Source of the DNA: Boudabousia liubingyangii
Lineage (GTDB): Bacteria > Actinomycetota > Actinomycetes > Actinomycetales > Actinomycetaceae
Length of the DNA stretch: 64,000 bases
Reading direction: 5' to 3'
Assembly (NCBI RefSeq): GCF_001907245.1
Contig: NZ_MQSU01000001.1
Coordinates: 208,224-272,223, forward strand
Shown: piece after piece, positions 1 through 64,000 of the stretch
Position numbering within the stretch: position 1 is the stretch's first letter
Layout: each line of letters opens with the position of its first letter
Program-made: the position numbers and the translations under genes
Notes under the pieces: model-generated
Seen by the model: only the letters and a program-made list of their open reading frames with translations
Databases searched by the model: none
What the model was told of the DNA's origin: nothing

Positions 1-1821
1 ATCTACAATAGGGTCCCGATCCCGGTCCCGGTCATCATCAATTGGGGTTAACGGCTCAATATCATCATCAAGATCTACACCTGGGCAAGGTCCCGGTTCG
101 ATAGGTGGATCAATATCATCATCCTCAGGCCAATCGGGTTCACCATCCCGATCACCATCAAGGACATCCTTAATAACAACCGGCTCACCATCAAAATCTG
201 GGTCAGCAAACAAACGAGTCGAGCCCCGGAAATCCAAAATCGTAAAGAATTCCTTCCCATACTCAGGCGCTAAGCGAGTACCTCGACCAATAATCTGTTT
301 AAACTCCGTCATTGAGCCAATATTGGCTTCGAGCACAATAAGCTTAATAGTTTTAACATCCACTCCGGTAGTTAACAGTTTCGAGGTAGTAACAACCGTG
401 GGATAAGGCTCGTTAACGTCAGCGAAGTTTTCTAACTGATTCTTCCCCTCTTCATCATCACCGGTAATACGCATGACATAACGGTGATCGGCCAGCATCT
501 GTTCCACGTTCTCATTCGCAAGAGCCTGACGCATACGCTCAGCATGCTCAATATCAGAACAGAACACAATAGTTTTTGAATCCTGACCGTACTTACGAAG
601 CCACGATGATACATACTTAGCTACCATCTGAGTACGCTCATCAATTATTAGGTTGCGATCGAAATCCTTAATGTTGTACTCACGGTCTTCAACCAAATGA
701 CCCTCAACATCAGTTTTACCTTCTTCAGGGCGCCACCCCTCAAGATCCACATTCAACCCAGCACGCAAAACCTTATAGGGCGCCAAGAACCCATCAGCAA
801 TACCCTCTTTAAGACTGTAAGTGTAAATGGGGTCCCCGAAATAGGTAATGTTAGAAACCTCCTTGGTTTCCTTAGGCGTAGCAGTCAGACCCAAATGGAT
901 CGCACTTGAGAAATAATCAAGGACAGCACGCCACTGAGAATCATCCTTCGCCGAGCCACGATGACACTCATCAACCACCACTAGATCAAAAAACTCAGGT
1001 TTAAACTGACGGAATGGCTCCATCCCATCCTCACCAGCCAACTGATGATACAGACTTAGATAGACCTCATACGAACTATCAAGCCTGCGGTTACGTACCT
1101 TAGTAAGCCTATTACCCAAGGGCCGGAAATCCCCACTAATAGTCTGATCAAGCAAATAATTACGATCAGCAAGATAAAGCACCCGCTTAACCTTACCCGC
1201 CTCAAGCAAACGCCAAATAATCTGAAAAGCAGTAAAAGTCTTCCCAGTACCCGTAGCCATCACCAACAAAAGCCGACGCCTATCTTGAGCTACAGCCTCC
1301 ACCGTACGATCAATAGCAATACGCTGATAATAACGCGGCTCCTTATCAATAAACTGATCATAATGATACGGCTCGCGAAGTACCTGCTGACTCTCACCAC
1401 TCAGACCACGAGCATCAACATACCGCTGCCACAATTCATCCTCACTAGGAAACTCACCAAGCCCAAACTCTCGTTCAGCCCCCGTAAGAAAATCATGCTC
1501 AATAAAACCCGTACCATTCGAAGAATAAGCAAAAGGCGCATCCAACTTCACCGCATACCCCATAGCCTGCTGCAAACCCGCACTCACACTACGGTTCCCA
1601 CCCTTAGCTTCAACCACCGCAATCGCTTTACCGGTCCCCTTCATACGCAACACATAATCAGCACGCAAATTCCGACCACGCCGCGTCTTACGACCATCAA
1701 CAATAATCTGGCCAGGGGCAAAGGCCTCCATAAACAACTGCTCACGATCCCAACCAGCCGTCTCAACCAAAGCAGGAGTGATGAAACGCTGCTTAACATC
1801 TTCCTCAGTTAAATGTTCCAC
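1..1821 (-). CDS. hsdR: Type I restriction enzyme R subunit (HsdR), partial
   Basis: ATP-dependent translocase and endonuclease subunit of a type I restriction-modification complex. The first 607 codons are present and the frame is open to the window edge, so the C-terminus is missing. Near residues 54-70 an Asp followed by an EAK motif forms a PD-(D/E)xK nuclease core. A Walker A motif ATGTGKT lies near residue 188 and a DECHR helicase box near 282, followed by a second helicase domain. An Asp/Arg-rich acidic linker reaches the edge. The start is GTG at 1821, four bases after GGAGGT; the ATG just upstream is out of frame. Codons are AT-richer (TTT, GAT, CGT) than in the neighbours and CTAG is scarce, which suggests horizontal transfer. 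The hsdM and hsdS partners must lie outside the window, if present. Confidence 0.93.
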   Translation of the reverse strand, partial: MEHLTEEDVKQRFITPALVETAGWDREQLFMEAFAPGQIIVDGRKTRRGRNLRADYVLRMKGTGKAIAVVEAKGGNRSVSAGLQQAMGYAVKLDAPFAYSSNGTGFIEHDFLTGAEREFGLGEFPSEDELWQRYVDARGLSGESQQVLREPYHYDQFIDKEPRYYQRIAIDRTVEAVAQDRRRLLLVMATGTGKTFTAFQIIWRLLEAGKVKRVLYLADRNYLLDQTISGDFRPLGNRLTKVRNRRLDSSYEVYLSLYHQLAGEDGMEPFRQFKPEFFDLVVVDECHRGSAKDDSQWRAVLDYFSSAIHLGLTATPKETKEVSNITYFGDPIYTYSLKEGIADGFLAPYKVLRAGLNVDLEGWRPEEGKTDVEGHLVEDREYNIKDFDRNLIIDERTQMVAKYVSSWLRKYGQDSKTIVFCSDIEHAERMRQALANENVEQMLADHRYVMRITGDDEEGKNQLENFADVNEPYPTVVTTSKLLTTGVDVKTIKLIVLEANIGSMTEFKQIIGRGTRLAPEYGKEFFTILDFRGSTRLFADPDFDGEPVVIKDVLDGDRDGEPDWPEDDDIDPPIEPGPCPGVDLDDDIEPLTPIDDDRDRDRDPIVD

Positions 1822-2233
1822 CCATACCTCCCAAGACACCCACGCTCTCTACCAGTCTCAAAACAAAAACCACGCGGGGAACAAACTGTGATCCATCACC
1901 ATTTTAGAGACAAAACCCCCAACCCAACACCCGAAACACCAACCAATTTACAAAGCTAAAATCACGAAAAACTGCACCTACATTATTCCTGTATTGGTTG
2001 AACATCATGGTATGTCTGAAATACAGAGAATTAGTTTTCAAGGGAATAATCAGATAGGAGGGTTGCCTCCGACTAGGAGGTATCGCCTAAACCCCTCAAA
2101 CTCACACTGATGAAGCTTTAGAAACTCCGAAACGACACAAAATCAACACTCGAAAAGCATAGGGCTCCGAGTATCCGGCATTACTAGCCCATATTTTCAA
2201 ACAGTGGCAACTCTTATGAGTAAAGCATGAAAG
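1822..2233. other. 412-base non-coding gap
   Basis: No convincing gene is seen. The stretch is AT-rich and holds the ribosome binding site of hsdR at its left end. A short imperfect inverted repeat, GCCTCC and GGAGGT, lies around 2065-2082. No tRNA-like fold or transposase remnant was recognised. It may be a junction between the probably acquired restriction gene and the chromosomal backbone. Confidence 0.4.
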
Positions 2234-2782
2234 CTATTTCTTGGGGCCAAAAATAATAGGCCCAACATCTTTGATTTTTTCCACGAAAGAAAAATACTTA
2301 TCAAGCAGCACCACGCCACCTGATTGGATTTTCACGCCCACCACTAGGGCCTCATCGGACTGTGATTCGACCGTAAAATTCGGACCAAAATATCGAAGCC
2401 AAGTGACCGTAATATCGCTCTTGTTAATCACCTTATCCGTCTGGAAACAGTACAGGTCCGGAATATCAAACTGACTCTTGGAATACGTATCGACGCAAAC
2501 CTGCCCCACACTCTGATACACGTCAACACTGTTCATCTCCTGTGCCCCACCACGATAAGAGGCCACCAACTGGCCAGGCGGAACCACATGGACCGCAGTG
2601 TTAGCTGGCTTGATCCTAATTCCAAAGGCCAAACTCACTACCAACACCAACAGGCTAATCCCAATCAAAACCTTAAGCCAAGGTTGCGCCTTAGCAGCCG
2701 GCCTTAGCTGGGAGCCTTCAGGTGTTTGGGGACCTACAGCGTCAGGCTGGATAGCCTGCTCTTCACTGTTCCCCTGACTCAT
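2234..2782 (-). CDS. Hypothetical single-pass membrane protein
   Basis: 182 residues. The N-terminal 35 residues are polar and rich in Gln, Glu and Pro. One membrane helix follows at about residues 36-58 (starting WLKVLIGISLLVLVV), then an extracellular domain of roughly 120 residues. A type II orientation is likely. The outer domain contains two cysteines (in QVCVD and DLYCFQ), which could form a disulphide. No family was recognised. It starts 2 bases after the stop of the upstream thiol transferase gene on the same strand, so the two are probably cotranscribed. The function is unknown. Confidence 0.7.
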   Translation of the reverse strand: MSQGNSEEQAIQPDAVGPQTPEGSQLRPAAKAQPWLKVLIGISLLVLVVSLAFGIRIKPANTAVHVVPPGQLVASYRGGAQEMNSVDVYQSVGQVCVDTYSKSQFDIPDLYCFQTDKVINKSDITVTWLRYFGPNFTVESQSDEALVVGVKIQSGGVVLLDKYFSFVEKIKDVGPIIFGPKK

Positions 2783-2784
2783 GA

Positions 2785-3744
2785 CTAGAGGTGTAGGGCG
2801 CTGCGTTCTTCGGCGCTTAGCCAGACGGGGTTGTCTAGTAGGCGTTTGAAGTAGCCGTCTAGGTGGGGCCAGTCGGCGAAGGCAGAGCCTGATTCGCGGA
2901 CCGCTAGGGAGCCGGCGCGGGCCGCGTCCTCACTGTTCAGGCCCTTTTCTAGGGCGCTATCGCGGGCGGCCTTAAAGATCTGCTTCGCGCGGGAAGCGGC
3001 CAAGGAAACTAGGATCGCGAAGACTCGGACGTCACTGCCTCGGACTTGGGAGTCAATCATCCAGCCGTTAGCGACCAGGCGGCCCTCCAGCTGGTTCAGG
3101 GCAGTCACGACCTTCGTCTGGGCGGCAGTGATCTCTTCCTGGTCATCAGAGTGCAGCATGGTGCCGTTCGGGTGGTACAGGTTCTCATCAACCCACTCAT
3201 CGAACTTATCGATCTCTGCCCGCACTTCCGGATCCTGCGGGTACAAGTCCGGGGCGTCCGCCGCATGCAATTCCTTCCAAGCATTCGCCAGATCCTCAAG
3301 AATATCCCCAGACTGGCGGGAGACGATCTGCCCACGGAAGTGGCCCTGCTGGTCCACGATCACGGGAACGGAAGTGGATTCGCCGGGTTCCCAACCGGGT
3401 TGGCGGCGGTACAGTTCGCGGGTAGTGCGGACTCGTAGGTCCTGGTCAAAAGCCTGGTCGTGGGTTTCGAAGCAGAAACCATCATCACTGCCCTTGTAAG
3501 CTCGGGAAAGTTCTAGGGCCTCGGTTAGACCCAGTAGTCGGCGGGCGATTTCTGCACGCCGGCACCACGGGCAACCCACGTAGGTGACCAGGCGGTAACG
3601 GCCCGCCTGTACGGGGAGGGTGGGTTCGGCACCCTCGTGCGCGGCAAGGAAAATATCGTCGTGCTGGCCACCTTCAGCTTGGGGTTCACCGGTCTGCGGG
3701 GTGGTTTCAGAACTAGGGGCGAAACGTAGATGCGGGACGGGCAT
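2785..3744 (-). CDS. Glutathionyl-hydroquinone reductase-type thiol transferase (GST xi class)
   Basis: 319 residues, thioredoxin-fold N-terminus with a GST C-terminal helical domain. The active-site motif is CPWC in YVGCPWCRRAE, near residue 60; in the GS-hydroquinone reductase family (YqjG, ECM4) the first Cys of CPW attacks the thiol adduct. The C-terminal part carries the family-typical segment FDEWVDENLYHPNG. Actinobacteria usually lack glutathione, so mycothiol may be the real thiol partner; that is inference. A TTG twelve bases upstream would extend the frame, but the ATG at 3744 follows GGAGG with a suitable gap and was chosen. It forms an operon with the downstream membrane protein. 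Confidence 0.85.
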   Translation of the reverse strand: MPVPHLRFAPSSETTPQTGEPQAEGGQHDDIFLAAHEGAEPTLPVQAGRYRLVTYVGCPWCRRAEIARRLLGLTEALELSRAYKGSDDGFCFETHDQAFDQDLRVRTTRELYRRQPGWEPGESTSVPVIVDQQGHFRGQIVSRQSGDILEDLANAWKELHAADAPDLYPQDPEVRAEIDKFDEWVDENLYHPNGTMLHSDDQEEITAAQTKVVTALNQLEGRLVANGWMIDSQVRGSDVRVFAILVSLAASRAKQIFKAARDSALEKGLNSEDAARAGSLAVRESGSAFADWPHLDGYFKRLLDNPVWLSAEERSALHL

Positions 3745-3810
3745 AGGAACCTCCAAGGCCAGAAAAGGGGACGGACTGTGACTTGGGCCTAATTCTACTT
3801 TAGTTGGGGC

Positions 3811-3846
3811 AAAAAACGAAAGCCGGCCACCCCGAAGGATGACCGG
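3811..3846 (-). terminator. Intrinsic terminator with UUCG tetraloop
   Basis: On the minus strand a 10-bp stem (arms 3837-3846 and 3823-3832, two G-U pairs) closes a TTCG tetraloop and is followed within a few bases by a run of six T. It sits just after the stop of the CPBP protease gene and ends that transcript before the thiol transferase operon. Confidence 0.85.
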
Positions 3847-3855
3847 CCAGAAGTT

Positions 3856-4707
3856 TCAGCGCTGGAAGCGGCTAACCACCACAATCCAGGCCACCGTGCC
3901 CATCACGATCTGCAGGGCCAGGTCGGCCTGCTGTAGTAGGTGCAGGTAGCTGTCACCGCCGGGTACGGACGGCATGACCACCACTAGGAAGTCCCACCAC
4001 CAGTGCACCAAAATCACCGGCCATAGGCGGCGGCACAGGATCACGATCGGCGCGAAGGCCAGGCCGAATAGTAGGGTGCGCCAAAGCTGCGTGAAGATCG
4101 CGCCGGTAGCCATGCCGCCCAAGAAGTTCACGGCGTGCAGTAGAGAGAACAGGACGGCGCTCAGGAGCATCGCGGGGATGACACCTAGGGCGCGGGCGGT
4201 GCCGGAAAGCAGGACGCCACGGAAGATCGCTTCCTCGGCAAAACCAACTAGGGCCGTGAAAGCAAAGGCGATCACCATCGGCGCGGCCAGGGCCGAATCA
4301 GCCGTAGCCTGCGCGGCCACGTAACCCAGGAATAGGACCTCAAGGGCGATCCAGGGGGCCACCCAGATGAGGGCGGCGGAACCCGCCTGGGTGGGGGCGT
4401 TAAGATCGGCAACTACCGGAGTCTTGAAGCCCACCATTTTCAGGGCGATGGCCGCATAGAGGGCCAGGATCGTCATGAGGGGGAGGAAGTTGAACAGGAA
4501 GTTCGGGTCGTTAAAGTTCGTGTTAAAGACCAGCTGGGCGGTCACTAGGCTCAGGGCCATGAGGGCAATGTAACCCAGGGTCCAGGCCAGGGGCGGGAAC
4601 CAGGAGGTCGGGGCGGTGGCGCCTAGGTGGTGGCCGGGGGTGCTGCCGTATTGGGTGCCGTATTGGGTGCCGGCCGAGTTAGGCTTGGGGAGTTTGGGGG
4701 CGTTCAA
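3856..4707 (-). CDS. CPBP family intramembrane metalloprotease
   Basis: 283 residues with about eight hydrophobic segments. The CPBP/Abi (CAAX-protease-like) motifs are present in order: EEAIFRG (EExxxR), then a His in SLLHAVNFLGG, then HWWWDF. These Glu and His residues form the metal site in the family. Roles of bacterial members include bacteriocin immunity and processing of membrane proteins; the substrate here is unknown. The N-terminus is a polar stretch with a duplicated TQYG unit. The start is TTG at 4707, about 8 bases after an AAAGG; no ATG or GTG precedes the first helix. A tandem-repeat array lies directly upstream. Confidence 0.85.
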   Translation of the reverse strand: MNAPKLPKPNSAGTQYGTQYGSTPGHHLGATAPTSWFPPLAWTLGYIALMALSLVTAQLVFNTNFNDPNFLFNFLPLMTILALYAAIALKMVGFKTPVVADLNAPTQAGSAALIWVAPWIALEVLFLGYVAAQATADSALAAPMVIAFAFTALVGFAEEAIFRGVLLSGTARALGVIPAMLLSAVLFSLLHAVNFLGGMATGAIFTQLWRTLLFGLAFAPIVILCRRLWPVILVHWWWDFLVVVMPSVPGGDSYLHLLQQADLALQIVMGTVAWIVVVSRFQR

Positions 4708-4720
4708 TAAAGAAACCTTT

Positions 4721-4807
4721 CGTTCAGGAAGACTTGCGCGTTCCAGAAGGAGTGCGTTCCTTCAAGGACTGCGTGTCTTCAAGGACTGCGTACCTAAAAG
4801 GAGCGCG
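4721..4807. repeat. Five degenerate 17-18 bp tandem repeats upstream of the CPBP gene
   Basis: Five head-to-tail units end in GCG or CGCG: 4721-4738, 4739-4756, 4757-4773, 4774-4790 and 4791-4807. The third and fourth share TTCAAGGACTGCG exactly; the outer ones are diverged. The array occupies the leader or promoter region of the CPBP protease gene. The repeats are contiguous without spacers, so this is not a CRISPR. Tandem binding sites for a regulator or a variable-number repeat are both possible. Confidence 0.75.
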
Positions 4808-4936
4808 CGTTAAAACTTTGTCTTAAAAGCTGTGTGTCTGAATCAGAAAGTATTCTGACATAGGTAGACCGAACTTTTAGGTTTTTTCTTGTGAACTCTA
4901 TCTATGTAAACGTTTGCAATGACGAAGGTAACAGCC

Positions 4937-5269
4937 TTAGTTACCCAGCCAGCGGATGTAGTCCATCATGCTGAAGAAGTCATCCGTCTCCAGCTGACGG
5001 CTAATCACGTACTCATGCGCGTAAGGACCCTCGGCCACGCGAAAACGGGTGGTCTGCATGATCTGGTCAAAGAGGTTGCGAGAGACCTTAAACGCGGAAC
5101 GGGGGATTTCAGTCCAGTCGGATTCTTCCTCGGCCCGGACGAAGATCGTCTCATCGGGCATGATGGAGAAACGGAACTGACGCAGGTTTGCGGCGTCAAC
5201 GGAAGTGTCTTCAGCTTCGAAACCGTTGGCAATGAACCCGCCAATGCGGCCTTCTTTATATCCAGTCAT
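4937..5269 (-). CDS. Hypothetical protein
   Basis: 110 residues, soluble and mildly acidic, with no signal peptide, membrane helix or recognised motif. The C-terminal half is rich in aromatic residues (for example DDFFSMMDYIRWLG). The frame is open further upstream to 5374, but that extension is Ser/Thr/Lys-rich and looks non-coding, so the ATG at 5269 was preferred even though no strong ribosome binding site precedes it. It is transcribed away from the DUF4235 gene and towards the repeat array. The function is unknown. Confidence 0.6.
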   Translation of the reverse strand: MTGYKEGRIGGFIANGFEAEDTSVDAANLRQFRFSIMPDETIFVRAEEESDWTEIPRSAFKVSRNLFDQIMQTTRFRVAEGPYAHEYVISRQLETDDFFSMMDYIRWLGN

Positions 5270-5451
5270 GCCATTTAAGATAACCCACAAGTCACTGTGT
5301 GCGCTACCACAGTTGCTGTTTTTGGTTGACGAGGTTGTTTTCCACACCCGAGCTTTTCCCCCGACCGAAAACATGAGCCGAAAGACACAGTTCCCGCCTA
5401 CACGCTAAACTAGTGCCTAACTGTTAAAACTCGAGTTTCAAGGAGTCTTTC

Positions 5452-5715
5452 ATGGACATCGCATGGAAAGTCACCAACGCTATCACCCTAGGTGTTGCCG
5501 CCTTGGCCGCCAACGTGGCCGTAAAGAAGATCTGGCAGGCCGCCACCGGTAACACTCCCCCGGCTCCGGGTGACGAGGAAGCCACCGCCCGTCTAGGTGA
5601 AGTCCTAGCTTTCGGCGCGATTTCCGGCCTTGCTATGGCTGCTGCTCGCCGTGGTGCAGTACGTACCGCTAACCGCTGGTACGGCGGTAAGAAGTTCAAC
5701 TACCTAGAGGTCTGA
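5452..5715 (+). CDS. DUF4235 family membrane protein
   Basis: 87 residues with two hydrophobic segments, about residues 7-25 and 50-65. The pattern AWKVTNAITLGVAALAAN, a central WQAATG with a Pro/Asp/Glu-rich loop, and a C-terminal RxGAVRTANRWYGG match the actinobacterial DUF4235 family, whose function is not known. AAGGAG lies 7 bases before the ATG. The stop lies directly in front of the Fe-S oxidoreductase coding frame, which suggests one transcript and possibly translational coupling. Confidence 0.85.
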   Translation: MDIAWKVTNAITLGVAALAANVAVKKIWQAATGNTPPAPGDEEATARLGEVLAFGAISGLAMAAARRGAVRTANRWYGGKKFNYLEV

Positions 5716-5717
5716 GC

Positions 5718-5804
5718 ATCTCTGCGCCTGCCGCTGTCGCCCTGTTCTTTGCCCTTGCGGGCACGCTAGTTGGGGCGATCAGCTTCGTTGCCGGCTGCCG
5801 CGTC
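5718..5804 (+). other. Probable N-terminal extension of the Fe-S oxidoreductase without a standard start codon
   Basis: In frame with the ATG at 5805, these codons encode a hydrophobic helix beginning SAPAAVALFFALAGTL, as expected for the first membrane segment of this protein family. The frame is closed by TAA at 5688, and between there and 5805 there is no ATG, GTG or TTG. AGAGGT at 5706-5711 is placed 6 bases before ATC at 5718, and a CTG at 5712 overlaps the DUF4235 stop. Initiation at ATC or CTG, a -1 slip from the DUF4235 gene, or a sequence error could explain it. Confidence 0.55.
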
Positions 5805-8168
5805 ATGTACCGGCAGTTCAGTTACGGCCAGAGCGCACCTGAGCGTCTAAAACCAGTAGGCTCACGCCTCTGGGTGACCATCGCACAAACCCTCACGCAC
5901 CGTTCCTTCAAAGGACGCCCCGGGATTCGTGCTGCGCACTGGCTGGTGATGATCTCATTCCCGGTCCTCTTCTTCACCCTGCTGACCGGGTATGGACAGA
6001 TCGTCAACCCCGGGTACCATCTACCCCTACTGGGTCACTTCCCACCCTACGAATGGCTAGTCGAATTCTTCGCCTGGGGTGGCCTACTTGGGATCCTACT
6101 GCTCTTCTGGGTTCGCCTACGCAATGGCGGGATCCTACCCTGGCGGAAAGCCGAGGTCGCCGAACTAGGTAACCGCACCGGCGACGCCACCGACCTGCCC
6201 AAGCGTTTCTTCGGATCGACCCGCTGGTGGGCGATCTTCGTTGAGGCAGTCATCCTGGTGATCGTCATCTGCGTGCTTTTGCTGCGCGGGCTGGAATACG
6301 CCTACCAGTACCAGCTGGCCGTTAGCAGTCCCGAGAGTGCCCCCACCTACCTACACTTCCCGCTGACCGCCTGGTACGGGCAGTTCTTCACCGGGCTGAG
6401 CGTTAAGGCCCTGACCTACAGCATTATGGGTGTGGCCGTGGTGAAGATTTTGATCTCTGCCGGGTGGCTGACCGTCGTGGGTCTGCAAACCCGCATGGGC
6501 ATTGCCTGGCACCGCTTCCTGGCCTTCATTAACATTTATGCTCGCCGCGACCCCAAGGGCGGGAAAGCCCTGGGCGCACTAGAGCCCATCAAGGTCAACG
6601 GGCAAGACCTAACCCTAGATTCCCTTGAGGACCTGCCTGAGGATGCCTCCCTAGGTGTCCGCACCATCACCGACTTTACGTGGAAGGGTCTACTGGACTT
6701 CTCCACCTGCACCGAGTGCGGTCGCTGCCAGGAACTCTGCCCCGCCTGGGCTACTGGCAAGCCCCTATCCCCCAAGCTGTTCACCATTGCCCTGCGCGAC
6801 CACCAGGTTTCCGCTGCGGCCTTCATGGAAGCCGCTGCCGCCCTGGAAGAACCCGAAGCTTCCCTGCTAGAAGCCGATGAGGTCGATGGGGCTCCCCTGT
6901 TGCCGCTAGAGCTGGCCCTCAAGAATGAGGCCGTGAGCCAGGAAGCCGGCACGGAGATCGGAGCGAGCGCTGAAGCTGGGACTGAGGCCGGAGCAGACAC
7001 GGCCGAAACCCAGCCCGCCGCCTTCGAACTACCCGCTAACCTGCCCTTCCAGCCGCACACCGGTGACGTCCTCGGTGCGCTAATGGCAGCCGGGGCCGCG
7101 CCCTCGGAAGAAGGCGTAGCCCTACAGCACGCCCCACTAGTCCCCGAAGTCATCACCCCCGAAGCCCTGTGGGCCTGCACCACCTGTGGCGCCTGCGTGG
7201 AACAGTGCCCGGTCGACATTGAGCACGTGGACCACATTGTGGACCTGCGTCGCCACCAGGTACTCATGGAATCGGCCTTCCCGAAGGAACTGGCCGGGGT
7301 CTTCCGCAAGCTGGAAAAGAAACAAAACCCCTACGGTCAGGCACCCCGCAAACGCCTCGAATGGGCCAAACCGCTCGATTTCGAAGTGCCCGTCATTGGG
7401 GAAGACATGGAAGACGCCAGCGAACTGGACTACCTATTCTGGGTGGGCTGTGCCGGCGCCTACGATGACCAGGCCCAGAAGACCTCCCGCGCGGTCGCGA
7501 CCCTACTGCACCTGGCGGACGTCAAGTTCGGGGTCCTAGGTTCGGGTGAAACCTGCACCGGTGATCCGGCCCGTCGCGCCGGCAATGAAATCCTGTTCCA
7601 GACCCTGGCCGCGGGTGCGGTTGAGACCCTCAATGAGGTCAAGGCCCAGAAGATCGTGGTGACTTGTGCGCACTGCTTCAACACCATCGCGAAGGAATTC
7701 CCGCAGTTGGGCGGTCACTATCAGGTACTGCACCATACTCAGTTGCTCAACCAGCTAGTGCGTGAAGGCCGACTAAAGCCCGTCCCGCCCAAGCCCGGCG
7801 AGCAGGACCCGCAGGCGATTACCTACCATGACCCGTGCTACCTGGGTCGACACAATCAGGTTTACGCTCCCCCACGTGAACTACTGGGTGCCACTGGCCT
7901 AGAACTACGCGAAATGCCCCGCAATCACGACCGAGCCATGTGCTGTGGCGGTGGCGGTGCCCGCGTGTGGATGGAAGAGCACGAGGGCGTTCAGATCGCC
8001 ACCGCGCGCGTCACCGAAGCCCAAGAAACCGGTGCGCAAGTCGTGGCCACGGCCTGCCCGTTCTGTACCCAAATGCTGGGCTCGGCCCCCATGGGTCCAG
8101 ACGCGCAACGCCCCGAAGTCAAAGACGTGTCGCTACTAATGCTCGAAGCCGTCGAGCGCGGCCAATAA
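5805..8168 (+). CDS. Membrane Fe-S oxidoreductase (NarI-like N-terminus, two 4Fe-4S clusters, CCG domains)
   Basis: 787 residues from the first ATG; the true start is probably about 29 codons earlier. The N-terminal part (to about residue 240) has four or five membrane helices resembling a NarI-type haem b domain. Then come two [4Fe-4S] motifs, CTECGRCQELCP near 303 and CTTCGACVEQCP near 458, separated by an Ala/Glu-rich linker of about 140 residues. The C-terminal half has cysteine-rich (CCG) domains: CTGDPARR, CAHCF, CYLGRHN, MCCGGGG and CPFC. Related proteins pass electrons between quinones and soluble dehydrogenases. The electron donor is not evident. The linker is long and low in complexity. 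Confidence 0.85.
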   Translation: MYRQFSYGQSAPERLKPVGSRLWVTIAQTLTHRSFKGRPGIRAAHWLVMISFPVLFFTLLTGYGQIVNPGYHLPLLGHFPPYEWLVEFFAWGGLLGILLLFWVRLRNGGILPWRKAEVAELGNRTGDATDLPKRFFGSTRWWAIFVEAVILVIVICVLLLRGLEYAYQYQLAVSSPESAPTYLHFPLTAWYGQFFTGLSVKALTYSIMGVAVVKILISAGWLTVVGLQTRMGIAWHRFLAFINIYARRDPKGGKALGALEPIKVNGQDLTLDSLEDLPEDASLGVRTITDFTWKGLLDFSTCTECGRCQELCPAWATGKPLSPKLFTIALRDHQVSAAAFMEAAAALEEPEASLLEADEVDGAPLLPLELALKNEAVSQEAGTEIGASAEAGTEAGADTAETQPAAFELPANLPFQPHTGDVLGALMAAGAAPSEEGVALQHAPLVPEVITPEALWACTTCGACVEQCPVDIEHVDHIVDLRRHQVLMESAFPKELAGVFRKLEKKQNPYGQAPRKRLEWAKPLDFEVPVIGEDMEDASELDYLFWVGCAGAYDDQAQKTSRAVATLLHLADVKFGVLGSGETCTGDPARRAGNEILFQTLAAGAVETLNEVKAQKIVVTCAHCFNTIAKEFPQLGGHYQVLHHTQLLNQLVREGRLKPVPPKPGEQDPQAITYHDPCYLGRHNQVYAPPRELLGATGLELREMPRNHDRAMCCGGGGARVWMEEHEGVQIATARVTEAQETGAQVVATACPFCTQMLGSAPMGPDAQRPEVKDVSLLMLEAVERGQ

Positions 8169-8205
8169 TACTTACCGGGAAACGGCATAATCTCGAAAAC
8201 TGCAG

Positions 8206-8240
8206 CAAAAAGGCCGCGCGGCAAAATGCCAACGCGGCCT
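8206..8240 (-). terminator. Intrinsic terminator
   Basis: Arms AGGCCGCG (8211-8218) and CGCGGCCT (8233-8240) form a perfect 8-bp stem. Read on the minus strand it is followed by five T. It ends the minus-strand transcript of the 420-residue gene and dcd, facing the end of the Fe-S oxidoreductase gene. Confidence 0.75.
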
Positions 8241-8300
8241 CAAGCACTAACAGCGGCCAGAAAGTCACCTAGCCAATAAGCGAGCTAACCAGAAAACCAG

Positions 8301-9563
8301 CTAGAAGGTCACCAGGAAGCCAGCGTCGTCAACGGCACTGCCACCTACCCGTGCCACTAGGTGCGCGGCAATCGCCTCCACCACCGTGGTGGCATTCATG
8401 CGCTCCACGCGCAGCGTCCGCGGGATTGAACGCAAGTACGCACGCTGCGGGTCCGACGGTTCCCAACGAACCTCATAGACCACGACCGGCCCCTGCGCCC
8501 AATCCTCCCAGCGCAAAGCCGCCGGCACTTCCACCTGGCTGAAAGTCTCAACCACGACCGCCGCACCATGCCCCACCGGGGCCGTCAGCAAGTACTCCTC
8601 ACGGGAAGACTCAGTCCGCACACCCAAAGCCAGGGGCACACTACTGGGGATCTCCCCCTCGCGAGTGCCCGTCAAACCAGCCCGGTTCGAACCCTCCCTG
8701 GGGGTACTCAAAGCGATCCGGTCAAAAGCGGCCGCCGCCGCATTCAACTGCTCCAACTCTTCCGTGCTGATCCCCGCCTCTTCCAAGTGACGCAGCGCCA
8801 CCCGGGAAGTCAAGGCCGCACCCAAAGAAGGCAAGTGTGTCATCGGGGCCTGCTTAGCCTCCTCGATGGCCTGCGCGCGGGAACCAAAAAGCTTCAACTG
8901 TGGCACCAAATCCCGCATGTCCTTAATCAGGTCCTCCGCGGGCAGCCAAGCGGGCGCATAAACGTACAGGTTCACGGCCGCATCCGGGTCCGGCTCATAA
9001 ACCAGGCCCATATCAGAACGAACCCCGCCCCCTAGGCGGCGAGCAATCTCCACCAACTGGGCGACCGTCTCATACTCTTCACCCGCGGGCATCACGAACC
9101 TAAACAGTGGGTCCAGCGGGTCCTCGGGCGCGTCCGGGCTGATCGCCTCACGTTCACGCGGCAACTGCACCGTAAAGGCCGAGGCCGCATTCGCCGGCAG
9201 TTTCAAAGCCTGCCGGACCTGGCGGGTAACCTCCCACGGGCCCGTCAAAGTTACGTCCCCATACAGGCCCAAAATGCCGGGAGACAACCAACCGGCCTCA
9301 TCCCACAGGCTCACGCACAGGGCCTCAACCTCATCCGGGGACACGTCCGCGGGGAAGAACAGCAGGTGACCGCCCGCCAACTGGGTGGGTAGGGCCTGAC
9401 CGGCAAACCAGTCCGTGGCCAGGGTGTAAGTATCGGTAGCGCGACCAGCGAAGGCGGTGCCGTCCTCGTGAAGATGGAACGTGGCACCCTCGAAAGCAGG
9501 TTCAAGTGCTGCTGCTAGAACCGGGTCCAGGATGCCGTCGCGGTTAAAACTCTTCGCCGCCAT
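8301..9563 (-). CDS. Conserved hypothetical protein downstream of dcd
   Basis: 420 residues, soluble and acidic, without signal peptide or membrane helix. The composition is balanced and looks like a folded intracellular protein of two or three alpha/beta modules; segments such as GLYGDVTLTGPWEV and VVVYEVRWEPSDPQRAYL suggest beta-rich units. It has only one cysteine and no recognised catalytic motif. It starts 3 bases after the stop of dcd on the same strand, so the two are cotranscribed and a terminator follows. A link to nucleotide metabolism is possible but rests on position only. Confidence 0.7.
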   Translation of the reverse strand: MAAKSFNRDGILDPVLAAALEPAFEGATFHLHEDGTAFAGRATDTYTLATDWFAGQALPTQLAGGHLLFFPADVSPDEVEALCVSLWDEAGWLSPGILGLYGDVTLTGPWEVTRQVRQALKLPANAASAFTVQLPREREAISPDAPEDPLDPLFRFVMPAGEEYETVAQLVEIARRLGGGVRSDMGLVYEPDPDAAVNLYVYAPAWLPAEDLIKDMRDLVPQLKLFGSRAQAIEEAKQAPMTHLPSLGAALTSRVALRHLEEAGISTEELEQLNAAAAAFDRIALSTPREGSNRAGLTGTREGEIPSSVPLALGVRTESSREEYLLTAPVGHGAAVVVETFSQVEVPAALRWEDWAQGPVVVYEVRWEPSDPQRAYLRSIPRTLRVERMNATTVVEAIAAHLVARVGGSAVDDAGFLVTF

Positions 9564-9566
9564 CGG

Positions 9567-10163
9567 TCAGGAAAGATCCGACTCGGGGACCTCAATGCGG
9601 TGGAAACCGCGGTGCGAACGCGAAGCCGTCGGGCCGCGCTGCCCCTGATAGCGGGAGCCCGTAGCGCCCTGACCATAAGGCTTTTCCGCCGGGGAAGAAA
9701 GCTTAAAGAAGCACAGCTGGCCGATCTTCATGCCTGGGTACAGCAGGATCGGCATGGTCGCGGTGTTAGAAAGTTCTAGGGTGACGTGACCGGTGAAGCC
9801 CGGGTCAATAAAGCCCGCAGTGGAGTGGGTCAGCAGACCCAGACGTCCTAGGGAGGACTTGCCTTCTAGGCGGGCGGCAATGTCATCAGGCAGGGTGACC
9901 TTCTCAAAGGTGGCGCCTAGGACGAACTCGCCCGGGTGCAGCACGAAGGGCTTATCCCCCGCGTCCACTAGGTGCGTCAGGTCGGACTGTTCGGCGGCCG
10001 GGTCAATCACGGCATAGCGGTGATTATCAAAGAGGCGGAAGTAGCGGTCCAGGCGCACGTCAATGGAGGCCGGCTGGAGCATCTCCATGTCTAGGGGCTC
10101 TAGGCCAATGCGCTGGGCTTCTAACTGGGCACGAATATCACGATCTGAAAGCAGCATGCTCAT
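9567..10163 (-). CDS. dcd: dCTP deaminase
   Basis: 198 residues, full length. It converts dCTP towards dUMP or dUTP for thymidylate synthesis. Family motifs are clear: MLSDRDI-like start, [30 protein letters not shown], the catalytic TAGFIDPGF with its Glu-containing HVTLEL, and YPGMKIGQL. The C-terminal [16 protein letters not shown] tail is the nucleotide lid. In many actinobacteria this enzyme is bifunctional (deaminase and dUTPase), which is likely here but not proven by sequence. It is the first gene of an operon with the 420-residue unknown and is divergent from the drug exporter gene. Confidence 0.95.
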
Positions 10164-10280
10164 ATTGTGGCACTCTTTGGGGGCTAATGTGGGCTAAATG
10201 CGGGGCAGATTTGGGGCCGGTGGGGCGCGAAAATCCTCACAGGCGGGGCCCTGCGGGTCTTTCGGGCCGGCGAAAAGGGC

Positions 10281-10286
10281 TATTCT
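10281..10286 (+). promoter_or_regulatory. -10-like element TATTCT for a probably leaderless exporter mRNA
   Basis: TATTCT ends 6 bases before the ATG at 10293, and no ribosome binding site precedes that ATG. The spacing fits transcription starting at or next to the start codon. No good -35 box is seen, so confidence is moderate. Confidence 0.4.
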
Positions 10287-10292
10287 GATTTA

Positions 10293-11777
10293 ATGCCCAT
10301 GAATGAAACGAAGCCAGAAAACCTAGGCGGCACCAACCGTGCCGGCCAGCAGATCGACCCGTGGAAGGCGTTCTACGTCCTGCTAGCGGGCGGGTTCATG
10401 ACCCTGCTGGATATCTCCATCGTGAACGTGGCGCTGCCATCCATCACGCTGAACCTGGGGGCGACCTCTTCCCAACTGCAGTGGATCGTGGCCTCATACT
10501 CTTTGGCTTTCGGACTCATGCTGGTGCCCGCCGGGCGCCTAGGTGACGTCTTTGGGCGCCGAAACCTATTCGCCATGGGCATCGGCGGGTTTACCGCCGC
10601 TTCGCTACTGTGTGGTGTGGCCACCAGTGCGAACGTGCTGATCCTGGCGCGCTTCATTCAAGGTGGTTTTGCCGCGGTCATCAGCCCGCAGGTGATGGGC
10701 CTGATTCAGCAGATGTTCCGCGGCCCGGACCGCGGGAAAGCCTTCGGGTTCAACGGGGCCTCCATTGGGGTTTCCACCGCCCTAGGCCCGGTCCTAGGTG
10801 GCCTGCTGGTCTCAGCCCTGCCGCTAGCTTGGGGCTGGCGTTCAATCTTCCTAATTAACGTACCCATTGGCCTGATCGTGGTGCCGCTGGCCATGCGGAT
10901 GCTGCCCGCCCCCAGTGGGGAACGCCAGAAGATCCGCCTGGACCTGGTGGGCGTGATCCTCATGTCCCTGATTACCCTACTGGCCATGCTGCCCCTGATT
11001 ATTGCCACCGAGCACGCCTCCCTAGAAGGTGCCCCCTGGTGGATGCTGGGCGTCGCCGTGGCCTGCTGGGTCGTATTCATGGCTTGGGAAATCCTACGGG
11101 ACCGCGCCGGTCAAGTGGTGATCCTACCTCGGGCCCTAATGCGCACGCCCTCCTTCGTACTAGGTACCGCGATCGGTACCTGCTACTTCGTGGGCTTCTC
11201 TGGCTTCTTTGTCACCCTGACCCTGTACCTGCAAGACGGCCTAGGGTTCGCGCCGTGGCAGGCCGGCCTAATGCAGTTACCGTTCGCGGTCGGTGGGACG
11301 ATCGCCGCGGCCTCGTCCGGAAAATTGCTGGCCCGCAAGGGACGCTCCCTGGTGATTATCGGGATCACCCTGTCCCTGTCCTGCATGGTCGCGCTGGACC
11401 TGACCGCGCACTTCGCGCCGCAGGGACAACTGTGGTGGCTGGTGCCGATCTTCTTCTTCATTGGCGGGCTGGGCAACGGTTCGACCATCTCCCCCAACCA
11501 GGCGCTGACCCTGTCGGATGTGCCCGTGGAGTCATCCTCCACCGCGGCGGCACTGCTGCAGGCCACGCAGCGAATCGGCACGACCCTGTCGATTGCCGCG
11601 CTGACCCTGGCGTTCTTCGTGACCCTGCCGTTGCCCCTGCGCGGGCAGGCCGCCAGCGAGCCCGGGCAGGTGGCGCTGTTCTCTGCCGGTTTCTCTAACG
11701 CGCTTCACGTTACCGAGGTCGCGATGCTGCTGGCTATCATCCTAGGCTTGGTGGATCGCTTCCGTCGTCGGCACTAA
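10293..11777 (+). CDS. MFS transporter, DHA2 (EmrB/QacA) drug:H+ antiporter type
   Basis: 494 residues with 14 predicted membrane helices, the DHA2 arrangement. Motif C-like and antiporter segments are present: LDISIVNVALPSI in helix 1 (with the conserved Asp), GRLGDVFGRRN in the first cytoplasmic loop (motif A), and GPVLGGLLV in helix 5. It exports drugs or other small molecules using the proton gradient; the substrate cannot be read from the sequence. It is divergent from dcd and seems monocistronic. A second ATG lies two codons in. No adjacent TetR or MarR gene is present. Confidence 0.9.
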   Translation: MPMNETKPENLGGTNRAGQQIDPWKAFYVLLAGGFMTLLDISIVNVALPSITLNLGATSSQLQWIVASYSLAFGLMLVPAGRLGDVFGRRNLFAMGIGGFTAASLLCGVATSANVLILARFIQGGFAAVISPQVMGLIQQMFRGPDRGKAFGFNGASIGVSTALGPVLGGLLVSALPLAWGWRSIFLINVPIGLIVVPLAMRMLPAPSGERQKIRLDLVGVILMSLITLLAMLPLIIATEHASLEGAPWWMLGVAVACWVVFMAWEILRDRAGQVVILPRALMRTPSFVLGTAIGTCYFVGFSGFFVTLTLYLQDGLGFAPWQAGLMQLPFAVGGTIAAASSGKLLARKGRSLVIIGITLSLSCMVALDLTAHFAPQGQLWWLVPIFFFIGGLGNGSTISPNQALTLSDVPVESSSTAAALLQATQRIGTTLSIAALTLAFFVTLPLPLRGQAASEPGQVALFSAGFSNALHVTEVAMLLAIILGLVDRFRRRH

Positions 11778-11878
11778 GGGCCCGGGTTCGTTCCTTCTTG
11801 TAGCGGGGCGGGAAAACTTTGGGCTCCTTTGGGGCTTTTAAGCGGCCCCCTAGGGGTGTCTTAGCCCACTTTTTGTGC

Positions 11879-11884
11879 TACTTT
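11879..11884 (+). promoter_or_regulatory. -10-like element TACTTT before the M81 peptidase gene
   Basis: TACTTT ends 7 bases before the ATG at 11892. The only purine-rich sequence, AGG, lies immediately before the start, which is too close for a normal ribosome binding site. A leaderless transcript is plausible. Confidence 0.4.
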
Positions 11885-11891
11885 TTTAGGC

Positions 11892-13421
11892 ATGATGCGC
11901 ATTGTAGCCGGTGGCTTTCACATTGAATCCTCTACCTTTACGCCCTACATTTCCGGGACCGCAGATTTCACGGTTCGACGCGGGGCGGACCTAGCGGCCC
12001 GCTACCCGTGGATTGCCGATCAGCGCTTCGGGGAAGACCTAGAATGGGTGCCCATTGTGCACGCCGGTGCGCTACCTGGCGGCGTGGTCGACCGCGACTT
12101 CTACGATGCTTGGGAGGCCGAGTTCCTGACCGGCATTAAACGCGAACTACAATCCCCCGGCGGGGTCCAGGGTGTTCTACTGGATATTCACGGGGCCGCC
12201 AGCGTAGAAGGCATGATGGACGCCGAAGGCCAACTAGCGGTCAAACTGCGCGACCTAGTAGGCCCGGACGTGCGGATCTCCACCTCCATGGACCTGCACG
12301 GCAATGTCTCCCCCGACCTGTTCGAGTCCTGCGACCTGCTGACCTGCTACCGCACCGCCCCGCATATTGACTCCCCGGAAACCCGGGAACGCGCCGCGGA
12401 ACTGCTAGTGCGGGCCCTGCGCACGGACCAGCCCATCTACCGGGCACGCGTAGCCGTGCCGATCCTGCTGCCCGGGGAAAAGACCTCTACCGTGGTGGAG
12501 CCCGGAAAGTCCCTCTACGGCATGATCAAGCCCCTGATCGCTGACTATGACCTGTGGGATGCGGCCATCTGGATGGGCTTCCCCTGGGCGGATCAGCCCC
12601 GCTGCCACGGGGTCGTGGTGGTCTCTGGCCAGGATCAGGCTGGCGTCCGCGCGGCCGCCGAAGAACTGGGGGCCGCTTTCTGGCGGGCCGGCACCGACTT
12701 TGATTTCGTAGGCCCCACCGCCCCCGTCGAGGACGCGATCACCGAAGCCCTGAACTCACCGCAGGCGCCGTTCTTCATTTCGGATACAGGCGATAACCCG
12801 GGGGCCGGCGGCTACGGTGATTCCCTGGCCTTATTGCGTCCCCTGTTTGCCGCCTGGGTGGCCGGGCCTAAGCGACCCTCGGTCCTATTTGCTTCCCTAT
12901 TCGCACCCGATTTGGCACCCAGCTTGGAGCTGGGGCAAGAAGACGTTTTTGAGCTCTTCCAGGAATCTGACCCCTCCCAGCCGGCGCTACCCTTCCCGGC
13001 TCTGGTGGAGAAGGTTTGGGATGATGAGCGCGCGGGTCGCTGCGCGGTCCTTAGTGCCGTGACCCCGGTGAATGCGCAGCTGTTGGAGAGTGCCCAGCTG
13101 GGTGAGGTTCCGCCCACCTTCCGGGTGATTGTTACCGAAAAGCGCATGCAGTATGCGACGGAGGCGGATTTTGCGCGGGCGGGCTTCGCCGAGTTTACCG
13201 ACCCGATGACCGATGAGCCTCTGGGTGTGGTGACCGTGAAGATTGGTTACCTAGAGCCCGATTTGGCGCAGGCTTCGAAGGGTTGGGTGATGGCCCTGAG
13301 CGAGGGCGCGGTCAACCAGGACCTGGTGTCTTTGGATTTCCGGGAGCTGTCCCACCCGCTGTTGCCCTTCGACCAGTTCGCGGGCGACCCGGATTTAAGT
13401 GCTCAGCTTCTGGAAAGCTGA
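11892..13421 (+). CDS. M81 family metallopeptidase (MlrC-like)
   Basis: 509 residues. The family includes microcystinase C (MlrC) of microcystin degraders; most members act on unknown peptides. Visible family motifs are GGFHIESSTFTP at the N-terminus, LDIHGAASVEG near residue 97, SMDLHGNVSPDL near 130, CYRTAPHIDSPETRERA near 150 (metal ligands Asp and His), and DTGDNPGAGGYGD near 299. There is no signal peptide, so it is intracellular. The gene is followed after 21 bases by the GIY-YIG/DUF4357-like gene, suggesting cotranscription. The substrate is unknown. Confidence 0.88.
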   Translation: MMRIVAGGFHIESSTFTPYISGTADFTVRRGADLAARYPWIADQRFGEDLEWVPIVHAGALPGGVVDRDFYDAWEAEFLTGIKRELQSPGGVQGVLLDIHGAASVEGMMDAEGQLAVKLRDLVGPDVRISTSMDLHGNVSPDLFESCDLLTCYRTAPHIDSPETRERAAELLVRALRTDQPIYRARVAVPILLPGEKTSTVVEPGKSLYGMIKPLIADYDLWDAAIWMGFPWADQPRCHGVVVVSGQDQAGVRAAAEELGAAFWRAGTDFDFVGPTAPVEDAITEALNSPQAPFFISDTGDNPGAGGYGDSLALLRPLFAAWVAGPKRPSVLFASLFAPDLAPSLELGQEDVFELFQESDPSQPALPFPALVEKVWDDERAGRCAVLSAVTPVNAQLLESAQLGEVPPTFRVIVTEKRMQYATEADFARAGFAEFTDPMTDEPLGVVTVKIGYLEPDLAQASKGWVMALSEGAVNQDLVSLDFRELSHPLLPFDQFAGDPDLSAQLLES

Positions 13422-13442
13422 TTGGGTCGGTGAGGAAAGAAA

Positions 13443-15368
13443 ATGACTAGATTGTTGAATCTACAGTTGCTTGATGATGCTCTGGATGGCGCCCGTTTGG
13501 TGTCCATGCCGCAGCGAACCCACCGTTTAGTTTTCTTCCCGGCTGGGAGTGCAAAAAGGTGGCAGGGGGATCCTAGGTTTGAGACTGCTGGGGTCTTCGT
13601 GGCATTCAATCGTCTTAGCGAGAAGAGCCCTTCTAGGATTGCCCGGGTGGCGGCTGCCGGCACCCCGAAACCTGGTAGTGACACGGGGGCTTTAAGTACG
13701 GCCCTGAGTAATCTGAAAATCAATAGCGAAGACCTAGTGTTGATTTCTAACTCTTCTCATGGTTTTAGCTCTAATGAGTTATTTGCTTTGGCCACGCTAC
13801 TGGTCGATAAGCTTAAAGCTACCGGCAAGTACGATCAGGTACTGTTCCCCTATAGCGGGATCGACCATGATATCGAGTTCGAAAAACTTAGTATGAACGA
13901 GGTTGCGGAAGATGCCGCCTTGATGCTGGGTGCCATGGGTTTGAAGTTCCTACAGCCTTACCCGAAGGGTCCCCAACGTCAGCACTACCCGGACTCACTA
14001 CCAACTTCTTTTGGGGTTAATGCTCGTTTCCAGCCAGCGGCACCGCAGCCGCCCAAGCCGAAAGCCGAAAAAGCGCAAGAATACCAACCGAAACGGCCCG
14101 ACTCAGGACGGATCGACTTAGAACGGATCGATTCGCAACAGCCCCAAGCAAACCGTCAGCCGGTAGAACGGCCAGAAGTACCACGAACCGTACCTGCGTC
14201 CTCGGCACCAGAAATCCCGGCTCCTCCCAAGCCACAGTCGAACCCCATACCAGAGCGAGGTTTGGGTCAGTTACCGGCAACTACCGCGCCGAAGCCGGTG
14301 GAGCCGGTTCGTACCAAGCCAGATTCATTCATCCCCGAGACCGGTTACGTTCCCCCGCAGGCACCCAGAACCTTAGCGAGACCAGGAATTGGTTCCGCCC
14401 TGAAAAAGGCAAGTGCCGAGGCTGCCCGAAGCGCCAAATTCTTAGAAGAGGCAGACCGAGAACAGTCGCCCACCCCGACTTTCCTCCGTGACGAGCCTCG
14501 ACCCGCAACCCCACCAGCGGCCTCGACTACCTACTCTCAACCGAAGCTAGTAGAGGCGGACCCGAATATTAAGCTTCACTTCGAAATGTCAGAACTTGAT
14601 GTTTCCGCGAAGGTCGACCTGACTGAAGCAGGCTGGATCATTCGTGCCGGTAGCCAACTGTCATATAAAGAACCAACCACCCGAAATTCGAAAAGGCTAC
14701 GGGGAAAGTTCTCAGATAAGATCACCGATCACTTCTACGTCACTGAGGAGATTACTCTGCCGGGGCAGCTCACTCCCCATACCGTGGCTGCTTTCGTGGC
14801 CGGATCTACCAGTGAGGGTCTAAACGGTTTGGTTTCTCAAGTCGGAAAAACCTTACGTGCGTACTTCGTTGACGGTTATTTCTATCAGAATCAAACCCAG
14901 CCGGCTCCCAAGACCGTACAGCACCGCAATGAGGTGTATACCCGGATTGGACAGCAGCTTGAAGGATCACCGTATTCCAACCTGCTACTGCTGGAACTAC
15001 CCAGTGCTTCCCGCTATGCCGCTCCCCTTACTTTCACCATGAAACTGGGCGATGGTATTACCGCGTCACTGCGCTATTACGAGGACTGCTGGGTACTAGA
15101 GCGTGGTTCGGTCCTGTCCCCCGATATTAGTACTTCCGCTCCCGGGTTTGTTAAAGATCTACGCACCCGCTTAGGGCTTGCCGACGTCAACTCCCGGATC
15201 TTGACCACGGACCTGATCTTCAGCCCCCGCATTCACGATATTGCGATCGCTGGTTTCGTGGCCGGACGTAGTCGCACCAACCAGGATGACTGGCACGATG
15301 CGCGGAATGTTTCTTACCAAACCCACATTGCTGCGGGCCGCATTAAGCCCTATAAAGAGAAGGATTAG
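13443..15368 (+). CDS. Protein with degenerate GIY-YIG-like N-terminus and two DUF4357-like domains
   Basis: 641 residues. Residues about 25-135 resemble the N-terminal nuclease domain of GIY-YIG/DUF4357 proteins, but the signature tyrosines are lost (GVFVAF in place of GIYxLx; IARVAAAG in place of YIG). Residues 195-365 are a Pro/Gln/Lys-rich disordered linker. Two C-terminal modules, about 375-470 and 530-620, share a pattern like DUF4357: W(I/V)(I/L)xxGS followed about 50 residues later by A(A/G)FVAG. GAGGAAAG precedes the ATG. The assignment is by pattern and uncertain; loss of the tyrosines suggests binding rather than cutting of nucleic acid. It lies between the M81 gene and two membrane proteins. 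Confidence 0.6.
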   Translation: MTRLLNLQLLDDALDGARLVSMPQRTHRLVFFPAGSAKRWQGDPRFETAGVFVAFNRLSEKSPSRIARVAAAGTPKPGSDTGALSTALSNLKINSEDLVLISNSSHGFSSNELFALATLLVDKLKATGKYDQVLFPYSGIDHDIEFEKLSMNEVAEDAALMLGAMGLKFLQPYPKGPQRQHYPDSLPTSFGVNARFQPAAPQPPKPKAEKAQEYQPKRPDSGRIDLERIDSQQPQANRQPVERPEVPRTVPASSAPEIPAPPKPQSNPIPERGLGQLPATTAPKPVEPVRTKPDSFIPETGYVPPQAPRTLARPGIGSALKKASAEAARSAKFLEEADREQSPTPTFLRDEPRPATPPAASTTYSQPKLVEADPNIKLHFEMSELDVSAKVDLTEAGWIIRAGSQLSYKEPTTRNSKRLRGKFSDKITDHFYVTEEITLPGQLTPHTVAAFVAGSTSEGLNGLVSQVGKTLRAYFVDGYFYQNQTQPAPKTVQHRNEVYTRIGQQLEGSPYSNLLLLELPSASRYAAPLTFTMKLGDGITASLRYYEDCWVLERGSVLSPDISTSAPGFVKDLRTRLGLADVNSRILTTDLIFSPRIHDIAIAGFVAGRSRTNQDDWHDARNVSYQTHIAAGRIKPYKEKD

Positions 15369-15384
15369 CCACCATTTATTGTGG

Positions 15385-15390
15385 TAGAAT
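15385..15390 (+). promoter_or_regulatory. Extended -10 promoter element TGG-TAGAAT
   Basis: TGGTAGAAT at 15382-15390 matches an extended -10 (TGn followed by TAnnnT) about 40 bases before the start of the first membrane protein. No -35 box is clear. It could give the membrane gene pair its own promoter after the upstream gene. Confidence 0.35.
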
Positions 15391-15431
15391 TCATAGTTAA
15401 GCACTGGAGTCTACCTACGGGAGGCCACCCG

Positions 15432-16583
15432 ATGAACGAAAAATGGGAATCACGAGTGCTACACCTAGCACTCAAAAGCGACCTAGTCACGGACGGGCAA
15501 GTCTCCACGCTGAAACAAAAAATCCACGACCTAGCCAATAGCGTCCCCGACCCGGAAGATACCTATGGCGCCCCCGAAAAGGTCGCGTACGAGGTAGTGC
15601 GCGAACTAAACCGCGGTAGTCGCGTTTTCCCCGGGAAGGACTATGCGTCCTCGTACAGTAAGTACCGGCTTACCGCCCTACTGGGCCTGATTTTTGCGCT
15701 CCTCCTGACCTACCGCGCCTACACGGCCGGGCCGCGCGAAACCGGGAACCTACCCATGTACGTGTTCATCATGGCCGTAACTTTTGGGGTTTTCTGGGCT
15801 AGCGAGGGCGCCACACTGGGTTCTCGCAAAACCATCTGGAAGGGCCTGGGCGTGACCGTCCTGGGGTTGGTCCTGATTGTCCTGCCCTTTACGGTTAGTC
15901 TCTTCCAGAAAGTACCCGATAATGTCTGGATTTGGGGCGGCATTAGCATTGTCATGTTCGCGGTTATCGCACTGATTATGAACCTGAAGCCGCAGCCGGC
16001 AGACCCGCCCGCTAATGAGGACTGGTACGGGGATCTGAACACGCTGCTGTTACTGCGCTACTACCTGCGTCGGGGCGAGCGAATCCGCCTAATTGCCGAA
16101 GCGAAGGCGGCAGGTGGGGAGCAACCTCGGGAAACCTTGGGATACCCCTTGGGTTACGTCAAGGACCTGCAGCTTAAACACCGGGAACTGCTGGATCGCA
16201 AAGAGCGGCTAGACAGTGCCATCACCAATGCGATCCTGCTGCCCTTCCTAATCTTGGCCCTGGGGATCCTAGGTTCGGAACTGTATACCGACGGCAACCT
16301 GAGCACCTGGCATTGGGTCCTATTTGTGATTGTCGCTCTGGGTTGCTTGGCTTACCTAGTGGCTGGGCTGATGTGGATCAAAGACCGCTACGGGGTCAAG
16401 CGCGTCCAGGACTCAAAGGAGGCCGTAAAGCTCAAGACCCTGCCGGACCCAGCTGCCGAAAGTGAGGAGCGTTCCGGCGGCAGTGAACTGGCCACGGGGT
16501 ATTCGGTTCATGCCGCGGAAGACGCTGAACCCGAGGAAACGCTTCCCCACTCACCCACCCACACCACCCCAAAAGATAGTTAG
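15432..16583 (+). CDS. Membrane protein, paralogue of the next gene
   Basis: 383 residues. The soluble N-terminus of about 65 residues is helical and charged. Four membrane helices follow, then a cytoplasmic segment of roughly 90 residues, two more helices and a polar tail. The frame is open upstream to 15381, but GGAGG at 15420-15424 points to the ATG at 15432. The cytoplasmic segment (WYGDLNTLLLLRYYLRRGE, later LGYPLGYVKDLQLK) matches a segment of the following protein, so the two arose by duplication. No family was recognised; the arrangement of soluble helical N-terminus and paired helices recalls small sensor or transporter regulators, but this is only an impression. Confidence 0.75.
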   Translation: MNEKWESRVLHLALKSDLVTDGQVSTLKQKIHDLANSVPDPEDTYGAPEKVAYEVVRELNRGSRVFPGKDYASSYSKYRLTALLGLIFALLLTYRAYTAGPRETGNLPMYVFIMAVTFGVFWASEGATLGSRKTIWKGLGVTVLGLVLIVLPFTVSLFQKVPDNVWIWGGISIVMFAVIALIMNLKPQPADPPANEDWYGDLNTLLLLRYYLRRGERIRLIAEAKAAGGEQPRETLGYPLGYVKDLQLKHRELLDRKERLDSAITNAILLPFLILALGILGSELYTDGNLSTWHWVLFVIVALGCLAYLVAGLMWIKDRYGVKRVQDSKEAVKLKTLPDPAAESEERSGGSELATGYSVHAAEDAEPEETLPHSPTHTTPKDS

Positions 16584-16616
16584 TCAGCTAGCTACTTAAT
16601 TAGGAAGTGCACGCTA

Positions 16617-17450
16617 ATGTCTGAACTCAACGGTTACGGGCAAGACCAAGAGGAAACTCCCCCACATCCGGCGATTGTGGCCGCGCGGGAAGCAGAAAAG
16701 TACGGTTACGGGCCAGCCCGCTGGGCCAGCGCCCTAGTAGTGCTGGCGGCCATGCTGATCCTGATCACGGTCAAAGCATTCTTCAATACGGGCCTGACCG
16801 GCTCCACCCCGCTTAGCGCCAAGGGCACCACAATCTTCCTGCTGATAGTCATTGGCATAACCCTAAGCAGTGGTTACGGTTCCCTAGGTAAGTTCCTGCA
16901 GGCAGTTGCCAGCCTAAGCGTCGGAATCGTCTTGGTCGTACTGGCGGCCTTCTACGTTCCCGAATACCAGTTCCAAATGCCCAACTGGTTACTGGCCGCC
17001 GACGCTGCCGTCCTGGCGGTTTTGGGCTGGAAAACCAGCACCCTGGAGCCCCTTCCGCATCGCCGAGTTCGCGCCGAAGTCTGGTACCGTCGCCTATACA
17101 GTCACCTGCGCTGGACCTACTACCTGCCACGGACCACCGCAAAAGAATGGCTAACCAAAACCTATCAGGACGGAAAAGAAGACCCCCAAAAGGAGCTGGG
17201 CTCCCCCACGCTCTACGCCGCCCAAATGATTAGCGAAAAGCCCAGCTGGTGGGAGCGTCGCCAACGCATCAACTACTGGGTCTCCCGCCCCTTCCTACTG
17301 CTGCTCACTTTGCTTTTCATGTACCTACCCTTTGGGATTCGGCATCAGGGCGAGGAAGTCCACCTAGGGATCTGGTTACTAGCCGGGCTCAGTCTGCTGA
17401 TCTTCCTGGGCGTCCTTTACGGGATGGTCAAGCGCTTCCGGGAGCGCTAA
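16617..17450 (+). CDS. Membrane protein, paralogue of the preceding gene
   Basis: 277 residues with four N-terminal and two C-terminal membrane helices. Between them lies a cytoplasmic segment (VWYRRLYSHLRWTYYLPR, later LGSPTLYAAQM) that aligns with the same place in the upstream protein: a Trp-Tyr, a YYL-R, a kinase-like Lys/Glu helix, and LG-P-YA. It lacks the long N- and C-terminal polar tails of its partner. The ATG follows GGAAGTGCACGCTA, a usable ribosome binding site. It is 33 bases downstream of its paralogue and probably forms a complex with it. The end lies 1 base from the convergent modBC gene. Confidence 0.75.
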   Translation: MSELNGYGQDQEETPPHPAIVAAREAEKYGYGPARWASALVVLAAMLILITVKAFFNTGLTGSTPLSAKGTTIFLLIVIGITLSSGYGSLGKFLQAVASLSVGIVLVVLAAFYVPEYQFQMPNWLLAADAAVLAVLGWKTSTLEPLPHRRVRAEVWYRRLYSHLRWTYYLPRTTAKEWLTKTYQDGKEDPQKELGSPTLYAAQMISEKPSWWERRQRINYWVSRPFLLLLTLLFMYLPFGIRHQGEEVHLGIWLLAGLSLLIFLGVLYGMVKRFRER

Positions 17451-17451
17451 A

Positions 17452-19023
17452 TCACTGGCCCCAGGCCACGGAGAGGCGCGCCTGACGCGGGTCCCCACCA
17501 GCCTTCGACAATAGCTCCAGCGCGGTCCCCTGCGCGTAAACCTGCCCGGACTTCAGCACGGTCATCCAGTCGGCCAGCTCCAGCACATCCTGCGGGTTAT
17601 GCGTAATCAGCAGGGTCGTGGCCCCCAACTGCTCAAGGATCTTCCGCAGCAGGGAGCGGGCCGAGGCCGCGGCGGACTCATCCATGGCCGACAGGGGCTC
17701 ATCCAACAGCACCAGTTGCGGGGCCTGTGACGCCAAACGCGCCAAAGCCACGCGCTGCTTCTCTCCCCCAGACAGGGCCGAAGGATAACGCTCCGCTAGG
17801 TGGTCACAACCCACCCACAGCAGGGCCGACTTCACCAGTTCCGCCCGCTGCTTCTGGGAGAGTTCTTTACGAGTATGACGCAGCGCGAAATCAATATTCT
17901 TCGCGCAAGAAAAATGCGGGAACAGGATTGGCGACTGCTCTAGGACACCCACCGTGGCTCCCTGCAGATCCACCTGCCCTTGGAAGGGCAAGGTCCCACT
18001 CAGTGCCGAAAGCAGCGTCGACTTGCCGGCCCCGTTCGGGCCCACAATCGCCGTAATCTTCCCCGCCGGGAAGGTCGACTTAATGGCCACCTGACGCTCT
18101 GGAACCTGCAGGTCCACGCTCACCTCAGGCGCGGCACCCGCAGAAGGAAGATGCGTCAGATCAGGTTCCTGAATCTGCTCCGACTTGGTCTTTTGGAAAC
18201 GACCCCGCGGCTTACCCGCATTCCGGCCCGAAAGCATCGCGGCACTACCCAGTAGTAGCGCCAAAATGATCAGTACCAAAGACAGGGCCAGTGCCTGCCC
18301 GGTATCGTCCTCGCGCAGTAGGTAAATATCCAGCGGAATAGTCCGCGTAACACCCTGCAAAGAACCCGCAAAGGTCAGGGTGGCCCCGAACTCACCCAGT
18401 GCCCGAGCAAAAGCCAGAGCCGCCGCCGAGGCCAACGCCGGCCTAGCCAACGGCAGAGTAATCTTCCAAAAGATCGTGCTGGAAGGTGCCCCCAGTGTCC
18501 GAGCCTGACGCTCATACTTATCACCCGAAGCGCGCAGGGCGGACTCAAAAGAAGCGAAGAAGAACGGTAGCGCCACGAAAGTCTGGGCCATCACCACGGC
18601 CACGGAAGTGAAAGCGACGCGCACCCCGAATAGGTCCAGGTACTGCCCCAGTAGCCCGTAGCGGCCCCAGGTTTGCAGTAGCACCAGGCCGGCCACCACG
18701 GGCGGTAGCACCATGGGTAGGCGCAGCAGGCCCCGAATGGCCTTCGCGATCGCCGTCCGAGTCTTATGCTGCGGGTTTTGCCGCGCGCACCAGATTGCCA
18801 GCGGGGCCCCAAACACCACGCAGGCCAAGGTGGCCACGGAACAGGTCCAGATGGACAGCCACAGTGCGTCCCGGGACGAGGGCGCGGTCAGCAACTCCCA
18901 GATACTGCCCCACGGTAGTCGCAGTAGTAGCGCCACGATGGGGATGACCAAAAAGGCCACCCCGATTACCGCCAGTGGGATCATCCACCAGGGAACCGGA
19001 GTGCCTTCAGTATGTCGTTTCAC
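17452..19023 (-). CDS. modBC: Molybdate ABC transporter, fused permease and ATPase (ModB-ModC)
   Basis: 523 residues. Residues 1-255 form a ModB-type permease with about six helices and the EAA-type loop (ARTLGAPSSTIFWKITLPLARP). Residues 315-523 form the ATPase: Walker A GPNGAGKST, signature LSGGEKQRVALARL, Walker B LVLLDEPLSAMDES, and switch His in LLITHNPQDV. The C-terminal MOP molybdate-sensing domain of classical ModC is absent. With ModA it imports molybdate (or tungstate) for the nitrate reductase cofactor. The start is GTG at 19023 with a weak ribosome binding site, 73 bases after modA. The gene fusion is unusual but in frame and continuous. Confidence 0.92.
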   Translation of the reverse strand: MKRHTEGTPVPWWMIPLAVIGVAFLVIPIVALLLRLPWGSIWELLTAPSSRDALWLSIWTCSVATLACVVFGAPLAIWCARQNPQHKTRTAIAKAIRGLLRLPMVLPPVVAGLVLLQTWGRYGLLGQYLDLFGVRVAFTSVAVVMAQTFVALPFFFASFESALRASGDKYERQARTLGAPSSTIFWKITLPLARPALASAAALAFARALGEFGATLTFAGSLQGVTRTIPLDIYLLREDDTGQALALSLVLIILALLLGSAAMLSGRNAGKPRGRFQKTKSEQIQEPDLTHLPSAGAAPEVSVDLQVPERQVAIKSTFPAGKITAIVGPNGAGKSTLLSALSGTLPFQGQVDLQGATVGVLEQSPILFPHFSCAKNIDFALRHTRKELSQKQRAELVKSALLWVGCDHLAERYPSALSGGEKQRVALARLASQAPQLVLLDEPLSAMDESAAASARSLLRKILEQLGATTLLITHNPQDVLELADWMTVLKSGQVYAQGTALELLSKAGGDPRQARLSVAWGQ

Positions 19024-19096
19024 GTCGAGTCAGCTCTAACTATGCGTGCTTCTAACGATTGGTTCTAGCTTCGTTCTGCTATCTGAGCGCTTGGGC

Positions 19097-19897
19097 TCAG
19101 GGCTTCATGAAGCCGGCTTTTTCTAGCAGCGCCTGGCCCTCATCAGAGAGCACTGCCTTCACGAAGTCTTCAGCTAGTTCCTTGTTCTTGGCTTCCTTCA
19201 CAACCGCGATCGGGTACTTGTTGACGATCTCGTTAGCAGCCGGCAGGTCAATGATTTCCACGTTCTTTGCCGAGGCCGCATCGGTCTTGTAAACCAGGCC
19301 CGCGTCCGCGTCACCGGATTCCACCTTGGCGCGAACGTCGGTTACCTTGTTTTCTTCCGAGGCAGGCTTTAGGGTGACGCCGGCAGCCTTTTCTAGCTTC
19401 TTGGTAGCGCTACCGCAGGGGACGCGCTCCTGGCAGACCACTAGGCGGGCGTTATCTAGGCTCTCATTTAGGCCGGTTACCTTAGCCGGGTTACCTTTGG
19501 GGACAATCATGGTTAGGGTGTTGGCGGTGAAGTCCTTCGGGTCGCCCACCAGGTTGGCTTCTAGGGCCTTCTTCATGACCTTCTGGTTGGCGGTCGCGAG
19601 CACGTCTGCGGGGGCGCCAGCCTTGAGTTGGTCTAGCAGGGTGGAGGAGCCTTCAAAAGAGAACTTGACCTCTACGCCCGGGTGGGACTTCTGGAAGACA
19701 TCCTTGTCAATGTCCTTGAAGACCTGGTGTAGTGAAGCGGCAGCGAAGACGGTAACGCTCTTACCGGTGCTTTCAGCAGTGGACTGGGTTTCGGTGGTAT
19801 TTGAGTCAGCGGTCTTGGTGGCCTCAGAGCTGCAGGCACCCAAGGACAGGGCGGCAGCGGCGGCTACGGCCAAGACGGAAGCAAGTTTGCGGTTCAT
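19097..19897 (-). CDS. modA: Molybdate ABC transporter substrate-binding lipoprotein
   Basis: 266 residues. Signal peptide with lipobox LGAC at residues 19-22, so the protein is anchored outside the membrane. The mature part has the ModA pattern: VTVFAAASLHQVFKDI near 50, FSFEGSSTLLDQLKAGAPADV (residues that hold the oxyanion), and DAGLVYKTDAASA. It delivers molybdate to the fused ModBC encoded next. GAGGGATTACT precedes the ATG, a strong ribosome binding site. The operon order modA-modBC follows the regulator gene on the same strand. Confidence 0.94.
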   Translation of the reverse strand: MNRKLASVLAVAAAAALSLGACSSEATKTADSNTTETQSTAESTGKSVTVFAAASLHQVFKDIDKDVFQKSHPGVEVKFSFEGSSTLLDQLKAGAPADVLATANQKVMKKALEANLVGDPKDFTANTLTMIVPKGNPAKVTGLNESLDNARLVVCQERVPCGSATKKLEKAAGVTLKPASEENKVTDVRAKVESGDADAGLVYKTDAASAKNVEIIDLPAANEIVNKYPIAVVKEAKNKELAEDFVKAVLSDEGQALLEKAGFMKP

Positions 19898-20012
19898 AGT
19901 AATCCCTCTTTACTAAGATTCGGTCGTATTTTCGATTATTTTCTGACTAGGATTCAGGCGGGCGAAAACGAAGATTCGTCAGTGAGAATCCGACATGTTT
20001 TTAGCTAGGTGT
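19898..20012. promoter_or_regulatory. modA upstream region with repeated GATTC-type motifs
   Basis: The octamer AAGATTCG occurs at 19915-19922 and again at 19971-19978. Related GGATTC sequences lie near 19950 and, inverted, near 19986. CGTATTTTCG and CGAAAACG form an imperfect inverted pair. Such repeats could be operators for molybdate or nitrate control of modA; no known consensus was recognised. Confidence 0.35.
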
Positions 20013-20756
20013 TTAAACCTGGATCGAAGCGGTGGGCTCTAGCTCCGGACCGTGGAGCCGCAAACGGCTGTACCCTTCCTTTGGCACTGCGACTAGGGAG
20101 GCGCGGATCTGGCCATGCGTGACCACACGCATGATTTCATCAAGAAATGCCCAGTAAAGGTTAAGTTGGTAGGTGTCGACCTCTCTTTCTTCACCCCAGA
20201 CCGGACAAGTCAACAGGATCATCTCTTGCGGTGACTGCGTAGTACGCGCAGAAAACCCTAGGGACGAAAGAAATATCCGGACCTTCGACAAGTGCAACTC
20301 TAGCGCAGATTCAGGTGCTTTGGGGTCAATCTGGGCATGAGTAGGCAAAACCTCGTGCGCGAAAAGCTCACCGGCCCACTCGCGACCAAACTCGGCCGCC
20401 AAAATATCAATCTCAATGCCGCGACGCTCCAGCACCTTCTTCACCGCGCTAGAACGGTAAGTAGCCAAATTGTCAACGATTTCAAAAGAAGCGGGGACGG
20501 CCGGCTCGTAATACCAGACCGGGCGACCTCGTCCCCCATTCTTCTGCCTAGAACGCTTAACCTGGCCCTTTTCGCACAGAACCTCAAGATGCTCCCGCAA
20601 AGTATTGGGGTGCATCTTGAGGTGTTCAGAAAGTTGCTGTACGGACTGCGGGCGCAGCTGCTCTGCTAGCGCACTCAGCACCTGGTACTGGGTAGAAGTC
20701 AGAGCAGCCAGCTCACGAAGAGCCTGATAAGAGCGGCCTACAGCTATCTGTGTCAT
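20013..20756 (-). CDS. Helix-turn-helix transcriptional regulator at the end of the nar operon
   Basis: 247 residues from the ATG at 20756; a GTG at 20804 would add 16 residues. Neither start has a strong ribosome binding site. Residues about 15-85 form a winged HTH of the ArsR/HTH_20 kind: TSTQYQVLSALAEQ, PQSVQQLSEHLKMHPNTLREHL, then a basic wing with RQKNGGRGRPVWYY. The C-terminal 150 residues are of unknown fold and have two cysteines or fewer, so a classic Fe-S sensor is unlikely. It starts soon after narI on the same strand and precedes modA, which suggests control of nitrate respiration or molybdate uptake. Confidence 0.75.
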   Translation of the reverse strand: MTQIAVGRSYQALRELAALTSTQYQVLSALAEQLRPQSVQQLSEHLKMHPNTLREHLEVLCEKGQVKRSRQKNGGRGRPVWYYEPAVPASFEIVDNLATYRSSAVKKVLERRGIEIDILAAEFGREWAGELFAHEVLPTHAQIDPKAPESALELHLSKVRIFLSSLGFSARTTQSPQEMILLTCPVWGEEREVDTYQLNLYWAFLDEIMRVVTHGQIRASLVAVPKEGYSRLRLHGPELEPTASIQV

Positions 20757-20816
20757 GTTCGTAAAATTCCGATGATCTAAGCGGAGGGTCCCTCTCTTAC
20801 CCACCAGAATACTGGA

Positions 20817-21590
20817 TTAGGCGCCGGAAGGTCGAGCCCCGCCAGTGTAGTAATCGTCCGAGGAACGATCCACGGGCTGCCAACCGGACGGAGTCGGGGT
20901 GGTGCCAGTGGCGGCCTCGCGCGAACGGTAAACCACGTACGGGCGGGTCATGTAACCAACCGGAGCGGAAACCACGTGCACTAGACGAGTGAAAGGCCAA
21001 ACCGCAAACAGTAGGAAACCAGCCACAATGTGCATCTTGAAGGTCAGGGGCACATCAGCCATCAGGGCCGGATCCGGCTGCAACATGAACAGTGAGCGGA
21101 ACCAGGGGCCAATGGTTTCACGGTAATCGTAGCCACCAGGCTGACCGAAGATCTGGTTCATGGTGGTCGCGGTCGCGCCCAAGCAGATCGGGATCAGTAG
21201 CAGCACGTACATGATCTTGTCATTGCGGCTGGTAGCCAGGCGCACGGACTTGATCACGAAGCGACGGTACAGCAGACCGATCAGACCAAGGATGGTCATG
21301 ATGCCGGCGATGGTACCGCCAATGGTGGCCACTAGGTGGTAAGAGTGCTCGCTGACGCCCATGGCGTTAGTGACAGCCTTCGGGAACACTAGGCCCATGA
21401 TGTGGCCAACGCCCACGAAGATAATGCCCAAGTGGAACAGCGGGGAGGAGATCCGCAAGATCTTCGATTCGTACATCTGGCTAGAACGGGAGGTCCAACC
21501 GAACTGGTCGGTCTTCCAACGCCAGATCATGCCGCCAATCAGTAGAGTCAGGCAGATGTAGGGGAAGGCAACCCAAAGAAAGAATTCCAT
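20817..21590 (-). CDS. narI: Respiratory nitrate reductase gamma subunit
   Basis: 257 residues with five membrane helices. It is the di-haem cytochrome b subunit that oxidises menaquinol and passes electrons to NarH. Haem-ligand histidines are visible in SPLFHLGIIFVGVGHIMG (near 55 and 65) and in MHIVAGFLLFAVWPFTRLVH (near 190 and 208). It follows narJ with only 2 bases between them. The C-terminal tail is cytoplasmic and rich in Ser, Gly and Pro. Length and helix number are normal for NarI. Confidence 0.96.
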   Translation of the reverse strand: MEFFLWVAFPYICLTLLIGGMIWRWKTDQFGWTSRSSQMYESKILRISSPLFHLGIIFVGVGHIMGLVFPKAVTNAMGVSEHSYHLVATIGGTIAGIMTILGLIGLLYRRFVIKSVRLATSRNDKIMYVLLLIPICLGATATTMNQIFGQPGGYDYRETIGPWFRSLFMLQPDPALMADVPLTFKMHIVAGFLLFAVWPFTRLVHVVSAPVGYMTRPYVVYRSREAATGTTPTPSGWQPVDRSSDDYYTGGARPSGA

Positions 21591-21592
21591 TG

Positions 21593-22270
21593 TTATGCTC
21601 CTGGGATTGAAGTCGGGAAGGGTAGGTCTTCATTACCCACAAGCTCTGCCGGTGGGCCTTGGCGGATCAGTTTCTGGTACAGATCCATGGTTTGGTCATC
21701 GATGGGTCCCAGCACGGCACACACGTTTTCCAAGATCGGGGTCCACGGGGCACCCAACTGGCCCAGGGCCGCACGCAAGACCTCAAGGCCTTCACGGTAG
21801 GCGGGCAGTAGGTGCTTAACCGCCGGGTCGTCACTGCGGGCGCACAGTTCCAGCACTACCGGCAGGTAGTCCGGGAGCTCATTGCCCTGTAGTTCAAAAC
21901 CAGCGGCCTTAAGTAGTTCCTGGAAAGTGAGGATAGCCGCGCCGCGTCCTCGGGTATCCCCGACCGCGTAGTAGGTCAGGTAGGGGGCGCAGCGACGCTT
22001 CTGGTCGAAGGTGTCCACGTACTGGGCTTCGACCTCGCTCTGCGGGACCGACTGGGCCCAGTTGCAGAACTCTAGGAAGCGACCCGAAATGGGTTCGGGT
22101 AGGACCGTGACGGCCTGGCTGACCTGGTTGAGGCGCTCGGCCCAGTCTGCCTTCGGGTAATCCAAAAGCAGGCTGGCGGCCATGTAAACCACTGAACGTT
22201 CCCCGTCGGTGACCTCAACCGGGGTGACCGGTTCAGCCGGGTGGGAACGCAAGAAATTTACGTATTTCAT
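21593..22270 (-). CDS. narJ: Nitrate reductase assembly chaperone
   Basis: 225 residues, mostly helical. NarJ binds the N-terminus of apo-NarG and is needed for insertion of the molybdenum cofactor and one Fe-S cluster; it is not part of the final enzyme. Family features are LLDYPKADWAERL near 37, a central YVDTFDQKRRCAPYLTYYAVGDTRGRG (broken here by no gap), and ELPDYLPVVLELC. It lies between narH and narI with 2-base gaps, the usual place. Confidence 0.94.
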   Translation of the reverse strand: MKYVNFLRSHPAEPVTPVEVTDGERSVVYMAASLLLDYPKADWAERLNQVSQAVTVLPEPISGRFLEFCNWAQSVPQSEVEAQYVDTFDQKRRCAPYLTYYAVGDTRGRGAAILTFQELLKAAGFELQGNELPDYLPVVLELCARSDDPAVKHLLPAYREGLEVLRAALGQLGAPWTPILENVCAVLGPIDDQTMDLYQKLIRQGPPAELVGNEDLPFPTSIPGA

Positions 22271-22272
22271 GC

Positions 22273-23880
22273 TTACTTCCTAGTCCGTAAGGTCACGAAT
22301 ACCTTCTGTGCGGACTCCTGGGCTAGGCCACAGCCGCCACCACAGGCAGCCGGGGCGCCGGCACCCGGACCAACCTCTGCCGCGTTAGCAGAGTTCGGGA
22401 AGACACCACCATTATTGAAGTTGCCGTAGGGGTCGTAGTCGCCGTTGGTTTCGCGTAGCTCACGAATGCCGCGGGGCTCTTCCGGGTGGGAGGTAGGAAT
22501 CACGTAGCGGTCGTCGTACTTGGCGATAGCTAGTAGACGGTACATGGCTTCCAGTTCCTCACCGGTCATGCCCACAGCTTCGGCAATGCTTTCATCACCG
22601 GTGCCGTTAACGCGGACGGTACGCATGTAGGAACGCATGGCCGCTAGGCGACGCAGGGACTTTTCGACCGGGACGGTATCACCAGCGGTGAACAGGCCAG
22701 CTAGGTATTCCATGGGGATACGCATCTGGCTGATCGCGGTGAGTAGGACGCGGTGGTCTTCACCGTCGCTACCGGCCTGGGATACTGCTTCCACGACCGG
22801 AGAGAGCGGCGGGATGTACCAAACCATGGGCATGGTGCGGTATTCCGGGTGTAGCGGTAGGGCCACGTGGTACTTGTGGATCAGGTCGTAGATCGGTGAC
22901 TGCTGGGCAGCATCGATGAAGCCCTGCGGGACGCCGTCGGCTAGGGCCTGGGCGATTACCTGCGGGTCGTGCGGATCTAGTAGTAGGTCGCACTGTGCCG
23001 GGTAGAGGTCGTGCTCGTTTTCGACGCTGGCAGCCTCGAGGACAGCGTCAGCATCGTAGAGCAGCACGCCCAGGTAGCGTAGGCGGCCCACGCAGGTTTC
23101 GGAACAGATGGTGGGCTGTCCGATTTCTAGGCGCGGGTAGCACATGGTGCACTTTTCGGCCTTACCGGTGTCGTGGTTGAAGTAGACCTTCTTGTAGGGG
23201 CAGCCAGAGACGCACATGCGCCAGCCGCGGCACTTATCCTGGTCCACTAGCACGATGCCGTCTTCGGTGCGCTTGTACATAGCACCAGAGGGGCAGGAAG
23301 AAACACAGGTGGGGTTTAGGCAGTGTTCACAGATGCGGGGCAGGTAGAACATGAAGGTTTCTTCGATCTGAGTCTTAACCTTCAGGTTCATCTGGTCTAG
23401 AACCGGGTCCTTGTGCATGGTTTCTGCACTACCACCCAGGTCGTCGTCCCAGTTCGGACCCCAAGAGATGGTGTCCATGTGCTTGCCGCTGACCTGCGAC
23501 TTGGCGCGTGCCACCGGGAGGGACTTGGAGTCCTTCGGGGCGGACAGGAGCTTTTCGTACTCGTAGGTCCAGGGCTCGTAGTAGTCGTCCAGCTCCGGCA
23601 TGTTCGGGTTGGCGAAGATCTGGGTGAGCTTCTTTAGGCGACCGCCGGCCTTGGGCTTGAGCTTGCCGCTGGCGGTACGTTCCCAGCCACCCTTCCACTT
23701 TTCCTGGTCTTCCCACTGCTGCGGGTAGCCAACACCGGGGCGGGTTTCCACGTTGTTGAACCACATGTACTCGGTGCCTTCACGGTTGGTCCAGGCCTGC
23801 TTACAGGTCACGGAACAGGTGTGGCAGCCGATGCACTTGTCTAGGTTCATGACCATTGCGATTTGAGCCATGATCTTCAT
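22273..23880 (-). CDS. narH: Respiratory nitrate reductase beta subunit
   Basis: 535 residues. Electron-transfer subunit with four Fe-S clusters. The four cysteine groups are intact: CIGCHTCSVTCKQ near 16, CEHCLNPTCVSSCP near 185, CRGWRMCVSGCP near 217 (the Trp marks the [3Fe-4S] site), and CTMCYPRLEIGQPTICSETC near 243. The ATG overlaps the narG stop by one base (TGATG), so translation is probably coupled. The C-terminus is extended by a Gly/Ala-rich tail that contains two extra cysteines (ACGGGCG), which is not part of the conserved core. Confidence 0.96.
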   Translation of the reverse strand: MKIMAQIAMVMNLDKCIGCHTCSVTCKQAWTNREGTEYMWFNNVETRPGVGYPQQWEDQEKWKGGWERTASGKLKPKAGGRLKKLTQIFANPNMPELDDYYEPWTYEYEKLLSAPKDSKSLPVARAKSQVSGKHMDTISWGPNWDDDLGGSAETMHKDPVLDQMNLKVKTQIEETFMFYLPRICEHCLNPTCVSSCPSGAMYKRTEDGIVLVDQDKCRGWRMCVSGCPYKKVYFNHDTGKAEKCTMCYPRLEIGQPTICSETCVGRLRYLGVLLYDADAVLEAASVENEHDLYPAQCDLLLDPHDPQVIAQALADGVPQGFIDAAQQSPIYDLIHKYHVALPLHPEYRTMPMVWYIPPLSPVVEAVSQAGSDGEDHRVLLTAISQMRIPMEYLAGLFTAGDTVPVEKSLRRLAAMRSYMRTVRVNGTGDESIAEAVGMTGEELEAMYRLLAIAKYDDRYVIPTSHPEEPRGIRELRETNGDYDPYGNFNNGGVFPNSANAAEVGPGAGAPAACGGGCGLAQESAQKVFVTLRTRK

Positions 23881-26800
23881 CAGAACTGTACCTCCTGGCT
23901 ACGACGACGAACGACCGTAACCTCATCTCTCTGGTTACCGGTGGGGCCAATGTAGTTAAACGCGTAGTTGAACTGGCCGTGGCCACCAATCAGGTGAGAG
24001 GGCTTCAAGAAAATACGGGTTAGGGAGTTGTGGGTACCACCGCGTTTACCGGTGGACTCATTCAACGGGGTGTTCATGGTGCGCTCTTGCGCGTGATGCA
24101 TGAACACGGTTCCCTCTGGCATACGGTGAGAAACCACTGCGCGAGCAGAAACCACACCGTTGCGGTTAGCAACTTCAATCCAGTCGTTGTCCTTAACGCC
24201 GATCTTCTCGGCGTCCTTAATGGACATCCAGACGGTCTGACCGCCACGACCCAGGGTCAACATGTGAATGTTGTCGAAGTACTGGGAGTGGATCGCCCAC
24301 TTGTTGTGGACGGTCAGGTAGCGGACGGCTACCTCGGTCTGACCCTGGCCGTTCTGGCCGACGGTGCCCGGGGCGGCTTCACCGTATAGGTGCAGCAGAT
24401 CCAACGGGGGTCGGAAGACCGGGAGGGCTTCACCCATACCCTTGATCCAGTCGTGGTCAAGGAAGAAGTGCTGACGGCCCGACAGGGTGTGCCAGGGCTT
24501 CTCACGTTCGACGTTAATCACGAAGGCGGAGTAGCGGCGGCCACCGTGCTCAGAACCCGACCATTCGGGGCTGGTCACAATGGACATGGGCTTTTCCTGC
24601 ACGTCACGGAAGGTGATGCGAACGTCCTCGGAAGAAGCGGAAAGGTCCTGAGTGTAGGTACCGGTACGCTCATCCAGGTGCTTGAAGCCGGCGGTGGCCA
24701 GGCGACCGTTAGTGGTGCCGGACAGGCGCAGCATCATTTCCGCAGCCTTCTTATCGGTGTCGATCGCCGGGCGCGGGCCTAGGGCGGTCGGAACCGTACC
24801 GTTCATGCGGGCTAGCTGCTTGATTTCCAGTTCGGGCTTGAACAGGATGCCCTTGGTGCCCATGCCGACCTTTTCAGGTAGCGGGCCAATGGCATTGTAC
24901 TTTTCTAGGATCTTCGTGTAGTCGCGTTCGACCTCGACGATCTTCGGCATGTTCAGGCCGGGGACCCAACCGCATTCGGAACGCGGCTGGACGTGCGGGC
25001 CGGGGCCGGTGATCTCATCGGGAGTATCGTGTGCGAGCGGCACGGAGATAACGTCCTTCTGGGTGCCCAGGTGTTCACCGGCGAAGTCAGAGACTAGCGC
25101 GGATAGGTCCTGGAACAGCTGGAAGTCGGTGCGAGCTTCCCACGGCGGGTTGATGGCCGCGTTGAAGGAGTGCACGTAGGGGTGCATATCCGTGGAGGAA
25201 AGGTCGTACTTTTCGTACCAGGTGGCAGCCGGTAGGACCACGTCAGAGAACAGCGTGGTAGAGGTGTTGCGGAAGTCCGCGGTCACCATTAGGTCCAGCT
25301 TGCCCTGCGGGGCCTCGTCACGCCAGGTCATCTTGCGGGGGCGAGCCTCGGGGGCTAGTTCTTCAGCCTGGACGTCGTTATCGGCGCCCAGCATGTGGCG
25401 TAGGAAGAACTCGGTGCCCTTAGCGGAGGAACCTAGCAGGTTGGTACGCCAGTTGAACAGTACCTTGGGCTGGTTCTGGATCGCATCGGGGTCTTCACAG
25501 GCGAACTTGAGTCGGCCCGCGGTGAGTTCTTCGGCCACGTATTCGGCTGCGCCCTTACCGGCGGCAGCGGCGTCCGCACCCAACTGTAGGGAGGAGCGGT
25601 CGAAGGCCGGGTAGGTGGGCATCCAGCCACGCTGGGAAGCTTCCACCAGGGTGTCCGCGGCGGTTAGGTCGCCGAAGACGTTAGCAGCATCGGGGCCACC
25701 TAGGCGGTCGGCGCGCACGCCGTCGTAACGCCATTGGTCGGTGGTGAAGTACCAGAAACCGGTGGCGATCATGTGACGCGGCGGGCGGACCCAGTCAAGG
25801 GCGAAGGAGTACTGTGCCCAACCGGTCATGGGGCGAACCTTTTCCTGGCCCACATAGTGTGCCCAGCCGCCACCGTTAACACCCTGGGTACCACACATGG
25901 TGGTTAGGGCCAGCATGGTGCGGTAGATGGTGTCCGCGTGGTAGTAGTGGTTCACGCCGGCGCCCATGATGATCATGGAGCGGCCTTCGGTTTCTTCCGC
26001 GTTGGTGGCGAAGTCGCGCGCAATGCGGATGATCTGGTTGGCGGAAACACCGGTTAGTTCTTCAGCCCAGGCGGGGGTGCCGGGGGCGGAAGCATCCTCG
26101 TAACCGGTGGGCCATTCGCCCGGTAGGTCCGCGCGGGCCACACCGTAGTTGGCTAGTAGTAGGTCGAAGACGGTGGTGACTAGGTGGTCGCCAACCTTCT
26201 GGACCGGGACGCCACGGTTAACGGTACCGACGCCGACGGGGCCTTCCGGGGTGGTCTGGCCGGGTAGGTCGAAGCGCGGTAGCTCCACGGTGGCGGTCTG
26301 GTAGTTTTCGGTTTCCAGCAAGCTTAGGAGCGGGTCAATACCATCTAGCTTGAGGTTCCACTTGCCAGCGCCGGCGGGGCCGTGACGGTCCGCTAGGGTG
26401 CCGCCCGGGTCCTTGACCGTGCCGTCTGCATCCCAGACGAGGAGGCGCTGCTTGGCGTTCTCAGAATCCTTCAGTTCGTGGCCCTCGGGGAGGTCCGCGG
26501 CGGTCAGGAAGTTACCGGGAACTAGCTTGCCGTCCTTCTCTTCTAGGGTGAGCAGGAAGGGTGAATCGGAGTACTTCTGTAGGTACTTGAGGAAGTACGG
26601 GGTCTGCTTGCCCACGTGGTATTCCTTGAGGATAACGTGACCCATGGCCTGGGCGACGGCACCGTCAGTACCGGGGTTGACGCGGAGCCACTCGTCAGCG
26701 AACTTGGTGTTGTCCGCGTAGTCGGGGGAAACCACGACGACCTTCTGCCCGTGATAGCGGGCTTCGGTCATGAAGTGGGCGTCGGGGGTACGGGTTAGCG

Positions 26801-27584
26801 GAACGTTGGAGCCCCACATGATCAGGTAGTCGGAGTTGAACCAGTCGCCCGATTCGGGGACGTCGGTCTGGTCACCGAAGACCTGCGGGGAGGCCACGGG
26901 AAGGTCCGCGTACCAGTCGTAGAAGGAGAGGTTCACGCCACCGATTAGCTGTAGGTAGCGGGAGCCGGCACCGAAGGACACCATGGACATGGCGGGAAGC
27001 ACGGTGAAGCCGGCAATGCGGTCCGGGCCGTATTCCTTAATGGTGGAGACGTTCGCCGCGGCGACGATCTCCATGGCTTCGTCCCAGGTGGTGCGGACTA
27101 GGCCGCCGCGTCCTCGGGCAGACTTGTAGGCCTTGACCAGCTGCGGGTCGGCCTGGATGGCAGCCCAGGCTTCTACCGGGTCTTTACCTTCGGCCTTGAA
27201 GCGGCGGTAGGCTTCGAGCAGGACGGAGCGGACGTAGGGGTAGCGGATACGGGTCGGTGAGTACTCGTACCAGCTGAAGGCGGCGCCACGGGGGCAGCCG
27301 CGGGGTTCGTAGTCCGGTAGGTCCGGTCCGGTGGACGGGTAGTCGGTCTGCTGGGCTTCCCAGGTGATCACGCCGTCTTTGACGTAGACCTTCCAGGAGC
27401 AGGAGCCGGTGCAGTTAACGCCGTGGGTGGAGCGGACGACCTTGTCGTAGGCGTAGCGCTGACGGTAGAAGGTGTCAGCGGAACGACCGCCGTCGAGGAA
27501 GATCGCGCGCGAGTCCTCGGAGGCTTTACCACCACGCAGCCAGGCTCCCATTTCTAGGAGCTTTGAAGCATTTTTGTTAGTCAT
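23880..27584 (-). CDS. narG: Respiratory nitrate reductase alpha subunit (molybdenum)
   Basis: 1234 residues, full length for NarG. Catalytic subunit reducing nitrate to nitrite with a bis-MGD molybdenum cofactor. Near residue 53 the [4Fe-4S] motif has the NarG-type His ligand (HGVNCTGSCSWKVY), and the molybdenum Asp lies in the typical segment GDQTDVPESGDWFNSDY near 238. There is no twin-arginine signal, so the active site faces the cytoplasm as in E. coli NarG. It begins 29 bases after the narK stop on the same strand, giving the operon narK-G-H-J-I-regulator. Confidence 0.97.
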   Translation of the reverse strand: MTNKNASKLLEMGAWLRGGKASEDSRAIFLDGGRSADTFYRQRYAYDKVVRSTHGVNCTGSCSWKVYVKDGVITWEAQQTDYPSTGPDLPDYEPRGCPRGAAFSWYEYSPTRIRYPYVRSVLLEAYRRFKAEGKDPVEAWAAIQADPQLVKAYKSARGRGGLVRTTWDEAMEIVAAANVSTIKEYGPDRIAGFTVLPAMSMVSFGAGSRYLQLIGGVNLSFYDWYADLPVASPQVFGDQTDVPESGDWFNSDYLIMWGSNVPLTRTPDAHFMTEARYHGQKVVVVSPDYADNTKFADEWLRVNPGTDGAVAQAMGHVILKEYHVGKQTPYFLKYLQKYSDSPFLLTLEEKDGKLVPGNFLTAADLPEGHELKDSENAKQRLLVWDADGTVKDPGGTLADRHGPAGAGKWNLKLDGIDPLLSLLETENYQTATVELPRFDLPGQTTPEGPVGVGTVNRGVPVQKVGDHLVTTVFDLLLANYGVARADLPGEWPTGYEDASAPGTPAWAEELTGVSANQIIRIARDFATNAEETEGRSMIIMGAGVNHYYHADTIYRTMLALTTMCGTQGVNGGGWAHYVGQEKVRPMTGWAQYSFALDWVRPPRHMIATGFWYFTTDQWRYDGVRADRLGGPDAANVFGDLTAADTLVEASQRGWMPTYPAFDRSSLQLGADAAAAGKGAAEYVAEELTAGRLKFACEDPDAIQNQPKVLFNWRTNLLGSSAKGTEFFLRHMLGADNDVQAEELAPEARPRKMTWRDEAPQGKLDLMVTADFRNTSTTLFSDVVLPAATWYEKYDLSSTDMHPYVHSFNAAINPPWEARTDFQLFQDLSALVSDFAGEHLGTQKDVISVPLAHDTPDEITGPGPHVQPRSECGWVPGLNMPKIVEVERDYTKILEKYNAIGPLPEKVGMGTKGILFKPELEIKQLARMNGTVPTALGPRPAIDTDKKAAEMMLRLSGTTNGRLATAGFKHLDERTGTYTQDLSASSEDVRITFRDVQEKPMSIVTSPEWSGSEHGGRRYSAFVINVEREKPWHTLSGRQHFFLDHDWIKGMGEALPVFRPPLDLLHLYGEAAPGTVGQNGQGQTEVAVRYLTVHNKWAIHSQYFDNIHMLTLGRGGQTVWMSIKDAEKIGVKDNDWIEVANRNGVVSARAVVSHRMPEGTVFMHHAQERTMNTPLNESTGKRGGTHNSLTRIFLKPSHLIGGHGQFNYAFNYIGPTGNQRDEVTVVRRRSQEVQF

Positions 27585-27613
27585 TTTTTACCTCAGGTTT
27601 GCTAGTTGCCGGC

Positions 27614-28948
27614 TCAGCCCGGGAAGGGGGCACCCGGACGGGCGTAGTAAATCCAAGTTAGAACGGTGCAGATTAGGAAGAATACGGCGGAGCCGAAGAA
27701 GAAGACCTGTGCGTCTAGGCCAGATAGGGCGATACCTACGAAGAAGGGGCCAAAGGAGGCAATCGCAGAGGTCCAGCCGATGACGCCACCAGCCTGACGG
27801 GGAGGAAGAATCATGGGCATCTGCTTGAAGGTGCCGGCGTTGCCCACACCAGAGAAGAAGAACATGCCTAGCATGAAGGCTAGGAAGGGCCAGAAGTCGT
27901 TGACGCTGGTCGGGTGTAGGTACAGGGCCGCTAGGAAGGTGGTGACGGTCATGCCAGCACCGGAGATTAGGGTCCAGATAGCGCCACCGAAGCGGTCACA
28001 GAGCGGGCCGAAGGCGGCGCGCATGGCGGAACCGATTAGTGGGCCTAGGAAGGCGTAGGTTAGGCCCTTGGGTAGCTGGTCGGCGGGGACCGTGGCTGCG
28101 AAATCAGAGGCAGCACCGAAGGTGTTGTTGATTAGTAGAGCGAACTGGGCAGAGAAGCCAGAGAAAGCACCGAAGGTCATAACGTAGATCAGGGTCATGA
28201 TCCAGGTGTTCTTGTTGCCGAAGATGTCGATCTGCTGCTTGAAGTTAGCCTTGATCGGCACGTCCTTTAGGTATAGGAAGGCTAGAACCGCGGCGATGAT
28301 GGTCCACGGGATGAAGAAGAGGGCGATGTTTCCAACGTAGATTTCGCCGCCGTCTTTGGCCTGGGCGGGCATTACTAGGCCGAGGCTGAGCATGGCTGAA
28401 CCCATTACCCAGGGGCCTAGGAGCTGCACTAGGGAAACGCCGAAGTTACCGATGCCGGCCTGTAGGCCTAGGGCAGTGCCCTGCTTTTCCTTGGGGAAGA
28501 AGTAGCCGGTGGAGGGCATGTAGCCGGCGAAGGAGCCGCCGCCAATACCGGTCATGGCCGATAGGCATAGTAGCCACCAGTAGGGGGTGGCGGGGTTCTG
28601 GACAGCGAAGAACCAGCCGATCATGGGGATGAGGAATAGTAGTGAGGACCAGCCCACTAGCTTCCGGGTGCCGATGACCGGGGGTAGGAACATGTAGATG
28701 AGTCGCATTAGACCGCCAGAGAGGCCCGGGATGGCGGCTAGCCAGTAGAGCTGGGCCTTACTTAGGTCGAAGCCGATCTGATTTAGCTTCGGGGCGATGG
28801 CGGAAACTAGGAACCATACACAGAATGCGATGGTTAGAGAGAATGTTGAGATCCATAGGGTGCGCCAAGCGATCTTGGAATCCCAAGATTCTTCTTTAGA
28901 TGGGTCCCATCCCTGTAGAACCCGTCCGGAAGTGTCCAACTGTGCCAT
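27614..28948 (-). CDS. narK: Nitrate/nitrite MFS transporter
   Basis: 444 residues with 12 helices. It brings nitrate in and can export nitrite in exchange. Nitrate-porter signature stretches are present: GIGGGSFAGYMPSTGYFFPKE near helix 4 and GVGNAGTFKQMPMI near helix 10 (glycine-rich NNP motifs). A single 12-helix unit is seen, not the 24-helix fusion found in some denitrifiers. The ATG is preceded by GAGGAGG-type sequence. As the first gene of the nar operon it supplies substrate to the enzyme encoded next. Confidence 0.95.
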   Translation of the reverse strand: MAQLDTSGRVLQGWDPSKEESWDSKIAWRTLWISTFSLTIAFCVWFLVSAIAPKLNQIGFDLSKAQLYWLAAIPGLSGGLMRLIYMFLPPVIGTRKLVGWSSLLFLIPMIGWFFAVQNPATPYWWLLCLSAMTGIGGGSFAGYMPSTGYFFPKEKQGTALGLQAGIGNFGVSLVQLLGPWVMGSAMLSLGLVMPAQAKDGGEIYVGNIALFFIPWTIIAAVLAFLYLKDVPIKANFKQQIDIFGNKNTWIMTLIYVMTFGAFSGFSAQFALLINNTFGAASDFAATVPADQLPKGLTYAFLGPLIGSAMRAAFGPLCDRFGGAIWTLISGAGMTVTTFLAALYLHPTSVNDFWPFLAFMLGMFFFSGVGNAGTFKQMPMILPPRQAGGVIGWTSAIASFGPFFVGIALSGLDAQVFFFGSAVFFLICTVLTWIYYARPGAPFPG

Positions 28949-29199
28949 GGTGTCCTCCTCTAGGTGTTGGCACCTAGTGTTTTTTGGTGGTTATAAGTTC
29001 TTTTTTCACAAACAATTAACCCGGATTTTTCTGTGAAAATTCTTTTATGCCGATTTTTGTTGAATTCCTGCGGATAAAAAGTGTGACCTAGTCGTTTTCT
29101 GACATCGTATTTTGAAAAATGAGTCTTACTTAAATCAATTTTTGCTAGACTTTGAGGGTGCTCATCCTGCACAAAAAGTCAATGAAGAAGGTGCCTGAA
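28949..29199. promoter_or_regulatory. Divergent control region between narK and mog
   Basis: This AT-rich 250-base stretch must hold the promoters for the nar operon (left) and the Moco genes (right). An inverted pair, TTTTCACA (29003-29010) and TGTGAAAA (29032-29039), is separated by 21 bases. TTGAT with a weak second half lies near 29135 on the minus strand and only half matches the FNR consensus. No clear -35/-10 pair can be assigned with confidence. Confidence 0.45.
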
Positions 29200-29733
29200 A
29201 TGACCAATGAGCCCATTAAGGAAAAAGGATTTCATAAGCTTCCCGAACCCGTTAAGGGTGCCGTAATTACGGTTTCGGATCGCTGCTTTAACGGTAAGCG
29301 CGAAGATAAATCTGGTCCCCTAGCAGTCAGCTTGCTCGCTGATTTTGATGTGGTCTGCGGCGACCCGGTAGTCATCCCGGACGAGGTCGACCAGATTCAG
29401 GCCGCCATTTCTCAAGCCGTTAAGGATGGCGCCCGTGTGGTGCTAACCACAGGCGGTACCGGGGTTACGCCGCGCGATGTGACACCCGAAGCAACCGCTC
29501 CCCTATTAGCCGCCGAGCTTCCCGGCCTAGCCCAGCAGGTAGTCACCTACGGTCTACAGAAGACCCCGTTGGCAGGCCTTTCCCGTGGCCTAGTGGGGGT
29601 TACTTCAAAGGAGTCTGACGGGGCGATGGTGATTAACGCTCCCGGTTCTTCTGGTGGTGTTCGTGACACTGTTACCGTCCTAGGCCCACTAGTTCCGCAC
29701 ATTCTGGAACAGTTGGGTGGGGGCGACCACTGA
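29200..29733 (+). CDS. mog: MogA/MoaB family molybdenum cofactor biosynthesis protein
   Basis: 177 residues. Adenylates molybdopterin before molybdenum insertion by MoeA (the MogA reaction; many bacteria use a MoaB homologue instead). Family motifs are ITVSDRCFNGKREDKSGP, a central TTGGTGVTPRDVTPEAT, and a C-terminal INAPGSSGGVRD. The frame is open from a TTG at 29152, but AAGAAGG at 29185-29191 places translation at the ATG at 29200. First gene of the rightward cofactor cluster. Whether it is MogA or MoaB in the strict sense cannot be decided by eye. Confidence 0.9.
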   Translation: MTNEPIKEKGFHKLPEPVKGAVITVSDRCFNGKREDKSGPLAVSLLADFDVVCGDPVVIPDEVDQIQAAISQAVKDGARVVLTTGGTGVTPRDVTPEATAPLLAAELPGLAQQVVTYGLQKTPLAGLSRGLVGVTSKESDGAMVINAPGSSGGVRDTVTVLGPLVPHILEQLGGGDH

Positions 29734-29833
29734 CCCAACTTAGGTCAGACTATTTTTTACCCTTTTCTCCGTGTAAAATATTTTTCATTGTTTTACCCGA
29801 TCAGGGTTGATTCACTTATCTAGAGGGGGATTT

Positions 29834-30865
29834 GTGCTGCTTAAGGACCGTTACGGACGCGTCGCAAAGGATTTGCGCGTCTCTTTGACGGACCGCTGCA
29901 ACCTGCGCTGCACCTACTGCATGCCCGCCGAGGGCATGGACTGGCTACCCTCCCCCGAAGTTCTAACCGATGATGAACTGCTGCGCCTAATCCGCATTGC
30001 GGTTGAAGATTTAGGCGTCAATAAGATTCGTTTTACCGGCGGCGAGCCCCTACTACGCCGTTCCCTAGAAGACATTATTTCGCGCACCGCTGCCCTTGAG
30101 GGCCCTGATGGTCACCCGGAGATTTCCCTGACCACTAACGCACTGGGCCTTGATAAGCGCGCCCAGGCACTGAAGGATGCGGGCCTGCAGCGTGTGAACG
30201 TTTCCCTAGATACGGTCGATCGAGAATCCTACGCGCGCCTAACCCGCCGGGACCGCCTGCCGCAGGTACTAGAGGGTTTGAAGGCCGCAAAGGCGGCCGG
30301 CCTGTCCCCCATTAAGGTCAATACGGTAGCAATGCTGGATGAGAATCTGGATCAGAGCGCGGACCTGCTGGACTTCTGTTTAGAGCACGGCTATCAGCTG
30401 CGTTTTATTGAACACATGCCGTTGGGTCCGAAGCATACTTGGCGTTTGGATCAGATGGCTAAGGCCAGCGATATCTTGGAGATTCTGGAGGCGAAGTACT
30501 TCCTAACTCCGGTTGGTCAGCGTGGTAGCGCCCCAGCGGAACTGTGGGATGTGCACCCCTTGGGCACCACGGAACAGTCGGCCCAAAATCTGGAGCCTTT
30601 GGGCCAGGTGGGCATTATTGCCTCGGTGACTCGGCCCTTCTGCGGGGACTGTGACCGGACCCGTCTGACCGCTGATGGGGCGATTCGCTCTTGCCTGTTC
30701 TCTCTATCTGAGACTTCTTTGCGTGATGCAATGCGCCAGGGGGCGTCAGACCGGGAATTGGCGGAGCTTTGGTCTTTGACTATGTGGCAAAAGCCGGCAG
30801 GTCATGGGATTAACGATCCGAACTTTATTCAACCTGAGCGCTTAATGTCTGAAATTGGTGGCTAA
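29834..30865 (+). CDS. moaA: GTP 3',8-cyclase
   Basis: 343 residues. Radical SAM enzyme that starts molybdenum cofactor synthesis by rearranging GTP. The N-terminal cluster motif is CNLRCTYCM (CxxxCxxC), with GGEPLLRR for SAM binding. The second [4Fe-4S] cluster near the C-terminus binds GTP through CGDCDRTRLTADGAIRSC. The protein ends in Gly-Gly, as MoaA does; that tail enters the active site. The start is GTG at 29834 behind GAGGGGG; an in-frame TTG at 29807 is less likely. It works with MoaC encoded at 34110. Confidence 0.95.
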   Translation: MLLKDRYGRVAKDLRVSLTDRCNLRCTYCMPAEGMDWLPSPEVLTDDELLRLIRIAVEDLGVNKIRFTGGEPLLRRSLEDIISRTAALEGPDGHPEISLTTNALGLDKRAQALKDAGLQRVNVSLDTVDRESYARLTRRDRLPQVLEGLKAAKAAGLSPIKVNTVAMLDENLDQSADLLDFCLEHGYQLRFIEHMPLGPKHTWRLDQMAKASDILEILEAKYFLTPVGQRGSAPAELWDVHPLGTTEQSAQNLEPLGQVGIIASVTRPFCGDCDRTRLTADGAIRSCLFSLSETSLRDAMRQGASDRELAELWSLTMWQKPAGHGINDPNFIQPERLMSEIGG

Positions 30866-30906
30866 CCTGAGTTACGATTTGTAACTGGTAACACAGTATT
30901 GCTTTT

Positions 30907-30930
30907 GCCGATTCATCGGCTGGATTTTTA
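30907..30930 (+). terminator. Weak terminator after moaA
   Basis: GCCGA (30907-30911) and TCGGC (30916-30920) form a short hairpin with a TTCA loop, followed by TGGATTTTTATT. The stem is only five pairs, so it may be leaky. Confidence 0.4.
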
Positions 30931-30973
30931 TTGCTACTGAGAGTTTTAAAACTATTGAAAGTTGGGGAAGATT

Positions 30974-31234
30974 ATGGCTGATGATTTTTTGGTTCGCTTC
31001 TATGCCGGCGCCGCGGCTGCGGCTGAAACCGATGATTGGCCGGTTGATACGACCACGCTAGAAACCGTGCAGGATCTATTGGATTACCTGTCTGGTCAGC
31101 GTGAGGCGCTAGCCCCGATTTTCGAGGTCGCTACCTTCCTTTGCGCCGGTAAGCCGGTTACTGACCGGACCCTACCTTTGGCGCAGTTGGCTGCACCCCA
31201 GTTGGATGTGCTTCCGCCCTTTGCCGGCGGCTAA
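30974..31234 (+). CDS. moaD: MoaD/ThiS family sulfur carrier (molybdopterin synthase small subunit)
   Basis: 86 residues with a beta-grasp pattern (VRFYAGAAAAAE, TVQDLLDYL, and LDVLPPFAGG). The C-terminal Gly-Gly is the site that becomes a thiocarboxylate after activation by MoeB. It then donates sulfur in the MoaE complex to convert cPMP to molybdopterin. GGGGAAG precedes the ATG at 30974; a TTG at 30962 lies within the ribosome binding site. The neighbouring moaE is on the opposite strand and convergent. Confidence 0.9.
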   Translation: MADDFLVRFYAGAAAAAETDDWPVDTTTLETVQDLLDYLSGQREALAPIFEVATFLCAGKPVTDRTLPLAQLAAPQLDVLPPFAGG

Positions 31235-31255
31235 GCCTTTCTAACCAAGCCCGGT

Positions 31256-31699
31256 TCAGGGGCAGTTGGACCATTCGTGGGTGCCGTCCGGGAAGTACTG
31301 GCACTTCCAGATCTGCAGGCGCTTCTTTACTTCCTCAACCAGGTCACTCAGGGCTTCAAAAGCGGGGCCACGGTGCGGGGCGGAAACGGTAGCGACTAGG
31401 GCCGCGTCTCCAATCTGTAGGCTACCTACCCGGTGTGCCACCCAGAGGGCGGTAATGTCAGGGCGCGCCGCGACCTCGTTAGCGATTTCTTCAATGGTTT
31501 CTTGCGCAACCGGGTGCGAAGAGTAATCCAGGTGGGTTACCTGAGCGCCGTGGTCATGGTTGCGCACCTGCCCGACGAAGGAAACTACGGCCCCCGCGGC
31601 CGGATCCTCAACTGCTACTAAGGCAGCCTCTAGGTCTAAAGGCGTATCTAGGATCTGCGCGTTACGGACCTTAGAGGGGGCAGTTTGAGGGTTTTCCAT
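31256..31699 (-). CDS. moaE: Molybdopterin synthase catalytic subunit
   Basis: 147 residues. Large subunit of molybdopterin synthase; it adds two sulfurs to cPMP using MoaD. Family motifs are GAVVSFVGQVRNHDHG, LDYSSHP (in place of the more common LxYEAYxxMA), HRVGSLQIGDAAL, and the active-site lysines in EEVKKRLQIWKCQYF. It is the only gene of the cofactor cluster on the minus strand and is divergent from moeB. The ATG has only a weak ribosome binding site (AAAAGTACG side). Confidence 0.93.
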   Translation of the reverse strand: MENPQTAPSKVRNAQILDTPLDLEAALVAVEDPAAGAVVSFVGQVRNHDHGAQVTHLDYSSHPVAQETIEEIANEVAARPDITALWVAHRVGSLQIGDAALVATVSAPHRGPAFEALSDLVEEVKKRLQIWKCQYFPDGTHEWSNCP

Positions 31700-31799
31700 T
31701 AAAAGACGTACTTTCTATTTATTCAGTTAAGCATTTGCTTTAAGGTTAGTGTTTAACTCGGTCTATCTATCTTACCCCGGCATTTTTAAGGACCCCCAA

Positions 31800-32693
31800 A
31801 TGCAATCACAGTTTAATCCCTCACCCTTGGGTGACCAGCTACCCGATACGGACCCGCCTACACCCTTGGCGGCACCGGAGGTTTCGGTCTCTTCCCCGAT
31901 TGCTCAAGAGGCTGCCATGCCCACCACCGAGATCCCCCTAGTGGTCCAAGGGGATGCGGAACAGCCCGTGACTGATCGCGATTACCGGACCGCGCTGATT
32001 AGCCAATTGGGGCAAGAGGGTCAGCGTCGCCTTTACCAATCCCGGGTCCTAGTAGTGGGTGCGGGCGGTTTGGGGTCCCCCGTACTGATGTACTTGGCGG
32101 CGGCCTCGGTCGGACACCTAGCGGTATGCGATTTCGATGTGGTGGAGGCTTCGAACCTGCAGCGTCAATTCCTGCACCCGTGGTCGCGTCTGGGCCAGCC
32201 GAAGGCGCAGTCGGCGATTCAGACGCTGCGTGATTTCAACCCGCAGGTGGAATACCGGGAGCTGGGTCGTTTCCCGCGCGTGGATGATGATTTCTTTGTG
32301 CCCGAAGAGTGGCTGGAGCTGCTGCGCAGCTACGATCTGGTGATTGACGCTTCGGATAACTTTGAGACTAAGTATTCGATTTCTAGGGCTTGCCAGGTGG
32401 CGCAGGTGCCGCACTTGTGGGGCACGATTGTGGGCTGGGATTTCCAGGTGAGCCTGTTTACCCCGCGTCAGGGTGATGGTTTGCGGGCCCTGTACCCGCA
32501 TGTTCCGCAACCGGGTACGACTCCTTCGGGGGCGACCGATGGGGTGCTGGGCGCGGCTTGTGGTCAGGCTGGTTCGGTGATGGCCGCAGAGGCAATCAAG
32601 TACCTGTGTGGCCTATCCCCGACGCTGGAGGGTCAGGTCCTGTTTGGTAGTGCACTATTTAATACTTGGCGGCTGGTACCTTTCGGGGGTTAA
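31800..32693 (+). CDS. moeB: ThiF/MoeB family adenylyltransferase
   Basis: 297 residues. Activates the MoaD C-terminus by adenylation. The Rossmann motif VVGAGGLGSPVLMYLAAA, the Arg-containing NLQRQFLH, and DASDNFETKY are intact. The first 55 residues are a Pro/Gln-rich extension not found in E. coli MoeB. The two CxxC pairs that bind zinc in E. coli MoeB are absent, and the Cys in the usual SCAExGVLG is replaced (SGATDGVLG). No rhodanese domain follows. AAGGA at 31788-31792 supports the ATG at 31800 instead of a GTG at 31749. Confidence 0.88.
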   Translation: MQSQFNPSPLGDQLPDTDPPTPLAAPEVSVSSPIAQEAAMPTTEIPLVVQGDAEQPVTDRDYRTALISQLGQEGQRRLYQSRVLVVGAGGLGSPVLMYLAAASVGHLAVCDFDVVEASNLQRQFLHPWSRLGQPKAQSAIQTLRDFNPQVEYRELGRFPRVDDDFFVPEEWLELLRSYDLVIDASDNFETKYSISRACQVAQVPHLWGTIVGWDFQVSLFTPRQGDGLRALYPHVPQPGTTPSGATDGVLGAACGQAGSVMAAEAIKYLCGLSPTLEGQVLFGSALFNTWRLVPFGG

Positions 32694-32738
32694 TGCCCTT
32701 CGCTAGAATGGGGTTAACTACGTCTTTTGGAGGCAATG

Positions 32739-33998
32739 ATGGCACCGCTTAAGGTTGAGGATTACCTTTCTGAACTTCTTTCTGTGACCCCGGTTTTACC
32801 CACCCAAGTTTTGCCTCTGCCTGAGGCTTTGGGACGAGTTTGCGCCCGGGATTATCAGGCCCGCTTCCCGGTTCCGCCCTTTACGAACTCCGCCATGGAT
32901 GGTTTTGCGGTTCGTTTTGAGGACTTGACTTCCTTCCCGTTGACCTTGCAGGTGGCGGGCGAGGTCGCGGCGGGCGCCAGCGGGGACCTTGAGTGTGGTC
33001 CGGGGCAGGCGATCCGCATTATGACAGGCGCTCCCCTGCCAAAGGGCGCCGATACGGTAGTCCCGGTGGAGTTGACGGACCAGCCAGCCGGCGCGGCCCC
33101 ACTACCGCAGCAGGTGGTGATTAATGAGCCGGTGAAGCCGCAGGCTAATGTGCGCCGCCAAGGTGAGAATGTCCAGGTTGGGGACCCGGTTTTCCCGGCG
33201 GGCCAGGTCCTGTCGGCCACGGCCCTGAGCGCGTTGGCGTCGGTTGGTTTTGGGGACCTGGAAGTCTTTGCGCGCCCTCGGGTCGCGGTGATCAGTACGG
33301 GCGATGAGCTGGTTGCGGCCGGTGAGCCACTGGGTCCGGGGCAGATCCCGGATTCGAACTCGGTACTGTTGCGGGGCCTGTTGCAGGCGGCCGGCTATGA
33401 GGTGGAGGTCTTGCGGACTTCTTCTGATACGCCGGATGATTTTGCGCAGTTGTTGGCGTCGGTGGCGGATGATGGTTTTGATGTGGCCATTACGACCGGT
33501 GGGGTGTCCGCGGGTGCCTATGATGTGGTGAAGGCGGTGACGGCCCAGCAGGGTTTCAGTTTCCATAAGGTCGCCATGCAGCCGGGTAAGCCGCAGGGTT
33601 TTGGGCAGCTTTCGGGTCGTGACCGCAAGTGCCTGATGTTGGCTTTGCCGGGTAATCCGGTTTCGGTGTTTGTTTCTTTCCATACTTTTGTGGTCCCGAT
33701 TTTGGGCGCGATGCAGGGGATCCCGGTGGAGCGTTTGACTTCTTTGGGGGCCCGAGGGCGCTCGGCCACGTTCCCGGAGTCTTTTAACTCTCCGGCTGGT
33801 CGCCGTCAGTTTGTGCCGGTGCGTTTTGATAATGCGGATACCAGCGTGGTGGAGCGGACTCATACTTTGGGTTCGGGTTCGCACTTGGTGGCTTCTTTGC
33901 CTTTGGCTGAGGGTTTGGCGATTATCCCGGAGGATTGGGATCAGGTTGAGGCGGGCGTTTCGGTGCCGGTTTTGGACCTGCGACTGCCCTGGTTCTAG
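32739..33998 (+). CDS. moeA: Molybdopterin molybdenumtransferase
   Basis: 419 residues. Inserts molybdate into adenylated molybdopterin. Motifs include FTNSAMDGFAVR near residue 50, the MoCF-biosynthesis core STGDELVAAGEPLGPGQIPDSNS near 190, TTGGVSAGAYDVVK near 253, and LPGNPVSVFVSF near 307. The start at the second of two ATG codons leaves five bases after GGAGG, the better spacing. C-terminal MoeA domain IV is present. It follows moeB closely. Confidence 0.95.
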   Translation: MAPLKVEDYLSELLSVTPVLPTQVLPLPEALGRVCARDYQARFPVPPFTNSAMDGFAVRFEDLTSFPLTLQVAGEVAAGASGDLECGPGQAIRIMTGAPLPKGADTVVPVELTDQPAGAAPLPQQVVINEPVKPQANVRRQGENVQVGDPVFPAGQVLSATALSALASVGFGDLEVFARPRVAVISTGDELVAAGEPLGPGQIPDSNSVLLRGLLQAAGYEVEVLRTSSDTPDDFAQLLASVADDGFDVAITTGGVSAGAYDVVKAVTAQQGFSFHKVAMQPGKPQGFGQLSGRDRKCLMLALPGNPVSVFVSFHTFVVPILGAMQGIPVERLTSLGARGRSATFPESFNSPAGRRQFVPVRFDNADTSVVERTHTLGSGSHLVASLPLAEGLAIIPEDWDQVEAGVSVPVLDLRLPWF

Positions 33999-34109
33999 GT
34001 CTTATGGGGGCCGGATGGGTCCCAGTTGGCCTTTTGCTAGACGGGGCTTAAGCCCGGTTTGGACCCCGATTTTGTTTCTGTTAATGGTTTTTCTAGTTTT
34101 GGAGTAGTT

Positions 34110-34604
34110 ATGAAGTTTACGCATTTGGATCAGTCCGGTGAGGCCTACATGGTTGATGTGACTGAGAAGCAGCCGACGGTCCGTCAGGCTACGGCCGAGG
34201 GCTTGGTGCGCGTCTCAAAGCCGATTATGGATGCCCTGCGTGAGGGCACGGTCCCGAAGGGTGACGTGTTGGCGGTGGCCCGGATTGCGGGTATTTCTGC
34301 GGCTAAGCGCGTGCCGGAGCTATTGCCTTTGGCGCACACCATTGGTGTGCATGGGGCGAAGGTGGATTTGGAACTGCTGGAAGAGCACGTGAAGATCACG
34401 GCTACGGTGCGCACTGCGGATCGTACCGGCGTGGAGATGGAAGCTTTGACGGCTGTGTCCGTGGCGGCTTTGGCGGTCGTGGATATGGTTAAGGGTGTCG
34501 ATAAGCTGGTCAGCATTGAACAGTGCCAGATTATTGTGAAGTCTGGGGGTCGTTCGGGCCAGTGGACCCGTGAGGCGGCCCTGAAGGATGCCGGCCAGGA
34601 ATGA
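34110..34604 (+). CDS. moaC: Cyclic pyranopterin monophosphate synthase
   Basis: 164 residues. Converts the MoaA product into cPMP. Conserved segments are MVDVTEKQPTVRQATAEG, LPLAHTIGVHG with the catalytic His, ETGVEMEAL-like TGVEMEALTAVSVAALAV, and DMVKGVDK with the active-site Asp and Lys. GGAG lies 5 bases before the ATG at 34110. The stop overlaps mobA by 4 bases (ATGA), showing translational coupling. Confidence 0.95.
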   Translation: MKFTHLDQSGEAYMVDVTEKQPTVRQATAEGLVRVSKPIMDALREGTVPKGDVLAVARIAGISAAKRVPELLPLAHTIGVHGAKVDLELLEEHVKITATVRTADRTGVEMEALTAVSVAALAVVDMVKGVDKLVSIEQCQIIVKSGGRSGQWTREAALKDAGQE

Positions 34605-35260
34605 GCACTGAGCTTTTGGATGGTTCCGCGGCCGGGCTGGCAGTGATTTTGCTGGCGGGCGGCACTGCGAAGCGCCTAGGTGGGGTTTCTAAGCCGGGCT
34701 TGCAGGTTGGTTCGCGCCGCATGGTGGATTACAGCCTAGAGCTCCTGCAGCAGCGTTTCCCCGGGGCGCGTCTGGTGGTGGTGGCCCCGGATTCTTTGGA
34801 TCTACCCGCGGGGGTTCCTAGTACTTTGGAGGATCCTCCGTTTGGGGGCCCGGCAGCGGGCGTGTCTGCGGGTTTTGAGTTCTTCAAGGCTGGCGAACAG
34901 CTGCCCCGTTGGGTGGCGGTTTTGCCGGTTGATGCCCCCTATGGGGTACTGGCGTTAGAGGACCTGGTTGCCGCGACTAGGCAGGCAGCAGATGACGCTA
35001 GTTCAGAGGCGGCCTTTTCCGAGGGTGCGTGGCCGGCTTGGCAGGCCGTGGTTGGTGAGCAGCACTATCCGACCATCATGTTGATGCCTTGGCAGTCCAT
35101 GGCTGACCTGTTTAAGGCTGGTCCGGTGCGGGATATTTCTTTGCGTCGCTTGTGGTCTGATCTTGAGGTGACTGCGGTGCCGGTGTCGGCGGCTGATGCT
35201 TTTGATATTGATACGCCCGAAGATTTGGAGCATTTCTTAGCGCATATTAAGCGTGCTTGA
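34601..35260 (+). CDS. mobA: Molybdenum cofactor guanylyltransferase-type nucleotidyltransferase
   Basis: 219 residues. The N-terminal nucleotide motif LLAGGTAKRLGGVSKPGLQV matches the MobA pattern LAGGxxxRxGGxxK. A later DDPPFGGPAAG-like segment (LEDPPFGGPAAGVSAG) and LPVDAP fit the guanylyltransferase fold. It attaches GMP to molybdopterin to make the MGD form used by NarG. The ATG lies within the moaC stop. The relatives MocA and IspD are less likely given this context. It is the last gene of the cofactor cluster. Confidence 0.9.
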   Translation: MSTELLDGSAAGLAVILLAGGTAKRLGGVSKPGLQVGSRRMVDYSLELLQQRFPGARLVVVAPDSLDLPAGVPSTLEDPPFGGPAAGVSAGFEFFKAGEQLPRWVAVLPVDAPYGVLALEDLVAATRQAADDASSEAAFSEGAWPAWQAVVGEQHYPTIMLMPWQSMADLFKAGPVRDISLRRLWSDLEVTAVPVSAADAFDIDTPEDLEHFLAHIKRA

Positions 35261-35385
35261 TTTCCAACCAGTTTTTGTAGCTTCTAGTGTGCTTTTAGAT
35301 TCAAGGGGCATGATACGATTGTCCAAGAATTAGCATTCATTTAGTCTCTATTTATATGTTTTTCTAGAGATTTAGGAGTTCGATC

Positions 35386-36246
35386 ATGGGTGATAGATTT
35401 CCGACTCGACGTCGAGTTCGTGAAGTAGGACCAGATACCCCTCAGACCGCTTCCATACCAGCAGTAGAAAGCAGCCCATCAGAAACCAACGAAACGGATT
35501 TATCCGTAATTTTGAAAGACTCCGCTACCCCCAGCGTCTCATCCGTATTGAACATGAACAACCACTCCTCTGCCAAGGAGGCAGTGGCGGTTTCCCTGCA
35601 GGGTGTTTCGAAGGTTTACTACCCCAGTAAGGAAGTGCAAATCAAGGCTGCGGATCAGGCTTCTTTGGAGGTCCCGGCAGGCCAGTCAGTAGCGTTAATG
35701 GGGCCTTCCGGGTCTGGCAAGTCCACCCTACTGCATCTTATTGGTTTGATTGATCAAGCTGATGCGGGGCGGATCACGGTGGGTGAGACGTGCCTGCAGG
35801 ATTTACGAGGCAACGCGGTCGCCGATTATCGGGCCAGCATTGGGATCGTATTCCAACAGTTTTATCTGATTAACACGCTGACCCTGCTAGAGAATGTGGC
35901 GGCCCCACTGGTGGGTAGGCGCCCTAAGCGGGAGCACCGGCAGTTAGCTTTATCCGCCCTGGAGCAGGTGGGTTTGGCTGAGCGAGCTGATTCTTATCCG
36001 ACTCAGCTTTCTGGGGGGCAGCAGCAGCGGGTGGCGATCGCCCGGGCGCTTGTCAACGAACCTAAACTGTTACTGGCAGATGAACCCACCGGGAATTTAG
36101 ATTCAGAAACCTCCCAGCAGATCATGGACCTATTGCTTGATTTGCACCAAAAACTGGGTTTAACCATGATTATTGCCACCCATGATGATCAGGTGGCCAG
36201 CCGGCTTGACCGAATTGTGCGGGTGAAAGACGGGCGCATCCAGTAG
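35386..36246 (+). CDS. ABC transporter ATP-binding protein (LolD/MacB type)
   Basis: 286 residues. A 60-residue polar N-terminal extension precedes a complete ATPase domain: Walker A GPSGSGKST near 107, Q-loop VFQQFY, signature LSGGQQQRVAIARAL, Walker B LLLADEPTGNLD, and switch His IIATHDD. This subfamily pairs with FtsX-type permeases. The partner is probably the large permease convergent with it at 36338, although opposite strands are unusual for such pairs. AGGAG lies 7 bases before the ATG, so the extension is likely real and not an annotation artefact. Confidence 0.9.
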   Translation: MGDRFPTRRRVREVGPDTPQTASIPAVESSPSETNETDLSVILKDSATPSVSSVLNMNNHSSAKEAVAVSLQGVSKVYYPSKEVQIKAADQASLEVPAGQSVALMGPSGSGKSTLLHLIGLIDQADAGRITVGETCLQDLRGNAVADYRASIGIVFQQFYLINTLTLLENVAAPLVGRRPKREHRQLALSALEQVGLAERADSYPTQLSGGQQQRVAIARALVNEPKLLLADEPTGNLDSETSQQIMDLLLDLHQKLGLTMIIATHDDQVASRLDRIVRVKDGRIQ

Positions 36247-36337
36247 CTAGTTACTGCTCTGCGGGCCGCTAGCCTTGCTTGCTTGACAGGCCACAATAGC
36301 TGTAATACTCGGAGCCTGCCGGCCGACCTAACGCTTT

Positions 36338-39079
36338 TTAGCGTTCCTGCAGGTGGTGAATCTGCTGGCGGGGGCTTTTTACTAGCAGGCTGCCGGCAAT
36401 ACTGGCGGCACTTACGGCCAGCACTGACCACAGGGTTTGGGTTAGAACCGGACCACTAATATACCCCTGTAGTAGGTACGCCAGGCTTAACGAGGTAGCG
36501 CCACCCAGTATTCCACCCCAAAAACTGGCCGTCACACTGGCTGCTAGGCGGGCTTTCAGAACCATCATTCGGCTCCAACCCACGGTAGCTAAAATACCGT
36601 ACACGGAACGGTCCTCTAGGTTATTCAACCAGGTCATGGTGCCCACGCTTATAGCCGCCAGTAGGACCATGAACACTACGGCCACCCGGTCACTATGACG
36701 TACCTGTAGTTCCACCATTTGCCCTAGGTAGTTGCCGATCAACGTGCCGTTAAAGTCCGCCCCCAGCCAGAGGATCACCGCCAAGGCGGACACGGCTAGG
36801 CTAATATTGACCACTGAGATCAGGGCCCGCCCGGGGCGCAGGTAAAACCTTCCCACCCCTACCCGGTAGGGGCTTTGCCGAAGTTTAAGATCCGACTGGG
36901 CGTACCCTGAGCCTGACCCTTGTTTAAGACCCGACACGTCCTGCCCCTGACTGTTCTGACTACGGCGGGCCCGGGGAGCAGTGAATCGGCGGGTGGTTTG
37001 CATTGTGGGGGTACTGTTGGCTCCTAAGTTGGGGCGGGTGGCCTGGCGTGAGGCTACCCAGCCGGCCAACAGCGTTAAAGCCAGGGTGAGGGGTAAGGCT
37101 AGGATGGGCAGGTAGGGGTTTAGGTTTAGTTTCAGTACTTTGGCCAGCGGGTAGGTTAGGATCGCCCCTAGGGCGCCGGCCAGTAGGCCTTGTAGGGCCC
37201 ACTTTTTCAGCAGGTGTCTACGAATTTGCCCGGCTCGCCAGCCTATCAGGCTGAGGGTTCTGAGGGTCACATATTGGGCCCGTACTTGGCTTACTGCGAC
37301 CATCACGGTGGTTAGTAAGGCGACGGTCAAGATCAGGGCCGCCAGGAGGATTGATTTTTGGTCATGGGCCTGTTTGATAGCTAGCACTACCCCTTTTTGC
37401 GCCCAGATTTCTTCTAGGTTTAAGGCCGGGACCCCCAGGTCACTGGCGGGCAAGTGTACTAGTTGGTTCGTTTTGGCGGATCCGACGGTAATGTCAGTAC
37501 GCAGTCCAGTTTTTTGTTCGATTTGTTTAGCGATCAGCCGCAATTGTTCTAGGGTTTTTTCGTTAACCCCGCCGGTAATACTGGTTTTTACGCGCACGGA
37601 ACTGATCGGGGCGGCTTTCAGAGCACTGTCTTCTGGCAGGTACTGGAGGGTGGCCTGCAGGTCGGTGATCACACTGACTGGGGGTAGTTGGTAGCCTATC
37701 GGGTTCAGGTCTGGGTAAAGGAAGTCAGAGTTTAGGGCCTGCCTGGTTGTTTGGTCTGCAGCCTTAATTTGGGGCTGTTGGTATAGCCCTAGGGGGACCT
37801 CAGCTTGACTGTTTTTGCTCAGGCGGGTGGGGTCAAAAATTCCGGCTATTTTTATTCGTGGGGCTTCATCTGGTTCGCTGGGGTTGCTTAGTTTTAGCCA
37901 GCCGTTGGGTACGGGCCGGAAGCCACTGTCATCTGCCAGGCTGCTGAACGCATAAGCACTACCTAGGGTGTGAAATACTTGCGAGTTTGCGGGGACTTTT
38001 CGGGCTTGTAGGGTGTTACCTGACTGCTGGTATTTTACGGGGCCGGGTTGGAAAATACTGGTAGCGTTCAGATAGGGGGCACCATTTTGGGGACGGTTTT
38101 TTCTTTCCAGTTCTTGTGTCCACGTGTCATTGGCTGGGACTTGCAGGTTGAGGGTTTTAATGCTTTTACTTTGGGGTAGCTGGCCTATTAGGTCTGGGGT
38201 GGCTCCCTGTGCCTGCCAGGCTTGGGCCAGTTGGGGGTCTAGGATTTCTGTGGTGATCTGGTATTGGAAATCTATGGGCCCCTGGGTTTTTACCACCAGC
38301 CCGGCTAGTTCTGTATCCGCCTGCCCTACTGTTAGGTACTGCCCGTCGGTTACGGCATTGTCTAGGTGGTAGAGTTGCGCTTCTGCTTCAGGGTCCACCG
38401 CGATCCAGTTACCCAGCAGGGGCAGGCCTTGGAGGAATAGTTTGGTTTTTCCGGCGGGTAGATTCAGGTCATGTGAGGGCGCGTGTTCGTGCCCCATGGC
38501 AAAGACGTAACTGTCATTTTCTTTGAAGTTAGTTTCAGCATCGGGGACGTGTTGGTATTTGCTGAAGCTTCCGGTTTGTGTGGGGTCAGGTAGGGGGTTA
38601 GGGGTGAAGAATTGGTACAGGGGCTGGTCTAGGGTGTTTTTAAAGGGCCGGTTTCGGGTTCGTTCTTTGACAGTGGAGCGCAGCATTTGGGGTTGGCTGG
38701 CGTCAATTTCGGGGCTGATGTCTTTTTCGTAGACGCTGTGTTGGACTAGGGTCCCTAGGTTCATGACGGGCGCGGCGATTTGAATGCCGGGGATGCTTTT
38801 TATGTCTTTTAGGTTTTGTAGGGTGATGCCACCGTAGGTTTCACTTTGAAATAGGGGGCGAACCAGGTTTTGGGTTTTTTCTAGGGGGTTTAGTGCGCTT
38901 TGGGGGCGGATCAGCAGGTCGTAGGTGCCGCGCCAGTTTTCGTTTAGAGTCCGGTTTACTTCTAGGGTTTCAGTTTGGGTATTACTGATCAGGATGATGA
39001 AAGTGGGGATCGCTATCACGAATGAAACCAATAGACTTAATGACCGTTTCAAGAAACTTCTCATATTGTAAGTTACCAC
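36338..39079 (-). CDS. Large FtsX-type ABC transporter permease
   Basis: 913 residues. One N-terminal helix (about 10-32) is followed by an extracellular domain of roughly 540 residues. A first block of three helices (about 570-680), a basic linker and a second FtsX-like block (about 745-900) follow. The arrangement resembles MacB or LolE-like permeases that do mechanical work or export, not import. The start is GTG at 39079 or ATG at 39064; neither has a ribosome binding site, but a TATATT hexamer lies 5 bases before the GTG. It shares its promoter region with the small secreted protein gene. Confidence 0.85.
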   Translation of the reverse strand: MVTYNMRSFLKRSLSLLVSFVIAIPTFIILISNTQTETLEVNRTLNENWRGTYDLLIRPQSALNPLEKTQNLVRPLFQSETYGGITLQNLKDIKSIPGIQIAAPVMNLGTLVQHSVYEKDISPEIDASQPQMLRSTVKERTRNRPFKNTLDQPLYQFFTPNPLPDPTQTGSFSKYQHVPDAETNFKENDSYVFAMGHEHAPSHDLNLPAGKTKLFLQGLPLLGNWIAVDPEAEAQLYHLDNAVTDGQYLTVGQADTELAGLVVKTQGPIDFQYQITTEILDPQLAQAWQAQGATPDLIGQLPQSKSIKTLNLQVPANDTWTQELERKNRPQNGAPYLNATSIFQPGPVKYQQSGNTLQARKVPANSQVFHTLGSAYAFSSLADDSGFRPVPNGWLKLSNPSEPDEAPRIKIAGIFDPTRLSKNSQAEVPLGLYQQPQIKAADQTTRQALNSDFLYPDLNPIGYQLPPVSVITDLQATLQYLPEDSALKAAPISSVRVKTSITGGVNEKTLEQLRLIAKQIEQKTGLRTDITVGSAKTNQLVHLPASDLGVPALNLEEIWAQKGVVLAIKQAHDQKSILLAALILTVALLTTVMVAVSQVRAQYVTLRTLSLIGWRAGQIRRHLLKKWALQGLLAGALGAILTYPLAKVLKLNLNPYLPILALPLTLALTLLAGWVASRQATRPNLGANSTPTMQTTRRFTAPRARRSQNSQGQDVSGLKQGSGSGYAQSDLKLRQSPYRVGVGRFYLRPGRALISVVNISLAVSALAVILWLGADFNGTLIGNYLGQMVELQVRHSDRVAVVFMVLLAAISVGTMTWLNNLEDRSVYGILATVGWSRMMVLKARLAASVTASFWGGILGGATSLSLAYLLQGYISGPVLTQTLWSVLAVSAASIAGSLLVKSPRQQIHHLQER

Positions 39080-39136
39080 ACTTCAATATATCACAGAATC
39101 GTCATAACAAAACCAAAGAAAGGTAAAATCGAGCCC

Positions 39137-39451
39137 ATGAAACGACTATTATTTACATCGCTAGCGACTATAGCTCTAGCGTTTTCAGCTATCCCAAGTG
39201 CAAACGCAACCACAGTTACTCCAACTCCTTCACATCTAAATAGATACGGTTGGGTTGTAGCTGCAAAAGGAATTTCGGTTCAAGAATGTGCTGCGATGCT
39301 TATAACAAACCGGAAATCCATTGATGGTTACTATATCAAAGCACACAAATGCGGCATGTACCATAATTCATATTCTTATATGGTACTTATGCTCGACCAG
39401 CCAAATGACCTAGAATATGACATTCCCCCAGCTCCTAAAACAACTAAGTGA
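39137..39451 (+). CDS. Small secreted protein of unknown function
   Basis: 104 residues. Signal peptide MKRLLFTSLATIALAFSAIPSANA with a likely AxA cleavage site near residue 25. The mature part of about 80 residues has two cysteines (in QECAAM and HKCGMYH), which could form a disulphide, and ends in a Pro-rich tail. The gene is visibly AT-richer than its neighbours and its codons differ, suggesting recent acquisition. A TAAAAT hexamer lies 7 bases before the ATG, so the transcript may be leaderless. It is divergent from the FtsX-type permease; a secreted peptide handled by that exporter is a speculation. Confidence 0.75.
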   Translation: MKRLLFTSLATIALAFSAIPSANATTVTPTPSHLNRYGWVVAAKGISVQECAAMLITNRKSIDGYYIKAHKCGMYHNSYSYMVLMLDQPNDLEYDIPPAPKTTK

Positions 39452-39460
39452 TCGTAACAT

Positions 39461-39500
39461 TTAGGCCCCCGTGTTCAAAAGCACGGGGGCCTAAATATTT
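39461..39500. terminator. Strong intrinsic terminator, probably bidirectional
   Basis: A perfect 13-bp stem (39461-39473 with 39482-39494), GC-rich in its core, closes an 8-base loop and runs into AT-rich sequence on both sides. It separates the small secreted protein gene (+) from pckG (-). Confidence 0.85.
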
Positions 39501-39521
39501 TAGTTAGCGTGAGCGGTTATC

Positions 39522-41363
39522 TCAGGCCTTCTTGGCTTCTGCGATGCGTTCACGTAGCTTGGCTAGCTGTTCTAGGATCGGAGCAGGAACCTTGTCGCCG
39601 AACTTCTTGAAGTATTCTTCAGTTTCGTCAGCTTCAGCTTCCCAAGCTTCGGGATCTAGGGTGTACAGCTTGTCCCAGGTTTCGCGATCGAAGTTGTCTA
39701 GGCCTTCGATGTTGAAGTCTTCGAACTTGGGGTATAGACCGGTTAGGCCAGGAACAGCCTCAACTTCACCGGCAGCGCGGCGAACGATCCAGTCTAGGAC
39801 ACGGCTGTTGTCGCCGTAGCCCGGCCATAGCCAGTTGCCTTCGTCGTCCTTGCGGAACCAGTTGACCTGGTATACCTTCGGGAACTTGTCGCCTAGCTTT
39901 TCCTGCATGTCTAGCCAGTGGCCCCAGTAGTCGGCCATGTTGTAGCCACAGAAGGGCAGCATAGCGAAGGGGTCGTGGCGTAGGGAGCCGGCCTTAACGT
40001 CGGTGGCAGCTGCGGTAACTTCGGAAGCCACGGAGGCGCCGATGAAGACACCGTGTGCGGGTTCGTACTGTTCTGCAACTAGCGGGACGTTGGTGGCGCG
40101 ACGGCCGCCGAATAGGATGGCGTCGATGGCAACACCCTGAGGAGCTTCCCAGTCTTCACAAATGATCGGGCACTGAGCGGCCGGGGTGGTGAAGCGGGAG
40201 TTCGGGTGAGCAGCCTTTTCGTCGGACTCGGGGGTCCAGTCGTTGCCCTTCCAGTCGATTAGGTGAGTGGGGGCCGGGATGTCGCAGCCTTCCCACCAGA
40301 CGTCGCCATCATCGGTTAGAGCAACGTTGGTGAAGATGGAGTTGCGATCCATGGTGTCCATTGCCATGGGGTTGGTTTCGTGGCTGGTGCCGGGGGCAAC
40401 GCCGAAGAAGCCAGCTTCCGGGTTGATGGCGTATAGACGGCCATCGGGGCCGGGGCGCATCCAAGCAATGTCGTCACCAACGGTTTCGACCTTGTAGCCG
40501 GGGATGGTGGGCTGCAGCATGGCCAGGTTGGTCTTACCACAAGCGGACGGGAAGGCAGCGGTAACGTGGTACTGCTTGCCGGTCTCTTCGCTGGTTAGAC
40601 GTAGGATGAGCATGTGCTCAGCCATCCAGCCGTCACGCTTTGCCATTGTCGAAGCAATACGTAGGGCGTAGCACTTCTTGCCTAGTAGGGCGTTGCCGCC
40701 GTAACCGGAACCGTAGGACCAGATTTCGTTGGTCTCCGGGAAGTGAGTGATGTACTTTTCTTCGTTGCAAGGCCAGGTGGTATCTTCCTGCCCCGGTTCT
40801 AGCGGAGCGCCAACGGAGTGAACGGCGGGAACCCATTCAGCACCCTCGGAGATGAGGCGCATAGCTTCAGCACCCATGCGGGTCATGATGCGCATGTTGC
40901 AAACAACGTAGGGGGAGTCGGATAGTTCGATACCTAGCTGGGAGATCGGACCACCTAGAGGACCCATGGAGAAGGGAATGACGTACATGGTACGGCCCTT
41001 CATAGCACCATCGAACTTTTCGTTCAGGATCTTCTTCATTTCGGCCGGGTCGTACCAGTTGTTGGTCGGGCCAGCATCTTCTTCCTTTTCGGAGCAGATG
41101 AAGGTACGGGATTCCACGCGGGCTACGTCAGAGGGTAGCGAGCGAGCCAAGAAGGAGTTCGGGCGCTTTTCCGGGTTCAAGCGGGTGAACATGCCGGATT
41201 CGACCATTTCAGAGGTCAAGCGGTCCCATTCTTCGTCAGAACCATCGGCAAAGTACACAGCTTCCGGCTTGGCTAGTTCAGCCACGCGGGTCACAAACTC
41301 GATAACTTCCTCAGTTGCGGTTTCCGGAGCTGCGTCGCGGATTTCCTGAGCAGTAACAGTCAT
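39522..41363 (-). CDS. pckG: Phosphoenolpyruvate carboxykinase (GTP)
   Basis: 613 residues, normal length. Interconverts oxaloacetate and PEP with GTP; central for gluconeogenesis or anaplerosis. The kinase P-loop [14 protein letters not shown] (near 275-290) with the reactive Cys is present, as are GDDIAWM for metal binding and the GTP-binding segment [12 protein letters not shown]. Typical of actinobacteria. AGGAGG-type sequence (TTAGGAGGCT) precedes the ATG. A palindrome lies in the upstream region. Confidence 0.97.
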
Positions 41364-41394
41364 TCTAAATAGCCTCCTAAGGGCAACTCGAGAT

Positions 41395-41411
41395 CCATGC
41401 CTAGTGCATGG
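41395..41411. promoter_or_regulatory. Palindrome CCATGC-CTAGT-GCATGG upstream of pckG
   Basis: Two perfect 6-base arms surround five bases, about 35 bases before the pckG start codon. Its size and place fit a repressor operator; the regulator is unknown. Confidence 0.4.
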
Positions 41412-41599
41412 GCTACCCCTCTATTGTGCCAGTGTTGGCGACAGGTTTCGCACTGCTAAAGTCCCACATTCCCCCCAAACGCTAAGCGGCTGGCGAACAC
41501 GTGCTAAATTCGTTCTATTAGACGTAGCGCACAAGCGGTTTTCCTTCATCGTCGAAAGAAAACTGAGAGCTGCAACACATTACCTCTAGGAGCTTAAAA

Positions 41600-42319
41600 A
41601 TGTTAAACGCGCCCATCGCAATTACGTTCCTTTCAGGAGCCGCATTTGTGATTCTGGCAATCGTAAATGTCGGAGCAAACCTCTGGGGTTGGCTGCGACC
41701 GGCGCGCTTCACAAAACCATTGCTCATGCCACTATTGGCCGTGCTGGTGACCGTCCTGATCCTTTTGGGTAATCACCAGGGCGATATTGACGCCTCAATC
41801 TGGCTGGTCTACGCCGGACTATTTTTCGGGTGGATCGGCGATATTGCGCTCATGTACGAGTCCGCTCGCTCCTTCTATCTAGGATTGGGCGCCTTCCTAG
41901 TCGGTCACCTGTTCTATTTCGCTCTGGCGGTCCGCTGGGTGATCCTGGCGGGTGGGGCCCCTCCCCTAGCTTGGGCCTTCACGCTGGTCGTGGCGGCCAT
42001 TTACACGATCTTCGCGGTTTCCTTTATGCGCGTGTATCACCGTCGCGACTCCCTACTGGCCACGAAACCGGTACTGGTTTACGCGTACTCGTCCGTAATT
42101 ATGTTGATGAGTGCCGCGATGCTCCTAGCCCACCTAGCCCAGCCGAATTTCGGGACCGAGGCAGCCATGTGGGGCGCGGCCCTATTCCTGATTTCGGATA
42201 CGACCTTGTCAAAGCAGATGTTCTTTGAGCATTCCTCACTACGTCAGGGAATGTTGATGTGCACCTATGTGTCCGGCCAAGCCATGATCGCCTTGGGTAC
42301 CGTGTTCGCCGGGCTCTAA
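41600..42319 (+). CDS. YhhN/TMEM86 family lysoplasmalogenase-type membrane protein
   Basis: 239 residues with about eight helices. Conserved family segments are seen: GWIGDIALMY (Asp in a helix), FLVGHLFYFAL, and LFLISDTTLSKQMF. The two Asp residues are the proposed catalytic pair of the family, whose eukaryotic members hydrolyse the vinyl ether bond of lysoplasmalogens. Plasmalogens occur in some anaerobic actinobacteria, so the activity is plausible but unproven. TAGGAG lies 8 bases before the ATG. Confidence 0.85.
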   Translation: MLNAPIAITFLSGAAFVILAIVNVGANLWGWLRPARFTKPLLMPLLAVLVTVLILLGNHQGDIDASIWLVYAGLFFGWIGDIALMYESARSFYLGLGAFLVGHLFYFALAVRWVILAGGAPPLAWAFTLVVAAIYTIFAVSFMRVYHRRDSLLATKPVLVYAYSSVIMLMSAAMLLAHLAQPNFGTEAAMWGAALFLISDTTLSKQMFFEHSSLRQGMLMCTYVSGQAMIALGTVFAGL

Positions 42320-42380
42320 TCATCCACAGGTAAGCGAGCGTTTCAGGGTTTAGCCCGCCTGATGCGTTAGGCTTTTAGAC

Positions 42381-43529
42381 ATGACGATTATTGCTGCAGC
42401 AGACGGTTCCGCCCTTTCCAATCCCGGCCCGGCCGGCTGGGCCTGGGTGATTGACGATAACTGTTGGGCCGCCGGTGGTTGGCCCCAGGGCACCAACAAT
42501 ATTGGTGAGCTCACCGCGGTTTTGGAGCTATTGCGTGCCACCAAGTCCGCCGGCAAAGCCGATGAGCCCCTGCATATCCTGTGCGATTCGCAGTACGTCA
42601 TTAACTCCCTGACCAAGTGGCGTTTTGGGTGGAAGAAAAAGGGCTGGAAGAAAGCTGATGGCAAGCCCGTCCTGAACGTAGAAATCATGAAGGCCCTGGA
42701 TGAGGAACTTCAGGGTCGCCAGGTCACTTTTGAGTGGGTTAAGGGCCATGCCGGTCATGACCTTAACGAGGCCGCTGACGACCGGGCGCGTGCCGCCGCC
42801 ACCGCCTACCAGCAGGGTACTACCCCGAATAAGGGTCCCGGCTTCCCCGGGGATCAGCGCTCCTCTCAGGGCGCTGCCATGGAAGATCAGGGCGCTGCCG
42901 CTGTAAAAGAACAGGCTACTGAGGCAGAAGCGGCACCCACCGCGGTACCCGAAAATGCGGCGGTAGTCGCGGGAACTGGGACCGTAGTAGCGGGAACTGG
43001 GGACGCGCCCTCGGCAGGAAAAGCCGAAGAACCCAAGGAATGCGAAATTTGCCAGCGCATCAAAGCCAACCAGCAGGGCACCAATCCGTACCTGGTCGCG
43101 GAAACGAAGAGCGGCTGGGTTGTCATCGCCGACCACCAGTACGTCCGCGGGACCACCATGTTCCTGTCGAAGACGCACGCTCGGGAACTGTGGGAACTGC
43201 CCGCCGCCCAACAGCAGGCTTACTTGGCTGAAATGGTGCAGGTCGCGAAGGCTGTGGGACTGGCTTTTGGGGCCGAAAAGATGAACTACGAACTGCTTGG
43301 CAATGGGCTCACGCACCTGCACTGGCACCTGTTCCCCAGGCGGGCCGGGGATACTCCGCGGCCCGGACCGGTCTGGTGGGTGGACCCGGAAGAGTTCTAC
43401 AGTGACCAGGTCAAAGCCAGCGGGGCCAGCCTGCAGGAGCTGCGCGAGAAGCTAGCGCAGGGGCTGCTGGACGTGGGTCTGCGGCATAATCCGGCCGCCG
43501 ATTTGGCGCAGCCAGAAACGCTGCTCTAG
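42381..43529 (+). CDS. RNase HI - HIT domain fusion protein
   Basis: 382 residues. Residues 1-140 are RNase HI: catalytic D8 (AADGS), E43 (IGELTAV), D69 (LCDSQ) and the downstream GHAGHDLNEAADDRA with His and Asp. An Ala/Glu/Gly-rich linker (about 145-215), with a repeated VVAGTG unit, joins it to a HIT domain (about 220-340) that carries CEICQRI, a YLAEM helix and the nucleotide-binding HLHWHL. RNase H removes RNA from RNA-DNA hybrids; HIT proteins hydrolyse or transfer nucleotides. The TAG stop overlaps the stop of the convergent gene. TAGGCT lies 7 bases before the ATG. Confidence 0.88.
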   Translation: MTIIAAADGSALSNPGPAGWAWVIDDNCWAAGGWPQGTNNIGELTAVLELLRATKSAGKADEPLHILCDSQYVINSLTKWRFGWKKKGWKKADGKPVLNVEIMKALDEELQGRQVTFEWVKGHAGHDLNEAADDRARAAATAYQQGTTPNKGPGFPGDQRSSQGAAMEDQGAAAVKEQATEAEAAPTAVPENAAVVAGTGTVVAGTGDAPSAGKAEEPKECEICQRIKANQQGTNPYLVAETKSGWVVIADHQYVRGTTMFLSKTHARELWELPAAQQQAYLAEMVQVAKAVGLAFGAEKMNYELLGNGLTHLHWHLFPRRAGDTPRPGPVWWVDPEEFYSDQVKASGASLQELREKLAQGLLDVGLRHNPAADLAQPETLL

Positions 43530-45553
43530 TTGGTTTTGATATGGAAGACCATGCCCATTTGGCGGTGACCAGTCACTGAGCACCAGCCCTCCACCGGGCC
43601 CTCAATCACGCCCGCATCCAGTTCCTGGATTTGATTGGGCTTAAGCAGATCCGTGTGCTTGCCATTTTCAAGGTGCAGATCATGTTCAATGCGGGCCGTA
43701 TTATGCAGTTTCAACACCAGGTGCGTACCCTTCGGGACGGTCACTTGGGCGGGCTCAAAAGACATGCCCTTGACGGTAATGTCCACGACCTTCGCATTCG
43801 GGTCAGCCACTCCCCCATTTTCGGCACCTTCCGCAGTGCCAGACTGGCCTGCCGCCTGACCTGCCGACGGTCCCGAGGTCGCAGCCGGCTTCGGCAGGTA
43901 GCCATCTGCCGGACCGGAACGGAAAGCCGGATCGACCAGCACCCAGGCCACAATCAACAATCCCAACAGGACCATTCCCGCCCCGAAATAGGTGCGCTTC
44001 ACGTTCGTCGCAGCAGCCGCGGCCGCATTCGGATCCACCTTTACCGAGGGTGCAAAACGGCCACTTACGTTAGGCGCATCCAACTTAGAGGGGACCTGGG
44101 CGGCCTCATTTGCCGGCTCGGACAACAGCCCAATCAGCACCAGGGCTAGCGACCAGAAGACCACCAGTACCAAAGCCCCCAAAACCAGCCAGGTAAGGAG
44201 CTGTCCGGGAGCCAAGCCCGCGCCCTCGTCAGAAGCAGACGAAAGGGTGGCAGGCAAGAACCAGAACAGGACCAGCAACAGGTTCAACAGGATTACGCGC
44301 AGCAGGCCATGCTGCCCAATCCAAGCGTTCGAATAGCGGGCGGCAGCCGGGCCACCACCACGCATCACGGGCAGCAGGTAAGCCAGGGAACCGGCAATCA
44401 CCTGAGCGATGCCGAACAGGAACCAAATAATCCCACCGGAAAGGGCCGAACGGACATGAGTGCCGCTGGCATGACCCGCCAAAAGGACGCCGGCCAGGCG
44501 GACCGCCCAAATAGACAGGGCCACAGTCAGCCAGATTAGGCCCGCAAACATCAGGTAGGCGGGGAACTCGTCAAGGGGTTTTTGGACCGCCGCCCACACT
44601 AGCGGCAGCAGGATTCCCAGGATGAAAAAGATCAGGTAGGCAACCAGGGCCCACAGGCTCAGGCGTAGGGCCCAAGCGGTCCAGTAGCTGGCCACCGCCC
44701 CCGCGGCTGACAGCACCATAGTCAGAACCAGTAGTGGCAGCATGCGGGTCGCCAAGGGTCGGGCCTGCGGGACCATCTTGGTGCGCATGACCGTGGGACC
44801 AAAAGTCACCAGGGTCGTCGCTAGGGTGATGCCCACAAAGCCCAGTAGGTTCAAGAAAACATGGGACAGGACCAGGGTATTACCCAGCGCTCCCAGGTCG
44901 GTGCCCTTGGCTAGGCGCCAGGCGGGCCAGGCCGCCAAAGACACTGCCACGATCAGGGACGCGAAGGCCCACACGTAATAGCGGGCCAGGAAAGTCAGCG
45001 GGCCCGCGAAGACCACCTTGGAGGCGCGCAGTAGCACCAGCGCATGCCAAGTCCACACGCCCAACAGGATCACCACACCCGTCAGGGCCACGTGCGGATT
45101 CCCCAACAGCATGCCGATTACGGTGATGATCGCACCGGTTTGGTGCCCGGCCAGGCGCCAGGCTTGCCCCCGGTTCGGGATCTTCCCGCCGCGAGCCAGC
45201 GCCTGGGTGAAGTGTGCCGACCAGGTCAAAATATTCGTCCCGATCACCCCAAGGGTGAATAGGTGCACGGCCGTCCACCAGCCGGTCGGCAACTGCGCGA
45301 GGGCCTGAGCGTGCGAGAGTTGCGTCCACACCTGGTACATGAAAATCAGCAGTAGCCAGGTGAAAGTGGCCCAGCGGTTAATGAGCTGCGGGGCGCTGTT
45401 GGCTCGAGAGTTTTGGGGACGGGAGTTTTGCGGGCTACGTACCTTTGACGAGGACGCCGGGCCCGTTGACGAGGACGCCAAGTCACTCCCCTTGTTTAGG
45501 TGGCTGCCCGGGTGGTTGCGGTTTTCAGAGGACGGAAGTTGTAACTCAGGCAT
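43526..45553 (-). CDS. Polytopic membrane protein with a C-terminal single cupredoxin domain
   Basis: 675 residues. About twelve helices fill residues 35-540. Residues about 590-675 form one cupredoxin domain with all likely copper ligands: His in IEHDLHL, Cys in GWCSVTGH, His in the same segment and Met in RQMGMVF. Actinobacterial NirK-type nitrite reductases often carry a similar membrane part (HLFTLGVIGTN), but with two cupredoxin domains; the catalytic type 2 copper site needs the second. Here only one is present, so an electron carrier or copper protein is more likely than a nitrite reductase. AAGGAAC precedes the ATG, and it overlaps its partner by 8 bases. Confidence 0.8.
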   Translation of the reverse strand: MPELQLPSSENRNHPGSHLNKGSDLASSSTGPASSSKVRSPQNSRPQNSRANSAPQLINRWATFTWLLLIFMYQVWTQLSHAQALAQLPTGWWTAVHLFTLGVIGTNILTWSAHFTQALARGGKIPNRGQAWRLAGHQTGAIITVIGMLLGNPHVALTGVVILLGVWTWHALVLLRASKVVFAGPLTFLARYYVWAFASLIVAVSLAAWPAWRLAKGTDLGALGNTLVLSHVFLNLLGFVGITLATTLVTFGPTVMRTKMVPQARPLATRMLPLLVLTMVLSAAGAVASYWTAWALRLSLWALVAYLIFFILGILLPLVWAAVQKPLDEFPAYLMFAGLIWLTVALSIWAVRLAGVLLAGHASGTHVRSALSGGIIWFLFGIAQVIAGSLAYLLPVMRGGGPAAARYSNAWIGQHGLLRVILLNLLLVLFWFLPATLSSASDEGAGLAPGQLLTWLVLGALVLVVFWSLALVLIGLLSEPANEAAQVPSKLDAPNVSGRFAPSVKVDPNAAAAAATNVKRTYFGAGMVLLGLLIVAWVLVDPAFRSGPADGYLPKPAATSGPSAGQAAGQSGTAEGAENGGVADPNAKVVDITVKGMSFEPAQVTVPKGTHLVLKLHNTARIEHDLHLENGKHTDLLKPNQIQELDAGVIEGPVEGWCSVTGHRQMGMVFHIKTN

Positions 45554-46790
45554 TTTGTTCCTTTTGAATATTCGCTACCAACCATGGCTGCACTACCGCT
45601 GTCACCAAGACCGTTACCACCAGGCCGAGAACCGTGACCACGTTCAGGCTGGCCGCCCACTGCCACAGGTTCGCAAACTGCCACACCAAGCCCACGCCCA
45701 GACGCAACCACAGGCTGGCATGCAGGGCCCCCAGCAGCACCCACCAGAAGGGTCGCCACGGCAGCGGGCGTCCAGTCAGGGCCGGGAAAATCACCGGGGC
45801 GTGCGCCAAAATCATCGAAAAAGCAAAGCCCAGGGTGACTGCGTGAATGGCCGCCTCATAGGCCGGGCCAGAGGTCAACTCCCCCGCGACCGCCCAGATC
45901 ACCGCGGCCACCGCCAGCCAGAAATACCCGGCCAACATGGCCACCGCCATGAACCTAGTCTGCCCCTCACGACGCCAAGTCTTACGGGCCACGTCCGAAG
46001 ACCAAACCACCACGGTCAAGGCCAAAAGCAGGTAGCCCCAGAGGACCGAACCCAGGTTCGGGGCCACAAAAGCCAACAGAGAGGCAACGAAAGCTAGGGT
46101 ACTAAGAGCCAGCACGGCGTCCTCGGCCCGGGAAGAAAAGTGCAGGCGTGCCAACTCTAGGCGCTCAGAAATAATCGTAAAAATCGGGAAGCCCAAAAGC
46201 GGCAACAAGAGTTGGCTGATGCCCAGGCCCGCGAACCAGCCGATTGCGCAGATCACCAAGTCGAAGGCGCCCAGAGCGGCAATCAGGAAGGCACGCTGTG
46301 GAACTCGGCGGTAAAAACGCACGTACGCGGCCGCCAAAATCAGGCCCGCCAGTAGGATGCCCACACCAATCAGATGCTGCACCACCAGCAGGGCCACATG
46401 TCCCCCGCCGGGCGCGTGAGCAACCCCGGTGGCGTGCAGGAGCGGCTGGATCATCCAGCCCAGCGCCGCCAAAGCCGTACCGGTTGGGGCCAGATATGCC
46501 CACCAGACGCCCGCGGCGACGGCCCGCTCCAGGGTGATGGCCGCGCCCAGGAAACCAATGATCATCAGCCAGCCATGGTTCGCACCCAAACCCACGCTGT
46601 TGACCGGGGCAGCCGCACCAATGCGCACCAGGGCCGCATCTAGGCCCGCTAGGACACTCAGGGCCAGCAGGAAGAAGAGCGGGGCCCGCCAGGCCTTAAA
46701 GGAAGGTGCCTTATTGGGGGTCTTCCGGGTAGCCGGGATGGAAGGGTCTGAGGCTCCGCCACGGGGAGCTTCGGTCACTGTTTTAGCCAC
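45546..46790 (-). CDS. NnrS-like multi-helix membrane protein
   Basis: 414 residues with about eleven helices. HGWLMIIGFLGAAITLERAVA resembles the NnrS family, which is tied to nitric oxide resistance and haem-copper chemistry. His residues in the first helices could bind haem or copper. The start is GTG at 46790 behind AAGGAGGT (46800-46807 on the plus strand numbering); the frame is open to 46910 but that part looks non-coding. The gene overlaps the next by 8 bases, so the pair is translationally coupled and the products are probably partners. Confidence 0.78.
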   Translation of the reverse strand: MAKTVTEAPRGGASDPSIPATRKTPNKAPSFKAWRAPLFFLLALSVLAGLDAALVRIGAAAPVNSVGLGANHGWLMIIGFLGAAITLERAVAAGVWWAYLAPTGTALAALGWMIQPLLHATGVAHAPGGGHVALLVVQHLIGVGILLAGLILAAAYVRFYRRVPQRAFLIAALGAFDLVICAIGWFAGLGISQLLLPLLGFPIFTIISERLELARLHFSSRAEDAVLALSTLAFVASLLAFVAPNLGSVLWGYLLLALTVVVWSSDVARKTWRREGQTRFMAVAMLAGYFWLAVAAVIWAVAGELTSGPAYEAAIHAVTLGFAFSMILAHAPVIFPALTGRPLPWRPFWWVLLGALHASLWLRLGVGLVWQFANLWQWAASLNVVTVLGLVVTVLVTAVVQPWLVANIQKEQNA

Positions 46791-47006
46791 CGGTCTGCGA
46801 CCTCCTTGCGGGTACGTGTTGCGGGATAAAAAGCTAGGTGAAATGCCGGACAAAAAGTCCAGCGAGAAGCCGGGTGGAACTGGGCCGTCCCGGACGAAAC
46901 TTATGTTCACCTAACAAAGGCTCAATTCTACGTTCCGTTCCGGCCCGCAGGGAAGAGTCTGTGAGGTATCTCCGCGCGTTGCTAGACAGAAAACGAACGC
47001 CACCGG

Positions 47007-47012
47007 TAAGTT
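47007..47012 (+). promoter_or_regulatory. -10 element TAAGTT with TAGACA -35-like box
   Basis: TAGACA at 46983-46988 and TAAGTT at 47007-47012 are spaced by 18 bases. The GTG start lies 7 bases beyond the -10, so the mRNA may be leaderless. Confidence 0.45.
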
Positions 47013-47019
47013 TAGGATT

Positions 47020-48285
47020 GTGAGCACGGAACCACAGAAAAAACTAAAGGTCGCGCAATTCTGCGATAACTACGGCCCGGGCAGTAACGGCCTCATGTAC
47101 GCCGTACAGCAGCTAGAAGGCAACCTGTTAGATGCCGGGCATGAGGTCATCGTCGTGGCCCCGGCGGCCACCGGCCCCAACCCGCACTATGGGCGGCCCG
47201 GACGGACCGAGATTCGACTACCCTCCATTCTGGTGGCGCACATGCCCACCAAGGTGGCGACCAGTCGGCGCTTCCGCAAGACTCTGAAGCAGCTTGAGCA
47301 GATGCAACCCGATGTCCTGCACGTTCACGGCCTGGGTCCCGTTGGGCTACTGGGGATTTGGGCGGCCAAGCGCCTACAGATCCCCACCATTCTGACCTGG
47401 CACACGGACTTTGAGGCCTACGCGGATCACTACCGGAAAGTACTGCCGTACCTGATCCCCCTTGTGCACGCCTTTATTGCCTATAACGGGGGCGAACTGC
47501 TCACCCGGGAGGACCTGAAGCAGGCGCGCGCGGACTTCGCCAACTATCCCCGGAATGTGGCGACGCTCTTGGGCGTGTGCCGAAAAATGTTGGAGACCGC
47601 GGACGTGGTGACTTCGCCCTCGCCAAAGACTGCTTCGCGTTGCCAGCTGATCTGCCCCGGCCTGGACGTACAGGTTATCCCCAATGGCGTTAATCCCCTA
47701 CCAGGCACGGCCGAGGTTGACCGCGGCCCAATCGGGAAAGCTCCCAAATTGCTTTACGCCGGCCGCATTGCCCCCGAAAAGGGTATTGACCGGCTACTCG
47801 ATGCCTTCGAGCTGGTCCGCCTCAGCTACCCGCAGGCGCACCTGACTGTCGTGGGCGATTGGGCCCCCTACCCGAAGATCGCTAAACGCCTGGAGGCCGC
47901 GCGCGATGCGGGCTATGTGAGTATCCCGGGTGAGTTCCCACGGGAAGAGTTGGGTCAGTTCTATGCGTCCGCGGACCTGTTTGTCTTCCCGTCCCTGACT
48001 GATACGCAGGCCCTAGTTTTACACGAAGCCGCGCTGGCTGGGCTCCCGATAGTGTCGGTTGACCCAGAGTTACAGTTGGTGATTAAGCCCGGTTCGAACG
48101 GGATGGTCACGCAGCCGGCCCCGGAGGCTTTTGCGGCTGGGATTATGCAGCTCTTGCAGAACCTGAAGTCGCGTCGTTTTGCGAAGAAGGCCGCGAAGAC
48201 TTCACGGAAGTTGGCGGGTAAGTGGAGTATTGAGAGTCAGGCGCAGGCCATGTTGGACCTGTATCAGGACTTGGCCGCCCGCTAG
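47020..48285 (+). CDS. Glycosyltransferase family 4 protein
   Basis: 421 residues. GT-B fold: an N-terminal domain with AQFCDNYGPGSNGLMYAVQQ and VLHVHGLGPVGL, and a C-terminal donor domain with LLYAGRIAPEKGIDRLLDA, DLFVFPSLTDTQALVLHEAALAGLP (the E-x7-E pattern). It transfers a sugar from an activated donor, probably to a lipid, glycan or small thiol precursor. The acceptor cannot be read from the sequence. No signal peptide; it is cytoplasmic or peripheral. The start is GTG at 47020. No other cell-envelope sugar genes are adjacent. Confidence 0.9.
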   Translation: MSTEPQKKLKVAQFCDNYGPGSNGLMYAVQQLEGNLLDAGHEVIVVAPAATGPNPHYGRPGRTEIRLPSILVAHMPTKVATSRRFRKTLKQLEQMQPDVLHVHGLGPVGLLGIWAAKRLQIPTILTWHTDFEAYADHYRKVLPYLIPLVHAFIAYNGGELLTREDLKQARADFANYPRNVATLLGVCRKMLETADVVTSPSPKTASRCQLICPGLDVQVIPNGVNPLPGTAEVDRGPIGKAPKLLYAGRIAPEKGIDRLLDAFELVRLSYPQAHLTVVGDWAPYPKIAKRLEAARDAGYVSIPGEFPREELGQFYASADLFVFPSLTDTQALVLHEAALAGLPIVSVDPELQLVIKPGSNGMVTQPAPEAFAAGIMQLLQNLKSRRFAKKAAKTSRKLAGKWSIESQAQAMLDLYQDLAAR

Positions 48286-48309
48286 CTAGTTGCGCACTAA
48301 CTAGCTGGC
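48281..48309. terminator. Inverted repeat, possible terminator between convergent genes
   Basis: AGCTAGTT (48284-48291) and AACTAGCT (48299-48306) form a perfect 8-bp stem with a 7-base loop, extendable by two pairs and a wobble. It overlaps the glycosyltransferase stop codon. No long T-run follows on either strand, so the function as a terminator is uncertain. Confidence 0.45.
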
Positions 48310-48356
48310 CGCCAGCAGGCTTTCCTTTATCAGCCTACCCGTCAGCGAGCTGCACG

Positions 48357-50381
48357 CTAACTACCTGCGGGCCGGGCGTAGAGTTTTTCAATCACGTCCG
48401 CGGCGGCCTGCAAGATGGCTTTGCGCTTGTATTTGAGCGTGGGAGTCATCAGTTTTCCGCCCGGTCGAGCCTTACCCACTAGCACCGTGAAACGTTTGAT
48501 CTGCTCACTACGGGCCACCTGAGTATTCCACGCCTCCACTACGGATTGTAGCTGCGCATGCAGGGTCTGGGAGGTAACTTCTACCAGGGATTCGGGCGGG
48601 CAGTCGGGTAGTTTTTCGCCCTGGTTTTCTGCCCATTTCTGGGCTTCTGCCTGATCTAGGATGAGCAGCGCCGACAGGTAGGATTGCCCGTCGCCCACAA
48701 TGATTGCCTGGTCGACCAACGGGTCTTCTTCTAGCGCGGCAGTCGCCCGGGCGGTGGCCACGGTTTTTCCCGAGGACGTGGTGACGACTTCCTTTAGGCG
48801 ACCAGTAATCCACAGGCGCCCGTCCTCATCTAGGTAGCCGCAGTCGCCGGTGCCAAACCAGCCGTCGTGGAAGTTGCCTTCATTGTCGGCCGGTTCTAGG
48901 TAGCCTTCGCAGACGCCTTTACCGCGGGCTAGGATTTCTTCATTTTCACCTATTTTTAGTTCGGTTCCGGGGATGGGTAGGCCCACACTGCCGGGGGTGA
49001 TATCTCCCGGGCGGTTACCGGTTAGGGGTGCGGTGGTTTCGGTCAGACCATAGCCTTCAATCACGGGGATCCCTAGGCCGGTAAATAGTTGGCACAGGGT
49101 TCCGGGCAGGGGTGCCCCACCGGAAAGTAGGTAGTCGATTTGCCCGCCCATGAGGTCTTTGATGCGCTTGAAGAACAGGCGGGACCACAGGGCGTATTCG
49201 GCTCGCTGCAGCAGCTTACCCGGCTGGCCAGGTTTCGTGGTCTTCGCCGAGTTTGTGGTCTTCGCTTGCTCAGCCGGCTGGCCTTGCTTGCCCGGCTGGC
49301 CTTGCTTTCCATACTGGCCCGCAAACTGCGCCAAGGCACTCTTTTCGGCCCGCTGCCACGCCCAGCCCAGGTGCTTACTGTCAGCCATTTTGGCGACCTG
49401 CGCGCGGATCTTCTCTAGGATCCGCGGGACCACCACTAGGAAGGTGGGGCGTACTTCGGTCAGGCTGGGGATGACTTCCTTGGGGTTGGAGAGGTGCGCG
49501 ATGGCCATGCCGTTGGCGACGCAGGCCAACTGTAGGCCGCGTGCTAGGACGTGAGCTAGGGGCAGGAAGATGACGGTTCGGCCACCCTCGCGCACGACCT
49601 CGGTGTAGGCGGCGGCCACGTTATACACCTGGCTGAGCAGGTTCTCATGGCGGATTACCGCGCCCTTGGCCGCGCCGGTCGTGCCGGAGGTGTAGACGAT
49701 AGTAGCCGGGTCACTGGCCTTTACCTGCTGTTGGCGTTCAGCCACTAGGCCATGGTTCGGGGCGCCGCTTAGCAGGTCGGTAAAGGACTCATAGTTCGGG
49801 GCCGAGGGCGCTTCGTCGCCACTTTCGGTCACCGTCACCTTGTTACTGGGTTTGGTGGGCTCATTTTCGGGCCAGAAGCACCAGACTTTCACGCCCGCCT
49901 GGGTCAGTTTTTCAGCGTGCTCTAGGTCCCCGGCGAAGCCCAGCTGGATCTGGTTTTGTTCCACAATGTGTTGGACCTGGGAGGCCGAGGAGGTCTCATA
50001 GACGGGGACGACTACCGCGCCGACGGCCCAGAGGGCGAAGTCCACGATCGCCCATTCGTAACTGGTGGGGGCCATGACCGCGACTTTTTGGCCTACTTGT
50101 ACCCCAGCTTCAGCTAGGTGAGTGCCAACCGTGACAACCTGCTGGTAGAACTCTGCGGTTGTGATTTTGCTCCATTTTGATGATTCTGCGCCTTCACTGG
50201 CGGCCAGATGCTTCACTTCCGATTTCGCGCCTGCCCCTGACTCTGGGGTGCGGTAGCGTTCGGGGTTTTTGACTAGAAATGCTGCGGTTTTCGGGTGGTT
50301 TTCATAGCGTCGGGACAGCAGCGTAAAGACGGTTTCGTCAGGCTGGACGTTAACAAGCGGTGGAATATGAGTGTGATTCAT
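48357..50381 (-). CDS. Long-chain acyl-CoA synthetase (AMP-forming, FadD15-like)
   Basis: 674 residues. Activates fatty acids with ATP and CoA. The P-loop TIVYTSGTTGAAKGAVI, the adenylation core GGAPLPGTLCQLF and YGLTETTAPLTGN, GWFGTGDCGYLDEDG and the C-terminal hinge TGRLKEVVTTSSGKTVA are all present. An unusual low-complexity insert of about 40 residues (DNA 49215-49330) contains a repeated GKQGQP unit before the LLQRAEYALWSRLFF segment. The ATG at 50381 has no strong ribosome binding site. The glycosyltransferase on the other side is convergent. Confidence 0.93.
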   Translation of the reverse strand: MNHTHIPPLVNVQPDETVFTLLSRRYENHPKTAAFLVKNPERYRTPESGAGAKSEVKHLAASEGAESSKWSKITTAEFYQQVVTVGTHLAEAGVQVGQKVAVMAPTSYEWAIVDFALWAVGAVVVPVYETSSASQVQHIVEQNQIQLGFAGDLEHAEKLTQAGVKVWCFWPENEPTKPSNKVTVTESGDEAPSAPNYESFTDLLSGAPNHGLVAERQQQVKASDPATIVYTSGTTGAAKGAVIRHENLLSQVYNVAAAYTEVVREGGRTVIFLPLAHVLARGLQLACVANGMAIAHLSNPKEVIPSLTEVRPTFLVVVPRILEKIRAQVAKMADSKHLGWAWQRAEKSALAQFAGQYGKQGQPGKQGQPAEQAKTTNSAKTTKPGQPGKLLQRAEYALWSRLFFKRIKDLMGGQIDYLLSGGAPLPGTLCQLFTGLGIPVIEGYGLTETTAPLTGNRPGDITPGSVGLPIPGTELKIGENEEILARGKGVCEGYLEPADNEGNFHDGWFGTGDCGYLDEDGRLWITGRLKEVVTTSSGKTVATARATAALEEDPLVDQAIIVGDGQSYLSALLILDQAEAQKWAENQGEKLPDCPPESLVEVTSQTLHAQLQSVVEAWNTQVARSEQIKRFTVLVGKARPGGKLMTPTLKYKRKAILQAAADVIEKLYARPAGS

Positions 50382-50468
50382 AGCTACAACAGTCCCTTAG
50401 CGTCTGCGGTTTTTGGCCGATAATCTCAATAATATCGGCTTAAAAACGTGAACTTGAGGAATTTGACT

Positions 50469-51338
50469 GTGAAAAAGCTTCTACCTTTAATCGTCGCCCT
50501 GATTGGTTTGGGCCTAGCCTACGCCCCGGTTTCCCAGGTGGTCAGCCTGTGGGGTATGCCCGCTACCTTCTGGGTGGCCCTAGGGGTTTTCCTGATCCAG
50601 TGGATTGCTTTCGCCTTCGCCTACAAGTTCCAAACTGAAAAGTTCTACGACCTGACCGGCTCCCTGACCTACATTTCTTTAACCATCATCTTGGCGGCCT
50701 GCTGCGCCTCTGGCTCCCTGATCGCCTGGATTTTGGCGGCCTGTGTCCTGATTTGGGCCCTGCGACTGGGCACTTTCTTGACCATCCGCATTTCCAAGAG
50801 CGGTGGGGATTCCCGCTTCGAAGACATTAAGCCGAACTTCTGGCGCTTCCTGACCGCCTGGACCCTGCAGGGACTGTGGATTTCCCTGACCGCTTTGGGC
50901 GCCTGGATTGGCATTTCCTTGACCACCCAGGCGGGCATGAGCTGGCTATCTTGGGTTGGCCTGGCTATCTGGACTGCTGGTTTTATTTTCGAGGCGGTGG
51001 CCGACCAGCAAAAATACAACTTCAAGCAGGACCCGGCGAACCGTGGCAAGTTCATTCAGCACGGCCTATGGAGCATCTCCCGCCACCCCAACTACCTGGG
51101 TGAAATCACCCTTTGGATTGGCGTACTGCTGATTGTGGCCCCGGCTTTGAACGGGGGCGCTTGGGTGGCAGTCCTATCCCCCATCTTCGTGACCCTGCTG
51201 CTGACCAAGATCTCTGGCCTGCCGATGCTAGAGAAGAAGGGCCTGGAACGCTGGGGGGAAGACCCCGAATACCAGAAATACCTAGCAGAAACGGGCGTGC
51301 TGATCCCCGGCATAGGTAAGGGAAAGCCCACCGTTTAA
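50469..51338 (+). CDS. DUF1295 family membrane protein (steroid 5-alpha-reductase-like)
   Basis: 289 residues with seven or eight helices. The C-terminal part has the family signature: GLWSISRHPNYLGEITLWIGV, then LEKKGLERWGEDPEYQKYL. Related proteins are reductases or isoprenyl-cysteine methyltransferase-like enzymes, with NADPH or SAM as cofactor; the substrate here is unknown. The GTG at 50469 was chosen because GAGGA lies 8 bases before it; a GTG at 50448 would add seven residues. It is divergent from the acyl-CoA synthetase gene, which hints at lipid metabolism. Confidence 0.87.
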   Translation: MKKLLPLIVALIGLGLAYAPVSQVVSLWGMPATFWVALGVFLIQWIAFAFAYKFQTEKFYDLTGSLTYISLTIILAACCASGSLIAWILAACVLIWALRLGTFLTIRISKSGGDSRFEDIKPNFWRFLTAWTLQGLWISLTALGAWIGISLTTQAGMSWLSWVGLAIWTAGFIFEAVADQQKYNFKQDPANRGKFIQHGLWSISRHPNYLGEITLWIGVLLIVAPALNGGAWVAVLSPIFVTLLLTKISGLPMLEKKGLERWGEDPEYQKYLAETGVLIPGIGKGKPTV

Positions 51339-51357
51339 ACCGCACAAAAATGGGCGG

Positions 51358-51388
51358 GGGAAGCTACGCTTAGCACCGCTTCCCTTTC
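51358..51388 (+). terminator. Terminator-like hairpin after the DUF1295 gene
   Basis: GGGAAGC (51358-51364) pairs with GCTTCCC (51378-51384), followed by TTTCG. The loop is 13 bases and the T-run is short. Confidence 0.5.
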
Positions 51389-51401
51389 GTCCTAAATTAT
51401 G

Positions 51402-51447
51402 AATGCCAAGCTTATATGAGCGACCCAAATCACACGAGCTTGGCATT
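51402..51447. repeat. Perfect 11-bp inverted repeat
   Basis: AATGCCAAGCT (51402-51412) and its reverse complement (51437-51447) enclose 24 bases, about 75 bases before the Ltp-type lipoprotein gene. It may be a second terminator or an operator; only a TTTC-rich tail follows. Confidence 0.55.
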
Positions 51448-51520
51448 TTCTTTGGAATTCCAATGATTTCTTCGCTACCCTTGAAGGGTACCTATCCTCC
51501 ACCCAGCAATGAGGCTGAAT

Positions 51521-52255
51521 ATGAAAAAACTAAACCGAATCATCCCGCTAGTCGCAGCTAGCGCCCTGATGCTGACCGCCTGCAGCTCCACTACTACCTC
51601 GGAAGAAAAGAAACCCGAAACGAAACCTGCCGCCACGGCCTCGGCCCCCGCTACCCAAACCCCGGAAGGTGCCAAGGATATTGTCGACGGTGAAGAAGTA
51701 GACCTAGCAACCAATACCCGCGCACAGGACCCGGACAAATTCCCGGCCGCCCCCACGCCCCCTCGTTATGTAGACGAGCACCCCGCCCCGAAGGAAGTCC
51801 CACCGCACGGGGAAGAACTGGTCATGCTAGCCAAGAAAATGCAGGAAAAGAACCCCGAATCCAAGGAAGGCCTGTACAACATTCTTAAGCAGTCCGGCGT
51901 TGCAGACTACACCGACGAAGACATCCTGTGGGCCGTCAATAACCTTGGTGTGGACTGGAATGAGGTCGCCTGCGATGCGGCAATCGCCTACCAGAAGCTG
52001 ATGCCGCACTCACAGCGTGAACTATTCGAAATCCTCTACAGCCAGCCGGCATCCTTCACTGTCGATGAGGCCCGCTATGCGGTAAAGAACGCCAAGATCG
52101 ACTGGAATCAGGTGGCACTTGAATGGGCAAAGCACATCAAGAAAGATAAGCCTGAGATGAGCGATGAGGAACTTTACAACTACCTCGTCCAGGTAGGCGG
52201 ACCCGAATACAGCCCCGAGCAGGCTAAGTGGGCCGTTGAGCACCTAAACCAGTGA
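51521..52255 (+). CDS. Ltp family (host cell surface-exposed) lipoprotein with three repeats
   Basis: 244 residues. Signal peptide with lipobox LTAC (residues 18-21), then a Pro/Ala/Thr-rich spacer. From about residue 105 three repeats of about 47 residues follow, each with a start such as LYNIL or LFEIL, an Asp/Glu-rich turn and a final ILWAVNNL, ARYAVKNA or AKWAVEHL. This matches the Ltp lipoprotein domain; the phage TP-J34 protein Ltp blocks injection of other phages' DNA. Whether this chromosomal copy acts in phage exclusion is unknown. The second ATG (51521) is chosen because GAGG lies 6 bases before it. Confidence 0.82.
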   Translation: MKKLNRIIPLVAASALMLTACSSTTTSEEKKPETKPAATASAPATQTPEGAKDIVDGEEVDLATNTRAQDPDKFPAAPTPPRYVDEHPAPKEVPPHGEELVMLAKKMQEKNPESKEGLYNILKQSGVADYTDEDILWAVNNLGVDWNEVACDAAIAYQKLMPHSQRELFEILYSQPASFTVDEARYAVKNAKIDWNQVALEWAKHIKKDKPEMSDEELYNYLVQVGGPEYSPEQAKWAVEHLNQ

Positions 52256-52267
52256 GCACATAGCCAA

Positions 52268-52319
52268 AAATAGTGGTGGCCATGAGGGATTATTCCTTCA
52301 TGGCCACCACTATTTATTT
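52268..52319. terminator. Strong bidirectional terminator
   Basis: An 18-bp perfect stem (52268-52285 with 52298-52315) with a 12-base loop has A-rich sequence before and T-rich sequence after it. It lies between the Ltp-type lipoprotein gene (+) and purA (-) and can end both transcripts. Confidence 0.9.
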
Positions 52320-52385
52320 AAAGCTAGAAAGCTAAGACCGCCGGTTGGCGCCCAGTTAAGGACCCGGTCGGAGTCTGAGCGTTTC

Positions 52386-53669
52386 TCAGACTAGGGAGTG
52401 ACGGACGATCGCCGCTTCACGACCCGGGCCGTTACCGATCACGGAGATGCGGCAGCCAGAGAGACGCTCTAGAGCCTCCACATAGTCGCGGGCATTCTGC
52501 GGTAGTTCTTCCCAACTCTGGGCCTTCGAAATGTCTTCGGTCCAGCCGGGGAAGTATTCGTAGATGGGCTTTGCGTGATGGAAGTCAGTCTGAGAGTCAG
52601 GCATTTCTTCGACGCGCTGTCCGTCCACGTCGTAGGCGACACAGACCGGCAACTGTTCGAAACCGGTAAGGACGTCCAGTTTGGTGAGGACGATATCGGT
52701 GAGGCCGTTTACGCGGCTGGAGTAGCGGGCTACGACGGCGTCGTACCAGCCGGTTCGACGAGGACGCCCGGTAGTGGTACCGAATTCGCCGCCGGCCTGG
52801 CGTAGTTGCTCGCCTACCTCGTCGAATAGTTCGGTCGGGTACGGGCCTTCGCCCACGCGCGTGGAGTAGGCCTTAGCCACGCCAATCACGCGGTCGATGC
52901 GGGTGGGGCCAATGCCGGAACCGGTGCAGGCGCCGCCCGCGGTCGCGGAAGAGGAGGTCACGAACGGGTAGGTGCCGTGATCGACGTCCAGCATGGTGGC
53001 CTGGCCAGCTTCGAAGAGGACCATCTTGCCCTCATCTAGGGCCTGGTTCAGCATGAGGGTGGTGTCTGCGACGTAGGGGCGCAGGCGCTCAGCGTATGCG
53101 AGAAGCTCGTCAGCGACCGTATCAGGGTCGATTTCGGGCATTTCGTACAGGGTTTTCAGCAGGTGGTTCTTCTGGTCTAGGGCGCCGCGCACCTTCTTGC
53201 GCAGGATGGACTCATCGAACAGGTCCTGGACGCGAATGCCAACGCGGTTCATCTTGTCGGCGTAGGTGGGGCCAATGCCGCGACCGGTGGTGCCGATCTT
53301 ACGGTCGCCTAGGAACTTTTCGGTAGCCCCGTCAAGGACCTTATTGTATGAGGGGATCAGGTGAGCGTGGGAGGATACCTTCAGCTCGGAGGTGTCCACG
53401 CCGCGGGCTTCTAGCTCATCTAGTTCTTGGAAAAGTACCTCTAGGTCTACCACTACTCCGTTACCAATAACGGGGGTGACGCCAGGGGTCAGGATGCCAG
53501 AGGGTAGTAGGTGCAGGGCGAACTTTTCACCCTCGATAACTACCGTGTGTCCTGCATTGTTACCACCATTGAACTTGACCACGTAGTCAACGTCTGCACC
53601 TAGCTGGTCGGTGGCTTTACCTTTTCCTTCGTCGCCCCATTGGGTTCCAAGCACGATTACTGCTGGCAT
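52386..53669 (-). CDS. purA: Adenylosuccinate synthetase
   Basis: 427 residues, full length. Joins IMP and aspartate using GTP, the first step from IMP to AMP. The N-terminal P-loop [12 protein letters not shown], the catalytic Asp and His in [25 protein letters not shown], and the GTP-binding TKLDVLTG are present. A-GGAAAGGGG lies before the ATG. A terminator-like hairpin lies just upstream in its leader. Confidence 0.97.
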
Positions 53670-53694
53670 GCGGGGGCCCCTTTCCTTTTAAACA

Positions 53695-53725
53695 TACGAA
53701 AACCCGCTGACGGTTGTAGCGGGTT
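53695..53725 (-). promoter_or_regulatory. Terminator-like hairpin in the purA leader
   Basis: On the minus strand AACCCGCT (53725-53718) and AGCGGGTT (53708-53701) form an 8-bp stem with a 9-base loop followed by TTTTCG, about 30 bases before the purA ATG. It could attenuate purA, or end upstream antisense transcription. No purine riboswitch fold was recognised. Confidence 0.4.
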
Positions 53726-53828
53726 ACAACTCTCAATCTTAGCAGACCGCCCCTAAGAGATGGGTAAGATTACCCAAATCCCACATTTTTCAACACATGA
53801 ACCATGTCAACCCGATATGCTGGGTTTC

Positions 53829-55427
53829 ATGAAGCTAAACAAATTCTCAAAGAAACTTATTGCCGGAGGCGCGATTGCCGCCTCCGCGATGACCCTGAGC
53901 GCTTGTGAGGGCGGGATGGAAATGAGCGTCTTATCCGATAAGAGCGCCAATATCTCCGTAATCCTCACCCTCGATAAGACTGAAACCGACATACTAAAGC
54001 AAAGCGGAAAGCCAATTTCCTGTGAGGCACTATTCGCTGAAGCCAATGCGGGTTCTTCTCAAGACACTTTCAACCAGGTTGAGACCCTCAGCGACGATCC
54101 ACTTTCCTGTAAGCTTACGTCCGACACGCTACCCATTGGCAGTGCCGATGACGTAATCTTCAATGATGAAGGTGTTATCTTGGACTTCACAAAGGGCAAG
54201 CCCATGGATTCTGCTCAGCTAAAACAAATGGAGCAGATCCCGAACTTCTACCTAAAAATCAACATGCCCACCAAGATTATTTCTGCTCCCGGTGCTGAGA
54301 TTGACGGTAACAGCGCAACCTACCATGACGTTGCTAAGTTCTTTAAGAACCCGCCGCGAATCGTTGCCGAACCGCTGAACGGTTCCGGTTCTGTTGATTC
54401 CAATAAGGATGACAAAAACTCCAGCGACAACCAAGGATCTGACTCGAATAATGATTCAGACCAGGAAAAAGCCGGTTCGGATTCTGAACGCTCTGACTCT
54501 GACAAGTCAGATGACGCCAAGGAAAGCAACTCCGACGGCAAGAAGGACTCTGCTTCCAAATCTGACTCTGACTCTGATGAGGAAGGCATGGCCGGATGGC
54601 TCTTCTGGACCCTTATTGCCGGTGGTTCCGTCCTTGGTCTAGCCATCATCGGTGGCGGCATCTTCCTCCTCATGAAGAAGCGTAACTCCGGCAGTGACAG
54701 CACTGGCCCGCGCAATGGCGGCTACCCCGGCCCGAACGGTGGCGGCTACCCCGGTCCTGGCGGCGGCTACCCCGGTGGCCCAGGCAATGCCCGCCCCGGT
54801 AACGCAGCCTCCCCCTATGGCGCCCCGGCAGCTGGCCAGCAAGCTGGCGGATACCCGAACCAAAGTGGCCAAGCTCCTCAGGGTGCACAGGGTTACCCCG
54901 GCGCACAGGCCCCTCAAAACGCACAGGGTTACCCCAGCGCACAGGCTCCTCAGGGTGTTCAGGGCAGCCCCTATTCCGCAGCTGCACCGGTAGCTGCCGG
55001 AACTGCTGCCGCAGCCCCCTCGTCTGCTGCGTCTTCCCCCGTGGCCCCCTCAACTGGAACTAGCGCACCGGCACCCACCCCGGTACACCCCAGCGATGCC
55101 CCGGATACGGGCTACCAACGTGCGGTTTCCCCGCAGGCCAACGCCCAGGGTGCCACCTACCAGCATGGTGCACGCCCCCAGAACTCCCCCTTCCGGGAGA
55201 CCAAGGAAGGCGGCTTCCAGCAGGGTGTCTACCCGCACGCTAACGCCCAAGGCGCCAGCTACCAGCCCGGTATTCTGCCCACCAGCGACCCGGTAAAGGC
55301 AGCAGAAGAACACGCCGCCCAGAAGGCACAGGCAGAATCCAACGCTCCGGCGGAAAACCCCCAAGCTGAAGCTCCTCAGTCTGGTAATGGCGAGTACCGT
55401 CCGGGACAAACCTACAACCCCAGCTAA
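53829..55427 (+). CDS. LppM-like lipoprotein with Ser/Asp-rich linker and Gly/Pro/Ala-rich tail
   Basis: 532 residues. Signal peptide with lipobox LSAC (near residue 26). Residues 30-190 form an LppM-type domain ending in NSATYHDVAKFF. A Ser/Asp-rich linker (about 190-265) precedes one membrane helix (GWLFWTLIAGGSVLG), after which a Gly/Pro/Ala/Gln-rich tail of about 260 residues contains repeated GGYPGP and AQGYP units. The tail is thus probably cytoplasmic. LppM proteins of mycobacteria are linked to the cell envelope; the function here is unknown. The ATG at 53829 was chosen because it begins the signal peptide; upstream frame to 53760 lacks such character. Confidence 0.75.
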   Translation: MKLNKFSKKLIAGGAIAASAMTLSACEGGMEMSVLSDKSANISVILTLDKTETDILKQSGKPISCEALFAEANAGSSQDTFNQVETLSDDPLSCKLTSDTLPIGSADDVIFNDEGVILDFTKGKPMDSAQLKQMEQIPNFYLKINMPTKIISAPGAEIDGNSATYHDVAKFFKNPPRIVAEPLNGSGSVDSNKDDKNSSDNQGSDSNNDSDQEKAGSDSERSDSDKSDDAKESNSDGKKDSASKSDSDSDEEGMAGWLFWTLIAGGSVLGLAIIGGGIFLLMKKRNSGSDSTGPRNGGYPGPNGGGYPGPGGGYPGGPGNARPGNAASPYGAPAAGQQAGGYPNQSGQAPQGAQGYPGAQAPQNAQGYPSAQAPQGVQGSPYSAAAPVAAGTAAAAPSSAASSPVAPSTGTSAPAPTPVHPSDAPDTGYQRAVSPQANAQGATYQHGARPQNSPFRETKEGGFQQGVYPHANAQGASYQPGILPTSDPVKAAEEHAAQKAQAESNAPAENPQAEAPQSGNGEYRPGQTYNPS

Positions 55428-55478
55428 CCCGCTATTCAAAAGCGGCCTCTAGTTAGGCGCTAGGTTTTCAGACCAGTA

Positions 55479-55520
55479 TTTGGCCCGTCCGGGGATTCCT
55501 CGGACGGGCCAAAACAATTT
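55479..55520 (+). terminator. Intrinsic terminator
   Basis: A perfect 13-bp stem (55479-55491 with 55501-55513) encloses a 9-base loop and is followed by ACAATTTCTT. It ends the first LppM-like gene before the second begins. Confidence 0.8.
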
Positions 55521-55535
55521 CTTCCCCATACCACG

Positions 55536-55541
55536 TAAGCT
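55536..55541 (+). promoter_or_regulatory. -10-like element TAAGCT before the second LppM-like gene
   Basis: TAAGCT ends 7 bases before the ATG at 55549. No ribosome binding site is present, so a leaderless transcript is likely. A terminator just upstream means the gene needs its own promoter. Confidence 0.4.
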
Positions 55542-55548
55542 ATTACCC

Positions 55549-56214
55549 ATGAGACAGTCCAGAATCAAAACCATCATTGGGGCCCTACTACTGCTACCAC
55601 TGCTTGGTGCCTGCCAATCTGACGCCCAGATACAGATCAACCCGGACCTGACTGCTTCCGGGACCATTCACCTGAACGTGCCCAAAACGGAAATCAACGC
55701 TGATGACGCTAGCTGCCAGGCACTAGCCCGGAATGTCAACCAAGTGCAGAAACAAAACCACCAGGATCCCCGGGATATACTGACCCTCTCGGTAGCTAAG
55801 GATGACTCCAACGCTGAAGCTCTGGACTGCACCCTGGAGTTCAAAAACTTCAACCCGAACGTGAATAAAACCGTCCTCTATCAAGAGGGCAACGCCTACA
55901 CGCTACTCACCAAGGACCCGGCCGAGTTCGTTAGGTCCCTTGCGGTGGCACCCGAAAACGTCAAGATCACCCTGACCTTCCCCACCCAGATCACCGGCGC
56001 ACAGGGCGGCAAAATTAACGGGAACACCATCACCTTCAACTCCCTAGACGAGCTCACCCAGGCCCCCGCGATTGTGGCCGGCGACCCCACCCCCACCACC
56101 TGGGAAACACTACGCCCCTGGGTATTAGGGGTAGGCGCACTAGTCCTGATTAGTCTGACCGCTTACGTCCTGTGGTGGAACAACCAGAGCCCAGAGAACA
56201 AAACGAAAAAATAA
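55549..56214 (+). CDS. LppM-like lipoprotein, second copy
   Basis: 221 residues. Signal peptide with lipobox LGAC (near residue 19), an LppM-type domain (residues 25-175), then one helix (WVLGVGALVLISLTAYVLWW) near the C-terminus and a short Lys-rich tail. It resembles the preceding protein: VKITLTFPTQITGAQGGKINGNTITF versus a matching segment IISAPGAEIDGNSATYHD. The long linker and tail of its neighbour are missing. Both are likely products of an old tandem duplication and may be envelope partners. Confidence 0.75.
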   Translation: MRQSRIKTIIGALLLLPLLGACQSDAQIQINPDLTASGTIHLNVPKTEINADDASCQALARNVNQVQKQNHQDPRDILTLSVAKDDSNAEALDCTLEFKNFNPNVNKTVLYQEGNAYTLLTKDPAEFVRSLAVAPENVKITLTFPTQITGAQGGKINGNTITFNSLDELTQAPAIVAGDPTPTTWETLRPWVLGVGALVLISLTAYVLWWNNQSPENKTKK

Positions 56215-56284
56215 GCGCCCTTCCCACGTTAAAAACCGTCCTAAAAAGACGCGTGGAAAAGACGCCTGGAAAACCGTATAAAAA

Positions 56285-56339
56285 TGCCTTAAAAGGCAAA
56301 AATTTTGCCGACCCACCAAAGATCCTTGGCGGGTCGGCA
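56285..56339 (-). terminator. Intrinsic terminator of putA
   Basis: TGCCGACCC (56306-56314) and GGGTCGGCA (56331-56339) form a 9-bp stem, extended inward by CCAA and TTGG after one mismatch. On the minus strand it is followed by AAATTTTTGCC. A small palindrome TGCCTT-AAGGCA lies at 56285-56298. Confidence 0.8.
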
Positions 56340-56353
56340 TAACTATTTAAACC

Positions 56354-59300
56354 TCAGACAATCCACTCTTCCGAAAGCGGAGTCGGATTACCAAAACGAT
56401 GGTTCGTAATCGAAACGGCCTGCTCATGGACGAAAGGCAGGGCCTCAATGCGGCCAGAAACAGTCACCGGACCATCCCAGCAAGCCACATCAATATTGCC
56501 GCCCACCGCCTCAGACAGGGCAGTGCGATCAGCGCCCACCAGACGGACACGACCATCCAAACCCCAGTCGGTCTTAGCGGCCTGCTCAAGCCACTGAGCT
56601 TCCGGCACCACCTGGACACGAACATTCGCATCCCCTAGGGCCTTTACCAGCTTCGGATCTACCGGAACCGGCACCGACCAGGTAACCGGAGCGCCCACGC
56701 TCACACCAGCCAAGCACACTCGGACCGAATCGACCAGCAACTGCTCAGGCAGTTCAGTGACCCCCAAGTTAGCACCAGCCGGGCCGCCAACTTCCTGACC
56801 CTCAACGGGAGCTGCACCAGCCGGGCCACCCAAAGCATGACCAACTGACTCCGGAATACTGGTGCGAACCGTAACCGGAACCGGCAAGTAACGCAGAACG
56901 TTAAGTTCGCAAGCCAAATCGGAAGGATCATGCGCGGCCGCAAACTCAGAGAGCTTCGCCAGTTCATCAGAACGGGCCGCAACGCGCAGGAAGGCGGCAG
57001 CTTCCTCGGAAAGTACCTCACTGCCAACCTGCAGGATCGACTCGACCAGCGGGTCACGCACCTCAGGTAGATCCTGGACCTCTTCCTCGGTGAGCATCTT
57101 GGATTCGAAACGACCAAGGGCGAAGAGATAGTTCGGGCCACCGGCCTTAGTGCCGTTACCAACCGCTGAACGCTTCCAACCACCGAAGGGCTGGCGGCGG
57201 ACAATCGCGCCCGTGATACCGCGGTTAACATACAGGTTGCCCGCTTCCACATTCTGTAGCCAATAGTTGACCTCAGAGGAATCCAGCGAGTGAATACCAG
57301 CGGTCAGACCGTAGGCGGTAGCGTTCTGGATCTGCACGGCCTGCTCCAACGTATCGGCCTGCATGATGCCCAAAATCGGGCCAAAGTACTCGGTCAGGTG
57401 GTAGTCACTGCCCGGCTTCACGCCCACGCGCACGCCCGGGCTCCAAAGTCGACCCGAATCATCCAACTGCTTAGGCTCTAGGATCCAACGCTGGCCATCT
57501 TCCAACTTGGTCAGGCCGGTACGCAGCTTTTCGCCCGGCTGGCCACAAATCGGGCCCATCTGGGCTTCCGGATCGGTCGGGTGAGCCACATGCAAGGACT
57601 TCACCGCGTCCACCAGCTGGCGGGCAAAACGCTTAGATTTAGCCACCGAACCAACTAGGATCACCAGCGAGGACGCCGAACACTTCTGCCCGGCGTGACC
57701 GAAAGCAGAGTTCACCACGTCCTTAACCGCCAGGTCAAGGTCCGCACTGGGGGTCACGATAATCGCATTCTTACCACTGGTTTCAGCCAGTAGTTGCAGG
57801 TCCGGCCGCCACGAACGGAACAGTTCCGCCGTGCTGGAACCACCGGTCAGGATCACGCGCTCAACCCGCGGGTCAGTGATCATCTGCTTCCCCAACTGGC
57901 GCTCACTCAAGACCACAAACTGCAGTAGTTCACGCGGTACGCCCGCCCTCCACAGGGCCGAAGCAACCAACGCACCACAGCGGACCGCCAAACCAGCCGG
58001 CTTGAACAGCACGCCGCTGCCGGCCGCCAAAGCGGCCAGCACGCCACCGGCCGGGATGGCCAGCGGGAAGTTCCACGGCGGGGTCACCGCAATGAGCTTC
58101 GCAGGCACCCACTGGGTACCGGGCTGTTCCTCGACCTCTAGGGCCAGCTGCGCATAGTAGTTCGCGAAGTCAATCGCTTCAGAGACTTCCACGTCCGCCT
58201 GATCAATGGTCTTGCCACATTCAGAGGCCGCAACCTCAATCAATTCCGCGCGGGCCAGTCCCAGTTCCACGGCGGCTGCGCGCAAGATCTCTGCACGTTC
58301 TGCCGCGGGCCGGGCCGCCCACTTACCCTGGGCTTCAATGGCCTGATCCATGATCAAGCTCAGCTGGTCCTCAGACTCAACCGCGGCGGCGCTAACCTCT
58401 GCGGCACCCAGCTCGCTATTGGGGACGCGTTCGATAATCTGGGCCGCCCACTCTAGGTTCCCGGGCAGGGCCGGATCCGAATCGGGCGTATTAGCAAAGC
58501 CAAAAGCCTGAGTTTCGGCCAGGTCAGCGGCCTTTTCTGTCCGACGATCCTGGCTACGACGCGGCTCCAAAGCCGGTCCCTCTAGCAGCTCCAAGGCATG
58601 CTCGAAACGTGCCTTTTCCGTATTGAAAGCCTGCGGGTCCGTGCCCACATGGAAGACGTTCGACATGTAGTTTTCCGGGGCGGCATTCTCTTCTAGGCGA
58701 CGAACCAGGTAGCTGATTGCCACATCGTATTCATCCGGGTGGACGACCGGCACGTACAGCAGTAGCTGCCCGACCTCATCCCGGACCGCACGCGCCTGGT
58801 TGGTGGCCATACCGGAGAGCATTTCGATCTCAACCCGGTCCCGCACACCCCGGCGTCCGGCCAGTTCCCACGCGTAAGCGATGGTGAACAGGTTGTGTCC
58901 CGCCACGCCCAGGCGCACATTCTGCATGCGTTCGGGGGTCATTGCCCAGTCGAGGACGCGCAGGTAGTTCGCGTCCGTATCCGCCTTGGACGGGCAGACG
59001 GTTAGGGGCCAGTCGTGGATTTCCGCCTCGACTCGTTCCATGGCTAGGTTCGCGCCCTTAACGACACGCACCTTAATGCCGGCACCCCCGCGGGCCCGGC
59101 GAGCCGCTGACCACTCCTGCAGGTCCTTCATGGCCGGCAGGGAATCCGGCAGGTAGCCCTGCAGAACAATACCGGCCTCTAGGTGCAGCATGTCGGGGCG
59201 GTCTAGGATCTTCTTGAAAACCGCGATGGTTAGCGCCAGGTCCCGGTATTCTTCCATGTCTAGGTTGATGAACTTCGGGGTGGTGGCCTGCGCGGCTACC

Positions 59301-59959
59301 TGGTAGAGCGGCAGTAGTTTTTCGACGGCCCGGTCTACGGTCTGGTCGAAGGCCCACGGGTTGTGTGGCCCGGTCACGGCCGAAACCTTCAGGGAGACGT
59401 AGTCAATGTCGGGGCGTTCAAGTAGTTTCTTGGTTTGCGCTAGCCGACGGTCCGCTTCCCCGTCGCCTAGGACGGCCTCGCCGAGGAGGTTCACGTTCAG
59501 GCGCGCGCCGCCCTTACGTAGGCGGGCGAGGGCGGGGCCCAGCTTGTCTTCGCGCACGTCTAGGACTAGGTCGCCGACTAGTTCGCTGAAGACGCGACGG
59601 GCTACGGGTAGTGCCAGTTGTGGGGCTAATGGTGCTAGTGCGCCACCCCAAGCGGCAGGTAGGCGCAGGAACCAGGGTAGGAATCCGGGTTTCTGTTTGC
59701 CTAGTTTGGCCAGGTTGCGGGCGGCAATGTGTTCGTCCTCGGGGCGAATAACATTGTCCACGAAGGCGACGGTGTACTCTAGCCCGCTGGGGTCAGCTAG
59801 GGCTTTGGCTAGTAGTTTGGCCGAGGCTTCGATGGGGTACGCTTGGGCGGCTTTGGCCCAGCGGGCGGCGGTGGCCACCGCTAGTTCCCCGACTTCGGCT
59901 AGTTCCTGCCGATCAGGTAGATCCTGAGGATGCGGCGGGACGTTTGGCTCCGATTTCAT
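56354..59959 (-). CDS. putA: Bifunctional proline dehydrogenase / P5C dehydrogenase
   Basis: 1201 residues. The N-terminal half is an FAD-dependent proline dehydrogenase (beta/alpha barrel): VSLKVSAVTGPHN, FINLDMEEYRDLALT, GIVLQGYLPDS and GIKVRVVKGANLAMERVEAEI. The second half is a P5C dehydrogenase of the aldehyde dehydrogenase type: AVTPPWNFPLAIPAGG, ETSGKNAIIV (catalytic Glu nearby) and GHAGQKCSASSL with the catalytic Cys. The N-terminal DNA-binding RHH domain of E. coli PutA is absent, so this copy is not autoregulatory. Proline becomes glutamate. GGAGG before the ATG at 59959 decides the start. The extra ~200 C-terminal residues are a divergent tail. Confidence 0.94.
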   Translation of the reverse strand: MKSEPNVPPHPQDLPDRQELAEVGELAVATAARWAKAAQAYPIEASAKLLAKALADPSGLEYTVAFVDNVIRPEDEHIAARNLAKLGKQKPGFLPWFLRLPAAWGGALAPLAPQLALPVARRVFSELVGDLVLDVREDKLGPALARLRKGGARLNVNLLGEAVLGDGEADRRLAQTKKLLERPDIDYVSLKVSAVTGPHNPWAFDQTVDRAVEKLLPLYQVAAQATTPKFINLDMEEYRDLALTIAVFKKILDRPDMLHLEAGIVLQGYLPDSLPAMKDLQEWSAARRARGGAGIKVRVVKGANLAMERVEAEIHDWPLTVCPSKADTDANYLRVLDWAMTPERMQNVRLGVAGHNLFTIAYAWELAGRRGVRDRVEIEMLSGMATNQARAVRDEVGQLLLYVPVVHPDEYDVAISYLVRRLEENAAPENYMSNVFHVGTDPQAFNTEKARFEHALELLEGPALEPRRSQDRRTEKAADLAETQAFGFANTPDSDPALPGNLEWAAQIIERVPNSELGAAEVSAAAVESEDQLSLIMDQAIEAQGKWAARPAAERAEILRAAAVELGLARAELIEVAASECGKTIDQADVEVSEAIDFANYYAQLALEVEEQPGTQWVPAKLIAVTPPWNFPLAIPAGGVLAALAAGSGVLFKPAGLAVRCGALVASALWRAGVPRELLQFVVLSERQLGKQMITDPRVERVILTGGSSTAELFRSWRPDLQLLAETSGKNAIIVTPSADLDLAVKDVVNSAFGHAGQKCSASSLVILVGSVAKSKRFARQLVDAVKSLHVAHPTDPEAQMGPICGQPGEKLRTGLTKLEDGQRWILEPKQLDDSGRLWSPGVRVGVKPGSDYHLTEYFGPILGIMQADTLEQAVQIQNATAYGLTAGIHSLDSSEVNYWLQNVEAGNLYVNRGITGAIVRRQPFGGWKRSAVGNGTKAGGPNYLFALGRFESKMLTEEEVQDLPEVRDPLVESILQVGSEVLSEEAAAFLRVAARSDELAKLSEFAAAHDPSDLACELNVLRYLPVPVTVRTSIPESVGHALGGPAGAAPVEGQEVGGPAGANLGVTELPEQLLVDSVRVCLAGVSVGAPVTWSVPVPVDPKLVKALGDANVRVQVVPEAQWLEQAAKTDWGLDGRVRLVGADRTALSEAVGGNIDVACWDGPVTVSGRIEALPFVHEQAVSITNHRFGNPTPLSEEWIV

Positions 59960-60048
59960 GTGCCCTCCAGTGGTCAAAGAAGCTTGAAATGGTAATACCG
60001 AGAATGTATACCATTTTGCAAGCCCCGTCACACTGAAGGGCAACAGTT

Positions 60049-60088
60049 CTTAGTTTTCGGTAACCCCGGGTCTTAGTTTTCGGTGACC
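60049..60088. repeat. 18-bp direct repeat at the end of rlmB
   Basis: TCTTAGTTTTCGGTAACC (60049-60066) is repeated with one change at 60071-60088. The second copy contains the rlmB stop codon, the first lies just beyond it. It looks like a recent small tandem duplication. Confidence 0.7.
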
Positions 60089-61062
60089 TCTGCCCGTAAT
60101 TGAGCAACCTCGTAAAGTGCGACGCCGGTAGCGACTGCCGCATTTAGGGATTCCACGTTAGAGCTGATCGGGATCGAGGCGATCTGATCACAGTGCTCAC
60201 GGACTAGACGCGACAGGCCGGCGCCTTCAGCACCAGTCACTAGCAGCAGGGGCTCAGTGGCCAGGTTTAGGCCGCGAACGGAAACGTCACCACCGCCGTC
60301 TAAACCAACTGCGAACAGGCCCTGTTCCTTACATTCGACAATCGTGCGAGCTAGGTTCGAAACGCGGACCACGGGGACGCGCGCGGCGGCACCGGCAGAG
60401 ACCTTCCAGACGGTGGCGTTAACCTGCGCGCTGCGGCGGGTACCGATAATGACGCCATCGGCGCCGAAAGCACCGGCGGAACGGATCACGGCACCCAGGT
60501 TATGGGGGTCGGTGACGGAATCTAGCGCAATGAAGAGGGGGGCGCGACCAGCGGCCTGCGCATCCTCGATCAGGTCGGGAAGTTCCGCATACTCAAAGGG
60601 CGGGACCTCAACGGCTAGGCCCTGGTGGACGGCCCCGTCAGAGGCGCGATCTAGGTCAGTCTTGGAAACTTCCACGATGGGGGCGCCTAGGGCGGTGGCG
60701 GTCCGGACTACTAGTTCGACGCGATCGTCAGAAAGGCCACCGGCCAGGAAAACCTTGCGGATGGGGGCACCGGCGCGTACGGCCTCGGCCACGGGGTTAC
60801 GGCCAAAGATTAGCTCCGAGCCTTCCTCGACCTTGATCGGGGAGCGCTTAGCGGCGGCGGCCGCCTGCTGCTGGCGAGTTAGCTCGCGACGTTCCTGGAC
60901 GACCTTGCGTTTGTGCGCGGGGTGGTAGGGGCGGTCCTCAGCCTTGGGCGTGGGTCCGCGACCCTCTAGGGCTTTACGGCCGTGGCCACCGGTTCCCTTG
61001 GTAGGGCCTTTTTTGGTGCTGGCTTTACGGACGGCGCCGCGACGTTTTGAGTTTCCGGCCAT
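60073..61062 (-). CDS. rlmB: 23S rRNA (guanosine-2'-O-)-methyltransferase RlmB-type (SpoU/TrmH family)
   Basis: 329 residues. A basic N-terminal extension of about 75 residues (rich in Lys, Arg, Gly) is followed by the RNA-binding L30e-like domain and the SPOUT domain. Conserved SPOUT motifs are ALDSVTDPHNLGAVIRSA, VTGAEGAGLSRLV and SIPISSNVESLNAAVATGVALYE, which form the SAM-binding knot. It 2'-O-methylates a guanosine of 23S rRNA in E. coli. The ATG at 61062 begins MAGNSKRRG; upstream frame to 61134 is probably not translated. Confidence 0.92.
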   Translation of the reverse strand: MAGNSKRRGAVRKASTKKGPTKGTGGHGRKALEGRGPTPKAEDRPYHPAHKRKVVQERRELTRQQQAAAAAKRSPIKVEEGSELIFGRNPVAEAVRAGAPIRKVFLAGGLSDDRVELVVRTATALGAPIVEVSKTDLDRASDGAVHQGLAVEVPPFEYAELPDLIEDAQAAGRAPLFIALDSVTDPHNLGAVIRSAGAFGADGVIIGTRRSAQVNATVWKVSAGAAARVPVVRVSNLARTIVECKEQGLFAVGLDGGGDVSVRGLNLATEPLLLVTGAEGAGLSRLVREHCDQIASIPISSNVESLNAAVATGVALYEVAQLRAEVTEN

Positions 61063-61226
61063 GTTTGGTTTCGCTTTCACTTGCGCTAATGAGACTAATA
61101 CTGTTTCCCAGTATAGGGCAGGCGTGGCAGGCAATTGAGAAAAGCGACCAGTTCCTCAAAGTGGCTCACAGCTAATTCACAGGTTTCATAAAGACTCCCG
61201 CAATCTTCGTATGGTTGAATCAGGGT

Positions 61227-61958
61227 ATGGCTGAACGAAAAGACCCCGCCCTAGTTGATCCCACCGGCGAAGTGAGCATCCTGGTCGTAGATGATGAGGA
61301 AATGCTGGCTTCCCTACTATCTTCTGCTCTGGAGTATGAGGGCTGGACGGTCCACACGGCCGGGACGGGTAACCGCGCTATTCGCATGGCCAATGAGCTT
61401 AAACCGGATGTGATCCTGCTGGATATTGGCCTACCCGACATGGATGGGCTGACGGTCCTGCGGCGGATTCGCGCCACGCAACCCCTGGTTCCGATCCTCT
61501 TTTTGACCGCGCGCGATGCGGTTGCGGACCGGGTGGCTGGCTTGAATGCGGGCGCGGACGACTATGTCACGAAGCCTTTTGATTTGGCCGAGGTCGTCGC
61601 GCGCATCCAGGTACTACTGCGCCGAGGCGGCAAGAACCCGACCCCGCCGGACCCCACCTTGACTGTGGGTGACCTAGTTTTGAATGAGGATTCGCACGCG
61701 GTGACCCGGGCGGGACATGAGATTACCCTGACGGCTACCGAGTTTGAGCTACTGCACTACCTGATGCTGAACGCGGGCCGGGTAGTCTCTAAGAGTCAGA
61801 TCCTTGATCACGTGTGGAATTATGATTTTGGGGGCAAAGCTAACGTGGTGGAGCTCTATATTTCCTACCTGCGTCGCAAACTGGGCGTCGCGGGTCTACC
61901 GCCCATGATTACTACCCTGCGTGGGGTTGGTTATCTACTTGATGTCCCCAAGGCTTAG
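61227..61958 (+). CDS. OmpR/PhoB family response regulator
   Basis: 243 residues. The receiver domain has the acidic pair in VVDDEE, the phospho-acceptor Asp in ILLDIGLPDMDG near 65, the Thr in LFLTARD and the Lys in YVTKPFD. The winged helix DNA-binding domain follows: TATEFELLHYLMLNAGRVVSKSQILDHVWNYDFGG and TLRGVGYLL. The ATG at 61227 has only CAGGG next to it, too close; a leaderless transcript from a nearby promoter is possible, or the TTG at 61215. The gene overlaps its histidine kinase by 17 bases. The stimulus is unknown. Confidence 0.94.
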   Translation: MAERKDPALVDPTGEVSILVVDDEEMLASLLSSALEYEGWTVHTAGTGNRAIRMANELKPDVILLDIGLPDMDGLTVLRRIRATQPLVPILFLTARDAVADRVAGLNAGADDYVTKPFDLAEVVARIQVLLRRGGKNPTPPDPTLTVGDLVLNEDSHAVTRAGHEITLTATEFELLHYLMLNAGRVVSKSQILDHVWNYDFGGKANVVELYISYLRRKLGVAGLPPMITTLRGVGYLLDVPKA

Positions 61959-63699
61959 GGCGGTAGTTTTGAAACTCTTTAATCGACTAAGTCCGCGCGG
62001 TTCTATTCGGCGCCGCCTGAGTGTGGGCACTACCCTGCTGATCCTGCTGCTGGTGTTGACCATGGGTGGAGTGTCGACCTTTGCCCTGTACCGTAATTCT
62101 TTGGCGCAGATTGACCAGCAGTTGCGGACGGCTAGTACTCGCACGGCCAGTTATCAGGAGGGGTTAAGCGCCCCCAGCCCGGATGCTATCCCGGCGCTTC
62201 CGGCAGAAAAAACGGACCCGCAGGCGAACAAACCTACCCCACAGACGGACAAACCTAACCCGCAGGCGGATAAACCGCATGAGCACCAGGATGATCCTGG
62301 CCGGCTCCCTAAGGGGATCCGCACTCCGGGCCTGCGCGATGGCACGCTGGTGCTCACTAAGCGTCAGGATGCCGTACAAGCCGCCGTGATTACCCCGCAG
62401 GGTAGTTTCCAGGCCCTGCAGGTCAGTCAGGCCAATGCCCTGCTCAATGAGGTCAAGAATCAGCGAGTCAGCCAGATCCAAAGCGTCCATATTCCCGGAC
62501 TGGGACGCTACCGGGTCTTACTGACCCAGAAGGATAACCAGCAGACCCTGCTTTTGGGTTCTTCGCTTGAGCCTACTGATGACCTGGTGAAGAGTTTTAT
62601 CCTCTGGGAGTTAATCCTGGGGGTGGCGGCGGCCGTGTTGGCGGGCGTGGCGGCCTCGTGGTTGGTGAAGCGCAATCTGGCCCCCTTAACGGAAGTGACG
62701 GAGGCAGCCCACCAGGTCACGGAAATGGACCTGAGTACCGGGCAGGTGGACCTGCAGGTGCGGGTGCCGGTCAGTGATCCGCAGACGGAAGCGGGTCAGG
62801 TGGCGCAGGCTTTGAATACGCTGCTGGGGCACGTGGATGAGTCTTTGACGGCCCGCGCCCAGTCGGAGGCGCACCTGCGTGAGTTTGTGGCGGATGCGTC
62901 CCATGAGTTACGCACTCCCCTAGCTTCGATTTCTGGTTACGCACAGTTGCTTGAACGTCACCAGTCGCAGTGGCCGCAGGACGCGCAGAATCACCTTTCC
63001 CGGATTCGTTCCGAGGGCGCGCGCATGCAGCGTCTGGTCGATCAGCTTTTGCTTTTGGCGCGTTTGGATGCGGGGCGGGAACTGCAGTTTTCTGAGGTGG
63101 ACCTGTTGGCTCTGTGCGCGGATGCCTTGGCGGATGCGCAGGCGGCTGGTCCGGATCATGAGTGGGATTTTGATTTGGATTTGGATCCAGAGGGTCCGTT
63201 GCCGCTGGTTTCCGGGGATGAGGATCGTCTGCGTCAGGTTTTGGCGAATCTACTGACTAATGCGCGCGTGCATACCCCGGCGGGCACTAGTGTGCGCCTG
63301 GGCTTGCGGGTTTTGGCGGCGGAACCGAGTTCGGATGACTCTGCTTCTGTTGGGCCGGATTCGGTTAGGACGCTACTTTCTGCGCCCCGGGTGCAGGTTA
63401 CGGTTCATGATTCTGGTCCGGGCATTCCGGCCGCCCAGCTGGAGCGTGTCTTTGAGCGTTTTTCGCGTTCGGATCAGGCTGCTTCTAGGCCCAGTGGTTC
63501 GACCGGTTTAGGGCTCTCGATTGTGCAGGCCATTGTGCAGGCACACGGGGGTCAGGTCACGGTTAGTTCAATCGAAGCTAAGGCGGCAGGTTCGACTACC
63601 GCAGGTTCCACTACCGCAGATTCGACTACCACAGATTCTGAAACAGTGGAAAACTCGGGGACTACCTTCACGGTGGTCTTACCCCTGCTGGTTGACTAG
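61942..63699 (+). CDS. Sensor histidine kinase, HAMP type
   Basis: 585 residues. Helix 1 (about 28-50), an extracellular domain of about 150 residues with three PQ-DKP heptads (NKPTPQTDKPNPQADKP), helix 2 near 220, a HAMP domain, HisKA with the phospho-acceptor His in FVADASHELRTPLASISG, and a catalytic domain with DEDRLRQVLANLLTNA, DSGPGIP and GSTGLGLSIVQAI. A Ser/Thr-rich insert (three GSTTA-like units) lies close to the C-terminus. Translation may start at ATG 61942, GTG 61921 or TTG 61969. It phosphorylates the overlapping response regulator. Confidence 0.93.
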   Translation: MSPRLRAVVLKLFNRLSPRGSIRRRLSVGTTLLILLLVLTMGGVSTFALYRNSLAQIDQQLRTASTRTASYQEGLSAPSPDAIPALPAEKTDPQANKPTPQTDKPNPQADKPHEHQDDPGRLPKGIRTPGLRDGTLVLTKRQDAVQAAVITPQGSFQALQVSQANALLNEVKNQRVSQIQSVHIPGLGRYRVLLTQKDNQQTLLLGSSLEPTDDLVKSFILWELILGVAAAVLAGVAASWLVKRNLAPLTEVTEAAHQVTEMDLSTGQVDLQVRVPVSDPQTEAGQVAQALNTLLGHVDESLTARAQSEAHLREFVADASHELRTPLASISGYAQLLERHQSQWPQDAQNHLSRIRSEGARMQRLVDQLLLLARLDAGRELQFSEVDLLALCADALADAQAAGPDHEWDFDLDLDPEGPLPLVSGDEDRLRQVLANLLTNARVHTPAGTSVRLGLRVLAAEPSSDDSASVGPDSVRTLLSAPRVQVTVHDSGPGIPAAQLERVFERFSRSDQAASRPSGSTGLGLSIVQAIVQAHGGQVTVSSIEAKAAGSTTAGSTTADSTTTDSETVENSGTTFTVVLPLLVD

Positions 63700-63781
63700 G
63701 GGGCTTAGGCCTACTGGCTCTGCCCTACTGCCTTTTCCCTTCAGCACTTGCAATACAACCCTGGCTCTTAACCCCAGTCTT

Positions 63782-64000
63782 TTATTTCTCCCAGGGTAAG
63801 TTTTGTGTTGCTGCCCCGGGCACCCAGGCGGGCACGCGCACATTCCCAAACACTGCCTGATCATGCAGCGGTAGTCGCGCGTTCAGATAGATCCCGGCCT
63901 CGAGGCTCTCATTTAACAGTTTTCCTAGGGTTTGACGCTTTAGAGGCCACAGATAGCTCAGCAGGTGCTTGCCGTCATTGTAGGTACTCCCGCAGAGCGT
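63782..64000 (-). CDS. C-terminal fragment of an unknown protein, partial
   Basis: The last 73 codons of a gene continuing beyond the right edge. Segments include LSYLWPLKRQTLGKL, GIYLNARLPLHDQ and RVPAWVPGAA. No family was recognised from this part. It is convergent with the histidine kinase, and about 80 bases of non-coding sequence lie between them. Confidence 0.6.
   Translation of the reverse strand, partial: TLCGSTYNDGKHLLSYLWPLKRQTLGKLLNESLEAGIYLNARLPLHDQAVFGNVRVPAWVPGAATQNLPWEK

Follow-up and report, generated by a model that had tools for sequence, protein, structure and literature searches.

A putatively nuclease-derived protein with a degenerate GIY-YIG domain and two DUF4357/RAMA-like modules beside HAAS-type membrane proteins in Boudabousia liubingyangii

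Proteins of the GIY-YIG/DUF4357 type form a widespread family, which is listed in PADLOC as the phage-defence candidate PDC-S14 and also appears as phrog_12629. Given that the Pfam GIY-YIG cut-off is reached in two DUF4357 loci (G014:C1:1315600 and G015:C58:31187), the family can be regarded as a true GIY-YIG family, and in its 108-row alignment the catalytic Y, Y, R and E are intact in all non-gap rows and the N in 108 of 108. A comparable architecture is known from RAMA fusions; RAMA is listed among the readers of modified bases (PMC12839542), and GIY-YIG-RAMA fusions have been discussed as possible modification sensors, with a preference of the RAMA domain of MPND for adenine methylation not being confirmable (PMC11037411). 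DUF4357-like modules are present in relatives of GmrSD as well (PMC4619093). HAAS domains, for which a GxP motif has been described, are found in HAAS-PadR dyads, and the proteins that carry them are described as signalling components, not as toxic effectors (PMC11237479).

The locus examined here lies in a 64,000-nucleotide stretch of the B. liubingyangii chromosome (the window, positions in which are used throughout). It encodes a protein, P0001, that resembles the nucleases above in part and is followed by two membrane proteins, P0002 and P0003, as laid out below.

11892..13421, + strand: M81 metallopeptidase gene (PF07364, E 3.5e-88), immediately upstream of P0001
13443..15368, + strand: P0001 gene, for a 641-aa protein, apparently nuclease-derived, with a degenerate GIY-YIG domain, a Pro-rich linker and two DUF4357/RAMA-like modules
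13452..13958, + strand: N-terminal domain of P0001 (residues 4-172), collinear with the GIY-YIG domain of the family, catalytic Y, Y, R, E and N replaced
13965..14546, + strand: linker (residues 175-368), rich in Pro, Ala and Gln and predicted to be disordered
14574..14858, + strand: DUF4357/RAMA-like module 1 (residues 378-472), profile E 1.2e-11
15036..15314, + strand: DUF4357/RAMA-like module 2 (residues 532-624), profile E 3.2e-10
15432..16583, + strand: P0002, membrane protein of 383 aa, in the order HAAS, TM, HAAS, TM, with GxP at 15567 and 16140
16617..17450, + strand: P0003, membrane protein of 277 aa, in the order TM, HAAS, TM, with GxP at 17199

The 641-codon frame of P0001 is unbroken, and GAGG, resembling a ribosome-binding site, stands 5' of its ATG. 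Its third-position GC (0.554) is the lowest among the window genes measured, and its codon adaptation is low. The surroundings are otherwise those of an ordinary chromosome: genes for an MFS transporter and the M81 peptidase lie upstream, and genes for molybdate transport and nitrate reductase follow downstream. None of the ORFs in the window was recognised as a defence gene. Elsewhere in the window, GC falls to 0.469 at positions 1-2000, where the GC skew is strong (-0.295), in contrast to the remainder.

A profile of 108 homologues, collected from a GIY-YIG/DUF4357 protein of a same-genus genome, aligns with the N-terminal domain of P0001 from end to end in one continuous, nearly gap-free stretch. 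The domain scores 9.5-9.9 bits against the family profile (E about 3e-5 for one sequence), whereas the best of 2000 shuffled controls reaches 8.2-8.4 bits, and P0001 is the top-scoring non-family protein among 1180 predicted proteins under either profile. In agreement with this, hhalign gives a probability of 94-96% (P 9e-8, local) for the same comparison. This match is weak by itself, but it gains weight from being collinear with the strong C-terminal homology set out below. All five catalytic positions are altered: GVF stands in place of GIY, so that the tyrosine has become a phenylalanine, YIG is missing, and the catalytic Glu is replaced by Ala. Because every catalytic residue has been replaced, P0001 is classed as nuclease-derived and not as a GIY-YIG nuclease.

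The homology of the C-terminal half is strong. Taken jointly, the two modules match the C-domain profile of the family at E 1.2e-20, and both keep the core motifs of the parent family (WIIRAGS and AAFVAGS in module 1, WVLERGS and AGFVAGR in module 2). Aligned with each other, they score 73, whereas shuffled sequences average 33 (sd 6.3) and 0 of 1000 attain that value. They also have in common a 3-residue insertion, present in 0 of 108 relatives, which suggests that the modules probably arose by internal duplication. The insertion is better evidence for this than the module tree, which gave no placement for either module, both branches being very long. Stock Pfam and NCBIfam models yielded nothing usable for the N-terminal domain or the modules of P0001; at E 10, neither Pfam DUF4357 (PF14267), tried on each module alone, nor Pfam RAMA (PF18755) matched them, and the latter does match 13 of 20 aligned homologous modules (best 3.6e-6). 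Between the two halves, the linker of about 190 residues contains 20% Pro, and disorder is predicted at residues 186-287 and 336-360.

These results agree with most of the original prediction, made from the sequence alone, which had described an N-terminus of the GIY-YIG/DUF4357 type without its signature tyrosines, a disordered linker (put at 170 residues) and two C-terminal DUF4357-like modules. Its proposal that P0001 originated from a GIY-YIG/DUF4357 nuclease is likewise backed, as far as sequence goes, by the collinear N-terminal domain and the profile matches of the C-terminal modules, and the sequence equally supports the loss of the catalytic residues and the doubling of the module.

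AlphaFold2, given an alignment of homologues, returned a model of the N-terminal domain with a pLDDT of 83 and a pTM of 0.81, in which two strands, a helix, a strand and a helix are predicted at the expected positions. Module 1 was modelled with a pLDDT of 90-98 and module 2, effectively without homologues, with one of about 70-84; the helices and strands of the latter are predicted in the same order as in the former. When the two P0001 models, which alone served as queries, were compared with the PDB by Foldseek and VIA-align, the rows returned were weak and unrelated, with no GIY-YIG entry among them, while Foldseek including viral models gave one phage GIY-YIG homing endonuclease at E 0.49. 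This comparison, the structural check named with the original prediction, speaks neither for nor against the predicted folds. Among PDB sequences, neither an intact homologue nor the module profile found a match.

P0001 resembles the PDC-S14/phrog_12629 nucleases in its collinear N-terminal domain and C-terminal DUF4357-type module, and it matches PADLOC PDC-S14 (E 4e-15) and, less strongly, PDC-S57 (1.7e-4). It differs from these nucleases, which keep their catalytic residues and have one module, in that the residues are replaced and two modules are carried behind the long linker. Like the RAMA fusions, it combines a nuclease-type domain with a RAMA-like module behind it, but it lacks the catalytic residues, and neither of its modules reaches the threshold of Pfam RAMA. 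Two DUF4357-type matches in a single ORF are also found in L009 of genome G055 (also L210, G055:C1:2513086-2513595, from the same order); unlike P0001, this protein has 295 aa, an unrelated N-terminus and no nuclease domain or GIY-YIG remnant.

The P0001 gene is confined to this genome among 213 genomes of the family. A homologue locus is present in Actinomycetaceae bacterium TAE3-ERU4, which belongs to the same GTDB genus as the host. No other ORF pairs two modules with a GIY-YIG-type protein among 395 class genomes searched with the module profile, and no close relatives were found in GTDB contigs, plasmids, phages or viral contigs. Matches of 600-650 aa in other actinobacteria were considered as full-length relatives and rejected, being McrB-type NTPases with one module; those recorded (L193, L197, L200, L201, L202, L207 and L211; 608-656 aa) come from several other families of the class and carry the DUF4357/RAMA-like module at the N-terminus. 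In 20 additional loci of the parent family, the catalytic residues are kept wherever covered. In one other member, L091 (G185:C20, 3920-5887, minus strand; start of the long frame uncertain), the catalytic Glu is replaced by Gln and the Asn is lost. Since L091 is also degenerate and apparently independent of P0001, activity has probably been lost more than once among GIY-YIG/DUF4357 proteins.

The original prediction also proposed the M81 peptidase and two paralogous membrane proteins as partners of P0001. The peptidase was dropped as a member of such a system, because the M81 genes of same-genus genomes are found in other places, where the P0001 gene is absent, and its adjacency here is probably incidental. 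In the same-genus genome G003, the dCTP deaminase/MFS pair, the M81 gene and the mod genes have their relatives in three separate places, so the adjacency seen here is not conserved. In G003 (L182, 8979-12598), M81 is adjoined by a C5 DNA methyltransferase-like gene and by a 700-aa gene of no known identity on the opposite strand. The dCTP deaminase, for its part, is adjoined in 3 of 3 same-genus genomes inspected by a 420-aa protein without a significant Pfam match, encoded in the window at 8301-9563 on the minus strand.

As for the membrane proteins, P0002 and P0003 are indeed paralogues, albeit distant ones (pairwise E 1e-6), and their description can be revised to that of HAAS-type membrane-signalling proteins on the grounds of the GxP motifs and PadR-linked relatives. 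Their GxP motifs, of the kind expected in the third helix of HAAS, number two in P0002 and one in P0003 and align with those of relatives linked to PadR, although Pfam HAAS (PF22564/DUF1700 superfamily) matches neither protein at E 5-10 and matches a relative, L054, at E 0.13 only. A PadR-type gene directly precedes the relatives of P0002 in three genomes from a different genus of the family, as well as in a same-genus genome, where the gene is PadR by Pfam (9e-20). With the HAAS-PadR dyads, P0002 and P0003 share TM segments joined to HAAS-like segments that contain GxP; unlike the dyads, they lack an adjoining PadR, and the DUF4357 protein P0001 sits where PadR stands in the relatives. The only PadR of the genome is located on another contig (L258, G000:C4:363495-363707); a serine-recombinase-like gene and an ABC transporter are close by, and no HAAS protein was recognised next to this PadR. 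The likeliest start of P0002 is the ATG at 15432, after GGAGG; in the ORF listing, the start is the GTG at 15381. P0001, P0002 and P0003 lie on one strand, with 63 bp separating P0001 from the likely ATG of P0002 and 33 bp separating P0002 from P0003, and no terminator-like signal was found between them on the + strand. Given these gaps, the three genes may, but need not, be co-transcribed.

In the reading that has about an even chance of being right, P0001 is a nuclease-dead descendant of the PDC-S14 type with two modules, which would bind DNA without cutting it and whose state would be coupled to the HAAS membrane proteins. The GIY-YIG domain would be retained as a non-catalytic fold, and the doubled modules on a long flexible linker would probably allow P0001 to bind two nucleic-acid sites, or one more tightly; it is the combination of lost catalysis and a duplicated module that points to binding without cutting. 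That P0001 reads nucleic acids is inferred from the RAMA matches in the family and from the occurrence of the modules in McrB-type NTPases and GmrSD relatives. A nucleic-acid-binding or sensing role is a reasonable putative function, but a reader role of RAMA/DUF4357 is itself putative and unproven, which counts against this explanation, as do the occurrence of the gene in one genome, the failure of Pfam DUF4357 and RAMA to match the modules of P0001 and the lack of a clear PDB match for either model. The state of such a DNA-binding or DNA-reading protein may be coupled to P0002 and P0003; a physical coupling of this kind is suggested by the gene position and by the missing PadR nearby. A bolder extension, in which a dead restriction-type nuclease with doubled modification readers has replaced PadR on the DNA side of a HAAS membrane sensor, giving a defence/envelope-stress hybrid, seems unlikely.

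Other accounts of the locus have to be weighed. P0001 may be a nucleic-acid-binding protein functionally unrelated to its neighbours, with the HAAS genes adjacent to it by chance. Its gene is an orphan, the trio is known from one genome, and the codon usage of P0002 is nearer to that of the host than that of P0001, as would be expected had the two arrived separately; the shared strand with the 63 bp and 33 bp gaps, the lack of a + strand terminator-like signal between the genes and the position of P0001 where relatives have PadR all argue against chance, and such an arrangement is doubtful, ranking after the bolder extension in probability. Slightly further down the scale stands the view that P0001 is what remains of a PDC-S14-type nuclease in decay and has no function today. 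The loss of every catalytic residue, the low third-position GC and codon adaptation and the restriction to a single genome fit decay, but the frame of 641 codons is unbroken and preceded by a ribosome-binding-like site, the core motifs are kept in both modules, and a linker and a second module have been gained where decay would remove parts.

The lowest probability, at which it is rather improbable, is given to a stand-alone anti-phage system, in which the dead nuclease would act as the sensor of phage nucleic acid, with P0002 and P0003 as effectors. It has its sole basis in the candidate status of the parent family in phage defence, seen in the PADLOC matches of P0001, together with DUF4357-like modules in restriction proteins of the McrB and GmrSD types. 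PDC denotes candidate status only, no relatives were found on the phages, plasmids and viral contigs searched, and HAAS proteins are signalling parts by description; as no other feature of the window, where no defence gene was recognised among the ORFs, suggests defence, this account is rated lower.

If P0001 is indeed a non-cutting, DNA-binding partner of HAAS proteins, a nuclease of the phage-defence type would have been converted into a regulator or sensor, and HAAS signalling would reach beyond PadR partners. The protein would also offer a natural test of the widespread, uncharacterised DUF4357 module, present in two copies with no expected nuclease activity to mask its binding.

What the first reader, a model, noticed from the sequence alone, without database searches (positions are those of the whole stretch)
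43526..46790. Membrane protein with only one cupredoxin domain coupled to an NnrS-like protein
The membrane part resembles that of actinobacterial NirK fusions, yet only a single cupredoxin with Cys, two His and Met follows. The catalytic copper site of NirK needs two domains. With the overlapping NnrS-like gene this could be a copper-dependent NO or nitrite stress module serving the nar system, which has no nitrite reductase in this window.
Basis: partly seen in the sequence, partly recalled or inferred. Interest (0 to 1): 0.6.

Follow-up and report, generated by a model that had tools for sequence, protein, structure and literature searches.

The report
NirK fusion missing its NirK enzyme
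This bacterium carries the membrane and copper-relay half of a known actinobacterial nitrite-reductase fusion, intact but without the nitrite-reducing enzyme, and it is the only one of the relatives examined in which that half stands without the enzyme.

Summary
The gene at 43526-45553 (-) encodes a 12-13-helix membrane domain (TM) plus one type-1 cupredoxin (CU; H624, C658, H663, M668). It overlaps by 8 bp a second membrane-protein gene (NNR). CU is not half a NirK: it is the extra N-terminal cupredoxin (CX4HX4M) of the known ~900-aa actinobacterial TM-cupredoxin-NirK fusion. In 45 of 46 non-redundant relatives the two-domain NirK follows CU in the same frame; the 46th runs off its contig. 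Here the protein stops 7 residues after the Met ligand. Of 213 genomes of the family, 119 encode the protein; 118 of these also hold a NirK-module match, and this 99.9%-complete genome is the exception. It also lacks Cu-oxidase_3, COX1-family and NrfA genes. Conserved positions are kept (51 of 54), so decay is not visible. Predicted structures give both membrane proteins the heme-copper-oxidase subunit I fold (best Z 21 and 25) with few of its histidines conserved. Best reading: a secondary loss of NirK from a quinol-to-cupredoxin relay whose remaining acceptor is unknown; neutral relic is the main rival. New variant of a known kind. An NO/nitrite stress role is possible but untested; the NnrS label fails the Pfam test.

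The parts
43526..45553 (-). TM-CU gene: membrane domain plus one cupredoxin, 675 aa, NirK-less relative of the actinobacterial NirK fusion
44120..45397 (-). 12-helix membrane core (residues 53-478) with heme-copper-oxidase subunit I fold in the AlphaFold2 model; H97 (helix 2) and H231 (helix 6) conserved in 70 of 70 homologues
43934..44032 (-). 13th helix (residues 508-540) leading to the cupredoxin
43529..43792 (-). Cupredoxin domain (residues 588-675), type-1 copper ligands H624, C658, H663, M668; W657 instead of a type-2 copper His
   Evidence: ligand assignment from alignment and family knowledge
43526..43529 (.). CTAG shared by the stop codons of TM-CU (-) and of the convergent RNase H-HIT gene (+): place where the NirK module would follow in relatives
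45546..46910 (-). NNR gene, partner membrane protein (likely start GTG at 46790, about 414 aa), 12 helices, heme-copper-oxidase subunit I fold, conserved H112, H356, H370 (numbering of the 454-aa ORF)

Best explanation
The locus is an actinobacterial NirK operon (NNR, then TM-CU-NirK) that lost its two-domain NirK module by deletion at the 3' end and kept an intact membrane module and cupredoxin. Shown by computation: homology, absence of NirK in the genome, conservation of the remaining residues, and the predicted fold of both membrane parts. Inferred: NNR and TM are heme-b-binding relatives of oxidase subunit I that take electrons from menaquinol and hand them to the outward-facing type-1 copper. 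Inferred and weak: without NirK the copper now delivers electrons to another acceptor outside the membrane, or buffers NO, nitrite or copper stress next to the nitrate reductase.
For: Relatives: NirK follows CU in the same ORF in 45 of 46 non-redundant loci; L028 ends at its contig end. Family: 119 of 213 genomes match the window protein, 127 of 213 match the NirK module, and the only genome with the first and not the second is G000 (G147, 72% complete, has only a 45-residue NirK fragment). Phylum: of 396 genomes, 8 have a match spanning TM and CU, 7 of these with NirK, G000 without. G000 has no NirK module candidate and no Cu-oxidase_3. Nesting: all other 42 rows of the TM-CU tree come from NirK-bearing loci. 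No decay: 51 of 54 columns conserved in at least 90% of relatives are kept, mid-range among 43 rows; GC3 0.738 is like that of narG 0.774 and the partner 0.732. Operon: the partner lies next to the NirK gene in all 11 other genomes that have it (positions). Fold: Z 21.2 (rmsd 4.3, 383 residues) to cbb3 CcoN for TM and Z 25.4 (rmsd 3.7, 354 residues) for NNR. CU best matches in the PDB by profile are 2dv6 residues 55-130 (E 1e-6) and 6tfd (E 2.7e-5), both copper nitrite reductases.
Against: One genome only; no second strain was available to confirm the junction or to measure selection. TM-CU and NNR of G000 do not group with those of its congener G003: for NNR a G000+G003 clade is rejected at p-AU 0.022, and the branches are long, so simple vertical loss within the genus is not shown. 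The fold similarity to oxidase subunit I is not backed by sequence (hhalign E 0.06 and 0.14; Pfam COX1 in 1 of 16 rows). No acceptor was identified.
Confidence: 0.75

Rival explanations
1. Relic: NirK was lost recently and the rest is a functionless remnant that has not yet decayed.
For: Two congeners, G001 and G002, have neither TM-CU nor NNR nor NirK, so the module is dispensable in the genus; no acceptor known; window lineage is a long branch.
Against: Both overlapping genes are open over 3.3 kb, conserved columns and copper ligands are kept (51 of 54), and the protein ends cleanly at the domain end.
Confidence: 0.3
2. Stand-alone stress module: the pair protects against NO or nitrite made by the nar system, by a copper- and heme-based reaction that needs no NirK.
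For: narGHJI and molybdenum cofactor genes lie in the same window; the genome has no NirK, NrfA or COX1-family NO reductase; TM homologues also occur without adjacent NirK in other genomes of the phylum.
Against: No conserved CuB-type histidine set; no NnrS membership by Pfam; nothing found here links the operon to NO regulation.
Confidence: 0.25
3. Split system: NirK is encoded elsewhere and works in trans.
For: TM and CU-NirK are separate ORFs in many relatives.
Against: No NirK-module candidate and no Cu-oxidase_3 match anywhere in the 99.93%-complete genome.
Confidence: 0.02
4. Assembly or strain artefact: a misjoin removed NirK from the contig.
For: Single genome, 10 contigs; the join was not checked against reads.
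Against: The gene lies inside a 578-kb contig, both convergent genes end with stop codons at the join, and NirK is not found on any other contig.
Confidence: 0.06

Closest known systems
Actinobacterial NirK with N-terminal membrane domain and cupredoxin (Propionibacterium acnes type, ~900 aa; PMC4770552, passages seen)
   Same: Membrane domain, cupredoxin with CX4HX4M, order of domains
   Different: Catalytic two-domain NirK absent here
N-terminal cupredoxin of Hyphomicrobium denitrificans CuNiR (2dv6; the organism name is recalled)
   Same: Closest solved sequence match of the cupredoxin (E 1e-6)
   Different: There it is tethered to a NirK core and has no membrane domain
Heme-copper oxidase / NO reductase subunit I (CcoN, NorB)
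   Same: Predicted 12-helix fold of both membrane proteins
   Different: No conserved full set of heme and CuB histidines; no sequence-level membership
NnrS (PF05940)
   Same: Multi-helix membrane protein of nitrogen-oxide operons; similar histidine-bearing helices (recalled)
   Different: No Pfam match in the window protein

Membership tests
Copper nitrite reductase NirK | Two-domain catalytic core with type-2 copper site | tested here: not met
   Absent from gene, window and genome
Actinobacterial TM-cupredoxin-NirK fusion | N-terminal ~400-aa membrane domain | tested here: met
   Homologous over TM, 26-37% identity
Actinobacterial TM-cupredoxin-NirK fusion | Accessory cupredoxin with CX4HX4M | tested here: met
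   C658-SVTG-H663-RQMG-M668; motif in 46 of 46 relatives
Actinobacterial TM-cupredoxin-NirK fusion | C-terminal NirK module | tested here: not met
   Stop 7 residues after Met; 45 of 46 relatives have it
NnrS | Pfam PF05940 above cut-off | tested here: not met
   None at E<=1 for the window protein; 1 of 23 members at 0.045; none in own genome
Heme-copper oxidase subunit I | 12-helix subunit I fold | tested here: met
   VIA-align Z 21.2 and 25.4, the 50 rows shown are subunit I chains; predicted models only
Heme-copper oxidase subunit I | Conserved histidines for two hemes and CuB (six; recalled) | tested here: not met
   TM: only H97 and H231 invariant in 70 of 70; NNR: H112, H356, H370 in 36 of 37
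Heme-copper oxidase subunit I | Pfam COX1 match | tested here: not met
   Own genome 0; 1 of 16 TM-CU rows at 5.8e-5, not the window row
Quinol:cupredoxin relay (proposed) | Bound heme and type-1 copper, electron transfer from quinol | not testable with these tools
   Needs purified protein

The most novel reading that the evidence does not exclude
The unit left here is a self-standing membrane relay, built from two degenerate heme-copper-oxidase-like subunits and a tethered blue-copper domain, that works without NirK and passes quinol electrons to some other acceptor. That would mean that the ~400-aa domain of unknown function in actinobacterial NirK is an oxidase-derived quinol:cupredoxin reductase that evolution can uncouple from the enzyme.
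Probability: 0.3. Interest if true: 0.72.

Novelty: new variant of a known kind. Interest (0 to 1): 0.5.

Why it matters
Whether cupredoxins tethered to copper nitrite reductases are real electron donors is still debated (PMC13324648, conclusion section read; PMC4770552, passages), and the membrane domain of the actinobacterial form is called of unknown function in PMC4770552. A strain that kept exactly these two parts and lost the enzyme is a natural domain deletion for testing what they do. The predicted oxidase-subunit fold of both membrane proteins gives a concrete, testable role.

Tried and rejected
NirK elsewhere in the genome: not found. NirK remnants in the window: 12 query modules, only chance hits. 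NrfA or a COX1-family oxidase/NO reductase as replacement: none in G000, while 4 and 20 of 39 genomes have them. Plasmid collection: no match. Sequence proof of kinship to oxidase subunit I: hhalign gave E 0.06 (TM) and 0.14 (NNR) against 7 COX1 rows, each time pairing a conserved His with a heme-ligand helix of COX1 (helix 10 for H231, helix 2 for H112; helix roles recalled); this is a hint, not a proof, and for TM the pairing is shifted by one four-helix repeat. TM and NNR as paralogues: hhalign probability 16% and 45%. Foldseek alone was weak (NNR best E 7.6e-3; TM-CU list filled by cupredoxin proteins). Empty site in congeners: RNase H and HIT homologues lie apart in G003, so no syntenic comparison was possible. 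cd1-type NirS, NirBD, CuA proteins and other cupredoxins in the genome were not searched (all 12 genome searches used).

Papers: PMC4770552 passages, PMC8756737 passages, PMC13324648 passages and its conclusion; otherwise search listings only. None of those listings showed a NirK-less TM-cupredoxin protein or an oxidase-like fold for this domain; the library holds only open-licence PMC papers.

Full report
Observation. TM-CU (43526-45553, -) has 675 aa: about 50 low-confidence residues, twelve membrane helices, a thirteenth helix, a low-confidence linker and one cupredoxin (model pLDDT 72, pTM 0.66). NNR (45546-46910, -) has twelve helices (pLDDT 84, pTM 0.82). They overlap in ATGCCTGA. The cupredoxin carries H624, C658, H663 and M668; where NirK has a type-2 copper His next to the Cys (recalled), it has W657.

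What it is. Relatives encode the same membrane domain and cupredoxin, followed by a two-domain NirK. Of 46 non-redundant loci, 45 have the NirK module in the frame of the cupredoxin, with a linker of 12-81 residues, and the other ends at its contig end. The window protein stops 7 residues after the Met ligand, on a CTAG shared with the stop of the convergent RNase H-HIT gene. The published description of the P. acnes NirK, a ~400-aa membrane domain of unknown function plus a cupredoxin CX4HX4M before NirK (PMC4770552, passages), fits the relatives, and it fits the window protein except for NirK.

How unusual it is. In 213 genomes of the family, 119 match the window protein and 127 the NirK module; G000 is the only genome with the first and not the second. 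One of the other 118, G147, has only a fragment of NirK, in a 72%-complete genome. In 396 genomes drawn from the phylum, 64 match the TM-CU profile at E<=1e-10, 8 over both parts; 7 of these 8 have NirK, G000 does not. Fourteen further genomes with partial TM-CU matches also lack a NirK match at that limit. Six stretches around TM homologues of other genomes were read; five have no NirK match nearby, and in the sixth, L141, the TM homologue sits next to a cupredoxin-multicopper oxidase. So the membrane domain is not tied to NirK everywhere, but the joined TM-CU form without NirK was seen only here.

Loss rather than ancestral state. The other 42 rows of the TM-CU tree come from NirK-bearing loci, and the window row lies among them. 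The genome has no NirK module, no Cu-oxidase_3, no COX1-family and no NrfA match. In the genus, G003 has the complete set, G001 and G002 have none of it. The trees do not join G000 with G003; for NNR that clade is rejected at p-AU 0.022. Horizontal transfer or differential loss is therefore possible, and branches are long.

Not visibly decayed. The window protein keeps 51 of 54 columns that are conserved in at least 90% of the others; leave-one-out values for 43 rows run from 85% to 100%. Codon composition is like that of the neighbours. This does not prove function: a recent loss would look the same.

How it may work. Both membrane proteins match heme-copper oxidase subunit I in structure: TM-CU Z 21.2, rmsd 4.3 over 383 residues; NNR Z 25.4, rmsd 3.7 over 354 residues; the 50 entries shown in each list are subunit I chains of oxidases or NO reductases. 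The tool's note puts the typical best Z of mostly helical models without a clear match at 14. Sequence support is weak. Conserved histidines are few: H97 in helix 2 and H231 in helix 6 of TM, 70 of 70; H112 in helix 2, H356 and H370 in helix 10 of NNR, 36 of 37. H112 and H356 sit on the two helices that hold the low-spin heme in oxidases (recalled), so one heme b in NNR is plausible; a CuB site is not. In intact operons I infer menaquinol to heme b to type-1 copper to NirK. Here the last step is missing. The most likely present states are a relay with another acceptor or a stress role (together about half) or a relic (about 0.3).

Comparison. By membership the locus is not NirK, not NnrS by Pfam, and not a heme-copper oxidase by sequence or ligands. 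It is the N-terminal half of the actinobacterial NirK fusion with its operon partner. Whether tethered cupredoxins donate electrons to NirK is debated (PMC13324648, conclusion read), which is why a natural NirK-less form is useful.

Limits. One genome; no reads; the structure evidence comes from predicted models with shallow alignments (16 and 23 rows); cd1-type NirS, NirBD and other possible acceptors were not searched.

Noticed in passing
42381-43529 (+): RNase HI and a HIT-domain protein are fused in one ORF (Pfam); in the congener G003 the two homologues are separate genes far apart.
   Followed up: partly
17452-35260: narGHJI with an MFS transporter, ABC transport genes with a solute-binding protein, an ArsR-type regulator and molybdenum-cofactor genes form one nitrate-respiration cluster.
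   Followed up: no
L136:6473-7762, L140:5928-7169: Stand-alone homologues of the NirK membrane domain without adjacent NirK in other genomes of the phylum; 20 of 27 phylum-level rows have His where the window has F233, giving HxH with H231.
   Followed up: partly
L141:5848-8713: A membrane-domain homologue next to a cupredoxin-multicopper oxidase with SoxE similarity, a possible second enzyme type coupled to the same membrane domain.
   Followed up: partly
L074, L075: Gene order reversed: the partner gene follows the NirK fusion instead of preceding it.
   Followed up: no
L071: A relative with partner and cupredoxin-NirK but no TM match, with the partner's C-terminal part and NirK in one open frame.
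   Followed up: no
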